Assembly: GCF_027942865.1 (NCBI RefSeq)
Contig: NC_134526.1
Coordinates: forward strand, 1,689,001 to 1,753,000
Direction: 5' to 3'
DNA: 64,000 nucleotides
From: Odontesthes bonariensis
Taxonomy: Eukaryota > Chordata > Actinopteri > Atheriniformes > Atherinopsidae
Shown: piece after piece, positions 1-64,000 of the stretch
How positions within the stretch are numbered: the stretch's first letter is position 1
How the letters are laid out: every line of letters starts with the position of its first letter
Translations under genes and position numbers: made by a program
Notes under the pieces: model-generated
Seen by the model: only the letters and a program-made list of their open reading frames with translations
Told to the model about the DNA's origin: nothing
Database searches by the model: none

Positions 1-11
1 CCTGTAAGCAG

Positions 12-116
12 CTATCAGGGACTTGAACCTGAACCCAGCTGTGTGTCCATGCAGAGCGACAGGTCAAAGGGTCGTCTTATTGACTTTAAATCAGACCAAC
101 GTTCACGGCCTCAGAG
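12..116 (+). CDS. nlrc3-like: Gene A N-terminal module exon (PSCVSM repeat), copy 1
   Basis: A 105-bp exon between acceptor ...TAAGCAG and donor GTGAGC. It enters and leaves in phase 2 and encodes a roughly 35-residue module with [13 protein letters not shown] and a basic QRSRPQR end. Short repeated N-terminal modules of this kind are known from fish NLR-C proteins. It is about 90% like the exon at 5517-5621, including the following intron start, so it is a tandem exon duplicate. Confidence 0.8.
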
Positions 117-3100
117 GTGAGCTGTGTGTAAATGGTGTAACACTGTAAAATGTACCAGAGTCAGTTTGAACAGTTCTTATTCCAACTTGTGTTTAATGTG
201 AGCTCTGATTCACATCCATTTCATGTTCACATGTGAAACTGTCAAAGTGGAAAGAATGGATGTTAAAATAGGACTCTTTTAGGGGGTAAAATATTAATAA
301 TAATATTTATTATATGGGACCTTTTTCTAAAATAAATGTCTTGAACAAAGTCAGCTGCTTTACAAACAGTCTAACATGAACAAAGTCAGCTGCTTTACAA
401 ACAGACTAACATGAACAAAGTCAGCTGCTTTACAAACAGTCTAACATGAACAAAGTCAGCTGCTTTACAAACAGACTAACATGAACAAAGTCAGCTGCTT
501 TACAAACAGACTAACATGAACAAAGTCAGCTTCTTTACAAACAGTCTAACATGAACAAAGTCAGCTGCTTTACAAACAGTCTAACATGAACAAAGTCAGC
601 TGCTTTACAAACAGACTAACATGAACAAAGTCAGCTGCTTTACAAACAGACTAACATGAACAAAGTCAGCTTCTTTACAAACAGTCTAACATGAACAAAG
701 TCAGCTGCTGTACAAACAGTCTGACATGAACAAAGTCAGCTGCTTTAACAAACAGTCTAACATGAACAAAGTCAGCTGCTTTACAAACAGTCTAACATGA
801 ACAAAGTCAGCTGCTTTACAAACAGTCTAACATGAACAAAGTCAGCTGCTTAACAAACAGTCTGACATGAACAAAGTCAGCTGCTTTACAAACAGTCTAA
901 CATGAACAAAGTCAGCTGCTTAACAAACAGTCTAACATGAACAAAGTCAGCTGCTTTACAAACAGTCTGACATGAACAAAGTCAGCTGCTTAACAAACAG
1001 TCTGACATGAACAAAGTCAGCTGCTTTACAAACAGTCTAACATGAACAAAGTCAGCTGCTTAACAAACAGTCTAACATGAACAAAGTCAGCTGCTTTACA
1101 AACAGTCTGACATGAACAAAGTCAGCTGCTTAACAAACAGTCTAACATGAACAAAGTCAGCTGCTTTACAAACAGTCTAACATGAACAAAGTCAGCTGCT
1201 TAACAAACAGTCTAACATGAACAAAGTCAGCTTCTTTACAAACAGTCTAACATGAACAAAGTCAGCTGCTTTACAAACAGTCTAACATGAACAAAGTCAG
1301 CTGCTTTACAAACAGTCTAACATGAACAAAGTCAGCTGCTTTACAAACAGTCTGACATGAACAAAGTCAGCTGCTTTACAAACAGTCTGACATGAACAAA
1401 GTCAGCTGCTTTACAAACAGTCTGACATGAACAAAGTCAGCTGCTTTACAAACAGTCTGACATGAACAAAGTCAGCTGCTTAACAAACAGTCTAACATGA
1501 ACAAAGTCAGCTGCTTTACAAACAGTCTGACATGAACAAAGTCAGCTGCTTTACAAACAGTCTGACATGAACAAAGTCAGCTGCTTTACAAACAGTCTAA
1601 CATGAACAAAGTCAGCTGCTTTACAAACAGTCTAACATGAACAAAGTCAGCTGCTTTACAAACAGTCTAACATGAACAAAGTCAGCTGCTTTACAAACAG
1701 TCTAACATGAACAAAGTCAGCTGCTTTACAAACAGTCTAACATGAACAAAGTCAGCTGCTTTACAAACAGTCTGACATGAACAAAGTCAGCTGCTGTACA
1801 AACAGTCTAACATGAACAAAGTCAGCTGCTTAACAAACAGTCTAACATGAACAAAGTCAGCTGCTGTACAAACAGTCTAACATGAACAAAGTCAGCTGCT
1901 GTACAAACAGTCTAACATGAACAAAGTCAGCCGCTTTACAAACAGTCTAACATGAACAAAGTCAGCTGCTTTACAAACAGTCTAACATGAACAAAGTCAC
2001 ATGGATCAATAGCATGAAGCTGAACCTCAGTACAGCAGTGGGTCCTTTACGAGAGGATCAGAGGAAAATATCCGGGGTTACAACCAGACTGTCAGTCAGT
2101 AAATTTCAGTATTCAGACGAGGCTGCATCATGTTTCAGATGAATGATATCAGACTTGGATCAGTTCTTGATGTCTTCGATCATCGCTGCATCATGTGTGT
2201 AATCTGATGTTTGTCACGTTGGATGTGACAAATCTATGGCATGGCATAGCATAGATTATAGTGGCTGTCATCAGTGACGGGGAGGATCTGGCATTGGTAC
2301 ATGGGAAACCTGGAAACTAAATACTGAGAGAGTTATTGGTAAGTGAGTGCAGCTGTGGGGAAGAACACAGATGTTGTGAGTGAAGGTGATGGCAGGGCAA
2401 CAGAAACTATGGGAACATGGAAAAACTAAAGACAAGACCTGAACTTGAAAACTAAGACAAGAGATTAACTTAAAACATAGCAAAACTAAAAACTAAACAA
2501 GAACTAAAAACATGACAAAAACTCACAGACGTAACAGAGCCACCCCCCTCAAGGGATGGATCCCAGACATCCCAAAACCTGGGTGGGAGGGAGGGGCTTG
2601 GAAGAGGAAACCAATCAAAAACAAAAACAAGACTAAAAAAAAAAGTGTCCAAAAAACGACCAGCGATGTGGGACCGAGCCCCCCTGCACCCCCTCTGAGT
2701 CAGGGACTGGCGCGGCTTGGGGCTGTGGTTATTTGGGGCTGTGGTTCATGGGGCTGTGGTTCTTGGGGCTGTGGTTCTTTGGGGCTTTGGTTCTTTGGGG
2801 CTGTGGTTCTTTGGGGCTGTGGTTCTTGGGGCTGTGGTTCTTGGGGCTGTGGTTCTTGGGGCTGTGGTTCTTTGGGGCTGTGGTTCTTGGGGCTGTGGTT
2901 CTTTTGGGCTGTGGTTCTTGGGACTGTGGTTCTTTTGGGCTGTGGTTCTTTGGGGCTGTGGTTCTTTGGGGCTGTGGTTCTTGGGGCTGTGGTTCTTGGG
3001 GCTGTGGTTCTTTTGGGCTGTGGTTCTTTGGGGCTTTGGTTCTTTGGGGCTGTGGTTCTTTGGGGCTGTGGTTCTTGGGGCTTTGGTTCTTTGGGCTGTG

Positions 3101-6100
3101 GTTCTTGGGGCTGTGGGTCTTTGGGGCTGTGGTTCTTGGGGCTTTGGTTCTTTGGGCTGTGGTTCTTGGGGCTTTGGTTCTTTGGGGCTGTGGTTCTTGG
3201 GGCTTTGGTTCTTTGGGCTGTGGTTCTTGGGGCTGTGGTTCTTTGGGGCTTTGGTTCTTTGGGCTGTGGTTCTTGGGGCTGTGGTTCTTTGGGGCTGTGG
3301 TTCTTGGGGCTGTGGTTCTTTTGGGCTGTGGTTCTTGGGACTGTGGTTCTTTGGGGCTGTGGTTCTTTGGGCTGTGGTTCTTTGGGCTGTGGTTCTTTGG
3401 GCTGTGGTTCTTGGGGCTGTGGTTCTTTGGGGCTTTGGTTCTTTGGGGCTGTGGTTCTTTGGGGCTGTGGTTCTTGGGGCTTTGGTTCTTTGGGGCTGTG
3501 GTTCTTTGGGGCTGTGGTTCTTGGGGCTTTGGTTCTTGGGACTGTGGTTCTTTGGGGCTGTGGTTCTTTGGGGCTGTGGTTCTTTGGGCTGTGGTTCTTG
3601 GGGCTGTGGTTCTTTGGGGCTTTGGTTCTTGGGGCTGTGGTTCTTTGGGGCTTTGGTTCTTGGGGCTGTGGTTCTTTGGGCTGTGGTTCTTGGGGCTGTG
3701 GTTCTTGGGGCTGTGGTTCTTGGGGCTGTGGTTCTTGGGCCTATGGTTCTTGGGCCTGTGGTTCTTGGGGCTGTGGTTCTTGGGCCTGTGGTTCTTGGGG
3801 CTGTGGTTCTTGGGGCTGTGGTTCTTGGGGCTGTGGTTCTTGGGGCTGTGGTTCTTTGGGGCTGTGGTTCTTGGGGCTTTGGTTCTTTGGGGCTGTGGTT
3901 CTTTGGGGCTGTGGTTCTTGGGGCTTTGGTTCTTGGGACTGTGGTTCTTTGGGGCTGTGGTTCTTTGGGGCTGTGGTTCTTTGGGCTGTGGTTCTTGGGG
4001 CTGTGGTTCTTTGGGGCTTTGGTTCTTGGGGCTGTGGTTCTTTGGGGCTTTGGTTCTTGGGGCTGTGGTTCTTTGGGCTGTGGTTCTTGGGGCTGTGGTT
4101 CTTGGGGCTGTGGTTCTTGGGCCTATGGTTCTTGGGCCTGTGGTTCTTGGGGCTGTGGTTCTTGGGCCTGTGGTTCTTGGGGCTGTGGTTCTTGGGGCTG
4201 TGGTTCTTGGGGCTGTGGTTCTTGGGGCTGTGGTTCTTTGGGGCTGTGGTTCTTTGGGGCTGTGGTTCTTGGGGCTGTGGTTCTTTGGGGCTGTGGTTCT
4301 TGGGGCTGTGGTTCTTTGGGGCTGTGGTTCTTGGGGCTGTGGTTCTTGGGGCTGTGGTTCTTGGGGCTGTGGTTCTTTGGGGCTGTGGTTCTTGGGGCTG
4401 TGGTTCTTGGGGCTGTGGTTCTTTGGGGCTGTGGTTCTTTGGGCTGTGGTTCTTGGGGCTGTGGTTCTTGGGGCTGAGGTTCTTGGGGCTGTGGTTCTTT
4501 GGGGCTGTGGTTCTTTGGGCTGTGGTTCTTTGGGCTTTGGTTCTTTGGGCTGTGGTTCTTGGGGCTGTGGTTCTTTGGGGCTGTGGTTCTTGGGGCTGAG
4601 GTTCTTGGGGCTGTGGTTCTTTGGGGCTGTGGTTCTTTGGGCTGTGGTTCTTTGGGCTTTGGTTCTTTGGGCTGTGGTTCTTGGGGCTGTGGTTCTTTGG
4701 GGCTGTGGTTCTTGGGCTGTGGTTTTTGCTGATCCCTCCTCGCCTCCTCACAGATGTGCGTTAGATCCACCCTCCACGTGTGAAGTGGCTTCTGCACAAA
4801 GTAGTCCAGTATGTCATTTGTCACCTCTAATTTCCTCCACAACCTTTTCTCCAGCTCCAAACAGAAGAGGTCACCTACCAGATGTCTCTGATGAGATTAA
4901 TTAGCTGCATCATGTGTGAAATGTGATGTTTACTTTAGTCTTTCTGCTCTTTATTAAAACTAAGTGTATTTTTAAATTAATTTGTTGATATATTTGTATC
5001 ATTTTATTGATGTAATTTAAAACCAAAACTGTCACATTTTTACTTTTCAATCCAAACTGAATTTTACTGAACATGTAAATCCAAAGAAGTGTTTTTTTTT
5101 CCTGTTAGCAGCTATCAGAGACCTGGACCTGAACCCAGCTGTGTGTCCTTTAAGAGCGACAGGTCCAATCCTCGGTCAATTAATTTCCAACATGATGTCC
5201 CATCAGCCCAACAGTGAGTAGCTGTCAGTGTTCAGTGGAGGCTGCATCATGTTTCAGTTTCAGCTGAATTTCTTGGGACTTGGATCAGTTCTTGATGTCT
5301 CTGATGAGATTAATTAGCTGCATCATGTGTGTAATGTGATGTTTACTTTAGTCTTTCTGCTCTTTATTGAAACAAAGTGTATTTTTCAGCTGATTTATTT
5401 TCTTTACTTTTTAAAAAATGTATTTACTCTCTGTCAAATTTTTACTTTTTAATCCAAACTGAATTTTACTGAACATGTAAATTTAAATTGAACAAGTGGT
5501 TTTTTCCTATTCGCAGCTATCGGAGACCTGAACCTGAACCCAGCTGTGTGTCCATGCAGAGCGACAGGTCATTAAGTCGTTTTATTGACTTTAAAGCAGA
5601 CCAACGTTCACGGCCTCAGAGGTGAGCTGTGTGTAAATGGTGTAACACTGTAAAATGTACCAGAGTCAGTTTGAACAGTTCTTATTCCAACTTGTGTTTA
5701 ATGTGAGCTCTGATTCACATCCATTTCATGTTCACATGTGAAACTGTCAAAGTGGAAAGAATGGAAGTTAAAATAGGTCTCTTTTAGGGACTAAAATTAA
5801 CATTTTGATGCTGAAAGACCAAAGTTCTTTACAATCTTACTCTGAGAAATATTTGCTGAACTTATTGATGATTCTCTGATGGAGTTTGGCCCAAATTGGT
5901 GAGCCACCCATCCTTGTTGGAGAGACTGAACCTTTGGTGCATGCTGCTTTTATACCCAATCCTGACACCCTCACCTGTCAGCAGGTAACCTGCTGGTTGG
6001 AGAAGCTTCCAGAACGCTGTTCCTGTAGATTCTATAAACTTTCTGTCTTTCTGTCAAATCAAATCAAATTTATTTGTAGCACATTTCATGTCCAAAACAA

Positions 6101-9100
6101 TTCAGTGTTTTACATCAAATAAAAGCATTGCAGCAGGGAGTGTAAGAAGCATTTAAAATACATAAAAGAATGTAAAGAGAAACAAATTAAAAAATTTATT
6201 TGAATTAATTTAAAAACCAGCAACAGTCCAGATAAGTTCAAAGATATCGTGCAGATTTCATGCATAGACACATGAGAACAGAAATGTGTTTAACCTGGAT
6301 TTAAAAATGTCTACATTTGGTGAAAGTTTAATCTCCACTGGCAGTTTGTTCCTCTTGTTTGCAGCATAACAGCTAAATGCTGCTTCTCCATGTTTAGTCT
6401 GGACTCTGGACTGGACCAGCTGACCTGAGTCCTTGGATCTCAGAGCTCTGCTGGCTTTATATTCTCTGAACACATCACAGATTGTAAACCATCAGCAGGC
6501 TTTTAAAATCTATTCTGTGACTGACTGGAAGCCAGAGTAAAGATTTTAAAGCTGCTGTGATGTGTTCAGATCTCTTAGTCCGGGTTAAAACTCCAGCAGC
6601 AGCGTTCTGGATGAGCTGCAGATGTTTAATGCTCTTTTTGGGAAGTCCAGTTAAAAGAGCGTTACAGTGATGGAGTCTGCTGGAGATGAATGCATGGATG
6701 AGTTTCTCCTGGAAACCTTTAATTCTGCTGATGTTTCTGAGATGGTAAAAAGCTGCCTTGGTGATCGTTCCTCGGATCAGAGTCACGGATCGGATCATTT
6801 TTCGGATCAGCAAAAAAAAAAAATAAGACAACTAAACATGTTTTGTCTTTTTGTTTATCAACACTTTTAAATTATTGAATTGAAATAAAATCAACTTAAA
6901 GTGCACAATTAACATCTTCTTTTCAACATAATCAAAGAAAAACAACTTAAAGTGCAACATAAAAAGGCATATCTCCTTCCTTTAAACATGGACCAATGAC
7001 CATTAATCCACAACTTTTTTCTTCTCCTGCTCATAAAGATCTGGCACAATCTTTTCGCTGAAGTGGGTGCGCGACGGGATGTCGTAACGTGGCTCGATCA
7101 CGTTCAGCATGTGTTTAAAGCCCTTGTTTTGCACAACTCAATATGGCCTCATGTCTGCACCTATAAACACACCGATAGCGTTTGTGATCGCTTTTTAGCC
7201 CGGTCGGATTGTGAAGGAAGGGGCTGCTTAAATGCCGCGGTGATGAGCGGTTGTTGAGCCGCTTTCGGTTTCCTGTCAGTGAAACACCGGGGTGTCGCTG
7301 CAAATGCAGACTTTTACCCAGGGCGTGGAAAGTAGCTCTGTCCCTGGAACTAGCAGGAAGCGTAACGGCTGTGTGAGGACTGAACATAGATAGATCGATA
7401 GATCGATAGATAGATAGATAGATAGATAGATACTTTATTAATCCCGAGGGAAATTTAAGGATCCAGTAGCTTGAACAGACACAGAATACATGCGCACAAT
7501 TATTATTACTTTTTTTCATAAATCAATCCGCGGATCATGTGTGTGCCGAACCGAAATAATTGATCCGAACGGATCACGGATCAATGATGATCCGTTGCAC
7601 CACTATTTAACATTGAAAACGTGTCTCTTTATAGATTTATTTATAGATTTATATATTTATTCTTCCGTCCACATAAATGCGGGCCCTGTGGGCCCGCACA
7701 TCCCAACAATATACATATCAAAACAACCGGCTCGATGAGTTTTCGCGGGCTATTACTTTTATTGAAGATTGGAGTTACCATGGCGACGTAATAAGCAAAA
7801 AACAGCCCCCCAAAGCCCCCCTAGGAATAAACAGGGGGATGACCTGGAAAAATCATTAAAAAAAAAAAGCAGTTACTGTGTCATCATGCATTAACCTAGA
7901 AACGCCATTCAAATGTCAGTTTGTAGATACATCCGTGCTGTGTTCAGAAGTGAAGACGCCATGTCGATACCTGCTACGGATTTCCCACAGCATGCCTCCA
8001 AGCGACCCAAAGTTTTGGCCAAAATCTGCAAAATTTGAATTTTTAGAGCACAACTGCCATTTCATTAGAGTGTGGGAAGAACAAGAGTTCTGACCTCAGA
8101 TTCATTTTTGAATCGCCCTCAAGCCTACAAATATTGCTCCAATGCCATTATGTACTGTCATAATATAGGCACGCATGTTGGGATTCATAAAATGTTTTCA
8201 TATTTCATCTAGGGCTGACCGTTTGCTCTCAGAGCCCCTCAGAGCAAAGTGATGTCGGGGCTCAAAGACCTCAAATCCCCATTTTAATTCATCCAATTCT
8301 CAGAATCTCAGCAGCTCCTGCAGCCCTTCTTTCTCTCATCCGTAATTTCACTGTGAATGTGCTACAGATCTGAAACGCGGGAATATTGAAGTCCAAAGGC
8401 GTCCCTCGCTCATTCTGCGAGAATTTTTTCCGTAGCTCTTACGGTTTCCGAATGGGAAGCATCTGTTCGAAGAGGTTTTTTGGCTCTGAGAAGCCTGAGT
8501 CTCATATAATTAGTGTAGCAGCAGCTTAACTGTCAGTTAATTGAGGGAGATTAATTACCATAGAAACAAGGCCCAGCCAGTCCTTTGAAGTTTCAACAGC
8601 ACAATTAACCGCTTTAAAGGGACAGTTCGCCACTTTAAAGGGACAGTTCGCCCCTTTAAAGGGACAGTTCGCCACTTTAAAGGGACAGTTCGCCTCTTTA
8701 AAGGGACAGTTCACCACTTTAAAGGGACAGTTCGCCCCTTTAAAGGGACAGTTCGCCTCTTTAAAGGGACAGTTCACCTCTTTAAAGGGACAGTTGGCCG
8801 CTTTAAAGGGACAGTTCGCCCCTTTAAAGGGACAGTTCGCCCCTTTAAAGGGACAGTTCACCTCTTTAAAGGGACAGTTCGCCTCTTTAAAGGGACAGTT
8901 CGCCTCTTTAAAGGGACAGTTCACCTCTTTAAAGGGACAGTTGGCCGCTTTAAAGGGACAGTTCACCTCTTTAAAGGGACAGTTCGCCGCTTTAAAGGGA
9001 CAGTTCGCCACTTTAAAGGGACAGTTCACCTCTTTAAAGGGACAGTTCGCCACTTTAAAGGGACAGTTCACCTCTTTAAAGGGACAGTTCGCCACTTTAA

Positions 9101-12100
9101 AGGGACAGTTCGCCTCTTTAAAGGGACAGTTCACCACTTTAAAGGGACAGTTCGCCCCTTTAAAGGGACAGTTCGCCTCTTTAAAGGGACAGTTCGCCTC
9201 TTTAAAGGGACAGTTCACCTCTTTAAAGGGACAGTTCACCTCTTTAAAGGGACAGTTCGCCTCTTTAAAGGGACAGTTCACCTCTTTAAAGGGACAGTTG
9301 GCCGCTTTAAAGGGACAGTTCACCTCTTTAAAGGGACAGTTCGCCGCTTTAAAGGGACAGTTCGCCACTTTAAAGGGACAGTTCGCCCCTTTAAAGGGAC
9401 AGTTCGCCTCTTTAAAGGGACAGTTCGCCACTTTAAAGGGACAGTTCGCCTCTTTAAAGGGACAGTTCACCACTTTAAAGGGACAGTTCGCCCCTTTAAA
9501 GGGACAGTTCGCCTCTTTAAAGGGACAGTTCACCTCTTTAAAGGGACAGTTGGCCGCTTTAAAGGGACAGTTCGCCTCTTTAAAGGGACAGTTGGCCGCT
9601 TTAAAGGGACAGTTCGCCCCTTTAAAGGGACAGTTCGCCTCTTTAAAGGGACAGTTCACCTCTTTAAAGGGACAGTTGGCCGCTTTAAAGGGACAGTTCA
9701 CCTCTTTAAAGGGACAGTTGGCCGCTTTAAAGGGACAGTTCGCCTCTTTAAAGGGACAGTTCACCACTTTAAAGGGACAGTTCGCCCCTTTAAAGGGACA
9801 GTTCGCCTCTTTAAAGGGACAGTTCACCTCTTTAAAGGGACAGTTGGCCCCTTTAAAGGGACAGTTCGCCTCTTTAAAGGGACAGTTCACCTCTTTAAAG
9901 GGACAGTTGGCCGCTTTAAAGGGACAGTTCACCGCTTTAAAGGGACAGTTCGCCTCTTTAAAGGGACAGTTCGCCGCTTTAAAGTGAAAGGTCGCCTCTT
10001 TAAAGGGACAGTTCGCCGCTTTGAATTTTTTAATTTAAACGGCTTTGATGCTGTTTAGGCTTGAATGCTTCTTCTTTAGGCCTTGCGAAACATTCCTGAG
10101 CAACCGTGATTGGTTGAGCGATACGCACACTTTGGCAGGCCCCTTCTAAATTTCTTCAGAAATTTTCTAGTTGATGTTAAAATTCTGCAACATCTGACCC
10201 AAAGGGAGCATATACAAGTTACACAGAAGAGGTCCAAGAATTGACCCCTGGGGGACTCCACAAGTCATGGCCACTCGCTCAGATTCATAGCTGCCAACTG
10301 TAACAAAATAACTCTATTCTATAAACTTTCTGTCTTTCTGTGACTCCGGAACAACTTTTACTGAGTGTTGCTGCATCAGGTTCTACATTTGGTTCTGTTT
10401 TCTAAACACAAAGAAGTTGGTCAGTGAAGACTCTGAAATCATTTCTTTGGACTCGTTTCTGTTCAATAAATTTGGAAACCAATTAACTAATTCCAGACTA
10501 AAGTTTTTGTTGTATTTTAGAAACTACAGCTACGATCCAACCAACACGGCAGCTGGACTCCTCACAAAGAAACAAATCTTTTGTCTGTTCACACAGTTCT
10601 GTATCCCTTCCTCCTCACACTGCTTCATCTGACCTCAGCTTCCTCCCACTGTTAGAAACACACTGAGCTCTTATCTTCTGGAACACAGATGCTGATGATG
10701 TGCAGCTTCAGAGTTAATCAGCTGCTTCATGGCTGCGTTCACTGCTCACATCCACACATCCCTTCATGGACCTTCAGCTTGTGTTGCTCTCTGTGTGGAC
10801 AGACACAATGTGAGCTCATTCTTCATGATTCCTCCACAGAGTGGACCAGCAGAGCTCAGAGGGTCCCAGTGGTCCGTCTGCCCAGCAGCATCAAACACAG
10901 CTGGACTCCATATTTATGGTCTGTACATGTACAACAACTACTTTTCCATCTGTTCTGCTCACAGCCATCTCCATGCTGCACTCTGTAGACCAGTGGGTTG
11001 TCAGTGTGTCCAACATGGATCTGATGTTTGGCTCCATGGTTTCAGTCTGATCGGCTCATTCATATAGTTTTCTGTTCCAGCTGCTGGAGGACAACATGCT
11101 CACTTTTGTGAAGGAGGAGCTGAAGAAGATGCAGAAGGCTCTGAGTCCGGATTACCCAGAATGCTTAGAGAGTCAGAGGGAGGGTGAGGATGAAGAGCAG
11201 AGGAGCAGCAGAGAGGCATTAGTGAAGATCACAGTTCACTTCCTGAGGAGAATGAAGCAGGAGGAGCTGGCTGACCGTCTGCAGAGCAGTAAGAGGATTT
11301 CTCTAAAGGTTTAACCTGCTGGATAAATGACACATTTACTGATGTCTCAGCACACAGAACAGCAGGTGTTCAGATACTCATTCTGTACAGGGTTGAAATG
11401 TCTGTTTACTAATATTTTTTCTTGTCTTCATTCAGATCTTTGTGGACGTAAACTTAAATCTGCTCTGAAGAAGAAGTTCCAGTGTGTGTTTGAGGGGATT
11501 CCTAAAGCAGGAAAGCCAACCCTTCTGAATCAGATCTACACAGAGCTCTACATCACAGAGGGAGGGAGCGGAGAGGTCAGTGATGAACATGAGGTCAGAC
11601 AGATTGAAGCAGCATCCAGGAAAGCAGGCAGAGCAGAAACATCCATCAGACAGGAAGACATCTTTAAAGGCCCACCTGGAAGAGATGAACCAATCAGAAC
11701 AGTGCTGACAAAGGGAGTGGCTGGCATTGGGAAAACAGTCTTAACACAGAAGTTCACTCTGGACTGGGCTGAAGGCAAAGCCAACCAGGACATCCACTTC
11801 ATGTTTCCATTCACTTTCAGAGAGCTGAATGTGCTGAGAGAGAGAAAGTTCAGCTTGGTGGAGCTTGTTCATCACTTCTTTACTGAGACCAAAGCAGCAG
11901 GAATCTGCAGCTTTGAACAGTTCCAGGTTGTGTTCATCTTTGACGGTCTGGATGAGTGTCGACTTCCTCTGGACTTCCACAGCAAGGAGCCCCTGGCTGA
12001 TGCTACAGAGCCCACCTCAGTGGATGTGCTGCTGACAAACCTCATCAGGGGGAAGCTGCTTCCCTCTGCTCGCCTCTGGATAACCACACGACCCGCAGCA

Positions 12101-15100
12101 GCCAATCAGATCCCTGCTGGCTGTGTTGGCATGGTGACAGAGGTCAGAGGGTTCACTGACCCACAGAAGGAGGAGTACTTCAGGAAGAGGTTCAGAGATG
12201 AGGAGCAGGCCAGCAGGATCATCTCCCACATCCACACATCCCGAAGCCTCCACATCATGTGCCACATCCCGGTCTTCTGCTGGATCACTGCTACAGTTCT
12301 GGAGGATGTGTTGGACACCAGAGAGGGAGCAGAGCTGCCCAGCACCCTGACTGAGATGTACATCCACTTCCTGGTGGTTCAGGCCAAAGTGAAGAAGCTC
12401 AAGTATGATGGAGGAGCTGAGACAGATCCACACTGGAGTCCAGAGAGCAGGAAGATGATTGAGTCTCTGGGAAAACTGGCTTTTGAGCAGCTGCAGAAAG
12501 GAAACCTGATCTTCTATGAATCAGACCTGACAGAGTGTGGCATCGATATCTCAGCAGCCTCAGTGTACTCAGGAGTGTTCACACAGATCTTTAGAGAGGA
12601 GAGAGGGCTGTACCAGGAGAAGGTGTTCTGCTTCATCCATCTGAGTGTTCAGGAGTTTCTGGCTGCTCTTCATGTGCATCTGACCTTCATCAGCTCTGGA
12701 CTCAACCTGATGGAGGAACAACAAAAGAGGTTTAAATCATTCAAAGACAAAAAAAACCTAAAACATCTCCATCAGAGTGCTGTGAACAAGGCCTTAGAGA
12801 GTCCAAATGGACACCTGGACCTGTTCCTCCGCTTCCTCCTGGGTCTTTCCCTGCAGACCAATCAGAGGCTCCTACGAGGTCTGCTGACACAGACAGGAAG
12901 TAGCTCACAGACCAATCAGAGGCTCCTACGATGCCTGCTGACACAGACAGGAAGTAGCTCACAGACCAATCAGAAGACAGTTGATTCCATCAAGAAGAAG
13001 ATCAGTGAGAATCTGTCTGCAGAGAGAAGCATCAATCTGTTCCACTGTCTGAATGAACTGAATGATCGTTCTCTGGTGGAGGAGATCCAACAGGCCCTGA
13101 GTTCAGGAAGTCTCTCCACCGATAAACTGTCTCCTGCTCAGTGGTCAGCTCTGGGCTTCATCTTACTGTCATCAGGAAAACATCTGGATGTGTTTGAGCT
13201 GAAGAAATACTCTGCTTCAGAGGAGGCTCTTCTGAGGCTGCTGCCAGTGGTCAAAGCCTCCAACAAAGCTGTGTGAGTACAGATATAAATATGTTTTAAA
13301 TGCTCTGTTTACTTGTTAAAAGGAGAGAAAATAACTGAGTTATTTCTCAGATAATTTCAGTTTGTAGATAACAGATTCACAGCAAACAGTTCCATCAGAT
13401 CAGTTTACATCAAGAGGAAAGAAACACGCTGCAAGAATGTGGCAACACTTTATAATATAACTAGAACATTTCTGAAGAAATTTTGATGGGTGCCAATCTA
13501 CTGCCCGCCCTATAAAAATAAATGTTTGCTGTTGAATGTTGAGTCTCCTGTCACATATAAACTTTGAATGAGGTCTCTGTGATGTCGTATGGCTGAGTTA
13601 TGAGGCCTGCAAAATAGGTCAGTTTTTGGCATTTTAGTCATTTTTGGTTCGTTAAGTGCTTTACGATTGATTTTCTTATTGAATTTTGGGCCTCTGCCCA
13701 AATTTTTAACCCCAATTTTCAACCCCACTTTTTAATCAAGGTTCTGTATAAAATACAGCTTTTTTGGCTGTCTGCCCTCATCAGCAGTCTTAGAACAGAG
13801 CAGGCTAATATGGCTTTGTCCCGGTAACAGGAGCAGGTGCGGCTCATCTGTGTCTCTGACATGTACGCTCACTATGGCTTCTTAAAATTGCAATGTAATT
13901 TTGACTGCACTCGACTGTCTCGAACAAACGGTCGCTGTTAGAAAAGTAAAAGTCCGAATAACTTTTGAACTGTCAGCTCCCCAAGAGACGGCAGAAGCCA
14001 GCGGTGTAATTTTCATTCGGCAACTATGTGTGGCTCGTTTTTTATGGCAGTTTTAAAATCATTTTTCACCTGAATTTTATGACTTTAGGCCTTTATAATG
14101 GAAATGGGGAGGCGACTTCTGGCCTCACAGGCAATTTGTAAGAAATCTGTGTGGCAGAGCTCAATCAGTGTGACTTTGGGTGAAAGTGGACAAAAATGCC
14201 TACGTTTTGAAGTAAAATTTGTCCAGATCGGGCAGATATTTTGGACATGAGAGACATTTGTTCGAGGAATTGGTGCAGTATCGAATTTAGAGTGGGGATC
14301 TGAGTGGGAGAGACACCTCAGCTGAGATGTAGTCTTCCTAAAACGTAAACTGCTGTTGTGTTAAAGCTGTATAATGTATCAACAAACCCTTTGGTTCAGT
14401 TAAAGCCGAGAGTCTCCTGTCACATATAAACTTTGAATGAGGTCTGTGCGATGCTGTATGGCTGAGTTATAAGGCCTCTAAAATAGGATAGGTTTAGAAT
14501 TTCCAATGCATTTTCCCATCAACAATTTTCCCACTTTTTCCAATTTTGCCGGAATTCCTTTCAATTAATGAGAGCCAAACGTAATAACACACCGATCGAG
14601 GTCGTTTGCGCAGCGGCGTGCTTTTTATGCCGGTCGGACTATCGATGCTAGACCAGTTAGCTGTCAAAATATAGGGCGGAAACGGAAAAAAAATATTAAG
14701 TATGTCAAGAAGGGGTTGGTGAAGGCAGGACACGGATGCGGACTTCAAAAGAAAACTGGGTTTATTTCAACAAAAATAACAAAGTTCAAAATAAAGGCGC
14801 GGCAGGGCCGGTTTAAAAAAACTTGACAGTGAAAAAACAAACAAAAGACTTAACTTGGCATGGAATAAATAATTACTGAACTTGAGGTGGGTGACGAAGG
14901 AAAGGCAAGGCAAGGCAAGGCAAGGCAAGGTTTACACATAGCCAGGTATTTAGAGAAACGAATATTTCCCCCCCTCCGTTTTCAATAATAACATCGCGCA
15001 GACAACTTCGTTTTCAAAGAACTTGTCATTTACATCAACCCGCATAAATACGCCGTCAAACGCCATAATAACTCTGCCAAACCTACTGGAAATAAACGTT

Positions 15101-17224
15101 TGCTGTGATAAAAACGGGGTTTTGGTGTAAATGAGAGGCCAAACCGCAGGGAAATATCTGCGTCTTCCTATCGTGTAAACGGGGCCTAAAACATGGGAAA
15201 ACTAAAAACTAAACATGGACTAAAAACCAAAACGTAACCTAAAATATAAAACTTAAAACATAAGTCCTGTGAAGTGACAAAGTATACACAAGAGTAATAT
15301 GTGTGTCTAATACCTTTGGCATTGGCACCCAATAAATAGGATAAATATAATCATTATTTATTAATTCAACCATCTTTAACTTGAATAATGAATAACTACA
15401 TAACTTAATTCTCTTCCTGTTATTCCCTCCTCAGACTGAGCGGCTGTAACCTCTCAGAGAGAAGCTGTGCAGCTCTGTCCTCAGCTCTCAGCTCCCAGTC
15501 CTCCAGCCTGACAGAACTGGACCTGAGTAACAACAACCTGCAGGATTCAGGGCTGAAGCAGCTGTCTGTTGGACTGCAGAGTCCAAACTGTAACCTGGAA
15601 GCTCTCAGGTCAGGATTCATTCAACTGTTCAGCTGCTGATCATTTTAATTCTGCTTTACAGTCATGGATGAACAGCTGACCTGTTCAGGATGGTGTCTGC
15701 TGTTGGACTTTTCTCTCAGTTTCTGCCATTTGTGTTGTTTCCTGCAGCCTGTCAGGCTGTCTGATCACAGAGGAAGGCTGTGCTTCTCTGGTCTCAGCTC
15801 TGACCTCCAACCCCTCCCATCTGAGAGAGCTGGACCTGAGCTACAACCATCCAGGAGACTCAGCAGTGAAGCAGCTCTCAGCTGGACTGGAGGATCCACA
15901 GTGGAGGCTGGACACTCTCAGGTATGGAGAGCTCTGCTGCAGCATCACACAATGTCTGATGGAGGAGGAATCATCTGCAGACCAGTCATCCTCCACAGTT
16001 ACACAGTATAGCAACACCACCCCCCTAACAAGCAGCTTTCCACAGAGGGACAGCACTGAAACAGCTTAGGAAGGGCCCAAAGGATCCTTTGCTCAAGTCC
16101 TGGTACCAGACGCTCCAGGACACCTTCAGGTGTTCTTTGACCACGCCTGGATAGGTCGGAGCTCTTTTGATAGGATGAGGAGGGCACACTCTATATTAGG
16201 CAGGTGGTCATAATGTTATGGCTGATCGGTGTATAAATATGTCAGACACAGTTATGAAACATCAGTCCCAGAAAGAAGTTTCTGACTAATTTTCATGTTA
16301 TTTTTCTGTCATTTTTTCTGTTTCTCGTTATAAGAAAGAAACATGGTGACTTTATTCATCCAGTTAAAGGGACATTTCTGTGTTTCTGAAGTGGGGCTGT
16401 GTGACGTCCTCATGAGCAGTCAGCATCTCTCTCAGTGTAGAACAAAGTGTGTGTGAGAGCCATGTAATGTCCATGTTTAATGCTGAAAGAGACGGTGCTG
16501 CTCTGACCCCCCTCCTCCTTTCAGGGTGGAGCCTGCTGGAGAACGATGGCTGACACCAGGTCTGAGGAAGTGTGAGTGTGTTCTTCATCTGATTCATGAC
16601 ATCCAGCCATCTTCACACTGTCACATCACTCATTGATCAAAGTGAACAGATGATAGATCAATAACTGCAGCTGGACTGTGTTTGTTCTCTCCATCAGATT
16701 CCTGCCAACTCACAATCGACACAAACACAGTGAACTGGAGACTGAAACTGTCTGACAACAACAGGAAGGTGACATGGGAGGAGGAGGTTCAGTCATATCC
16801 TGATCATCCAGACAGGTTTTATGGCTGGCCTCAGCTGCTGTGTAGCAATGTTCTGACTGGTCGCTGTTACTGGGAGGTCGAGTGGAGAGGAGAGGTTCAT
16901 ATATCAGTGAGTTACAGAAGAATCAGCAGGAGAGGAGGCAGTGACTGTGTGTTTGGATACAATGATCAGTCCTGGAGTCTGATCTGCTCTGATGGAGGTA
17001 AATACTCAATGAGGCACAATAACAGACAAACATTCATCTCCTCCTCCTCTGTCGGTAACAGAGCAGCAGTGTATGTGGACCGTCCTGCTGGAACTCTGTC
17101 CTTCTACAGAGTCTCCTCTGACACACTGATCCACCTCCACACCTTCAGCACCACATTCACTGAAGAACCTCTGCATCCTGGATTCTGGTTAGGTTCACAT
17201 GGTTCCTCAGTGTCTCTGTGCTGA
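12..17224 (+). CDS. nlrc3-like: Gene A: NLRC3-like receptor (FISNA-NACHT-LRR-B30.2), 5' end outside window
   Basis: Inferred coding exons: 12-116, 5112-5213, 5517-5621, 10840-10918, 11081-11288, 11436-13272, 15435-15608, 15748-15921, 16525-16571 and 16698-17224 (stop TGA). Each is bounded by AG and GT, and phases join without a stop, giving about 1119 codons. The order is three short N-terminal modules (motif PSCVSM), a [12 protein letters not shown] exon, a helical linker, FISNA, NACHT (Walker A GVAGIGKT near 11714-11737, Walker [10 protein letters not shown]), two LRR exons and a C-terminal B30.2/SPRY. This is the fish-specific NLR-C layout; family members are cytosolic immune NTPases. The start-codon exon must lie left of the window, since the gene B equivalent begins with a separate MDQCED exon. 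Introns are swollen by minisatellites and transposons. Odd: an in-frame 54-bp duplication at 12856-12963. Family assignment is firm; the ligand and exact function are unknown. Confidence 0.88.
342..1999. repeat. 35-bp minisatellite, about 47 copies, in gene A intron
   Basis: Head-to-tail copies of a 35-bp unit (core GAACAAAGTCAGCTGCTTTA) run from 342 to 1999. Unit length is constant apart from a 1-bp addition near 746. Variants include TTTA versus TTAA in the core and AGTCT versus AGACT at the unit join. Between about 841 and 1200 the two core variants alternate almost strictly, giving a 70-bp higher-order repeat. There are no spacers, so it is not CRISPR-like. It lies between coding exons 12-116 and 5112-5213. 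Confidence 0.95.
2271..2640. repeat. A-rich retroelement-like sequence, possible LTR fragment
   Basis: Runs of AACTAAAAAC-type sequence with ACAAGA, CATGAC and GACGTAACAGAG. They resemble the right half of the LTR-like elements at 26976-27450 and 14703-15279, but no termini or target duplication were found. It immediately precedes the G-rich minisatellite and may be where that array arose. The open frames here are not convincing genes. Confidence 0.3.
2717..4727 (+). repeat. G-rich 15-16-bp minisatellite (GGGGCTGTGGTTCTT), about 130 copies
   Basis: About 2.0 kb of head-to-tail GGGCTGTGGTTCTT-type units with 3 or 4 G and 2 to 4 T at the joins. Unit length therefore drifts between 14 and 17 bp and long stop-free frames appear on both strands by chance. 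Internal blocks are themselves duplicated: the unusual GGGCCTATGG/GGGCCTGTGG series at about 3745-3800 recurs at about 4117-4175. Every unit has a G run on the + strand, so clustered G-quadruplex potential is strong. It lies in a gene A intron. Confidence 0.95.
5112..5213 (+). CDS. nlrc3-like: Gene A N-terminal module exon, copy 2
   Basis: A 102-bp exon with acceptor CCTGTTAGCAG and donor GTGAGT, in the same phase as its neighbours. It encodes a [13 protein letters not shown] module ending PSAQQ. Its flanks (TGATGTCTCTGATGAGATTA and following at 4879 and 5296) repeat about 417 bp later, showing that an exon plus intron unit was duplicated. It is more diverged from the other two modules than they are from each other. 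Confidence 0.78.
5517..5621 (+). CDS. nlrc3-like: Gene A N-terminal module exon, copy 3
   Basis: A 105-bp exon with acceptor TATTCGCAG and donor GTGAGC. It encodes the same kind of module as 12-116 ([13 protein letters not shown], then [11 protein letters not shown]). The downstream intron closely matches both the sequence after 116 and the gene B intron after 41414. Its exit phase matches the 79-bp exon at 10840. Confidence 0.8.
6055..6770 (-). pseudogene. L2-type LINE, 3' part of the RT ORF and 3' tail
   Basis: Minus-strand frames encode [35 protein letters not shown] and [19 protein letters not shown], followed by a short C-terminal tail. These match the thumb and C-terminal part of L2/CR1-group reverse transcriptases and parallel the intact LINE at 17993-21217. 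A frame change lies near 6474. The tail at 6055 is the reverse complement of a tail seen at 55470-55580, so the family is present elsewhere in the window. Confidence 0.75.
6770..7606. mobile_element. hAT-like non-autonomous element with GGATCA-rich ends
   Basis: The left end has a CGGATCAG...CACGGATCGGATCATT cluster followed by an A run. The right end has the inverted motif ...GATCCGTTGCACCACT at about 7580-7602. The ends look like imperfect inverted repeats of a fish hAT-type element, and it cuts a LINE reading frame at about 6770. Inside are a (GATA)n tract (7386-7432) and a LINE-like 3' tail (ACTTTATTAATCCCGAGGGA). Superfamily assignment rests on remembered fish repeats. Confidence 0.45.
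7607..10169 (+). mobile_element. Helitron-like element, 3' end at 10169 (hairpin plus CTAG)
   Basis: The right terminus is a palindromic AAATTTCTTCAGAAATTT hairpin followed by TCTAG, then a host T within the LINE. The same terminal sequence closes four other copies in this window. Hairpin plus CTRR and insertion before T are Helitron hallmarks. The 5' end is not fixed; it may lie anywhere between about 7607 and 8200. The body holds 8000-8600 sequence without recognisable coding potential and the 21-bp minisatellite. Confidence 0.5.
8609..10022. repeat. 21-bp minisatellite (TTTAAAGGGACAGTTCGCC-type), about 67 copies
   Basis: Head-to-tail 21-bp units contain the self-complementary TTTAAA and a variable trinucleotide position (GCC, ACC, GGCC followed by ACT/TCT/GCT/CCT). 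Period 21 is divisible by three, so both strands keep long open frames of seven-residue repeats (LKGQFAS on +, NCPFKEA on -). There is no start context, splice context or homology supporting translation. It sits inside the Helitron-like element. Confidence 0.95.
10170..10315 (-). pseudogene. LINE reverse transcriptase fragment ([10 protein letters not shown] motif)
   Basis: On the minus strand this stretch encodes the RT palm motif [11 protein letters not shown] followed by [10 protein letters not shown]. It ends where the Helitron-like element begins. It is the 5' remainder of the truncated LINE whose 3' part is at 6055-6770. The piece carrying the YADD active site between them is missing. 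One side abuts the 26-bp target duplication, so this was already 5'-truncated on insertion. Confidence 0.7.
11436..13272 (+). CDS. nlrc3-like: Gene A FISNA-NACHT exon
   Basis: A 1837-bp exon with acceptor TTCATTCAG and donor GTGAGT. It starts with the FISNA stretch ([28 protein letters not shown]), then RQEDIFK and NACHT with [17 protein letters not shown] and the sensor arginine context [14 protein letters not shown], then the winged-helix region ending with [15 protein letters not shown]. The remaining 200 residues form a variable linker. In gene A this linker lacks the roughly 50-residue segment present in B and C, and it has an 18-residue repeat ([18 protein letters not shown]) twice. ATP-dependent oligomerisation is known for NACHT proteins; specificity is unknown. 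Confidence 0.92.
13461..15341 (-). mobile_element. Non-autonomous Helitron-like element in gene A intron
   Basis: Read on the minus strand it begins A|TCCTATTTATTGGGTGCCAA at 15341 and ends with GGCACCCATC, an AAATTTCTTCAGAAATG hairpin and TTCTAG|T at 13461. The 5' TC, 3' CTAG, hairpin and A/T insertion site fit Helitrons. The subterminal TGGGTGCCAAT/ATTGGCACCCA inverted repeat is more like Helitron2/Helentron elements. Copies at the same intron position in genes B and C show it predates the duplications. No Rep/helicase ORF was seen. Confidence 0.6.
14703..15279. mobile_element. Solo-LTR-like element (TGTCA...TGACA) with 5-bp target duplication
   Basis: It starts TGTCAAG and ends GTGACA, flanked by AAGTA at 14698-14702 and 15280-15284. 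Genes B and C lack it at the same Helitron position, so it is younger than the duplications. TG...CA ends and a 5-bp duplication are typical of LTR retrotransposon integration. A second member is at 26976-27450. Inside is (GGCAA)n at about 14905-14931 and a further insert to about 15187 ending GTGTAAACGGGGCC, probably a MITE. Confidence 0.6.
15435..15921 (+). CDS. nlrc3-like: Gene A two leucine-rich-repeat exons
   Basis: Two exons of exactly 174 bp, at 15435-15608 and 15748-15921, in identical phase. The first encodes [18 protein letters not shown], then [19 protein letters not shown]. The second encodes [18 protein letters not shown] and [19 protein letters not shown]. These are ribonuclease-inhibitor-type LRR pairs, and the 174-bp LRR exon size is usual for this family. 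The second-exon donor is GTATGG; the first is GTCAGG, weaker but conserved in genes B and C. Confidence 0.88.
16060..16235. repeat. Probable dispersed repeat in gene A intron (absent from B and C)
   Basis: The sequence up to TCATAATGTTATGGCTGATC at about 16208 resembles a common fish interspersed repeat end, as remembered. The corresponding introns in B and C hold different sequence. No target duplication was identified. Confidence 0.35.
16698..17224 (+). CDS. nlrc3-like: Gene A B30.2/SPRY exon
   Basis: A 527-bp terminal exon following a 47-bp linker exon (16525-16571, [17 protein letters not shown]). It encodes a PRY-SPRY domain with [21 protein letters not shown], then [19 protein letters not shown] and [20 protein letters not shown], and ends SVSLC-stop. 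B30.2 domains bind proteins and are common C-terminal partners of fish NLR-C. Between the NNRQT and VGNRAAVY motifs it has only four serines, where genes B and C have long serine runs. Confidence 0.9.
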
Positions 17225-17825
17225 GTATACAGAGTGTCCTCCTGTCAGAGAATCCCTGCTGAACAGATAGTTCAGTCTGTTCATGTCTGTCTCTTTCACT
17301 CAGAAACACCTTTTCAGATTCATGGACTCAGTCAGTTTCTGTTTGAAACTCTTCTGAATGATTCCTTGGAAACTTCTTCCTCTTCCGGTCCTTTAAAGAT
17401 GGAAGCTGCCATTCTTCCAGGATGTTGTTTTTCTGTGTGTTTCCAGTCAAAGCTTCACACTGAGTATCAGCAGGTTGTGTTTCTCTGCAGCTCACTTCAG
17501 CTGAGCCCATTCAGTTGATGTCAGCTGCAGTTAGTTTGCTGCACATGTGACAAACTGTGACATCAGAGAGGAATCACTGAGCTGCCATCAGCCCAGATGA
17601 ATTCCAACCTGCTGACAGATCTTCACTGATTCTGCTGCAATGAGCAGAAGTTTGGTGAGCAGCCGGGGTTCATCCTGATGATGTGCCATTATAGACTGAA
17701 TTATTGATTTCTCATCTCAGACATTTTACTTTTTGGTTCATTTTCCTGCTCAATATTCATTTCTTTAGTTCTGTCTCTCTTAATGTTCGACTTCGGTTTC
17801 CAAAAGCAGACGTTTAAGAATCCTC

Positions 17826-17831
17826 AATAAA
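17826..17831 (+). promoter_or_regulatory. Poly(A) signal of gene A
   Basis: AATAAA about 600 bp after the stop codon, conserved at 57940-57945 (minus) downstream of gene C. In gene B the same place has degenerated to an AT-rich string. The L2 LINE inserted about 45 bp further on, just past the expected cleavage site. Confidence 0.6.
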
Positions 17832-17874
17832 TGTTTTCAAAAATCATTCTGCTGTTATTTTCTGTTTTATATTA

Positions 17875-20800
17875 ATAATAATAAAATAATGAATTTTATT
17901 TATAAAGCACTTTACATTAAAACAATCTCAAAGTGCTACAGTGCAAGCTTAAAAGAAAAGAGGGGCACAATGTTAAAAAGTGCAATAAAATATTAAAAAG
18001 CTTTCTTAAAAAAATAGGTTTTTAGGCTACGTTTAAAAGCATCAGTGGTCTGTGGGGCCCTCAGATGGTCTGGGAGGGCGTTCCACAGCCTTGGAGCTGC
18101 AGAACAAAAGGCCCGGTCACCCATAGTGCGGAGCTTGGTTCTGGGAGCTTTGAGGGTGTGCAAAGCTGCGGATCGACGGGTGCGTGTGGGGGGTTGGGGG
18201 GTGAGGAGTTCTTTGAGGTATTGGGGGGCATGTCCGTGAATGCACTGGTGGGTGAGGAGGGAAACCTTGTACTCAATCCTGAGTGGGACAGGGAGCCAGT
18301 GGAGAGATTTGAGGATGGGGGTGATGTGGTCAAATTTGCGCACCCTCATCAGGATCCTGGCAGCGCTGTTCTGGATGTATTGCAGTTTCTGGATGTTCCT
18401 GCCAGAGATCCCGATGAGGAGTGCATTACAATAGTCCAGCCTGGAAGAGACAAAGGCGTGGACAAGCTTTTCTGCATCAGCCAGGGTAAGGGTTGGGCGG
18501 AGTTTGGCTATGTTCCTGAGGTGATAGAAAGACGTTTTGCAGAGATGTTTGATGTGGGTGTCAAAAGTGAGTTGTGGGTCAATTTTGACACCTAGGTTGG
18601 TGACAGAAGTGGAGAGGGGGATGTCTTGACCAGTGAAGGTGATGCTGGTGATGGTGGAAGAGCGGAGCTGGTGTGGGGTGCCAACCAGAATGGCTTCTGT
18701 TTTGGAGCTGTTGAGTTGAAGGAAGTTGTGCTTCATCCACGTCTCAATCTCCTCCAGACAGGTGGTCAGTGTGGATGTTAGTAGGGGGGCAGTGGAAGTG
18801 GGAGCTGTTCGGAGATATAGTTGTGTGTCATCAGCATAGCAGTGGTAGGGTATCCCATGCTTGCTGATGATCTTGCCTATGGGAAGCAGGTAGAGGGTGA
18901 AGAGGGTGGGTCCCAGCACAGAGCCCTGGGGGACACCACAGATGACCTTGTGTGTGTGTGATTTCGCTTTGCCCAGGGCTACATATTCAGTTCTGTTTGT
19001 CAGGTAGGAGGTGAACCAGTTTAAAACATTTTCTGAGAGACCAATGGTGTGTTGCAGACGGTGGAGGAGGATGCTGTGGTCAACTGTGTCAAAAGCAGCT
19101 GTTAGGTCAAGGAGGATGAGGAGAGATGGGGAACCAGAATCCGATGCCATCAGAAGGTCATTTGTGACCCTGACCAAGGCTGTTTCTGTGCTATGGCCAG
19201 GGCGAAAGCCAGACTGAAACTTTTCAAAGAGGTTATTGTGTTTGAGGTGATCATGAAGTTGTGCAGCGACTACTTTTTCCAGAACTTTTGAAAGAAATGG
19301 TAGATTTGAAATGGGTCTGTAATTTGAGAAGATTTCTGGATCCAGGGTGGGTTTTTTAAGCAGTGGTCTGATGACAGCGGTTTTTAGTGCAGATGGGATA
19401 TGGCCAGCCAGGAGGCAGTGATTTATGATTTTGGTGATAACAGGAGATATGGCAGAGATGTTGGCCTTGAGCAGGGCTGAAGGGAAAGGGTCCAGAGCAC
19501 AGGTGGAGGGTTTCATTTTTCTGACAATATCCTCCACCTTTCCCTGTGTGATGTTGAGAAAGGAGCAGAGAGGTTGGACATTTTCAGGCAGTGGGTCGGC
19601 AGTTTGAGGGGGCGGAGCAACAGTGGTGGAAAGATGTGAGCGGATGTTGGCGACTTTTTCTCTGAAAAAAGTGATGTGCATGTTGCACCTCTCATCAGTG
19701 ACCTCAGAGTGGGAGAGTGATGGTGGTTTGAGAAGGTGATTTATTGTTGAGAAGAGTTGTTTTGAATTTCCAGGGCTATTGTTTATAATGGTGGAATAGA
19801 ATCTTGACCGTGCATCACTCAGAGCTGCTGCGTATGCCTTCCTGTGCTCCTTGTACGCCTGTTTGTGGACAGTCAGCCTGGAGGTTTTGAGCCGCCGCTC
19901 AAGGACACGCCCAGCCGCCTTCATCTTACGCAGCTCACAGGTGTACCAAGGTGCTGAGCGTGAGAAGGAAACTGTCCTGGATGTTAAAGGGGCGTGAACG
20001 TCCAGTAGGATACTCAGGGAATGGTTGTAGAAATCCACTGAGTCGGCAGCAGAGAGGAAATCAGCAGAGCCAGAGGAGAGAAGATGAAGGTCGAGGGCCA
20101 GGGCATCTGCATTAATCTTTTTCAGATTTCTGAATTTTATCTGCCGCTTGGGTTTAGTGTAGGGGGAAGGAAAAGGCAGCTCCATTGACACAACCTTGTG
20201 GTCGGAGACACCAAGATCATAAACCAGTAGGTTGCTGATGGGGGCAGAGTTTGAGATGACCAGATCGAGTGTGTGTCCCTTGGAGTGTGTAGGGACATTG
20301 ACATGTTGTTGTAAGTTGAGAGAGTCCAGAAGCTGAAGGAATTCAACTGCGGGGAGACAGGAAGGGGTGTCGACATGAATATTTATATCTCCCAAAATTA
20401 TGATATTGGCAGAGGAAGTACAGAGAGTTGTGAGGAGATCGGATATTTCGGGGATGAAGGCAGAGTTAGATTTGGGGGGACGGTAGATAAGGAGGACAGT
20501 CATGGGGAAAGGGGGCTTAACTTTAAACGCTAGGCATTCACAGGAGGATGTTGCAGGCAGTGGAGTGGGGGAAAACTCCAGGTCCTGTCTGTGGATGACA
20601 GCAAGGCCACCACCGCGCCCAGTGGTGCGAGCTGCCTCCAAGTAGGTGTATCCGGGGGGACAGGCCTCATTTAGGGCGGAGTAAACCTCTGGCTGGTGCC
20701 AGGTTTCTGTCAGACACATGAAATCAAGTCCCTTTTCCCTGATATGTTCTTCAATCAGGGTGGATTTATTGTTGATAGACTGGGTGTTAAAGAGTTCAAA

Positions 20801-21605
20801 TTTAAGCAATGACTGTGGAGTGAATTTTTGTACAGGTCGTAACACATTGAAATCCACTCCACGTAGACTGGAATCCATGTCATGGGCAGTATCCAGCCGA
20901 GTGTGCGTGAATCTCGCGGTATTTCCCCCGCTGGAACACAGAGATCTCGCGGTGTTTCCCGTGTTGATTGTTGCCGGAGCGACGGCGTTCTGATGACGCA
21001 TCAAACGTGCGACGGGTGACCAGAGAGATGGGATGTTTGTAGCAGAGCAGCTCGGCTGGTCATGGAAAATGAAGTTTCGTCCCGAGCCTCTGTGGATGTA
21101 ACGAGGGCGGCGATGAAGTCCAAGCTCTTTGATGATGGAGACGTCAAATCCAGGAGCGGCCGCAGGTCTTAGTCGGCGAAGTTGCGCGACGGAGTAGCTG
21201 AAAGCCATGCTGACCACGGAAAAATGCTGCAGTCAGCTTCCAAACAGCGCTAGCTCGGAGCCGCAGCCGGCCAGCCAGATACAACCGGCCGTTTGTCAAG
21301 CGATGTGGTGGTCGGATCCAGAGAGCCCCTTCCAGGTGGAACAGGGCCGTCAGCTGTGGTTGTCTGTAGCTGGTAGGGAGCACTAGTAGCTGGTGGCTAC
21401 CCCACCATAAGAAGATGGGTGAGTCGCTGCTCCAAAGTCCCAAAAAGAGTGCCGGCAGTACGTACGGCGAAAAAAGCAGCTTTGCTAATAAAATATCTAT
21501 CTAAAATAAGGCTATAGAAGCAATTTGCGGGTGGAGAAGCGGCGAACAATCAGCGCCAGCGTCCTCTCCCTGTCCTCTCCCTCTCCCTGTCATCATGCAC
21601 CAGTC
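17875..21605 (-). mobile_element. Near full-length L2-type LINE
   Basis: A 3.7-kb insertion with its 3' tail (ATTAATAATAATAAAATAATG side) at the left and 5' UTR at the right. TATTA occurs at both junctions (17870-17874 and 21606-21610). Downstream of gene C the flanks run together uninterrupted (about 57885-57910), which is the empty site. The 5' UTR of about 390 bp, the intact ORF and clean ends indicate recent retrotransposition. Confidence 0.8.
17993..21217 (-). CDS. Intact L2-clade LINE ORF: endonuclease plus reverse transcriptase (1074 aa)
   Basis: The ORF has no stop or frameshift. The N-terminal 150 residues lack a recognised domain. An apurinic-type endonuclease follows (FNTQSINNKSTLIEEHI, LTETWH, ILGDINIHVD, SDHKVV). 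The reverse transcriptase follows with SGFRPGHSTETALV, LDLTAAFDTVDH, GVPQGSVLGPTLF and the catalytic YADD in YHCYADDTQLYL, then a thumb with FYHLRNIAKLRP and LKSLHWLPV. The order and motifs match the L2/CR1 group. There is no separate ORF1; the start shown is the first ATG of the frame. It probably encodes active enzyme for target-primed reverse transcription, and the 1074-codon length fits a complete ORF2. Confidence 0.9.
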   Translation of the reverse strand: MVSMAFSYSVAQLRRLRPAAAPGFDVSIIKELGLHRRPRYIHRGSGRNFIFHDQPSCSATNIPSLWSPVARLMRHQNAVAPATINTGNTARSLCSSGGNTARFTHTRLDTAHDMDSSLRGVDFNVLRPVQKFTPQSLLKFELFNTQSINNKSTLIEEHIREKGLDFMCLTETWHQPEVYSALNEACPPGYTYLEAARTTGRGGGLAVIHRQDLEFSPTPLPATSSCECLAFKVKPPFPMTVLLIYRPPKSNSAFIPEISDLLTTLCTSSANIIILGDINIHVDTPSCLPAVEFLQLLDSLNLQQHVNVPTHSKGHTLDLVISNSAPISNLLVYDLGVSDHKVVSMELPFPSPYTKPKRQIKFRNLKKINADALALDLHLLSSGSADFLSAADSVDFYNHSLSILLDVHAPLTSRTVSFSRSAPWYTCELRKMKAAGRVLERRLKTSRLTVHKQAYKEHRKAYAAALSDARSRFYSTIINNSPGNSKQLFSTINHLLKPPSLSHSEVTDERCNMHITFFREKVANIRSHLSTTVAPPPQTADPLPENVQPLCSFLNITQGKVEDIVRKMKPSTCALDPFPSALLKANISAISPVITKIINHCLLAGHIPSALKTAVIRPLLKKPTLDPEIFSNYRPISNLPFLSKVLEKVVAAQLHDHLKHNNLFEKFQSGFRPGHSTETALVRVTNDLLMASDSGSPSLLILLDLTAAFDTVDHSILLHRLQHTIGLSENVLNWFTSYLTNRTEYVALGKAKSHTHKVICGVPQGSVLGPTLFTLYLLPIGKIISKHGIPYHCYADDTQLYLRTAPTSTAPLLTSTLTTCLEEIETWMKHNFLQLNSSKTEAILVGTPHQLRSSTITSITFTGQDIPLSTSVTNLGVKIDPQLTFDTHIKHLCKTSFYHLRNIAKLRPTLTLADAEKLVHAFVSSRLDYCNALLIGISGRNIQKLQYIQNSAARILMRVRKFDHITPILKSLHWLPVPLRIEYKVSLLTHQCIHGHAPQYLKELLTPQPPTRTRRSAALHTLKAPRTKLRTMGDRAFCSAAPRLWNALPDHLRAPQTTDAFKRSLKTYFFKKAF

Positions 21606-21639
21606 TATTACATTTGTTTTGGTGTCTATAAAAAATTTT

Positions 21640-22690
21640 TTCAATGATTTTAGAGTTTTTCCATCCAGAGAACAAGATCCAGAGATACTGAAACTCCTCC
21701 CCCTGAGGCAGAGACTCACCCCCGACCCGGAGGGAGCGCTCCACCTTTTTCTGGTTCAGAACCGTGGCCTCAGATCTGGGAGAGCTGACCTTCATCCCTG
21801 CTGCTTCACACTCAGCTGTGAACCGCTCCAGAGCAGCTGAAGCTCATGGCTTGAAGAAGCCAACAGAACCACATCATCTGCAAACAGCAGAGATGTAACC
21901 CTCAGGTTCCCAAAGCAGACGCCCTCCTCTCCCCGACTACACCTCCAGATCCTGTTCATGAAAACAAAAAAAGGGTCGGTGACGAGGGGCAGCCCCGGTG
22001 GGGTCCAACATGCTCCATAAACCAGAACCACTTTGGACCAAGAATGTGGACACAGGTCTGACTTTGGTTCTACAGGGACTGGATAGCTTGTAAAAGCCGT
22101 TCCATTAGCCCATACTCCCTCAGCACCCTCATAGTATCCCTCGGGTAACACGGTTATAAGCCTTTTCCGAGTCTATAAAACATATGTAGACTTGATGGTC
22201 AAACTCCCATGATCCCCTCAGGGCTAAATAAAGATGTGGTCCGCTGTTCCACCATCTGGGAGAAAACCACACTGCTCGTCCTGAATCTCCAACAGCCTGG
22301 AGTAAACTTTCCAGGGAGGCTGTGATCCTCCTGCAGTTGGAACACACTCTCCGGTCCCCTTTATTAAAAATGGGAACCATCACCCGGGACTTCAACAGCT
22401 AAGACATTTGCCACCATGACCAGAGCTTTTAGCATCTTTTAGCATCTCAGGGAGAATCTCATCTTTTTAACACGACTTCTGCCAAGGTGATGGACGAGTC
22501 TTCCCCCAAGTCCTCAGACTCTGCCTCCTTAGTGGAGGACATGTCAGCCGGGCTGAGGAGATCCTTAAATGGCTCCTTCTGCCGCCTGAAAATATCCTCA
22601 GTTTGGGTCAGCAGTTCTTCACCCAGGTGAAGAACAACCTGGGAAGATCCCTGCTTTAGATACGAGATACTCCTGCCAGGGACAGAGAAC
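21640..22690 (-). pseudogene. Decayed LINE reverse transcriptase fragment (FADDVVLLASS type)
   Basis: Minus-strand frames encode VCFGNLRVTSLLFADDVVLLASS, downstream RVGGESLPQGEEFQYLWILF, and an upstream piece with FIDSEKAYNRVTRGIL. These are RT motifs of a common fish non-LTR family whose clade I cannot fix. Several stops and frame changes are present. A shorter copy lies at 57540-57895 in the same place relative to gene C, so this fragment travelled with the NLR duplication. Confidence 0.7.
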
Positions 22691-22693
22691 GGA

Positions 22694-23480
22694 GATGGAC
22701 TTAAACAAATTAAACAAATTTGGGTTCGGGTCGTACTTCATCAACTGGATAAGGATATTATATAGCTCCCCAAATGCACATGTCAGGAAAAATTATCAAA
22801 CTTCTCAAAGCTTCAGTCTGCAGAGAGGTACCAGACGGGTTGAACACTTTCAGCCTCACTTTTTGCTGTTTTCATCAAACCTTTAGCAGCTGCTATCAGA
22901 CCAGATAGAAATATTAAAGGCATCCAACCCAAAAATATTGAACATAAAATAAGTCTTTATGCTGATGATGTATTACTTTTGCTCCAGAACTCACAGACAT
23001 CTCTCACTCAGGATCACACTCATAAATAAATTCTCAGCACTTTTTGACTACTATTAACTGGTCTCACTTCTCCCGTGTAAACGTAGACCCATCTGGAACA
23101 ATCCTGACATCCTGCAAAACAAAAAAATGCTAAACTTTACTCGATGGAAGAACAAAGGAATAAAACATCTGGAACACATAATCCAAAATGGAAATTTTAT
23201 TTCATTTGATGCACTCATATCACAACATGGGATAGGCAGCAATACATTTCTAGAATACCAACAATTTAAGTCTATAATAACATAGAAATATATCCTCCAC
23301 CAACCAGACTTTTTAAGCATCTGCACACCAAAACTGCTATCAAAAATATATAAATTACTGTCTAAGATGGATGACACAAGTTCTCTACCATCCTCAAAAT
23401 GGGAGGCAGATCTATCCTTCAGTTCTAATTCTAACCATAACTTCTGTATTCATGAACATAGCATTCCTGCATGTTTCCCA
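22694..23480 (+). pseudogene. L1/Tx1-like LINE fragment
   Basis: Plus-strand frames encode KFGFGSYFINWIRILYSSP and later HKISLYADDVLLLL, the RT palm of L1-group elements. A C-terminal region with WKNKGIKHLEHI follows. It is broken by several stops, and RT positions between the two motifs are frameshifted. It is non-functional. Confidence 0.7.
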
Positions 23481-24110
23481 CACTGTGCATACTGGGTGAC
23501 TTAGACGACATCAACATGGAAATTAACTCAGCACACATGGTCAGTGCTATGTATCACAAAGAAAACTCATTGTAGCGTTACTTGATAAAATATAAGGATT
23601 TACCATTAGTTCTCACTATCTAAATAAACCTTATTTAACCTCATATGTAGGGCACCACCTCCCAGATTTAGAGTTTTGAGAGGAATACTGTTAAAGTTAT
23701 AAAGATGAGTCTTCACTGAAGATGAGTTGTATCTGAATTGATATCTGACACTTAAAAATGGTATAACACTCTGATCATTATAAGCAGATTTATTTAAACA
23801 GCACTTCAAAGTTGCATTCAAACAGTTGATGAAGAGACAATAACACACAGGAATAATTTGCAGGCTTTACAACGAAATACGGGAATGAGAGAGGCATAGG
23901 CTTAAGGGTGTTAGCTTTTCATTTCAGGGTATCTGACTGAATGGGAAGTCTGACCTCTCGATACTCTGAGTTCAGTATTGGTTAATCAGCATCCTGCACG
24001 GGCCAACACAGCATCACGACTGAGATTGGAGCCGAGTCACAAGACCGAACCTTGCGGAACCCCAGTGGTGGGTCTACGTGGCTTCGACACAGACCCTCTC
24101 AGTGTTACCT
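23480..24110. other. Repeat-derived sequence without an intact gene
   Basis: An 80-codon minus-strand frame at 23606-23848 has no recognised motif. About 23925-24030 is, in reverse, similar to the repeat at 47075-47150 (CCAATACTGAACTCAG). About 24035-24065 encodes GVPQGSVL on the minus strand, a scrap of a LINE reverse transcriptase. The retroviral 5' LTR begins directly after it. Confidence 0.4.
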
Positions 24111-24905
24111 GTGAGATGGGAAATTCTTATTTGCCCATCTGGTTTTAAAAGTGCGTTGACTTTTCTCTGACCCCATTCACCCTGTGATCCTTTTGTTTTG
24201 TCATCTAAGGGAAACCAGTTCTAAATTCATCAGGAGGAGGTTTATGGTTGGAATCAGCTTCCAAAACCCATTTCACAAATTGATGGTAAATCTTTGTTTA
24301 AAAAGACCTTAAAAAAGTACCTGTGTAATGGTAAGGGCCTTGTGGACAGATTTAGTATGTATGGAACTATCATGACTGGATTAGATGGAAGGAAACTGTA
24401 TTTATGTTCTGGATTTCATGTAATTTGTAATGGAATTGTGAATTTTGATTAATGCATTATATAATGTACTCAATGCTATGAAATTATTTTTTGTAAAGAA
24501 CTTTATTTGTAATGTATTTTAATGAGGTCCCCAGGAAGAGTAGCGGCAGCTTGCTGCAGCTAATGGGGCTCCTAATAAACAAATAAACAAAATAAATGGT
24601 TGACACTTCCTGGGGAGCTTAGCGCAGGGGATAATAAAGGGGCTACCTCGAAAACCTCTTTGTTATCTTAGATCCTGAACAGAGTAAGGGGGCCATTTGT
24701 TTTTTGAGATACCCCCCCCCCCCCCCTGCTTAGGGTATATAATGAATGTACAGTATGTAATGCTGTTCTTGGCTCTCCTGTCTCTGATTTTGTTCAGTAA
24801 AGGAGGGACTTAAAATGCTGTAAATAAACTTAAAGACAAAATCTAGATTTTCTCTTATTTGAGTTGTCTTCTTACCCACTTTGATAAAAAAAAAAAGTCC
24901 ACAAC
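24111..24905 (+). repeat. 5' LTR of the endogenous retrovirus, interrupted
   Basis: It shares with the 3' LTR the start TGTGAGATGG/TGAGATGG, TTCACCCTGTGA, GGAGGTTTATGGTTG, a poly-C tract, a TATA-like TATATAATG, AATAAA-like signals and the end CTTACCCACTTTGAT plus an A run. An inserted LINE tail occupies 24251-24595. TTGGCGTCACAAACAGGAC follows at about 24911 as a candidate primer-binding site, but I could not assign the tRNA. Confidence 0.75.
24251..24595 (+). mobile_element. LINE 3'-end insertion in the 5' LTR
   Basis: A 345-bp insert flanked by ATGGTTG at 24244-24250 and 24596-24602. The 3' LTR is uninterrupted here. It encodes a C-terminal WNQLPKPISQIDGKSLFKKT-like stretch and ends GCAGCTAATGGGGCTCCTAA followed by an (AAACAAAT)-like tail, typical of a non-LTR retrotransposon 3' end. 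Confidence 0.7.
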
Positions 24906-25263
24906 AACCTTGGCGTCACAAACAGGACATAAGGACGCTTGGTCAGTCTGGAGACTCAAAATTGTCCTCAGTCCACCTACGTTGAAAGAGGGGAGTCCTA
25001 GAGCCTGCTGGCCAATTGAATCCAGACCATAGATTTGCAAATATATCTGGATGAGAAGTTGCTCTAATATATATATTTTTTAAAGTTTCTTATTTAACTT
25101 TTTTACGCTGTGGAGTTGGGAGAGGAGGACATAAGCTGAGGAGCCAGTTACCCTGTAAGGCATACAGGGAGGTTCTTATTGGTAACAATAAGATATAGCG
25201 AAACAAAGGGTTTTGCGGGTGGTCTTTGTACTTTCTACACCTTATAAACGAGGAAGCCAGACA

Positions 25264-25463
25264 CGTTGCTGAAAAAGGAAAAAATAATGGGTTCCGGAAC
25301 CTCAAAGGCATCAGGGGTGCCTTCTTCTCCAGACTCTGCAATCTATAAAATAATGAAAGAAAAAATGGAGATGATTGTGTTAAATGTGCTTTAATTTGGG
25401 AAAATAAGTTTGGTTTTACACAGGGTGGAAGTTTGAGTGTGAACCAGTTAAATAAAGTAAAAG
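25264..25463 (+). repeat. Retroviral gag-leader segment, left copy of a 200-bp direct repeat
   Basis: Near-identical to 26085-26284, with small differences (for example single-base indels near AAATGGAGATG and AAATGTGC). Each copy spans the end of the leader, the gag start with MGSGTSKAS (glycine at position 2, a myristoylation-type start) and about 140 bp of gag. The two copies bracket the NLR-derived block. Confidence 0.85.
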
Positions 25464-26084
25464 GACAGAGTGACAGCGGGGTGGTCCACATACACTGCTG
25501 CTCTGTTACAGACAGAGGAGGAAGAGGTGGAGGTGGAGAAGGAGGAGGAGGAGGAGGAGGAGGAGGAGGAGGAGGAGGAGGAGGAGGAGGAGGAGGAGGA
25601 GGAGGATCAGTGTGTCAGAGGAGACTCTGTAGAAGGACAGTGCCAGCATGACGGTCCACATACACTGCTGCTCTGTTACCGACGGAGGAGGAGGAGGAGG
25701 AGGAGGAGGAGGAGGTGGAGAAGGAGGAGGAAGAGGAAGAGGAAGAGGAAGAGGAAGAGGAAGAGGAAGAGGAGGAGGAGGAGGTGGAGGAAAAGGTGGA
25801 GGTGGATCAGTGTGTCAGAGGAGATTCTGTAGAAGGACAGAGTGCCAGCATGACGGTCCACATACACTGCTGCTCTGTTACCGACAGAGGAGGAGGAGGA
25901 AGTAGAGGAGGTGGATAAGGAGGAGGAGGAAGAAGAGGTGGATCAGTGTGTCAGAGGAGGAAGAAGAGGAGGAGGAGGAAGAGGTGGATCAGTGTGTCGG
26001 AGGAGGAGGAGGAGGAGGAGGAGGAGGAGGAGGAGGAGGAGGAGGAGGAGGAGGAGGAGGAGGAGGAGGAGGAGGAAGAAGAGG
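25464..26084 (-). repeat. NLR B30.2-derived block with GGA tracts inside the provirus
   Basis: The block repeats, three to four times, sequence found on the + strand of the B30.2 exons of genes B and C (GGATCAGTGTGTCAGAGGAG, GGTCCACATACACTGCTGCT, TCTGTTACCGACGGAGGAGG), separated by long GGA/GGAAGA tracts. On the minus strand it still reads [19 protein letters not shown]. The unit order is that of the NLR exon joined head to tail through its GGA run. It is host sequence within retroviral gag, not part of the virus family. Open frames of poly-G/E/R here are repeat artefacts. Confidence 0.8.
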
Positions 26085-26107
26085 CGTTGCTGAAAAAGGA
26101 AAAAATA

Positions 26108-28072
26108 ATGGGTTCCGGAACCTCAAAGGCATCAGGGGTGCCTTCTTCTCCAGACTCTGCAATTTATAAAATAATGAAAGAAAAAAGTGGAGATGATTGT
26201 GTTAAATGGCTTTAATTTGGGAAAATAAGTTTGGTTTTACACAGGGTGGAAGTTTGAGTGTGAACCAGTTAAATAAAGTAAAAGAGTTGATGGATGGAGA
26301 TTGGGAGGAAAAGAAAAATAAGAAAAAAAATTAAAAAACAAGATTTAGATAAGAGAGGAATATGGGTAAAGTGTTGGAATGAATGGATTACGGAAGCTGT
26401 ACGTAGGCAAAGAAAGTCGGAACTAAAACAGATGGCAGGGGGGAAAGATTTGTCCGGGGACGTGGGGAACAGACATGACAATGCTGGTCATACTGTTGAT
26501 GTTCCCACGTTTCCACCTTCATATAGACCTAGTGATGCTTCACCCTCCTGTCCTAATGCTCCATTACAGATGGATTTGCAGGCCCTCCAGATGGCTGACC
26601 TGGATCTAGACTCCCGTCCCCCTCCACAGCCCGTGTGTCAGCCTGAAAGTCAGCCCGCAGGTCAATCCGCACATCAGGTTGCAGAACAGGAAGAACAGTC
26701 TGCAGACGAGCAACTACCGGGATCATCGAAGAGCCAGAAACAACTTATACTTCTACTAAACTCGCCATAGCTCCATGGCTACAAAGTGGAACACAGCCTA
26801 AAGTTGAGAAAGAGGAAGCGGTTCATCATTTCCCTATGCTGGAAGTGGCCGGAACCAATTAACCTCAGTTGGTGTTAAGACCATGGACTGCAGCTGACAT
26901 CCAAGCCAGCGCTGCTCTCCTCCCAGATCCTGTGGAGGACGGTAGAAAGTTTGCTGCAGAACTTAAAGCTTTATGTGTCAGGGTGGGGTGGTGAGGTAGG
27001 ACACGGACTTTCAAAAGAAAACTGGGTTTATTTCTCACAAAAACAAAGATCAAACAAAAAGCGCGGCTGAGCCGGATTCAAAAACTTAACTGTGAAAAAA
27101 CAAACAAAAGACTTGGCATGGCATGGAATAAATACTTAGCTTGGAAGACAACGTGGCATGGCATGAAGGGAAATCACAGGAGAGTAGGTAACGGACATTG
27201 GTAGGTACGAAAGGATCTGAAAAAACTGACAAACTAAATAGAGGGCTGGGAGTGATTGGAGACAGGGTGCAGCTGGTGACTATGACTAACAGGTGCAGTG
27301 AATGAACTAATGATGTAAATGAACTAATGACCAGAGTGAGGGGAAAAACAATGACAAGACTAGAACTCAAAACCAAGACATGAACTGAAAACCAAAACGT
27401 AACCTAAAACATAAAACTTAAAACATGAGCAGAGTCCCGTGGGCGTGACATTATGCCATGAAATGGCTGAGGTTGCCAAATCCTGCAGTGCGTCTTTTCC
27501 TGGCTACAGGTGGTGAAGATGGCGATTTAAATCATCGTAATGGCCCATGGTATGCTGCCATAGAACATCTGTATGCTGATTTGATCACAACATTTCCACA
27601 GAGGAGTGATTGTGCTGTGCTACAGCAAGTGAAACAACGTCCTGATGAGACTATCTCTGATTTTCTTCATCATATGGAAGAAGCATTCAATAAACACTCG
27701 GTTTTGGAACGCCCCGCTGACTTTACTGTTTTGGGGCCCTGGGAGAAAATGCTGTGTGGGTACATCATGGAAGGACTTCTCCCTGAGAACGCTGCGCAAA
27801 CCAAGACTCTTTATGTTGGATGGAGACATGGAGTACGGTTTGAGGAACTGAGAAGACATGCTTTACACAGCGATGACGTTATCACTGACAGGAAGAAGAA
27901 ACAAGTAGATAAAAGAGAGACTGAGTTGCATAATGCTGCCTTGACTTTGTATTTTGGCACCAATCAACGTGGTTCTCGAGGTCGGGGAAGAGTACAGTGG
28001 CCGCGCTCCGATGCTTGCCATAATTGTGGACAGTTGAGACACTGGAGGAATGAATGTCCAGAGAAATTGTAG
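26108..28072 (+). pseudogene. gag: Retroviral gag remnant (MA to NC)
   Basis: After the right leader copy, frames continue with a charged matrix-like stretch, a proline-rich part (26540-26760), and a capsid-like region (27458 onward). It ends in a nucleocapsid basic stretch and one zinc knuckle, CHNCGQLRHWRNEC (C-X2-C-X4-H-X4-C). Capsid and nucleocapsid would package the genome. The frame is broken by stops or shifts near 26213-26330 and 26770 and by an inserted LTR-like element at 26976-27450. It cannot make a full-length protein. Confidence 0.75.
26976..27450. mobile_element. Solo-LTR-like element inside gag, TTATG target duplication
   Basis: 475 bp starting TGTCAGGG and ending GGGCGTGACA, flanked by TTATG at 26971-26975 and 27451-27455. 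It shares GACTTTCAAAAGAAAACTGG and GTGAAAAAACAAACAAAAGA-like parts with 14703-15279. Two independent 5-bp duplications with TG...CA ends support an LTR rather than a DNA element. The parent retrotransposon is not in the window. Confidence 0.65.
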
Positions 28073-28096
28073 CAGCCTGACAACGGCTACTGACGG

Positions 28097-28580
28097 GTGG
28101 AGGACGGGACCCTGGATCCGGCTGCCACTCGCATTGAGGAGGGACCTCTCAAGGGGCGTAAGGTTTCACACACATATACACGGTTGCATGATGATTCAGA
28201 TTCACACAGGTTGCTTACAGAGGCCATCATACACTTAGAAGGTGCCACCGCTGTTTTATCAGGCACGTATCTTCTTACACAGACCCCTGCTTTTAAAAGA
28301 ATGCCTATGTTTTCCATGATGGTGATGGGTGAAGAAATTTCTTTTGTTGTTGATTCAGGAGCAACTCACTCTGTTTTATCAGCTAAATGTATCAATGAGA
28401 AGCCAAAACTCAGTGGTCACTATATTCATTCTGTCTTTGCTTCAGGTGAAACAGTTAGGGAAGGTTTTTCTGTTTCTTTGAAATGTTCCACTCATTAGGG
28501 AGTGGAATTGAAACATTCTTTTTTGGTGTCTCCTTTGTGTCCTTTAAATTTGATGGGTAGAGATTTGATGTGTAGATAAA
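28097..28580 (+). pseudogene. pro: Retroviral aspartic protease remnant
   Basis: The frame includes FVVDSGATHSVLSAKC, with the DSGA active-site motif, and an upstream region with a basic spacer. After a stop near 28498 it continues in frame with a CPLNLMGRDLM-like end. The protease acts as a dimer to cleave Gag-Pol. Downstream, only about 200 bp separate it from integrase, so most or all of RT and RNase H is deleted. Confidence 0.7.
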
Positions 28581-28719
28581 TATAGCTATTACTTCGACCT
28601 CTGACAGACTGACAGTTCACACCCAGGACGACTTTGACTACACTGCAGTACATTGGACTCCAGATCAATCTTTATATGTATATGAGTGGAAGCTTCCAGC
28701 TGGTCCTGCATCCCAGCAT

Positions 28720-30010
28720 GAATGCTAGACAAGTGGCAGATCTTTTGGATGCTATTTTGTTGCCCATTTCCATTTCAGCATCTGATGATGGACTTCATTG
28801 AGTTAACACCTGCTGAAGGGAAGAAATATTGTTTGGTGGTTGTGGACATGTTTTCTAAATATGTTGAAGCTTTTCCAACAAAACACGCAGACAGCTTTGT
28901 TGACAGAGGTTCTTCCCCGCTGGGGGGTCCCAGAGTTAATTTCCAGTGATAACGGGACACATGTTGTTAACAAAGCTTTGCAGGAAATCAGTAAGCTTTT
29001 AGGTTTCCAGTTAAAGACACATTGTGCATATCACCCACAATCAGGGGGAGCAGTAGAGCGAGAAAATGGAATATCAAAGAATAAATTGGTTAAATGCTGT
29101 GAAGAAACAGGGTTGTCCTGACCAAATGCTCGCCCTCTGGTTCTCATGTATATGCGGATGAGAAATAGATCCAGACAAGGGTGAAACCATAGTGTAGATA
29201 TTGGGGGGGTCCAAATTAGAACTGTAGACCATATTCCAGCGGGGGGTCTGGGGGTCCTCCTCCAGAAGATTTTTTATTTCTTAGATGTCATTTCCTACAT
29301 TCTAGTGCATTTTAGGGTGACCTGTACAAATCCTAAACCCATGAAATATATACTGTATAGAACAGTAGAATCAGCCCTTGGTCCAAATGTGAGCCCTTCC
29401 CAAAATATTTATATTGAAAATGTTGTACAATTTTCATATAGGTGTATTGATAAAGATGTGCTTGTATAGAACATAGTTTTTAAGAAAAGAAAGGAACAGC
29501 AAGGGACTGATCTAGGAAAGAAGGAGGAATTACTCACATAATAGACAAAATATTGGAGGGGACAGATTGGTACTTTCCCAACATTGGGGGGGACGTGTCC
29601 CCCTCAATGTCTATGGTGGTTACGCCCATTTCGAAAGGACTAATTTGAGTCCTTTCGAAATCCTTTTTGGGAGGCCCGCAAACACAGGAGGAGGACCCAA
29701 TGCTAACTTAAGCATGCTAACAACTGCTCATTTCATGTTGGAATATTGTATGGTTCTGTCACGTTCTCTTTCTCTGTCTCATCAGACGGTGAAAGCTGCC
29801 TTACCCCCAGTGGCTGATAGACCCCTGCACCAGTTCCAGCCAGGACAGGGTGCTGATCACAGACACCAGGAGATGTCACTGGAGAGACAAACGGTGGAGA
29901 GGTCCATTCCAGATTCTGCTGGTGACCCACACTGCCGTGAAGGTCCAGGGAAGAGACACCTGGGATCATGCTACGCACTGCAAAGTGTTCACCACACCAT
30001 CTGGTTCTGA
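28720..30010 (+). pseudogene. pol: Retroviral integrase remnant
   Basis: The core domain shows MDFIELTPAEGKKY (first D), SSDNGTHV (second D) and AYHPQSGGAVERENG (the final E region), in two frames that change near 28900. After an hAT-like insert at about 29172-29632 a C-terminal part follows (NLSPFEILFGRP), and in another frame the RWRGPFQILLVT (GPY/F-type) end. Integrase would join viral DNA to the host; with frame changes and an insertion it is dead. Confidence 0.75.
29172..29632. mobile_element. hAT-like insertion in the integrase region
   Basis: The right end reads GGGGGACGTGTCCCCCTCAA, then TGTCTATGGTGGTTACGCCC. The left end has AACCATAGTGTAGATATTGG plus a G run, an imperfect inverted match. 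Such CCATAGAC/GTTACGCCC ends are typical of fish hAT-type elements as remembered. The retroviral frame resumes directly after. The target duplication is unclear. Confidence 0.5.
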
Positions 30011-30234
30011 ACCCCCTACTTAGAGGGGCTTCCAAGAACCGCCCACCTGCACCAGACTGGTAACAGGGCAGCCTGAAGCGCCGAAGCCACTCAGGAGAGA
30101 CACCAGGAATTTTTTTTTATAATTATTATTATATTGTTTTATGATAGTGTTTCTTCTGGAAAGAAAAAAAAAGGAAAAAAAAAAACTGTTTGCATTTAGT
30201 AGCAGAAGAAAGGACATCCCACTCCAAGATTACA

Positions 30235-32443
30235 ATGCAGTTGTATGGAAGATGGTCTGTTCTAATACTGGTGATTGGTATTGCAATTATTTTGATCACT
30301 CCTGTTTTTATTTGGGAAAAGGTACAGCAAAGACAGTTTGTGATTAATCTGAGTAACTATCCCAATAATACTCATCAGCTGACTCGAAGAGAGATTCATC
30401 ACTTCCCTGACTTCATGCTGATAACATCTGGTGGCAGCTGATGCATCAAACGGCGAGGAAAATAAGAAATGACAGTTGCTACGTTTGTTGTTTGACTCCA
30501 CATGCTATTAATGATCAACCAGTGTTGGTACCTGTTCCTATTGATTCTGCTTATACTCTAGCTACTTTCTTTACAGACCGTCAACAGAACCAGCAGGTGG
30601 AGGTCATTTTTCCTTGGGTGAGGAATTATACCGTAAGGCAAAAAAGAAATGTTAGTAGATTCTTTATTGAGACTAATTCAACATGTGCTATTACAGGAAC
30701 TCTGTATAGATTTCGGGTTTGTAGGAATCCAATAAGAGATCCAGATATTTGTATAGCACAGGAAGAAACCACACCTTATTTCCTGGGAAAGACGGAAGGT
30801 TGTAAAACTATTATACCTGCTTCATGTGCCTTAATCAACAGAAATAAATCCAGGCCATGCTCTATCAGGACTAATCCTTATACCATTTCAGGATCTTCAG
30901 TCCCAGTTCCCTATGTGTTAACTCTTAATCTTACAGCTTTACCGGATGGAAGTAAATTGTATGGTTATGCAGGTAAATTAATCCCAGTCTTTATTATTAT
31001 TTATCCTAGTAGAGATGGGTACTCGTGTCCTAAGAACATGGTTTGGATGTGTGGAAATAGATCATATTTGTATCTGCCTGCTGACTGGTCTGGAGTATGT
31101 TATTTAGCTCATTTACTCCCTACTGTCACTACTTATGATTCAATCACACCATCATTAGAAAGGAAGACGATGCTTAAACGGCAAAGGAGAGCTAGGATTC
31201 CACACTGGAAAGGGATTTTGGGGACACTCATTCCTAGTTTTGGTGTAACTGAGGAAGGTTTCACTTTGCTGACTAAGGAACAGCAGCAGGGCAACGTAGC
31301 TTTAAATGTGGTCATTGCAATCACTGCCCTACTATAGTTCAAGGTAAAACTTTCGAAGATACACATAGTCAAAGAACATATGAGATACAGCATTTTATTA
31401 ATTGTAAAACAACATTTGTGATTTATAAACTGGAATGTCCCCTCTGTAATGTTTTTTACATCAGCAGAACCAAACGCAGGTTACAAGATAGAGTCTCAGA
31501 ACACAAGTATGCGATTAGAACAAAAAATGAGAACTATCCAATGGCTCGTCATTTCAAAGACCAGCACAATAGTAACCCTGCTATTTTAAAAGCTATAGGT
31601 ATTGATCATATACCACAAACAATGAGAGGAGGCGATAGATTAAAACAATTAAACCAGCGAGAGAGCTACTGGATCTTCAAATTAAAAGCTACTTTATATC
31701 CGGGTTTAAATGATGATTTAGAATATTGTCATTTTCTGTAAGCACAAATGTTTACTTTTATATGTGTATTACATGTTTGTTTTTTGATGTTCTTTGATGT
31801 TATCTAATACTTTGTTATATTTGTAGAGACTGCAGAATGAGGCCCCCTGCTGACCACCATTGATATCTCTGTTTGTTTTTCTGTTTTTTGTGGATTACCT
31901 TTGTTAACAAGTGGTTTGCCATTGGCTAATTGGTCCCAACAACACACCTGAGAACACTAATGGAATGGATGTAGGCTTCATGCCGAAACGCGTCGAAGTG
32001 TTTTTAATCATGTTTTGCCCATAAAATAAAGGCATTTTAACTATTAAGAAGATGAGTGCCTTGGTATTCTACAACTTTTGGAATGTTGTACTTTTGTTCC
32101 TGATGTGTCTAATAACATGACTAACATCCATGATAAATTACAGGAGTTGCTGACGACTCAACAGAAAGAAAATATGGGTTCCTCTTGGGATCCTTGGTTT
32201 TGGTTTATTACTAGAGGTGGGACCTCCTGGTTAATAAAGATTGGAGTAATTATTTTCTTTTTCTTTTTGATTTTGCTGTTTCTTTCGTGTTGCATTATTC
32301 CGATGGTTAAAGCTATGGTAATGAGACTGATTAATGTTTCCATGCTGAAAGTTGATACGGATGTAAACTTGATTTCTGTTTGTGATGATTCTGCATCTGA
32401 GAGAACGGACTGCATGGATGAGGATGGGTTTTATGTGGCCTGA
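30235..32443 (+). pseudogene. env: Retroviral env remnant (SU and TM)
   Basis: A start with an N-terminal hydrophobic stretch (SVLILVIGIAIILITPVFI) is followed by a frame break near 30440. A long surface-like region (30441-31337) has many N-X-S/T sites and ends with a furin-type KRQRRAR site and a hydrophobic segment. The frame is then interrupted by a Penelope-like insertion at about 31338-32070. The remainder (32078-32443) holds an ECCTF motif, a transmembrane helix (LIKIGVIIFFFFLILLFLS) and a cytoplasmic tail. It is gamma-type in style. Broken at two or more places; no functional glycoprotein is expected. Confidence 0.8.
31338..32070 (+). mobile_element. Penelope-like element fragment with GIY-YIG-type nuclease end
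   Basis: The frame at 31418-31741 encodes YKLECPLCNVFYISRTKRR, then DRVSEHKYAIR, the pattern of the GIY-YIG endonuclease at the C-terminus of Penelope-like reverse transcriptases. GGCTTCATGCCGAAACGCGT (about 31974-31993) and a polyadenylation signal follow, features I associate with fish Penelope 3' ends. It splits the env remnant. RT is absent, so it is 5'-truncated. Confidence 0.7.
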
Positions 32444-32739
32444 AGATGCTATAATGATGTAATAACTCTAAACTGTTTGGGGAGTTAGGACTGATGTTTA
32501 GCATTCTTTTGGTATATATGAAGTTAGAAATATTCTTTAACATTACTGTTCTCATTATTTCAGCTTTATTTTGTTAGTAATCTGAAGGACATTAGGTCCG
32601 GGAAAGCAAAACATGAAAACAACACATGTATTTGTATATATATATTTTTTAGTTTTCATTTTAATCCTTGTGGTTTAGGACGAGGGTTTTGTAGAATTTT
32701 ATTTTATTTTGTGATTATTTTGTAATCAGAAGAAAGGAC

Positions 32740-33173
32740 TGAGATGGAAAAATTCTTATGTTGACTTCCCTCTGACCCATTCACCCTGTGACCCTTTTGT
32801 TTGGTCATTGAGGGAAAGCAGATTTTTAATCCATCAGGGGGAGGTTTATGGTTGACACTTTCTGGGGAGGTTAGCTCAAGGGAGTAATAAAGGGGCACCT
32901 CGTAAACTGTGTTATCTCAGATTCAGAACAGAGAAAAGGGGACAATTCATTCTTTGAAGATAGCAGCCCCCCCCCCCCCCCGATTGGAGTATAAAAGGAA
33001 TGTGTGTGATTCTCCTCTTCTCTCTTTTTCCTGACATTTTGCAGACAGGAGACTGTTCAAACGCTATTTGCCTTTGAATAAAATATAAAGAAAGACAAAA
33101 TCTGGATTTTCTCTTATTATTATTATGAGTAGTCTTCTTACCCACTTTGATAAAAAAAAAAAAATCCACTTCA
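32740..33173 (+). repeat. 3' LTR of the endogenous retrovirus
   Basis: It begins TGAGATGGAAAAATTC after a purine tract CAGAAGAAAGG (polypurine-tract-like). It has a poly-C run at 32969-32982, TATA-like GTATAAAAGG, AATAAAATATAAA and the same CTTACCCACTTTGAT end. It lacks the LINE insert of the 5' LTR, so that insert came after integration. Confidence 0.75.
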
Positions 33174-33790
33174 TTAGACACTGCCTTACTTGGACATCTT
33201 GGTAAGAATAAACAAAAATAACTTTAACTTTAGCCTGTTTCTTGTTTATTGTAACTGCCAAGAACAGGAAAGCCGGAGCTAACGTAAAATAAAACATATT
33301 TTCTGGCTTTCTGGCTGAGTAGCCAATGAGTGCCCTTTATATTGAATTATACCGATACATAGGTTACTCTACATTTCAGTCAAGATATCAACCAAGAAAA
33401 TGCCAAGATTAATAGTTAAAATACAATTACTGGTTTATTAGTTGGTAATCTCCCTTCGGGGATCAATGAGTCAAACGAGTACTCGCTTTCTCATTGGCCA
33501 CCGTCACATCTGAGATACAATTTATAAAAATTATACATTTTCATCAATAAAGTGAAGTTTTTAGATAAATAATTACACATTTTATCAAAAAGTCTAAAAT
33601 CATTAAAAAGTCTAAATGTTCAGATACTAAATAAAATTTAATGTAAAACAGAAAATATCAAAATGAGTTTTGAAAATATTTATAATAAAAAATTCAATAT
33701 TTCAAATACAAAGTCAAACATTGTGAGACTGAATTTTAGAAATAATGATGTAAAATTTTGTAAAAATGTCTGAGATGAGAAATCAATAGA
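33174..33790. other. AT-rich flank downstream of gene B
   Basis: No gene seen. About 33640-33790 is diverged sequence homologous to the 3' flanks of genes A and C (TGAAAATATTTAT, AAATGTCTGAGATG). Its canonical AATAAA is lost, though AATAAA-like strings occur nearby. The rest (33174-33640) is unplaced. Confidence 0.5.
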
Positions 33791-33794
33791 CACA

Positions 33795-34003
33795 TTCGGA
33801 TAGAGAAGTTCTAAGAACGCAGTTCTAAGACCATCTGCGACAGCGACGTGTTACTTTAGCGCCACATTCAACAACAAAACAGAACAAAACAAAACCTGCG
33901 AAAAGTAAGGAGAGAAGAATAAAACACCACCAAGAAGCTAACATGGAGAGCGGGGCGGCCACCGTGTTCATGATCTGCATGATGGTGATATTAATCAGTC
34001 TAT
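33795..34003. repeat. About 210-bp insertion in the gene B 3' region
   Basis: Flanks read AAATCAATA before and AATCAGTCTATAATGG after; genes A and C run straight through (AAATCAATAATTCAGTC). The inserted sequence contains CAACAACAAAACAGAACAAA and a 63-codon minus frame with a hydrophobic stretch but no known domain. Type unresolved. Confidence 0.45.
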
Positions 34004-34469
34004 AATGGCACATCATCAGGATGAACCCCGGCTGCTCACCAGACTTCTGCTCATTGCAGCAGAATCAGTGAAGATCTGTCAGCAGGTTGGAATTCATCTG
34101 GGCTGATGGCAGCTCAGTGATTCCTCTCTGATGTCACAGTTTGTCACATGTGCAGCAAACTAACTGCAGCTGACATCAACTGAATGGGCTCAGCTGAAGT
34201 GAGCTGTGGAGAAACACAACCTGCTGATACTCAGTGTGAAGCTTTGACTGGAAACACACAGAAAAACAACATCCTGGAAGAATGGCAGCTTCCATCTTTA
34301 AAGGACCGGAAGAGGAAGAAGTTTCCAAGGAATCATTTAGAAGAGTTTCAAACAGAAACTGACTGAGTCCATGAGTCTGAAAAGGTGTTTCTGAGTGAAA
34401 GAGACAGACATGAACAGACTGAACTATCTGTTCAGCAGGGATTCTCTGACAGGAGGACACTCTGTATAC

Positions 34470-35047
34470 TCAGCACAGAGAAAACCAGGAACCAGGTGAA
34501 CTGAACCCAAACCCAGGATGCAGAGGTTCTTCAGTGAATGTGATGCTGAAGGTGTGGAGGTGGATCAGTGTGTCAGAGGAGACTCTGTAGAAGGACAGAG
34601 TGCCAGCAGGACGGTCCACATACACTGCTGCTCTGTTACCGACGGAGGAGGAGGAGGAGGAGGAGGAGGAGGAGGAGGAGGAGGAGGAGGAGGAGGAGGA
34701 GGAGGAGGAGGATGTTTCTCTGTTATTGTGCCTCACAAAGTAACCAAACTGATCAGAGCACCTCAGACTCCAGGACTGATCATTGCTTCCAAACACACAC
34801 TCTCTGTCTCCTCTCCTGCTGATTCTTCTGTAACTGACTGATATATAAACTCTTCCTCTCCACTCGACCTCCCAGTAACAGCGACCAGTCAGAACATTTC
34901 TACACAGCAGCTGAGGCCAGACATCAAACCTGTCTGGATGATCAGGATATGACTGAACCTCCTCCACACGTGTCACCTTCCTGTTGTTGTCAGACAGTTT
35001 CAGTTTCCTGTTCACTGTGTTTGTGTCGATTGTGAGTCGGCAGGAAT
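34470..35047 (-). CDS. nlrc3-like: Gene B B30.2/SPRY exon with 23-serine run
   Basis: A 578-bp terminal exon, 51 bp longer than gene A's, all accounted for by TCC codons: (GGA)23 on the + strand at 34644-34712 gives 23 serines between NNRET and VGNRAAVY. The rest is a regular PRY-SPRY domain ([35 protein letters not shown]). The run falls in a loop between strands by comparison with the gene A sequence, so the fold could tolerate it. Confidence 0.9.
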
Positions 35048-38000
35048 CTGATGGAGAGAACAAACACAGTTCAGCTGCAGTTATTGATCTATCATCTGTT
35101 CACTTTGATCAATGAGTGATGTGACAGTGTGAAGATGGCTGGATGTCATGAATCAGATGAAGAACACACTCACACTTCCTCAGCCCTGGTGTCAGCCATC
35201 GTTCTCCAGCAGGCTCCACCCTGAAAGGAGGAGGGGGGTCAGAGCAGCACCGTCTCTTTCAGCATCAAACATGGACATTACATGGCTCTCACACACACAC
35301 TGTTCTACACTGAGAGAGATGCTGACTGCTCATGAGGACTTCTCACAGCCCCACTTCAGAAACACAGAAATGTCCCTTTAACTGGATGAATAAAGTCTCT
35401 GAATCTGCTGAATATGTTTCCTTACAGGCTGAGCATTAACCAGCAGATGGTTGCTGGTATGTATGTTTTCTTTGGGGCCCATTTATCTGAGGAATGACAC
35501 GATAAACCTCCATCATTCTGACAGATCCACGCTGTTTTAAGGGGACACCGGCTAATGCTGGCAGACATTTCCTCCTCCTCCTCACAGAGGTTTGCTCCTC
35601 CCTCGCTGCTCGGCATCACTTCTAACCAGCTGATGAGCCGGTTAGAAGGGAAATGATTAAAGCAGCAGAGCTCTCCATACCTGAGAGTGTCCAGCCTCCA
35701 CTGTGGATCCTCCAGTCCAGCTGAGAGCTGCTTCACTGCTGAGTCTCCTGGATGGTTGTAGCTCAGGTCCAGCTCTCTCAGATGGGAGGGGTTGGAGGTC
35801 AGAGCTGAGACCAGAGAAGCACAGCCTTCCTCTGTGATCAGACAGCCTGACAGGCTGCAGGAAACAACACAAATGGCAGAAACTGAGAGAAAAGACTCCA
35901 ACAGCAGACACCATCCTGAACAGGTCAGCTGTCCATCCATGACTGTAAAGCAGAATTAAAATGATCAGCAGCTGAACAGTTGAATGAATCCTGACCTGAG
36001 AGCTTCCAGGTTACAGTTTGGACTCTGCAGTCCAACAGACAGCTGCTTCAGCCCTGAATCCTGCAGGTTGTTGTTACTCAGGTCCAGTTCTGTCAGGCTG
36101 GAGGACTGGGAGCTGAGAGCTGAGGACAGAGCTGCACAGCTTCTCTCTGAGAGGTTACAGCCGCTCAGTCTGAGGAGGGAATAACAGGAAGAGAATTAAG
36201 TTATGTAGTTATTCATTATTCAAGTTAAAGATATTTGAATGAATAATTAATGATTACATTAATCCTAATTATTTGGTGCCAATGCCAAAGGCATTAGACA
36301 CATATTACTCTTGTGTATATATAATATTATTTTTCCGTTTCCGCCCTATATTTTGACGGCTAACCAGTCTAGCACCGATGGTCCGACCGGCATAAAAAGC
36401 ACACCGCTGCGCAACGACCTCGATCGGTGTGCTATTACGTTTGGCTCTCATTAGTCGAAAGGAATTCCGGCAAAATGGGAAAAAGTGGGAAAATTGTGGA
36501 TGGGAATATGCATTGAAAATGAAAAAAATAGGGTAGTTTTTGGCAGTTTGCGCAGACCTCATTCAAAGTTTATATGACAGGAGACTCTCGGCTTTAACTG
36601 AACTAAAGGTTTTTTTGATACATCATACAGCTTTAACACAACGGCAGTTTACGTTTTAGGAAGACTACATCTCAGCTGAGGTGTCTCTCCCAATCAAATC
36701 CCCACTCTTATTTCGATACTGCACCAATTCCTCGAACAAATGTCTCTCATGTCCAAAATATCTGTCTGATCTGGACAAATTTTACTTCAAAACGTAGGCA
36801 TTTTTGTCCTTTTTCACCCAAAGTCACACTCATTGAGCTCTGCCACACAGATTTTTTACAAATTGCCTCTGAGCCCAGAGGTCGCCTCTCCATTTCTATT
36901 ATAAAGACATAAAATTCAGGTTAAAAATTATTTTTAAACTGTCATAAAAAACGAGCCACACATAGTAGCCAAATGAAAATTACACCGCTGGCTTCTGACG
37001 GTTCAAGAATTAATTGGATAAAACTTTTACTTTTTGAACAGCGACCGTTTGTTTGAGACTGTCGAGTGCAGTCAAAATTATAGTGCGATTTTAAGAGGCC
37101 ATAGTGAGCGTACATGTCAGTGACACAGACGAGCCGCACCTGTTCCTGTTACCGGGGCAACGCCTTGTTAGCCTGCTCCTGTTACCGGGGCAACGCCTTG
37201 TTAGCCTGCTCTGTTCTCAGACTGCTTATGAGGGCAGAGCCAAGATGGCTGCCCTGTTATAACAGCTTCATGTTATAAATCTGATCTGCTTTTCATCTTT
37301 AAACTGATAGTGAGGGGAAGTTTGAAAATACCCACAATGCAATGGGAAAATGCATTGAAAAGCACTTACCGAGGCCATTTTGAGCAATAAAATCTTTATT
37401 TTAAACAGGACCTTGATAAAAATGATATTACTGTCTTCATCAGACCTATCTTAGGACAAGACTATCGATGGAAAAATCAATTGAAAAGCACTTAACGAGC
37501 CAAAAATGCCAAAAACTGCCCTATTTTTGAGGCCTCATAACTCAGCCATACGACATCACAGAGACCTCATTCAAAGTTTATATGTGACAGGAGACTCTCA
37601 TCTGAAATTAAGGGTTTGTTGCTAAGGCGGGCCGTAGATTGGCACCCATCAAAATTTCTTCAGAAATTTTCTAGTTATATATTAAAGTGTTGCCACATTC
37701 TTGCAGCGTGTTTCTTTCCTCTTGATGTAAACTGATCTGATGGAACAGTTTGCTGTGAATCTGTGTTTTCTACAAACTGAAATTATCTGAGACATAACTC
37801 AGTTATTTTCTCTCCTTTTAACAAGTAAACAGAGCATTTAAAACATATTTATCTCTATAATTACACAGCTTTGTTGGAGGCTTTGACCACTGGCAGCAGC
37901 CTCAGAAGAACCTCCTCTGAAGCAGAGTATTTCTTCAGCTCAAACACATCCAGATGTTGTCCTGATGACAGTAAGATGAAGCCCAGAGCTGACCACTGAG

Positions 38001-41000
38001 TGGGAGACAGTTTATCTGTGGAGAGACTTCCTGAACTCAGGGCCTGTTGGATCTCCTCCACCAGAGAACGATCATTCAGTTCATTCAGACAGTGGAACAG
38101 ATTGATGCTTCTCTCTGCAGACAGATCCTCACTGATCTTCTTCTTGATGTAATCAACTGTTTCCTGATTGGTGTGTGAGCTACTTCCTGTCTGTGTCAGC
38201 AGGCCTCGTAGGAGCCTCTGATTGGTCTGCAGGGAAAGACCCAGGAGGAAGCGGAGGAACAGGTCCAGGTGTCCATTTGGACTCTCTAAGGCCCTGTTCA
38301 CAGAACTCTGATGGAGATTTTTTAGTTTTTTGTGTTCTTCCATGATCATAAGACACTGTTTTAATTGTTGAATAGCATCTTTTAAATCATCTGTTGGTTT
38401 TTCTTTCTGCTGATTGACACCAGATCTAAAACCGAACATAGAACTAAAAAACGGTAAAGAAAAAGATCTTTGTGTCCTTGCAATTGGAGCTTCAGCACTT
38501 ATTTCTGTTTTACTTTCAGACTCCTCAGACTTTGATTGTTCTCCCATCAGGTTGAGTCCAGAGTTGCTGAAGGTCAGATGCACATGAAGAGCAGCCAGAA
38601 ACTCCTGAACACTCAGATGGATGAAGCAGAACACCTTCTCCTGGTCCAGCCCTCTCTCCTCTCTAAAGATCTGTGTGAACACTCCTGAGTACACTGAGGC
38701 TGCTGACATATCGATGCCACACTCTGTCAGGTCTGATTCATAGAAGATCAGGTTTCCTTTCTGCAGCTGCTCAAAAGCCAGTTTTCCCAGAGACTCAATC
38801 ATCTTCCTGCTCTCTGGACTCCAGTGTGGATCTGTCTCAGCTCCTCCATCATACTTGAGCTTCTTCACTTTGGCCTGAACCACCAGGAAGTGGATGTACA
38901 TGTCAGTCAGGGTGCTGGGCAGCTCTGCTCCCTCTCTGGTGTCCAACACATCCTCCAGAACTGCAGCAGTGATCCAGCAGAAGACCGGGATGTGGCACAT
39001 GATGTGGAGGCTTCGGGATGTCTGGATGTGGGAGATGATCCTGCTGGCCTGCTCCTCATCTCTGAACCTCTTCCTGAAGTACTCCTCCTTCTGTGGGTCA
39101 GTGAACCCTCTGACCTCTGTCACCATGCCGACACAGCCAGCAGGGATCTGATTGGCTGCTGCAGGTCGTGTGGTTATCCAGAGGCGAGCAGAGGGAAGCA
39201 GCTCCCCCCTGATGAGGTTAGTCAGCAGCACATCCACTGAGGTGGGCTCTGTAGCATCAGCCAGGGGCTCCTTGCTGTGGAAGTCCAGAGGAAGTCGACA
39301 CTCATCCAGACCGTCAAAGATGAACACAACCTGGAACTGTTCAAAGCTGCAGATTCCTGCTGCTTTGGTCTCAGTAAAGAAGTGATGAACAAGCTCCACC
39401 AAGCTGAACTTTCTCTCTCTCAGCACATTCAGCTCTCTGAAAGTGAATGGAAACATGAAGTGGATGTCCTGGTTGGCTTTGCCTTCAGCCCAGTCCAGAG
39501 TGAACTTCTGTGTTAAGACTGTTTTCCCAATGCCAGCCACTCCCTTTGTCATCACTGTTCTGATTGGTTCATCTCTTCCAGGTGGGCCTTTAAAGATGTC
39601 TTCTTGTCTGATGGATGTTTCTGCTCTGCCTGCTTTCCTGGATGCTGCTTCAATCTGTCTGACCTCATGTTCATCATTGACCTCTCCGCTCCCTCCCTCT
39701 GTGATGTAGAGCTCTGTGTAGATCTGATTCAGAAGGGTTGGCTTTCCTGCTTTAGGAATCCCCTCAAACACACACTGGAACTTCTTCTTCAGAGCACATT
39801 TAACTTTACGTCCACAAAGTTCTGAATGAAGACAAGAAATAACATCAGTAAACAGACATTTCAACCCTGTACAGAATGAGTATCTGAACATCTGCTGTTC
39901 TGTGTGCTGAGACATCAGTAAATGTGTCATTTATCCAGCAGGTTAAACCTTTAGAGGAATCCTCTTACTGCTCTGCAGACGGTCAGCCAGCTCCTCCTGC
40001 TTCATTCTCCTCAGGAAGTGAACTGTGATCTTCACTAATGCCTCTCTGCTGCTCCTCTGCTCTTCATCCTCACCCTCCCTCTGACTCTCTAAGCATTCTG
40101 GGTCATCTGGACTCAGAGCCTTCTGCATCTTCTTCAGCTCCTCCTTCACAAAAGTGAGCATGTTGTCCTCCAGCAGCTGGAACAGAAAACTATATGAATG
40201 AGCCGATCAGACTGAAACCATGGAGCCAAACATCAGATCCATGTTGGACACACTGACAACCCACTGGTCTACAGAGTGCAGCATGGAGATGGCTGTGAGC
40301 AGAACAGATGGGAAAGTAGTTGTTGTACATGTACAGACCATAAATATGGAGTCCAGCTGTGTTTGGTGCTGCTGGGCAGACGGACCACTGGGACCCTCTG
40401 AGCTCTGCTGGTCCACTCTGTGGAGGAATCATGAAGAATGAGCTCACATTGTGTCTGTCCACACAGAGAGCAACACAAGCTGAAGCTCCATGAAGGGATG
40501 TGTGGATGTGAGCAGTGAACGCAGCCATAAAGCAGCTGATTAACTCTGAAGCTGCACATCATCAGCATCTGTGTTCCAGAAGATAAGAGCTCAGTGTGTT
40601 TCTAACAGTGGGAGGAAGCTGAGGTCAGATGAAGCAGTGTGAGGAGGAACAGAACTGTGTGAACAGACAAAAGATTTGTTTCTTTGTGAGGAGTCCAGCT
40701 GACGTGTTGGTTGGATCGTAGCTGTAGTTTCTAAAATACAACAGAAACTTCAGTCTGGAATTAGTTCATTGGTTTCCAAACTTATTGAACAGAAACGAGT
40801 CCAAAGAAATGATTTCAGAGTCTTCACTGACCAACTTCTTTGTATTTAGAAAACAGAACCAAATGTAGAACCTGATGCAGCAACACTCAGTAAAAGTTGT
40901 TCTGGAGTCACGGAAAGACAGAAAGTTTACAGAATCTACAGGAACAGCGTTCTGGAAGCTTCTCCAACCAGCAGGTTACCTGCTGACAGGTGAGGGTGTC

Positions 41001-41715
41001 AGGATTGGGTATAACAGCAGCATCCACCAAAGGTTCGGTCTCTCCAACAAGGATAATAATAATAATAATAATAAAAAATCAAATTTGTAACACACTTTTC
41101 ATTAGCAAAAATCTCAAAGGATGGGTCAGGGCTCACCGCCTTGGGCCAAACTCCATCAGAGAATCATCAATAAGTTCAGCAAATATTTCTCAGAGTAAGA
41201 TTGTAAAGAACTTTGGTCTTTCAGCATCAAAATGTTAATTTTACCCCCTAAAAGAGACCTATATTAGCATCCATTCTTTCCACTTTGACAGTTTGACATG
41301 TGAACATGAAATGGATGTGAATCAGAGCTCACATTAAACACAAGTTGGAATAAGAACTGTTCAAACTGACTCTGGTACATTTTACAGTGTTACACCATTT
41401 ACACACAGCTCACCTCTGAGACCGGGAACGTTGGTCTGCTTTAAAGTTAATATAACGATCATTTGACCCGTCGCTCTGCATGGACACACAGCTGGGTTCA
41501 GGTTCAGGTTCAGGTTCAGGTTCAGGTTCAGGTTCAGGTTCAGGTGCAGATCCAGGTTGGTTCCTGTGAATAAAGGTGGTTTGGTGATGTGAGCGCTGAG
41601 CTCTGACATGGAGAAGAGTCATGGACAGTTAGAGATGGTCACCTCACCTCTGAGCTTTGCTCCGACTCTCATGTTCCCCACACAGAGAGGTTTTAGTGTC
41701 CTCACACTGATCCAT
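34470..41715 (-). CDS. nlrc3-like: Gene B: complete NLRC3-like receptor (FISNA-NACHT-LRR-B30.2), about 1144 aa
   Basis: Coding exons in order: 41715-41648, 41563-41414, 40417-40339, 40176-39969, 39821-37865, 36169-35996, 35854-35681, 35220-35174 and 35047-34470. Their sum is 3435 bp, in frame. The start exon encodes [19 protein letters not shown], the usual fish NLR-C opening. Exon 2 has a PSCVSM module preceded by eight Glu-Pro pairs. Domains: N-terminal modules 1-99, linker 100-168, FISNA-NACHT about 169-640 (Walker A about 261), variable linker to 820, LRRs 821-936, B30.2 953-1144 with a 23-serine run. All junctions are AG/GT, but the donor after the NACHT exon is GTAATT rather than GTGAGT. 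A probable 5' UTR exon lies at about 44263. Cytosolic innate immune receptor by family; ligand unknown. Confidence 0.9.
36263..37674 (+). mobile_element. Helitron-like element in gene B intron (1412 bp)
   Basis: It begins A|TCCTAATTATTTGGTGCCAA and ends with the AAATTTCTTCAGAAATTT hairpin plus TCTAG|T. Same position and family as 13461-15341 in A and 60390-60820 in C. The body includes an internally duplicated CCTGTTACCGGGGCAACGCC segment at about 37140-37205 and no ORF of interest. Confidence 0.6.
37865..39821 (-). CDS. nlrc3-like: Gene B FISNA-NACHT exon
   Basis: A 1957-bp exon: FISNA ([15 protein letters not shown]), NACHT with GVAGIGKT (39544-39521), [23 protein letters not shown] and [18 protein letters not shown]-type linker follows (TEISAE...[16 protein letters not shown]) with a segment absent from gene A, then a single [18 protein letters not shown]. 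The exon leaves through donor GTAATT (37864 downward). Read through, the frame stops immediately (GTG TAA), giving a protein without LRR and B30.2. Confidence 0.92.
41414..41563 (-). CDS. nlrc3-like: Gene B exon 2: N-terminal module with Glu-Pro repeat
   Basis: A 150-bp exon from acceptor TTTATTCACAG to donor GTGAGC. It contains eight CTGAAC-phase hexamers (41494-41543) encoding Glu-Pro pairs before [11 protein letters not shown] and an [11 protein letters not shown] end. It is the only N-terminal module in gene B, against three in gene A. The hexamer keeps frame at any copy number, so length can vary between alleles. Confidence 0.82.
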
Positions 41716-41758
41716 GCTGCTGAACTCACATCAGCTCACACACACTTTCTACCTTCAT
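41648..41758 (-). CDS. nlrc3-like: Gene B exon 1 (start codon 41715) with short upstream ORF
   Basis: Acceptor TTTCCTCTGCAG|ATG at 41759. Translation starts at 41715 (CAGCATGG context) with [19 protein letters not shown] and exits in phase 2 at donor GTGAGG. The 43-bp leader opens with an ATG at 41758 that gives a ten-codon upstream ORF (MKVESVCELM) ending before the main start. Upstream ORFs of this kind often lower translation; that is inference here. Confidence 0.75.
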
Positions 41759-42164
41759 CTGCAGAGGAAACACACATCATTCATCTGCACATCAACTCAC
41801 ATCCTCTTTTCCATCATCTGTGCTGTAAAAAGATCAGCTGCTCCTCCTCTGATTGGCTCTGATTCTCTGTTTCATATCAGTGTCAGCTGAATGCAGTCAG
41901 ACAGGAGTGCTGAGGCAGAGGAAGCTGCCATCAGCTGCTGTACTTCCACCACCTGTCCACTAGAGGGAGGCATGGAGCTACAGCCCAGCACACACCTCAT
42001 GATCCCAATGTGATGATGAAGGATTCTGTCAGTTTAGTTTTCAGAGGACTTTTTAACAGCAAATACAAACAGGGACAGATGTTAGATCTGAGCTGTGTGA
42101 GGCTTTTAATAAAGCTGATCAAAAGTCTAAATACTGAGAAAAAGGAGCTGAAATAATTAAATCA

Positions 42165-44060
42165 AAACTTGGGAATGCATTAAAATTCATGTATAATGGG
42201 ACAAAAACAGCCCTATTTGGAGGCCTCATAACTCAGCCATACTTCATCACAGAGACATCATTCAAAGTTTTAACTCGTCAGGAAAGACTCAACTTTAACT
42301 GAACTAAAGTGTTTGCTGATATATTGTAAAGCTTTGACACAACAGCAGTTTAACTTTTAGGAAAAACCAGGACTCCTCTCACTCTGCTGTCCTGGGGTCT
42401 CACACTCTATTTCTACCAGCTCGATATTAATACCAAAATCACTCAAACAAACTTCTCTCACGTCCAAAATGTCTGCTGCACCCAGATAAAATATACCTCA
42501 AAATGTAGGTATTTTTGTCCTCTTTCATAGCCTGGGAATTCCCATGCTGCTTTGCGCTCGATTTCATTCTCACTGCAAAGTCAGCCTGGAAACCACCGCC
42601 CTTATTTTTGCCAGAGTTTGGGAACCAATCACAGAACGGGGGGGGGGGGGGGGCAGCAAGACGATGACGACGTCTATGCGCTACACCGAAGCTTGTAGAG
42701 TGTTAATCCAACATGACAGCGGACACAACGTTACCGTTCGATGCAGCCTTAGAAAGTGTTTCGGAGTAGATTCACCCTAGGGTCATTTGAACCGTGACAT
42801 CCAGCCAAGTAGCCCACCCGCAGTTTTTTCGATATTGGCTGAACATCAGCTGAGTTACTGAGTTATCCCGAATAGCTTAGTACAAGCGCTAACGGACCCT
42901 GACAGTATCTCCAAAATTACCACACTAAAATCACATGCCATGACACCAAACTTCTACAGTAGTACATATATGGTCTGTACTCACAAAGCGATGCATTTGG
43001 AAGTTTGTACATAGTCCAGGAGTTTATTATTATCAACACAAGCCTGATAGCTTTTCTGCTGCTAAAGCTGCTTCGACGTCACTTCTGGGTGCTTCAAAGT
43101 AAGATGAGGGTTGATCTACTACTGTAGACAACAAAGCAAGGCTGCTCAATTTCTCCATTATTAAAATAAATTCACAACTCTACAACATAAAAATTCATGT
43201 AGAATATAGCATATAGGCCTACTTTGTTGTCAATTTAAGTAGCTTAGAGCGCAAGTTTACTTTTATTTTACTTTTTTTTCTTCTTCCTCGTCGAATTTCT
43301 GTTGTTATCTGTTATAAGTGATACAATTGGCTATGAATCGCGCGCAAAGCAGCATGGGAAGAACCTGACGTCATTTGATAGACATTCTTAGCGCCCAATA
43401 AACGGCTCTAGGCATTCGTAAACCACGCCTCAAATACGAGAAAATGCAAACCTAGTTCCCAGACCACCATCTCATCGAGATTGTGGACGCGTCAGCCAGG
43501 CTACCTCTTTCACCCAAAGTCACCCTCATTGTGCTTGGCCTCACGGTTTTCTCTCAAATCACCTCTGAGCGCAGAGAGCGACCACTCGGGCTGCCATTGA
43601 CGGCCATTATAACCAGGTCACCTCATCTCCTTATCAAATCAATGTGAAGGCTGTTTTTAAAACTGCCATTAAAAAAATACCGTAAATATGAGCAGCATTA
43701 AAAATACACCAGTGGCTTCTGCCGTCCCTTCTGGCGCTCACAGTTGAAGAATCTTTCAGATATGACTTATAGTTTTCGAACAGCGACTGTTTGTTCGAGG
43801 CAAACATTTCAGTATTGAACACCAAGGTCTCCCTGTCAGTCAGAGATCCTCTGCTCTTACACACACAGCTGTCTCCATAGCAACTAATGACACAGCTGAC
43901 CCTCCTTATAAGGGCATAGCCAAGATGGCTGACCTGTTATAACAGCTTTATGACAGCCTCTGTGTTATGTCTGCTCCCATTACAATGTGACTATAAAATG
44001 GCCGCCATACGTGTCTGTACATGACACATCTGTCTCTCCTTTCAGATAATAATCACCAAA
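42165..44060 (+). mobile_element. Helitron-family copy in gene B first intron
   Basis: Shares GGCCTCATAACTCAGCCATA, CTTTAACTGAACTAAAG and GCCAAGATGGCTG with the other copies, in the same order. Termini are not clear, so it is older or truncated. It is interrupted by a MITE-like element at 42528-43503. It lies between the probable 5' UTR exon and exon 1 of gene B. Confidence 0.5.
42528..43503. mobile_element. MITE-like element, TAGCCTGG inverted ends, 9-bp target duplication
   Basis: 976 bp starting TAGCCTGGGAATTCCC and ending GTCAGCCAGGCTA, so the outer 8 bp are inverted repeats. CCTCTTTCA occurs on both sides (42519-42527 and 43504-43512), and the uninterrupted sequence matches the Helitron copies (TTTGTCCTTTTTCACCC). 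A 9-bp duplication fits Mutator-like elements; an 8-bp reading would fit hAT or P. It has a G run at about 42639-42652 and no transposase. Confidence 0.65.
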
Positions 44061-44263
44061 CCTGTTAGAAAATGGTAGTAAATGAAATAAACAAATGAAA
44101 CATAAAAATATCACCTGCTCATCATGTTGATTGACTCCAGTAAATCAATAACCATGTAGATTTTTCTTCAACCACAAACTGATCAAAGTTTGTTCTGAAA
44201 TAAGAAGTGAACATGTTCTCCAACATCACAGAGCAGAAACAAACAGGAAAGTTTGAACTTACA

Positions 44264-44400
44264 GATTGTTCAGAGCTGAAGAAGAAGAAGACTCTCCACT
44301 CGACAGACTGAGACACAGGTGAGCTGCTTCCTGGAACCAGTCAGAGCCGAGTCCACCTGTGATGGAGGCGGGACAGATAGAACCTGTCTGACCTTTGGAG
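44264..44400 (-). promoter_or_regulatory. Probable 5' UTR exon and promoter region of gene B
   Basis: On the minus strand GCTCTGAACAATCT is followed by GTAAGTTC, a consensus donor, at 44263. With the acceptor at 41759 it would make a 2.5-kb first intron ahead of exon 1. No TATA box is clear. The surrounding 44100-44530 is non-repetitive between two Helitron copies. Inference; transcript data would decide. Confidence 0.4.
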
Positions 44401-44538
44401 TTCATGTTAAACACGCCTCCACGTTTTTGAACAACAAACTCTGAACTTTGTACTGCAGTTCTGTCTGAGATTCAGTGTAAATTCCCCTGTATGAATGAAC
44501 ATGGCTGCCTTTGCATCAGAACAGGTGTGTTCAGGTGT

Positions 44539-46395
44539 GCCTGCTCTGTTCTCAGACTGCTTATGAAGGCAGAGCCAAGATGGATGCCCTGTTATAACAG
44601 CTTAATGTTATAAATCTGATCTGCTTTTCTCCTTTAAACTGATAGTTTTTTTGTTTTTTTTTCTCATATGATTTATGGGGTGACCTCTGGCCTACTTGTG
44701 CTGTTCCTGATGGGGGGGTGGGGCATTGCTTCTCCCCGCTGCTCGGCACGTCTTGACTCCCGGGGCGCTTGCCCAGGGGCACTTGGGCGTGCCCTGGCCC
44801 ACTGCGCTTGGCTGTCTGGGGCGCCTGGCCCTCTCGGGTGTTGGGCAGGGCCTCTGTCGGGGGGTTCGGTGGCGCTCGGGCTCGCGGGGGCCGGTTCCAG
44901 CGCGCAGCCCAAGTCTGGGTGGCAGGGGCCTGGCGGGGCTTGTAGGCTGCCGCCTCTGGTCACTGGGGGGCCTCTGCCCGATGCTTGTGGAGGCTCTGTC
45001 CGGGGGCTTCCTCTGCTGTCTTGTGCTCTATAAATAAAATTGCCTTGCCTTGCCTTGCCTGTCTTCTAAGGGGAAGCGTGGTTGTCCCTATGATGGGCTT
45101 CAATAAGTGCGTTCAACATCGGTAGGCAAAAGAACTTCAGGTCACAAGAAATCATGAGTGCATTTCCTTCCAAAACCAAACAGCTAAGAGCAAAACTAGT
45201 GCTAGAGTAAGTGCGATAAGTCAGGTACCTCAGCCTCTCACCCACTGCACACCAGTCACAGTGGGGTGGGGATGCAAACCCTGGTTCGGGTAGGGGGTAA
45301 TGAAAATATAGAGGGTGCCAGTGGTGGAGGAAACAATAAGTGCGTAAGGAACTAGGACGGAGCAGGGTAGTTTTTCCTGAAGAGGTGGGTTTTCAGCCTG
45401 CGGCCAAAGATGGGCAGCGACTCAGCTGTCCTGACATCAGTCGGGTTCTGTGCTCCTTGGGGGCTGTTGGTGGCCTGGGTCTGGGGGCCCTCTCGGCCTG
45501 CTTCTGATTGCTGGGGGGGGGGGGGGGGGGGGCGGCCCTATACACTGATATTTAAGCATGGTTATTATGTGGGACCATCTATGTGTATTGCATGTTCATG
45601 CACACATTCACACACATTCATTAGCCCAGTAGCATGCTCACTAAGCAGTTGTTGTGTTGTCCTGTGGTTTAAGGTCATCTGTATCCACAGTTTGTATCTG
45701 TATTATATGAGATTGCTGCTGCTTGTGCTTTTTTAGTTTGTTAGTTTGTGTGTTTGTTCTCTGCTTGTCTGCTCACAGGTGCTCCTGGTGCCTCTAAGGT
45801 TGGATTCCCCACAAAAGCCGTGAATCATCTTCAGTTTTGTTTTTACAGGTGTAGCAGCTGGTTGTCTGATTTTTCATTTTTTTTTTTTTATGTTTTATGT
45901 TTGTCTCTTCATGTTTCTGTTCTTTTTTTTCCCTTCTTCACTTTCCCTCTTGACTGCTGGGATATGGCTGCTGCCATAATGCTGGACAGGACAAGGGGTT
46001 GAAAAAAAACTGATAGTGAGGGGAAGTTTAAAAATACCCACAATGCAATGGGAAAATATATTGAAACGCACTTACTTAAAAAAACTCAATGAGGCCATTT
46101 TGAAATTTCATAAAAGCTGTATTTTAAACAGGACCTTGATAAAAATGGCATTACCGTTTTCATCATAACTGTCTAAAATTCAATGGGACAATCAATTGAA
46201 AAGCATTTAACGAGCCAAAAATGCCAAAAACTGCCCTATTTTGGAGGCCTCATAACTCAGCCATACGACATCACAGAGACCGCATTCAAAGTTTATATGT
46301 GACAGGAGACTCTCAACTTTAACTGAACTAAAGGGTGTGTTGATAGGGCGGGCAGTAGATTGGCACCCATCAAAATTTCTTCAGAAATGTTCTAG
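44539..46395 (+). mobile_element. Helitron-family copy, 5'-truncated, split by another insertion
   Basis: 44539-44644 and 46007-46395 join to match the gene B copy (37210-37674), ending GGCACCCATC, hairpin, GTTCTAG|T at 46395. The insertion at 44645-46006 is flanked by AAACTGATAG on both sides (44635-44644 and 46007-46016), with the gene B copy as the empty site. Confidence 0.6.
44645..46006 (+). mobile_element. GC-rich interspersed repeat with 10-bp target duplication
   Basis: 1362 bp starting with a T run and ending GGACAAGGGGTTGAAAAAAA. The GC-rich parts (44690-45045 and 45430-45545) match, in reverse, sequence at 48380-48990. Between them is an unrelated repeat (45060-45420) ending GGTGGGTTTTCAGCCTGCGG. 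The A-rich end and variable duplication suggest retroposition. Class unknown. The GC-rich open frames on both strands have no recognised domain. Confidence 0.55.
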
Positions 46396-46396
46396 T

Positions 46397-47511
46397 TGTA
46401 TTATTATTGTCTGTGTTATGGACAACATATGATCTAATCGGTGAATGTGATGTTATTATGTGCTTAAGAGAGAGAATCCACCTTAATAGAATATTGGCGA
46501 GGCCAAACATTCCAACATTCCCTGCAGGCCACGCAGCTCAGATGTCACAAAGTGTTGATTGGTCTAAACCTGGGATGTCGTGCCCCTCGGCTTCATGCTT
46601 AAAAGGGAAGGCACAACTCTCATTCGCTCTCTTAGCTCTTTTTCCTTAATTCAAACTTTGAGCTTGAAGTAACTATTTTCCTGATTTTTGCACTATTTTT
46701 GCATTTTGACTTTGTTAAAACTTGAAACCAACTTTACTTTTTGTTCTCCTAGTTTCCCTTTTTGTTATTAAGTCTGGTCCAGACACTCGTGGTTGGTTTG
46801 GTTCATTTTGGACAGCATCAGGCCCAGTCTCACACCACCTTCACGCAGAGACAAGAAGAGAGAAACCTGTTGGCCATATCTGATCGAATACCACCAGAGG
46901 CAGCCGGAGGATCTGAGGGAGTCACATAACAACTCTCCTTCCAACTTCAGATGGTTGGTTGCCAAGGAAACGCACCAGTCTCCGCTAACAACCTGTTATC
47001 CAGAAGAGCTAACATCACGTTCTCCGGGTCTCTGCCTCCAAGTAAGGTCTCATATCTTCTTCTCAGACGTGGGGCTGTGTTGGCCCGTGTAAGCTGCTGT
47101 CAAAATCAATTAACCAATACTGAACTCAGGGAAGCGAGAGGCCAGACTTACCAACCTGTATCAGACTCATCAATCCATCGTTTACCCCTCCTAGCCATAT
47201 CTCTCCCTTAACCCGTATTTTATTGTAAAAACTTCAAATTATCCCTGTTACTGTCCTTTTCATCAACTGTTTGCATATAATCTTGAAGTACTGTTTAAAT
47301 AAATGTTCTTGTAAATGATCAGAGCGTTACATCAATTCTTAAGTGTCGGATATCTCTTCAGACAGAACTTAGCTTCAATGGAGATTTTCCTTATAACTTA
47401 AGTTTTTCCTTTCAGAACTGTAACAAAATCAAATGTAATGATATGAAAGGTGGTGCCCCCTAATATCCAGCATATTAATTCATTTTCACATGTAGAAACG
47501 CTACAGGTGGC
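46397..47511 (+). repeat. LTR-like repeat, copy 1
   Basis: Its second half (from about 46951) matches 51913-52430: TTGGTTGCCA..., AGAGCTAACATCACGT, TGTGTTGGCCCGTGT, CCAATACTGAAC, AATAAATG, and the end GTAGAAACGCTACA. A poly(A)-signal-like AATAAATG about 200 bp before a CA end, and a TTAAAAGGG promoter-like box near 46600, fit an LTR. The 5' boundary and target duplication are not resolved. Confidence 0.4.
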
Positions 47512-48310
47512 TCACAGGAAACTAAAACCTGAAGGAAGAAAACACAAGAAAAACCAGAGAAACATGCAGAGAGATCTGCAAGAACCCTTTTAAACTGCTG
47601 GGATTCTGCTTTTATATCAGTGTTGGTTTATCCAATAAAAGCTACTGAACTGTTTCACTTGTATTTTGTTTTTGATGTATTTTTAAAGGGTGGATATAAG
47701 AAACAAGACAAACATCCAGAAGCACAGCTGCTTGCCTCTGCAGGCAAATATGCTTTACAGGCCACAACCAGCAAAGAAGCATCACACAGCAGCCACCTTT
47801 GATAGCCTGAGGTGTCAATAATTAATCTATCTGAGCAGTTCAGAGTGGCTTCATAAAACTGAGCCCATCATGGAAACGTCCAGGAATGGGTGGGGCTAAA
47901 TCCCACAGTCAGATAAACTGTCAGCGTTCATAGGTCGCCTTTATTTCTGTGTTATCTTTGGAGGAAGCAGAATTTCATTTATGACATGTGATACTTGCCT
48001 GATGTGGGAGGACAAGGCGTCTGTAAAATGGCACAGATATCTGTTACGGCATTTATTTTGAAAGGTCAGACAGGAAGCTGCTCTTTCTGACTTTAAGGTG
48101 GAGATGGAAATATTGAACAGAAATACAGCTGTTCAGAGCACGTTGAGTGACGACTGAGCTCTGATTTCAGATGGGCTGTGTTTGGGCCAAGCTGGGCGTG
48201 GCCTCTCTGCTCAGTCTTCTCTTTTTCAGCCTCTGGCTGTCGCTGCCTTTTGACTTATTGTTCAACAATCTGCTTCATTTGTGGCACATGTGCTCTCAAC
48301 ATCTGGCCTG
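47512..48310. other. Stretch without recognisable features
   Basis: Ordinary AT/GC composition. A 60-codon frame at 47620-47802 and a 62-codon frame at 48178-48366 lack recognised motifs and splice context. Nothing supported. Confidence 0.5.
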
Positions 48311-48314
48311 GCCA

Positions 48315-49745
48315 GGTTAAACTGCTTTCAGACCTCTTTTTTCTTTTCTTTTTGTGTATGTATTAATTATGAGTGTATAAGTGTATAGGGCCACACTCCA
48401 CAGACCCCTCCCAGCAATCAGAAGCAGGCTGAGAGGGCCCCAAGACCCAGGCCACCAGCAGACCCCACAGAGCACAGAACCCGGGAAGCCCACCGCAGGG
48501 ACAACCACGCATCCACCCAGAAGACTGCAGAGGAAGCCCCCAGACAGAGACCCCACAAGCATAGGGCAGAGGCCCCCCGGTGACCAGAGGCAACAGCTCA
48601 CCAGCCCAGCCAGGCCCCCAGACATGGGCCATGAGCTGGAGCCCGAGCACCCCCAAACCTCCCGAAGAGGCCCCCCCAAATACCCATAGGGCCAGGCGCC
48701 CCAGACAGCCAATCATAGTGGGCCAGCTCATGCCCCAGTTCCCCTGGCCAAGTGCCCCTGGAGTCAAGATGTGCCCACAGGTGGGAGAGGCAATGCCCCC
48801 CCACCCCCCCATCAGGAACAGCACAAGCAGGCCAGAGGACAGCAAGTCCCAGACCCCATCACCCCATAAATCAGATAAGGAAAAAATAGATAATGAAATA
48901 AATAAACTAATAATAATAATAGAATAAATAAATAAACGCACAGCACACGCATCCCTCGCAGTGAGCACATCCGGGGCCAGTAGCCCCCCAGCCACCACAG
49001 ACCCCGAACCAGCAGGACAACCCCTCCCCTCGGCCTTCTGGCTCTTCCATATTTTCTAATGAGCATTCAACCTTGTGGAACTGGGAGCGTGGCCCTCTGG
49101 GCAGCCTACATACACAAAGAGCCCCGCCCACCAGATACCCCTCAGTGCTATCACCCCCCAAGACCTAATGTGTGTGTCTGATGAGTAGTGATGTCTAAGG
49201 TATAATTAAAACAAGGGCGGGGGGCTGCAGAGTGCAGCAAAGGGGACCACCTACATGGTCCCATCCGCTACACCCCACAGAACACACCCTCAAAACCCTA
49301 GGTGTGTGAATGTGTGCTGTGTACAGGAGCCAGAAGGCAGAGGGGTATGGGGGTCTAGAGAGGGCGGGCCGGGATTGGCTGCAATAGGCACCCCCGTTTC
49401 CTGGGACCCGCCACAGGGCAGGAGGGCCCGATGTCCACCTGGTCCGGGGCCTGCAGCGACCGTATTCGGGGAGCTATTTGGCAACCAGAAGGCCCCACCA
49501 AATATAGAAAAGAACAAAATGAACAAAAAACAAAAACAAAAAACAAACAAACACGCAGTCACTACACACACAGCTGCCCGGGTCTGAGACCCACCATCAC
49601 CCAGGCCCACCCAAGCTGCCCCCAACAGGTGAAAAGCACCGCCACACCCCGCCGCACCCTAACAAAGAAACACACGGACACATCGGAGATCCCAGAGCAA
49701 CCAGCCCGACACCAGGACCCGCACCAACCCACCCACACTGTGGTG
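48315..49745 (-). repeat. GC-rich interspersed repeat, inverted longer copy
   Basis: The reverse complement of 48380-48990 aligns with 44690-45545 (TCACTGGGGGGCCTCTGCCC versus its complement at about 48570). It continues with further C-rich low-complexity sequence to about 49745, where insulin-receptor-like coding sequence begins abruptly. Long frames on both strands are composition artefacts. Class unknown. Confidence 0.55.
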
Positions 49746-50032
49746 TGCCCGGGGCAACAATCTCTTCTTGAACTACGCTCTCATGATTTACGAGAACCTG
49801 CAGCTGAAGGAGCTGGGCCTCCACCTCCTCATGAATATAACCCGGGTGCTCTGAGGGTTGAGAAGAATCCAGACCTGTGTTACCTGGACTGGTCCAAGAT
49901 CCTGGACTCGGTGGAGGACCACTTCATTTTGGCCAATAAGAATAAGAGGGAGTGTGGGAACGTGTGTCCCGGCCCAGCCCAGGGTCGAACCCACTGCTCT
50001 CACAACACCATCAACGGGCACTTTTGGGGATG
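49744..50032 (+). pseudogene. insr: Insulin-receptor exon fragment (L1 to cysteine-rich boundary)
   Basis: Frames encode [20 protein letters not shown], then after a one-base shift near 49850 [43 protein letters not shown] and [12 protein letters not shown]. These follow the end of the L1 domain and the start of the furin-like cysteine-rich region of insulin receptors. DSVED favours INSR over IGF1R. About three residues are missing in the CYL-DW stretch. The left edge is cut by the GC-rich repeat, and the right edge has GGTGGTGAGT, a possible retained donor, suggesting a genomic rather than a processed copy. The frameshift and missing start make it a pseudogene fragment. Confidence 0.65.
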
Positions 50033-50520
50033 ATGGTGGTGAGTTGTTTTGCTACCATTTAATGCCTACAAGTTTGAGTCAGTTGGATTAAAATGTAGAT
50101 GTAATAACCAAGTTACATCTGGCTTTGGCCATTAGAAATTACCTCAGGTATGGCCGAATACCATGAGAGGAAACTGAGGGATTCGAGTAGAAACTCCAAA
50201 CTCCCATCTTCAGTGTCATGGTTTAACCAGTTTGTCCGGCCCACAAGCAGATACTCTCAGGAGACTCAGGGAAGTTTTAAAAGGTTTAATTTACAGGTTG
50301 GAGTGAAAATATGACGAGATAATATTCCCAGAACTCGGGTTGGGGTTCCACACAGGAACGGGTCCTTTGGAGAGAGCACAGAACAGGGTGAGTTTGGAGA
50401 TGGTTAATCGGATCCAATATTTCTTTGAAGTGTGGCTTACTGGGAGTTTTGGGGTGATCCTCCAAGGGGGCTGCTGGGGTTTCTTTTTCCGGTGGTCCGT
50501 GGATTCTTAGGTGGTGTTGC
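50033..50520. other. Unassigned sequence after the receptor fragment
   Basis: Holds AAACCAGTTTGTCCGGCCCA and related text that looks like a retroelement flank, but no ends, ORF or match elsewhere in the window were found. Confidence 0.3.
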
Positions 50521-50524
50521 GCCT

Positions 50525-50880
50525 TAAGGCTCGTGTATACTCTCGCAGCAGTGTGTCGCAGGTATGACGCAGTTATTTTTGATTTATGCCCAATTTTGAT
50601 GTACGGTCTGCGCTATGTTAATTCCACGCCACAACGCAAGAGGGACAATCACGAACAAGCTAGGATTGTGGGTGTGGTGGGTGGCGTGTTTCTCTTCCGG
50701 TTACGGAGGTCATTCAACAACAATGGCGACTGGACGAATGCGCACTTTGATTGAGATGCAGCTGATCCATCTAGAAATAGAAGAAATATTGCTACTACTG
50801 GAGCTGGCAGAGAGGCGAAATAATCGTCACGGTTAGCACGATTAGCACGATTAGCATCACCATTAGCCGGTTAGCAAACC
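50525..50880 (+). mobile_element. PIF/Harbinger-like transposon fragment
   Basis: An end-like GGCTCGTGTATACTCTCGCA is followed by a start MATGRMRTLIEMQLIHLEIE and then EEILLLLELAERRNNRHG. That acidic leucine-rich then basic opening resembles Harbinger transposase N-termini. The catalytic part is absent. Assignment from pattern memory. Confidence 0.45.
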
Positions 50881-51239
50881 AGAAATACGCATAGTGTAGA
50901 TCGGATGTAGAGTTGACCAATCAGAGGCCTCCTTTCTCTCCTCCCTGCGACGATATCTGCGGCCTGGTTTCCGACCATAAACAGGCCTTCACTTGGGAGC
51001 ACGGTGGAGAGCGGACAGGATTCAATCAAGACCAAGAAGCGAAGAAAGGGAGTCTGAAGCTGCCAGTCAGGAACTTGGGCTGGGGGTTGACGGGACCTTG
51101 TAGGTTTGGTTTCAGAACTCTGTGAACCAGGCAGGAACTGAGGTAACCTTGGAAAACAAGTATAAAGGTAAAAATTTGCAAGAGATTCTCTAGACAAACG
51201 TAGGGGCTTGAAGTTCCCAGATATGGCAAACACCCAGGC

Positions 51240-51757
51240 ACTGGTTCAGAGCCAGCGACTCTAACAGGCTAGACAAAATCATAAGGAAAGCTGGCTCTGT
51301 GCTCGGACAAAAATTAGAGTCACTGGAAACCGTGGTGGAGAGGAGGACACGGAAGAAGCTGTTATCCATCATGGACAACAAACAGCACCCTCTCCACCAC
51401 ACAGTGGACAGACAGCGGAGCACCTTCTCACATAGACTGCTTCAGCTCCGCTGTCGAAGGGACAGATACAGGAAATCTTTCCTGCCACATGCCATCACCC
51501 TGTACAATAATAGTTAAGTGTCATTATGGTATCTCAATACCATAACTGCATAACCGCACAACTGCATTGTTGCACTTTGATGTACATATATTTTTATTCA
51601 TTTATTTTATAATTTATTTTGTTTTATTTTATTTTATTATATTTCTATTCTTATTCTTATTCTTATTCTTATTTTTACTGTCTGTACGCTGCTAATGCAA
51701 AATAATTTCCCAGCTGGGATGAATAAAGTAGTTCTATTCTATTCTATTCTACTGGAG
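51240..51757 (+). pseudogene. Non-LTR retrotransposon 3' end with (TTCTA)n tail
   Basis: The frame encodes SDSNRLDKIIRKAGSVLGQK, a VVERRTRKKLLSIMDN stretch and FLPHAITLYNNS before a stop, as at the C-terminus of a fish jockey-group LINE RT. It ends GGGATGAATAAAGTAGTTCT followed by (ATTCT)n, a LINE-type tail. Strongly 5'-truncated. Confidence 0.65.
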
Positions 51758-51894
51758 GACTGGCAGCATGCTCCTTAAATGCTCCTTCCTGATGAGGGAT
51801 AATAGATCGCAGGTGTGCCTCGTTGGAAGGAAGAACTCAGCCCACCGACTCCCTGGCGCCATCTGCTGGATAAAGAAAGCACAACACCTTCCGG

Positions 51895-52430
51895 AGAACC
51901 CCCAACATTCAGATGGTTGGTTGCCACGGAAACGCAGAACGCTAGCCTCCGCTAACGATCTGTTACCCAGAAGAGCTAACATCACGTGCTCCGAGTAAGG
52001 CCTCATATCTTCTTCTCAGTCGTGGTGCTGTGTTGGCCCGTGTTAGGTGCTGCCAGGATTAATTAACCAATACTGAACAATTCTTATCAGACTTCCCCAT
52101 CCATCGTTTCCCCATTTTAGCCATATCTCTCTCTTAACCTGTCTGTTATTGGGAAGCCTGCAAAGTACCCCTGTCACTGTCTTTTTATCAAATGTGTGCA
52201 TATAATTTTGAAGTACTGTTTAAATAAATGTCCTTGTAAATGACCACAGCGTTACATTCATTCTTAAGTGTCGGATGCCAACTCAGACAGAACTTAGCTT
52301 CAGTGCAGATTTTATAACTTTAGATAGTTCTCCTCTCAGAACTATAAAGTGGGAGGTGGTGCCCCTTTTAAATGAATATTTTGTATATTAATTCATTTTC
52401 ACGTGTAGAAACGCTACAGTTGTCAGACAT
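51895..52430 (+). repeat. LTR-like repeat, copy 2
   Basis: Matches the second half of 46397-47511 along its length and shares the end GTAGAAACGCTACA. A third, partial, inverted copy is at about 23925-24030. It begins where unrelated sequence ends and may be 5'-truncated. Confidence 0.4.
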
Positions 52431-53440
52431 CAGATGTTTGGTTGGAGATTGATCACTGTTATTGATCACTGTTGCCTTGCATGCATGCTTTGACCTAAGG
52501 GCCCAGATCAGGTATGCTTTTCTCACTTTTCTTCTTAATATTGTTTTGTAATCATTTTCTTTGCTCTGAGCAGTTTTGGAATGTTAATGAAATTGTTCAG
52601 GATCCTTCTTGTTTTACTTTGACATAAATTAGGCCTTTAATCGTGCAGTTCAAAGCTCTGTGCTTCACCTGCTTAGAGCAGCTCTGTCTTCAGTATATCC
52701 TGTTTTACTTAAGCTTTATTTCTACCTTCCAGTATGTGTGGCGTGTAAATGTGTGTGGGTGTATGTGAACGTATAGCTGAGTGTGTGTGTCTGTGTGTGG
52801 CCTTGGTTTTCACTGCTTTGTTTTATTTGCTTCTATCTTGTGAAGCACTTTGTGCAACATTTTCTTGGATGAGTAGTGCTGTATAAATAAAGGCTGATTG
52901 ATTGATGGATTTAGGGCACCAGATTAAAAAACTTGGGGGATCTCCCATGGAACGTCTTCTGATGAACCAAAAACACGTGATTACAACTGTTCTCACAGAA
53001 CATTTCATTCATCCCATTCACATCCTTTTTCTTTCAACCCACATGTTATGACTGAGCACAGATCGAATGGAACCATAACATCTTGTTTCTCAATAAATTG
53101 CATTTGAAGTGGGTTGTTGCCATCTTCCATCTTTTAGCCACCTGGTGAGGAGTGGTGGGGAGAGAGGCCGTGTCCAGATTACAGTTGTAGTTCTTTGTCT
53201 ATTGAGCTTTTAATGTTTGACTCTCCCACCCCAGGAGGGGTATGAAAATGAGCAGAGTTATTGTAACCATTAGTGTTACTGCTGCTGTGGTCCTACAGTT
53301 TAGTCTCCAAAGTGATGTTTTTCTTACTGGTTTCATCGTCAGTGGTCTGTTCAGAGTCTTAGTCCCCGTGTTCTAGTCTTTGTCAGTAGCTGAGGTTCCT
53401 CAGTCAGTCTGAACCTCAGTCAGTGTTCTTTCGGTGGGAT
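52431..53440. other. Mostly unassigned; LINE-type 3' tail near 52830-52915
   Basis: GTGAAGCACTTTGTG...GCTGTATAAATAAAGGCTGA plus (TTGA)n at about 52840-52905 is a typical L2-group 3' tail on the + strand. A (TG)n-like stretch lies at 52735-52800. The rest shows nothing I can name. Confidence 0.45.
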
Positions 53441-54130
53441 CTGGAGCATGAGTACAGCGAGTCTTGTGGCTCCAGTTACTCAGTCTGTCTCCTGCCAACC
53501 ATACCTTTACACAATCCGGTGTAGCTTCAGCTACCCTGTATGGTCCCGTTCACAGAGGAGAGGACCAGTCACGTTTGTTGACTTTCCTTAGGACCCAGTT
53601 TCCTACTTCACCAGGTGAAGTATGGCGCTCCTGTTCCTTAGTGAGTATTTCTGTAACCTGCTGAGATATACTCATCACCGTGTTATTCAGTTGTTTCACA
53701 TATTTACATGAGTTTTCATACTGCTGTAGAACAGGGGGTGAGCCTGTTGGTGCAGTAGTAAATGGACAGAGTCTTTTCTCCCTGCCCAGGCCTCATGTGG
53801 GACAACCTGACAACATTCATGGTGGCATCTGGAGTAAATCTCAGGTTAAATAACTTCATAGGGAGAGCTTCAGCCCAAGTTAACTGTGTCTGCACAGAGT
53901 TTGTTGGGCCTTTTTGATGGTTCTTATTTGCTCTTTCCACTCGTCCTTGTGAAGCTGGTGATAGACTTCACCGAGCTTATGTCCAGTTCCAAACATCTGT
54001 TCCACTTCTCTTAGTTCTTCATAAGAGAAGTGAGCACCATTGTCTGATCTTATCACTTCTGGTACCCCACATATAGGAATAATTTCTCTTGTAAGCCATT
54101 TAATGACTTATTTCTCTTTTTCACTGCTTG
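53440..54130 (-). pseudogene. pol: Second retroviral integrase remnant
   Basis: On the minus strand 54110-53440 encodes WLTREIIPICGVPEVIRSDN with GAH (second catalytic D), a region ERANKNHQ (around the catalytic E), TWAEALPMKLFNLRF, and further on NWVLRKVNKRDWSSPL and GPYRVAEATPD (GPY/F-type end). Several stops and shifts are present. The residues differ from the 28720-30010 integrase, so this is another retroviral lineage. No LTR or env was recognised nearby. Confidence 0.7.
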
Positions 54131-55360
54131 CCTTTCAGATGGAGCAGCTGCTGCTTGAGTTGATGGAGGTGTTTAACAGGGCGCCGGCTGAGCTCACTAA
54201 AACTTTTCTTATAAACGGATTAATCTTCCTTTTCCAATCAGAGCGGCTCAGACCTCTAATTATTTAAAATGTTCTAAAATTCACTCCTCTTTCTCAGTTT
54301 GTTAATCTGGTTGTGTGGCATCTCTTTAACTGTAAACAGCATTTTATTTCTATTTCACTCATTCTATCCAATGTTATTCTGTTTAATTCAACTAATATTT
54401 ATCTGCAGGGTTAGAAACTGATAATCATGATGATATATTGTTTCACTTGTACGGCTCTCTGGTCACTGTGGCTGTTTTTAAATGCGCCATAAAAACAAAC
54501 CTTGACTTGTCTTGTTATGACTCAGTCTCCCTGCAGCTGTCTTTTTGTTAATATCCTAATAAACCAACTCATTTAAACCTCTCTATAAAGCACTTTGCTG
54601 CTTTGTTAAGAGGGCCTATTCATTATTTCATAGATCTGCTGCAGTTAAATAGTTAAATGATTTAGTTAAATAGTAAAATGGTTTAATGAGATCAAATCTA
54701 AATATTGATGATAACTATTAACTCAGAATTGGTGAAAAGAGGCAGAGGAGAAATATTTAGAGCAGCTAAATTTTTAAAGTCAACTTAATATGATCTCTAA
54801 AACAATAAAGGCTAACATTTACTGCTTTAAGATGATAACACACTGTTTGCAGGTTAAAATAAATAGATGAATTATTAATAATTGCTCTCGTACAAAACTA
54901 AACTTCCATTATCATTGTAAACTCATCAACTAAATAACTATATGGAACTCTGGTACTCTTAAAGTACAGACCAGTGATCACTCAGAGTCTGTAGATAAAC
55001 AGGGTGAGAGCATTTATGACAAAGAGAACAACTAATAATATTAAATTGGGAACATTATGGCTGAAAAAGCGTTTGGAGCTTTTAATCTCTGTGATTCATT
55101 ATTTACTGTGATGCTGCTCAGCTGATCTTTAGTTAGAAACTTTGCTCTCAGGCCAAGCCTCCAACTCTGTTGATCTTTTCTTTTTCTCTTATGTAAGTCT
55201 CGTATTAGTGACTTCAAAGTTGATGCTGAATAAATATAATTAATTCCTTTCAATGAATTTTGGGATCAAATCCACAAAATGTCTTCAAAAAGATATTTTC
55301 TGTCTAATCTTCTAAGCTTATCTAACCCTTTGTCCTCTCTGTCAGGCCCACAGTTATCAT
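54131..55360. other. AT-rich sequence, nothing recognised
   Basis: Short frames only, for example 54040-54267 (+) and 55041-55253 (-), neither with a known motif. TTTAAATGCGCCATAAAAAC near 54480-54500 may be a worn LINE tail. Confidence 0.4.
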
Positions 55361-55585
55361 GGAAAATATGTTTAAACAAGGACATGAACCTTTTTTATTT
55401 CTCTTTTTTCTAAATTCATTTAAATTATTTTATTTGTTTCTCTTTATATTATTTTATGTATTTTTAATGCTTCTTACACTCCCTGCTGCAATGCTTTTAT
55501 TTTATGTGAAGCACTTTGAATTGTTTGTACATGAAATGTGCTATATAAATAAATTTGATTTGATTTTTGATTTTGATAAATTCTC
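55361..55585 (+). mobile_element. L2-type LINE 3' tail
   Basis: CTTACACTCCCTGCTGCAAT, GAAGCACTTTG and GTGCTATATAAATAAATTTG followed by (ATTTG)n are the complement of the tail at 6055-6160. Same family, different copy, opposite strand. The coding part is missing. Confidence 0.65.
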
Positions 55586-57530
55586 CGATCATCAATTCCC
55601 CATAAACTTTTGCTCGCTTATGTTTAGGTTAGGCTCAAGCTCATGCTGATGCTATCTTGATATTATGCCAAATATGCTTATGACCAGGCTAGGCTACTGC
55701 TGGTTTTAATGTTGATGTTAAACTATGTTAGCTTAAGAGGCTTCTGCTCTTAGGTTGGGTTAAAAAATGCTAATTTAATGCTAGGCTAATTTAGCTTGTT
55801 GCCATTGTGATTGCTAGTTTGGAGTTAAATTGATATTAGTTTTATTGCTAATACTAATAAATGCTAATTTAGAGCTAGGTTAATGCTCAACCTGTTTTGA
55901 TGTGACTCAAGCTAAGGGTGTTGCCCTAACTTTTGCCCTAACCAGATGCTTCCAATCGGATCTATTCACAATGACCTTTCACCAATCCAAATGAGACAAT
56001 AATGCACGTCACAGCTCCATACCATTTTTAATAACCACTAATGTACCCGTCATAGGAGGTGTAGTGTTGGTTATCACTTCTGAAGCAGTCGGTGTAGTTT
56101 GGGAACATCTGTTTTTGGTGAGCATCCAATATCATTCGTGCCTCGGCATAAGAAGGAGGCAGCGTTGTCTGTAGGATGTGTCCCTGGAGAAGATAACGTC
56201 TTGATTGGGCTTTGGTGTGGTAATTGTGCAGAGGACTGTGCCTGAATAGAGAATTTAAATTCACCTAAAAAACACTGACGAGGAATATTGATGCTTTTTT
56301 CTCTTCCCTCTCTGCCCTCATTTTTTGCAATAAGCCTGCTCCTGTAGCTGTGTTGCTGCTTGATTCTTACTCCCTATCCCTTGTTTGCAAAACATACTGA
56401 ACTCACTCAGCTTCGGTGGAGCACATTCACACCCTCCAAACATTCCTTTATTCTGCATTTCTCTCGTCCAATCTACAAATCTATCTGTCCCTCGTTTTTC
56501 TTCTTCCCTCGGGACCTTTTTCTGCCATCTAGTCAAGGTGTCAAATAATACCGACCCCAATGAGCCGGGTTTACATTTTTTCTACTCATCGATCATTTTT
56601 TGTGACATATTTAGTTACGTGTTAGTCAGAATAGCGCAGTGCCCGAGTGGGGACCCGATCAAGAAGCTTCTACAGAGCCTAATACCCTGTGCGCTTGACC
56701 GCTGGGGGTTCTCCCAGTCTATCCACTCATTTTAATTCATTTATGTAACACCCTTACTAAACTTCCCCTTTTTTCTATTCCAATGCCCCCCTTTGTACAG
56801 AACCACTTGAGATTGTGTAATATCGCAGTATAATATCAATCAAGTGGCGAACCACCCCACATTTTCAGGAAAAATAACAAACTTAGCCCTGTGTCCTTAT
56901 GCAGAATTCAACACCTGTTCTAAATATCTAATAGTCTTACCACCAAATGTGGAAAACATTACAGCCTGTTCGCATGCGGATAAACACTATCTAATAGTCT
57001 TACCGCGGAACGCGGACAAAATTAATTTTATCCCGCTTCGTCATCTTAAAGTCTTGGACATACTTTGCGTTTGTATGAGCAGAGTGTAAAAGTATAAACT
57101 AGGAACATAGATTATTTAGTAAACTACAGAATATGAATACATAAAGTCAAAGAATAAAGCCACTTTATAACATTAGAAACCAAATAAATACAATCCACTA
57201 TAATCCAGATCAGTCCATGCTATTATAACTGTATTCATATAATACCAATTCATAAAAAGGTACCGCACTGAAAAAAAAAAATAATAATAATTCGACAGAT
57301 TGCAGCAAGTTCTTAGGTACAAACAGACTGCATCATGGGAGATCTCCCGTAGTTGATCCCCTATCCCACAGGTCGAGGCCCACTAGTGGCCTGGCAAACT
57401 TCCGTTGTGTTTTGAGTGAACTTGCAGCGTTTCTTGCATGTGTTTTGAAGTTTGCGTCGCGTGTGCTCTGGTCGTTTTTGTGATTGCCACATTTTTCTCT
57501 TGCAGTGTTTTACTGTTGGATTTGTTTTGG
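55586..57530. other. Unassigned sequence with a degenerate GCTAATTTA-rich tract
   Basis: 55660-55900 is a loose repeat of GCTAATTTAG/GCTAGGCTA type. A 78-codon minus frame at 56028-56264 and frames at 56318-56735 have no recognised domain. TAATAGTCTTACC recurs at about 56928 and 56992 with CGGAACGCGG-like text beside it. No gene is supported. Confidence 0.4.
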
Positions 57531-57539
57531 GGTTTGCAG

Positions 57540-57895
57540 GTGTCGGCCACCGTAGGATCTGGAGGTGTCGTCGGGGAGAGGAGGGCGTCTGCTTTGGGAA
57601 CCTGAGGGTTACATCTCTGCTGTTTGCAGATGATGTGGTTCTGTTGGCTTCTTCAAGCCATGAGCTTCAGCTGCTCTGGAGCGGTTCACAGCTGAGTGTG
57701 AAGCAGCCGGGATGAAGGTCAGCTCTCCCAGATCTGAGGCCACGGTTCTGAACCAGAAGAAGGTGGAGCGCTCCCTCCGGGTCGGGGGTGAGTCTCTGCC
57801 TCAGGGGGAGGAGTTTCAGTATCTCTGGATCTTGTTCTCTGGATGGAAAAACTCTAAAATCATTGAAAAAATGTTTTATAGACACCAAAACAAAT
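57540..57895 (+). pseudogene. LINE RT fragment downstream of gene C (duplicate of 21640 copy)
   Basis: Encodes VCFGNLRVTSLLFADDVVLL and, after a frame change, RVGGESLPQGEEFQYLWILF on the + strand. It is a shorter copy of the fragment downstream of gene A and is nearly identical to it. It marks the outer edge of homology between the A and C units. Confidence 0.7.
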
Positions 57896-57939
57896 GTAAT
57901 ATAAAACAGAAAATAACAGCAGAATGATTTTTGAAAATA

Positions 57940-57945
57940 TTTATT
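57940..57945 (-). promoter_or_regulatory. Poly(A) signal of gene C
   Basis: AATAAA on the minus strand, about 600 bp after the stop, matching 17826-17831 in gene A. Confidence 0.6.
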
Positions 57946-58545
57946 GAGGTTTTTTAAACGTCTACTTTTTTAAACCGAAGTCGAACATTTAGAGAGACAG
58001 AACTAAAGAAATGAACATTGAGCTGGAAAAAGAGCCAAAAGGTCAAATGTCTGAGATGCTAAATCAATAATTCAGTCTATAATGGCACATCATCAGGATG
58101 AACCCCGGCTGCTCACCAGACTTCTGCTCATTGCAGCAGAATCAGTGAAGATCTGTCAGCAGGTTGGAATCCATCTGGGCTGATGCAGCTCAGTGATTCC
58201 TCTCTGATGTCACAGTTTGTCACATGTGCAGCAAACTAACTGCAGCTGATATCAGCTGAATGGGCTCAGCTGAAGTGAGCTGCAGAGAAACACAACCTGC
58301 TGATACTCAGTGTGAAGCTCTGAGTGGAAACACACAGAAAAACAACATCCTGGAAGAATGGCAGCTTCCATCTTTAAAGGACCGGAAGAGGAAGAAGTTT
58401 CCAAGGAATCATTCAGAAGAGTTTCAAACAGAAACTGACTGAGTCCATGAATCTGAAAAGGTGTTTCTGAGTGAAAGAGACAGACATGAACAGACTGAAC
58501 TATCTGTTCAGCAGGGATTCTCTGACAGGAGGACACTCTGTATAC

Positions 58546-59174
58546 TCAGCACAGAGACAACCAGGAACCATGTGACCAGAACCCAAACCCAGGATGCAGA
58601 GGTTCTTCAGTGAATGTGGTGCTGAAGGTGTGGAGGTGGATCAGTGTGTCAGAGGAGACTCTGTAGAAGGACAGAGTGCCAGCAGGACGGTCCACATACA
58701 CTGCTGCTCTGTTACAGACAGAGGAGGAGGAGGAGGAGGAGGAGGAGGAGGAGGAGGAGGAGGAGGAGGAGGAGGAGGAGGAGGAGGAGGAGGAGGAGGA
58801 GGAGGAGGAGGAGGAGGAGGAGGAGGGGGAGGAGATGTCCGTTTCTCTGTTATTGTGCCTGACAGAGTAACCAAACTGATCAGAGCAGCTCAGACTCCAG
58901 GACTGATAGTTCCATCCAAACACACAGTCTCTGTCTCCTCCTTTCCTGCTGATTTCTCTGTAACTCACTGATATAGAAACTCTTCCTCTCCACTCGACCT
59001 CCCAGTAACAGCGACCAGTCAGAACATTTCTACACAGCAGCTGAGGCCAGACATCAAACCTGTCTGGATGATCAGGATATGACTGATCCTCCATACGTGT
59101 CACCTTCCTGTTGTTGTCAGACAGTTTCAGTCTCCTGTTCACTGTGTTTGTGTTGATTGTGAGTTGACAGGAAT
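58546..59174 (-). CDS. nlrc3-like: Gene C B30.2/SPRY exon with about 35 serines
   Basis: A 629-bp terminal exon, in frame. The GGA run on the + strand at about 58723-58828, with one GGGGGA variant, encodes about 35 serines and one proline. It is the longest of the three. The PRY-SPRY core motifs remain ([29 protein letters not shown]). The frame is kept because the expansion is in whole codons. Confidence 0.9.
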
Positions 59175-62100
59175 CTGATGGAGAGAACAAACACAGTCCA
59201 GCTGCAGTTATTGATCCATCATCTGTTCACTTTGATCAATGAGTGATGTGACAGTGTGAAGATGGCTGGATGTCATGAATCAGATGAAGAACACACTCAC
59301 ACTTCCTCAGCCCTGGTGTCAGCCATCGTTCTCCAGCAGGCTCCACCCTGAAAGGAGGAGGGGGGTCAGAGCAGCACCGTCTCTTTCAGCATCAAACATG
59401 GACATTACATGGCTCTCACACACACATTGTTCTACACTGAGAGAGATGCTGACTGCTCATGAGGACTTCACACAGCCCCACTTCAGAAACACAGAAATGT
59501 CCCTTTAACTGGATGAATAAAGTCACTGAATCTGCTGAATATGTTTCCTTACAGGCTGTGCATTAACCAGCAGATGGTTGCTGGTATGTATGTTTTCTTT
59601 GGGGCCCATTTATCTGAGGAATGACACGATAAACCTCCATCATTCTGACAGATCCACGCTGTTTTAAGGGGACACCGGCTAATGCTGGCAGACATTTCCT
59701 CCTCCTCCTCACAGAGGTTTGCTCCTCCCTCGCTGCTCGGCATCACTTCTAACCAGCTCATGAGCCGGTTAGAAGGGAAATGATTAAAGCAGCAGAGCTC
59801 TCCATACCTGAGAGTGTCCAGCCTCCACTGTGGATCCTCCAGTCCAGCTGAGAGCTGCTTCACTGCTGAGTCTCCTGGATGGTTGTAGCTCAGGTCCAGC
59901 TCTCTCAGATGGGAGGGGTTGGAGGTCAGAGCTGAGACCAGAGAAGCACAGCCTTCCTCTGTGATCAGACAGCCTGACAGGCTGCAGGAAACAACACAAA
60001 TGGCAGAAACTGAGAGAAAAGACTCCAACAGCAGACAGCATCCTGAACAGGTCAGCTGTTCATCCATGACTGTAAAGCAGAATTAAAATGATCAGCAGCT
60101 GAACAGTTGAATGAATCCTGACCTGAGAGCTTCCAGGTCACAGTTTGGACTCTGCAGTCCAACAGACAGCTGCTTCAGCCCTGAATCCTGCAGGTTGTTG
60201 TTACTCAGGTCCAGTTCTGTCAGGCTGGAGGACTGGGAGCTGAGAGCTGAGGACAGAGCTGCACAGCTTCTCTCTGAGAGGTTACAGCCGCTCAGTCTGA
60301 GGAGGGAATAACAGGAAGAGAAGTAAGTTATGTAGTTATTCATTATTCAAGTTAAAGATGGTTGAATTAATAAATAATGATTACAATTATCCCAATTATT
60401 GGGTGCCAATGCCAAAGGCATTAGACACATAAATTACTCTTGTGTATAGTTAATATTATTTTCCCGTTTCCACCCTATATTGTTACGGCTAACTAGTCTG
60501 GCACCGATGGTCCGACCGGCATAAAAAGCACACCGCTGCACAACGACCTCAATCGGTGTGCTATTACGTTTGGCTCTCATTAGTCGAAAGGAATTCCGGC
60601 AAAATGGAAAAACTGGGAAAATTGTGGATGGGAAAATGCATTGAAAATTCTAAACCTATCCTATTTTAGAGGCCTTATAACTCAGCCATACAGCATCGCA
60701 CAGACCTCATTCAAAGTTTATATGTGACAGGAGACTCTCAGCTTTAACTGAACTAAAGGGTTTGTTGATAGGGCGGGCAGTAGATTGGCACCCATCAAAA
60801 TTTCTTCAGAAATGTTCTAGTTATATATTATAAAGTGTTGCCACATTCTCTCAGCGTGTTTCTTTCCTCTTGATGTAAACTGATCTGATGGAACTGTTTG
60901 CTGTGAATCTGTGTTATCTACAAACTGAAATTATCTGAGAAATAACTCAGTTATTTTCTCTCCTTTTAACAAGTAAACAGAGCATTTAAAACATATTTAT
61001 CTCTGGACTCACACAGCTTTGTTGGAGGCTTTGACCACTGGCAGCAGCCTCAGAAGAACCTCCTCTGAAGCAGAGTATTTCTTCAGCTCAAACACATCCA
61101 GATGTTTTCCTGATGACAGTAAGATGAAGACCAGAGCTGACCACTGAGCAGGAGACAGTTTATCTGTGGAGAGACTTCCTGAACTCAGGGCCTGTTGGAT
61201 CTGCTCCACCAGAGAACGATCATTCAGTTCATTCAGACAGTGGAACAGATTGATGCTTCTCTCTGCAGACAGATTCTCACTGATGTTCTCCTTGATGTAA
61301 CGGACTGTTTCCTGATTGGTCTGTGAGCTACTTCCTGTCTGTGTCAGCAGGCCTCGTAGGAGCCTCTGATTGGTCTGCAGGGAAAGACCCAGGAGGAAGC
61401 GGAGGAACAGGTCCAGGTGTCCGTTTGGACTCTTTAAGGCCTTGTCCACAGCACTCTGATGGAAGAGTCGAAGAGAATCTGCAGATTGATCTTCTGTTGT
61501 TTCAGATGTCTGGGAGGGTGTTTGTTGTTCTTTCTGCTGCTTGACTCCAGATCTAAAACCGAACATAGAACTAAAAAACGTCAAAGAAAAAGATCCTTGT
61601 GCACTTATTTCTGTTTTACTTTCAGACTTCTGAGACTTTTGTTGTTCCTCCATCAGGTTGAGTCCAGAGTTGATGAAGGTCAGATGCACATGAAGAGCAG
61701 CCAGAAACTCCTGAACACTCAGATGGATGAAGCAGAACACCTTCTCCTGGTACAGCCCTCTCTCCTCTCTAAAGATCTGTGTGAACACTCCTGAGTACAC
61801 TGAGGCTGCTGAGATATCGATGCCACACTCTGTCAGGTCTGATTCATAGAAGATCAGGTTTCCTTTCTGCAGCTGCTCAAAAGCCAGTTTTCCCAGAGAC
61901 TCAATCATCTTCCTGCTCTCTGGACTCCAGTGTGGATCTGTCGCAGCTCCTCCATCATACTTGAGCTTCTTCACTTTGGCCTGAACCACCAGGAAGTGGA
62001 TGTACATCTCAGTCAGGGTGCTGGGCAGCTCTGCTCCCTCTCTGGTGTCCAACACATCCTCCAGAACTGTAGCAGTGATCCAGCAGAAGACCGGGATGTG

Positions 62101-63535
62101 GCACATGATGTGGAGGCTTCGGGATGTCTGGATGTGGGAGATGATCCTGCTGGCCTGCTCTGAATCTCTGAATCTCTTCCTGAAGTACTCCTCCTTCTGT
62201 GGGTCAGTGAACCCTCTGACCTCTGTCACCATGCCGACACAGCCAGCAGGGATCTGATTGGCTGCTGCAGGTCGTGTGGTTATCCAGAGGCGAGCAGAGG
62301 GAAGCAGCTTCCCCCTGATGAGGTTTGTCAGCAGCACATCCACTGAGGTGGGCTCTGTAGCATCAGTCAGGGGCTCCTTGCTGTGGAAGTCCAGAGGAAG
62401 TCGACACTCATCCAGACCGTCAAAGATGAACACAACCTGGAACTGTTCAAAGCTGCAGATTCCTGCTGCTTTGGTCTCAGTAAAGAAGTGATGAACAAGC
62501 TCCACCAAGCTGAACTTTCTCTCTCTCAGCACATTCAGCTCTCTGAAAGTGAATGGAAACATGAAGTGGATGTCCTGGTTGGCTTTGCCTTCAGCCCAGT
62601 CCAGAGTGAACTTCTGTGTTAAGACTGTTTTCCCAATGCCAGCCACTCCCTTTGTCAGCACTGTTCTGATTGGTTCATCTCTTCCAGGTGGGCCTTTAAA
62701 GATGTCTTCTTGTCTGATGGATGTTTCTGCTCTGCCTGCTTTCCAGGATGCTGCTTCAATCTGTCTGACCTCATGTTCATCATTGACCTCTCCGCTCCCT
62801 CCCTCTGTGATGTAGAGCTCTGTGTAGATCTGATTCAGAAGGGTTGGCTTTCCTGCTTTAGGAATCCCCTCAAACACACACTGGAACTTCTTCTTCAGAG
62901 CACATTTAACTTTACGTCCACAAACTGCAGCAAAAAGTTCTGAATGAAGACAAGAAATAACATCAGTAAACAGACATTTCAACCCTGTACAGAATGAGTA
63001 TCTGAACATCTGCTGTTCTGTGTGCTGAGACATCAGTAAATGTGTCATTTATCCAGCAGGTTAAACCTTTAGAGAAATCCTCTTACCGCTCTGCAGACGG
63101 TCAGCCAGCTCCTGCTGCTTCATTCTCCTCAGGAAGTGAACTGTGATCTTCACTAATGCCTCTCTGCTGCTCCTCTGCTCTTCATCCTCACCCTCCCTCT
63201 GACTCTCTAAGCATTCTGGGTAATCTGGACTCAGAGCCTTCTGCATCTTCTTCAGCTCCTCCTTCACAAAAGTGAGCATGTTGTCCTCCAGCAGCTGGAA
63301 CAGAAAACTATATGAATGAGCCGATCAGACTGAAACCATGGAGCCAAACATCAGATCCATGTTGGACACACTGACAACCCGCTGGTCTACAGAGTGCAGC
63401 ATGGAGATGACTGTGAGCAGAACAGATGGGAAAGTAGTTGTTGCACATGTACAGACCATAAATATGGAGTCCAGCTGTGTTTGATGCTGCTGGGCAGACG
63501 GACCACTGGGACCCTCTGAGCTCTGCTGGTCCACT
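58546..63535 (-). CDS. nlrc3-like: Gene C: NLRC3-like receptor, 5' end outside window
   Basis: Coding exons in order: 63535-63457, 63294-63087, 62939-61013, 60296-60123, 59981-59808, 59347-59301 and 59174-58546 (stop). All are AG/GT bounded and in phase (about 1079 codons); N-terminal modules and the start lie beyond 64000. It has the same architecture as A and [13 protein letters not shown] exon, linker, FISNA-NACHT, two 174-bp LRR exons, a linker and B30.2. Differences: four extra residues (FAAV) at the start of the FISNA exon, a B-like linker segment, donor GTGAGT retained after NACHT, about 35 serines in the B30.2 exon, and VCN in place of VGN beside them. Cytosolic immune receptor by family. 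Confidence 0.88.
60390..60820 (+). mobile_element. Helitron-like element in gene C intron (431 bp, internally deleted)
   Basis: It starts A|TCCCAATTATTGGGTGCCAA and ends with the hairpin and GTTCTAG|T. Both ends match the A and B copies, but about 1 kb of interior is missing. Same intron and position, so it descends from one ancestral insertion. Confidence 0.65.
61013..62939 (-). CDS. nlrc3-like: Gene C FISNA-NACHT exon
   Basis: 1927 bp with [31 protein letters not shown] and [15 protein letters not shown]. The exon start carries 12 bp more than A and B (TTTTTGCTGCAG inside), which itself ends in a usable AG. Two tandem acceptors 12 bp apart are therefore possible, including or skipping four residues. 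The linker holds [16 protein letters not shown] and a segment unlike gene B ([20 protein letters not shown]). Confidence 0.92.
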
Positions 63536-64000
63536 CTGTGGAGGAATCATGAAGAATGAGCTCACATTGTGTCTGTCCACACAGAGAGCAACACAAGCTG
63601 AAGGTCCATGAAGGGATGTGTGGATGTGAGCAGTGAACGCAGCCATAAAGCAGCTGATTAACTCTGAAGCTGCACATCATCAGCATCTGTGTTCCAGAAG
63701 ATAAGAGCTCAGTGTGTTTCTAACAGTGGGAGGAAGCTGATGTCAGATGAAGCAGTGTGAGGAGGAAGGGATACAGAACTGTGTGAGCAGACAAAAGATT
63801 TGTTTCTTTGTGAGGACTCCAGCTGACGTGTTGGTTGGATCGTAGCTGTAGTTTCTAAAATACAACAAAAACTTCAATCTGGAATTAGTTCATTGGTTTC
63901 CAAACTTATTGAACAGAAACGAGTCCAAAGAAATGATTTCAGAGTCTTCACTGACCAACTTCTTTGTGTTTAGAAAACAGAACCAAATGTAGAACCTGAT

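Follow-up and report, generated by a model that had tools for sequence, protein, structure and literature searches.

The window, by which we mean the whole 64,000-nucleotide stretch of DNA that was analysed, contains three NLR genes (A, B and C) with a provirus between A and B. Gene A lies on the + strand, with its NACHT part at 11327-13276 and its B30.2 exon at 16646-17224, while genes B (34470-39930) and C (58546-63048) lie on the - strand, with B30.2 exons at 34470-35099 and 58546-59226. The exon makeup is that of the fish NLR-B30.2 family, with FISNA, NACHT and PRY-SPRY, as recognised in gene B by Pfam (FISNA 118.7, NACHT 117.3, PRY 60.9 and SPRY 32.3 bits) and in gene C by PRY (52.8 bits) and SPRY (28.6 bits); the NACHT parts of A and C are known by nucleotide alignment only (A to B 98.1%, C to A 98.0%). 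On the - strand, at 17993-21232, a further long open frame (1079 aa) has by eye the look of a non-LTR retrotransposon that encodes endonuclease and reverse transcriptase.

The B30.2 exons of genes B and C include a serine tract that reads on the + strand as nearly uninterrupted GGA repeats (34644-34712, purity 1.0, and 58721-58834, purity 0.99), and the exon of gene A, in which the homologous segment is 17030-17140, has no long serine tract. Of 110 related fish B30.2 proteins, 90 have a run of at least five serines directly before the same anchor; the sample was drawn from the best 120 of 3359 matches after setting aside 10 without a recognisable anchor, and is biased in that the query itself carries the tract. 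Judging from those best 120 of 3359 matches, the serine tract is a widespread feature of the fish B30.2 family, and we presume the underlying GGA tract to be unstable. In zebrafish, B30.2 exons are reported to undergo gene conversion with one another (PMC4852459), and movement of B30.2 pieces is thus not alien to these genes. Many of the fish B30.2 fragments among the 120 carry automatic venom-toxin-like names even though they match the NLR B30.2 exon; the names are probably artefacts that stem from the domain in common.

The provirus, in + orientation, has the paired LTRs of an endogenous retrovirus, gag pieces, a protease-like piece and env pieces. Its 5′ LTR (about 24111-24910, ends placed by eye) aligns to the 3′ LTR (about 32740-33172), and no clean target-site duplication was seen by eye around the pair. 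Nested within the 5′ LTR at ~24250-24595 is an insert of about 346 bases with ATGGTTG on both sides and an AATAAAC-rich tail, whose ends look as though left by a retroposon. Open gag frames lie at 26291-26770 and, with a CCHC zinc knuckle, at 27449-28072 (zf-CCHC 20.7 against a cut-off of 20.8 bits; all six protein matches come from two goodeid species). The protease-like piece scores 19.1 bits for RVP (cut-off 20.7), and the env remains (30411-32443) consist of separate open pieces at 30411-31337 and 32048-32443 that score 22.0 and 14.5 bits for TLV_coat (cut-off 22.5), so that all of the Pfam matches of the viral pieces fall below the curated cut-off; among the 10 proteins scanned, those of 26291-26770 and 29516-30010 had no Pfam match. 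An open frame overlapping the env remains (31277-31741) does not look retroviral by eye and has a single weak Pfam match, below its cut-off; it is perhaps a piece of another retroelement inserted there.

An NLR-derived block within duplicated gag sequence

Between two direct copies of a 200-base viral segment lies a block of 621 bases (25464-26084) that corresponds to the antisense strand of an NLR B30.2 exon, and is therefore antisense to NLR mRNA. A 23-nt core occurs in it three times (25487, 25657 and 25859) and the unit start GGATCAGTGTGTC four times (25604, 25804, 25940 and 25986), joined through GGA tracts of purity 0.83 to 0.99; in the window outside the block, core and unit start each occur once per gene in A, B and C. 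Allowing up to three mismatches, a 46-nt pattern from this segment has four matches in the window, in the three genes and in unit 3, as against none in 100 shuffles, units 1 and 2 being absent from the four because they exceed three mismatches. The NLR origin proposed for the block in the initial annotation is borne out by these matches to the exon segments of A, B and C. Its count of three to four head-to-tail copies can be made more precise: three units have the core, the first of them lacking a unit start, and what remains are two short unit-start fragments.

The flanking copies, at 25264-25463 and 26085-26284, are set apart by a single substitution over 199 aligned sites and by two indels of one base each. 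They had been described as a duplicated leader, and the duplication stands, but leader makes up only 23 nt of the segment; the other 177 nt run from an apparent ATG (25287 in the first copy, 26108 in the second) that we take to be the gag start codon. The second copy is contiguous with the remaining gag. Each copy has one private frame-breaking indel, and no frame lesion common to both was found in the part covered by related proteins. The ends of the block and the ends of the duplication coincide on both sides.

Whether the arrangement belongs to the virus or to this locus can be judged from related gag proteins. All nine protein matches to the gag piece at 26291-26770 come from six species whose genera are in Goodeidae, and within the proteins of limited length that were searched, relatives were found in goodeid fishes only, which would make a host in or near the goodeids probable. 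Two of the nine, P0127 (Characodon lateralis) and P0128 (Ataeniobius toweri), cross the insertion point with neither block nor duplication: by tblastn they match the second copy and continue ungapped into the following gag, while the first copy matches them only up to its own end. Part of their alignment is poor where the frame of the second copy is broken, a stretch for which the match comes from the first copy. The remaining seven begin downstream of the insertion point and are uninformative on the block. Because both of the relatives that span the point are without it, the block is probably no feature of the viral family. Finding the same arrangement in many independent proviruses had been named as the observation that would make it a trait of the viral family; in the two spanning proteins the arrangement is absent, and a family feature is unsupported. 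A pattern scan of a viral contig collection with the gag piece gave four pattern matches and no relative. A third protein, P0129 (Girardinichthys multiradiatus), is gag-like and continues into sequence that matches the pre-env region (29762-29903 of the window), which suggests an internally deleted relative or a gene-model join.

Source and age of the block

Gene B had been put forward as the nearest donor; it is not the nearest copy by distance, and its role as donor is not supported. The segment of gene A lies 8.3 kb from the block in the opposite orientation and that of gene B (34554-34712) 8.5 kb away in the same orientation. As to sequence, over the 46-nt core unit 3 departs from B and from C at one position each and from A at two, whereas over longer alignments unit 3 is 97.1% identical to gene A (103 bases) and 91.8% to gene B (147 bases, including the tract); a gene B donor is not established by these figures. 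At the edges of the tract, unit 1 resembles C, unit 2 resembles B and unit 3 resembles A.

The bases that distinguish the units are missing from A, B and C alike. Units 2 and 3 have in common a base (giving RHAG for RPAG in the antisense reading) that is absent from all three genes and was not seen in the 110 B30.2 matches with an anchor among the best 120 of 3359. Unit 1 carries a cluster of differences, reading VDHPAVTL in antisense where B and C have VDRPAGTL, and VDHPAV occurs in none of the 120 B30.2 matches (best 120 of 3359). Over 54 sites it has 6 differences from unit 3, 6 from gene B and 4 from gene C. Between units 2 and 3 there are differences at 2 of 84 sites and one gap, a divergence indistinguishable from that of the gag copies (p 0.21). 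From these differences we read that units 2 and 3 probably derived one from another after their common change, that the history of unit 1 is a different or a longer one, and that no gene of the window, as it stands, appears to be the donor.

LTRs are identical at integration, and can therefore serve as a yardstick for the duplication. Aligned in two pieces, with 15 gaps left out of the count, the LTRs differ at 61 of 385 sites as against 1 of 199 in the gag copies (Fisher p 5e-11); since they began identical and are now far more diverged, the duplication appears to be much younger than the integration. The comparison presumes a single integration in which sequence exchange has played no part: gene conversion between the neighbouring gag copies would mimic youth, and LTRs of different origin would spoil the yardstick, an exchange between proviruses being possible given the lack of a clean target-site duplication. 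The private lesions of the gag copies are mildly against a late date, because a decaying provirus might have passed some frame lesions to both copies and none is common to them in the part covered by related proteins. Unit 1 and unit 3, moreover, are more diverged than the gag copies (p 0.0004), so that a single recent event with one donor fails to explain everything.

Formation of the block

The junctions have the short homologies that template switching would leave. At the left junction, viral GTAAAAG faces donor GTAGAAG with six of seven bases alike; as good a match is found in 0.2% of 7-mer pairs between the provirus and the gene B exon (0.07% and 0.3% with one side held fixed), for a word length of 7 that was picked after the junction had been seen. 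At the right junction, GAGGAAG (25250-25256, ending 7 bases before the segment) recurs in the tail of the block; this homology is not rare, as 2.6% of 1441 proviral positions have a common word of at least 7 with that tail. Within the block, all four unit starts follow GGA-rich sequence at GGAGGTGGA or a near form of it (by eye, with no chance test), and in genes A, B and C, too, the GGAGGTGGA element stands directly before the unit. This pattern is, on its face, the trace expected of repeated template switching at GGA-like homologies with a return upstream of the point of exit. Sequence copied from another locus and short homology at the junctions are traits of microhomology-mediated templated insertion, and both are present here.

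On balance we favour, with fair but far from full confidence, a post-integration, microhomology-guided templated insertion with flanking tandem duplication, made by a FoSTeS/MMBIR-like error or by end joining of the polymerase-theta type. Long after integration, a replication fork or a broken end within the start of gag would have switched template, its 3′ end, ...GTAAAAG at the end of the segment, pairing with GTAGAAG in some copy of an NLR B30.2 exon. Synthesis would then have entered the GGA tract of the exon and slipped back repeatedly to GGAGGTGGA at the segment's start, so that units accumulated head to tail, and a return to the provirus ~200 bases upstream of the exit would have copied 200 bases of leader and gag twice. 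The order of events, the enzymes, the single event and the germ-line, post-integration timing are all things that we infer. A templated event seeded by the GGA tract, as the initial annotation had it, thus fits the data; a template switch during reverse transcription, in contrast, is disfavoured, because the block is antisense and the gag copies are near-identical beside strongly diverged LTRs, and repair or replication of chromosomal DNA is the setting we prefer. Most likely, then, the block is owed to a later accident in germ-line DNA, in which template switching or break repair was guided by short homologies.

Part of the evidence would suit a history in two steps, in which an NLR/GGA array already existed elsewhere, as a tandemly expanded B30.2 tract or a dispersed NLR-derived repeat, and a piece of it was taken up into a staggered break, fill-in of the 200-base overhangs giving the duplication. 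The difference cluster of unit 1 and the base of units 2 and 3, absent from the window genes, mean that the array may have been heterogeneous before it was inserted. We nevertheless hold this unlikely: the three NLR genes of the window have no more than one unit apiece, units 2 and 3 are alike enough to have arisen with the event itself, 200 bases is long for a stagger, and primed synthesis explains the junction homologies better. An assembly error, with reads of the NLR locus and of the provirus misjoined through GGA tracts and the leader duplicated by the assembler, draws on the error-prone nature of such low-complexity tracts. It is very unlikely in our estimate, though on weak grounds: three differences separate the gag copies and the units are in distinct states, the left end of the block lies outside any GGA tract, and elsewhere in the window three long tandem arrays (342-1999, 2716-4728 and 8612-10022, with units of 35, 15 and 21 bases), 1.4-2.0 kb in length, are resolved.

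That retroviruses can capture host sequence is well established, and the same flanking duplication would result if reverse transcriptase had passed from the viral template to a co-packaged host RNA and from there back to a second template, copying 200 bases twice before integration. We regard such an origin as highly improbable, since a captured host mRNA would be expected in the sense orientation and the block has the opposite one, the gag copies resemble each other far more closely than the LTRs do, and the two gag relatives that span the site are without the block. The preferred reading, an insertion into an already resident provirus, carries a warning that the virus need not be what brought host sequence into a provirus.

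In a wider sense, the block may be a readable case of an unstable coding microsatellite copying part of an immune gene into another locus. One could go further and suppose that template switches arise recurrently from the GGA (serine) tract of fish NLR B30.2 exons, which would shed short B30.2 pieces that are amplified head to tail and land elsewhere, that the same instability feeds the exchange of sequence between B30.2 exons, and that the block is one such fragment caught; we think this generalisation quite unlikely as matters stand. Should such fragments prove common around NLR clusters, they would offer a direct test of how B30.2 diversity arises.

Comparison with known systems

Open-licence literature, surveyed by title, yielded no description of this arrangement, and it is best placed by comparison with processes that share some of its traits. 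Like retroviral transduction of host sequence, it has host gene sequence inside a provirus; unlike it, the block is antisense, flanked by a duplication, apparently post-integration and missing from the two gag relatives that span the site. Templated sequence insertion polymorphisms of class 2, as they have been defined (PMC5110952), come without target-site duplications. The block resembles them in an insert from another locus, microhomology at the junction and the lack of poly(A), but its 200-base flanking duplication sets it outside the definition given there (PMC5110952). Class 1 insertions, which are LINE-mediated, have by the same account a duplication of at least 5 bases in the recipient and a poly(A) tail (PMC5110952); the 200-base duplication agrees with the first of these and the want of poly(A) disagrees with the second. 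Indeed, neither poly(A) nor poly(T) was seen by eye at either end of the block. TTTTA does occur in the complement of the left GTAAAAG, at most 5 bases from the join, and is absent at the join itself and at the start of the duplication. The LINE scheme needs its TTTT/A target at the start of the duplication, and a LINE-mediated insertion was accordingly rejected, there being no poly(A) and the TTTTA near the left junction being misplaced for it.

Rearrangements of the FoSTeS/MMBIR kind combine duplication with templated insertion. The likeness extends to the short homologies at the joins, the copying of distant sequence, the reiterated switches and the flanking duplication; the difference is that the event at this locus is small (0.8 kb), would have been seeded by a microsatellite in the coding sequence of an immune gene, took place in a provirus and has a mechanism read from sequence alone. 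End joining by polymerase theta leaves microhomology, templated inserts and small tandem duplications. These three traits are present in the block, where they have been read from the DNA rather than from genetics, and the insert is longer than is typical of the pathway. Polymerase-theta-mediated end joining is the subject of another report (PMC7368036). The arrangement therefore fits as an example of a known mutational process, templated insertion with duplication, and we would class it as a putative microhomology-guided duplication with templated insertion, for which the two enzymatic routes compared here are candidates only.
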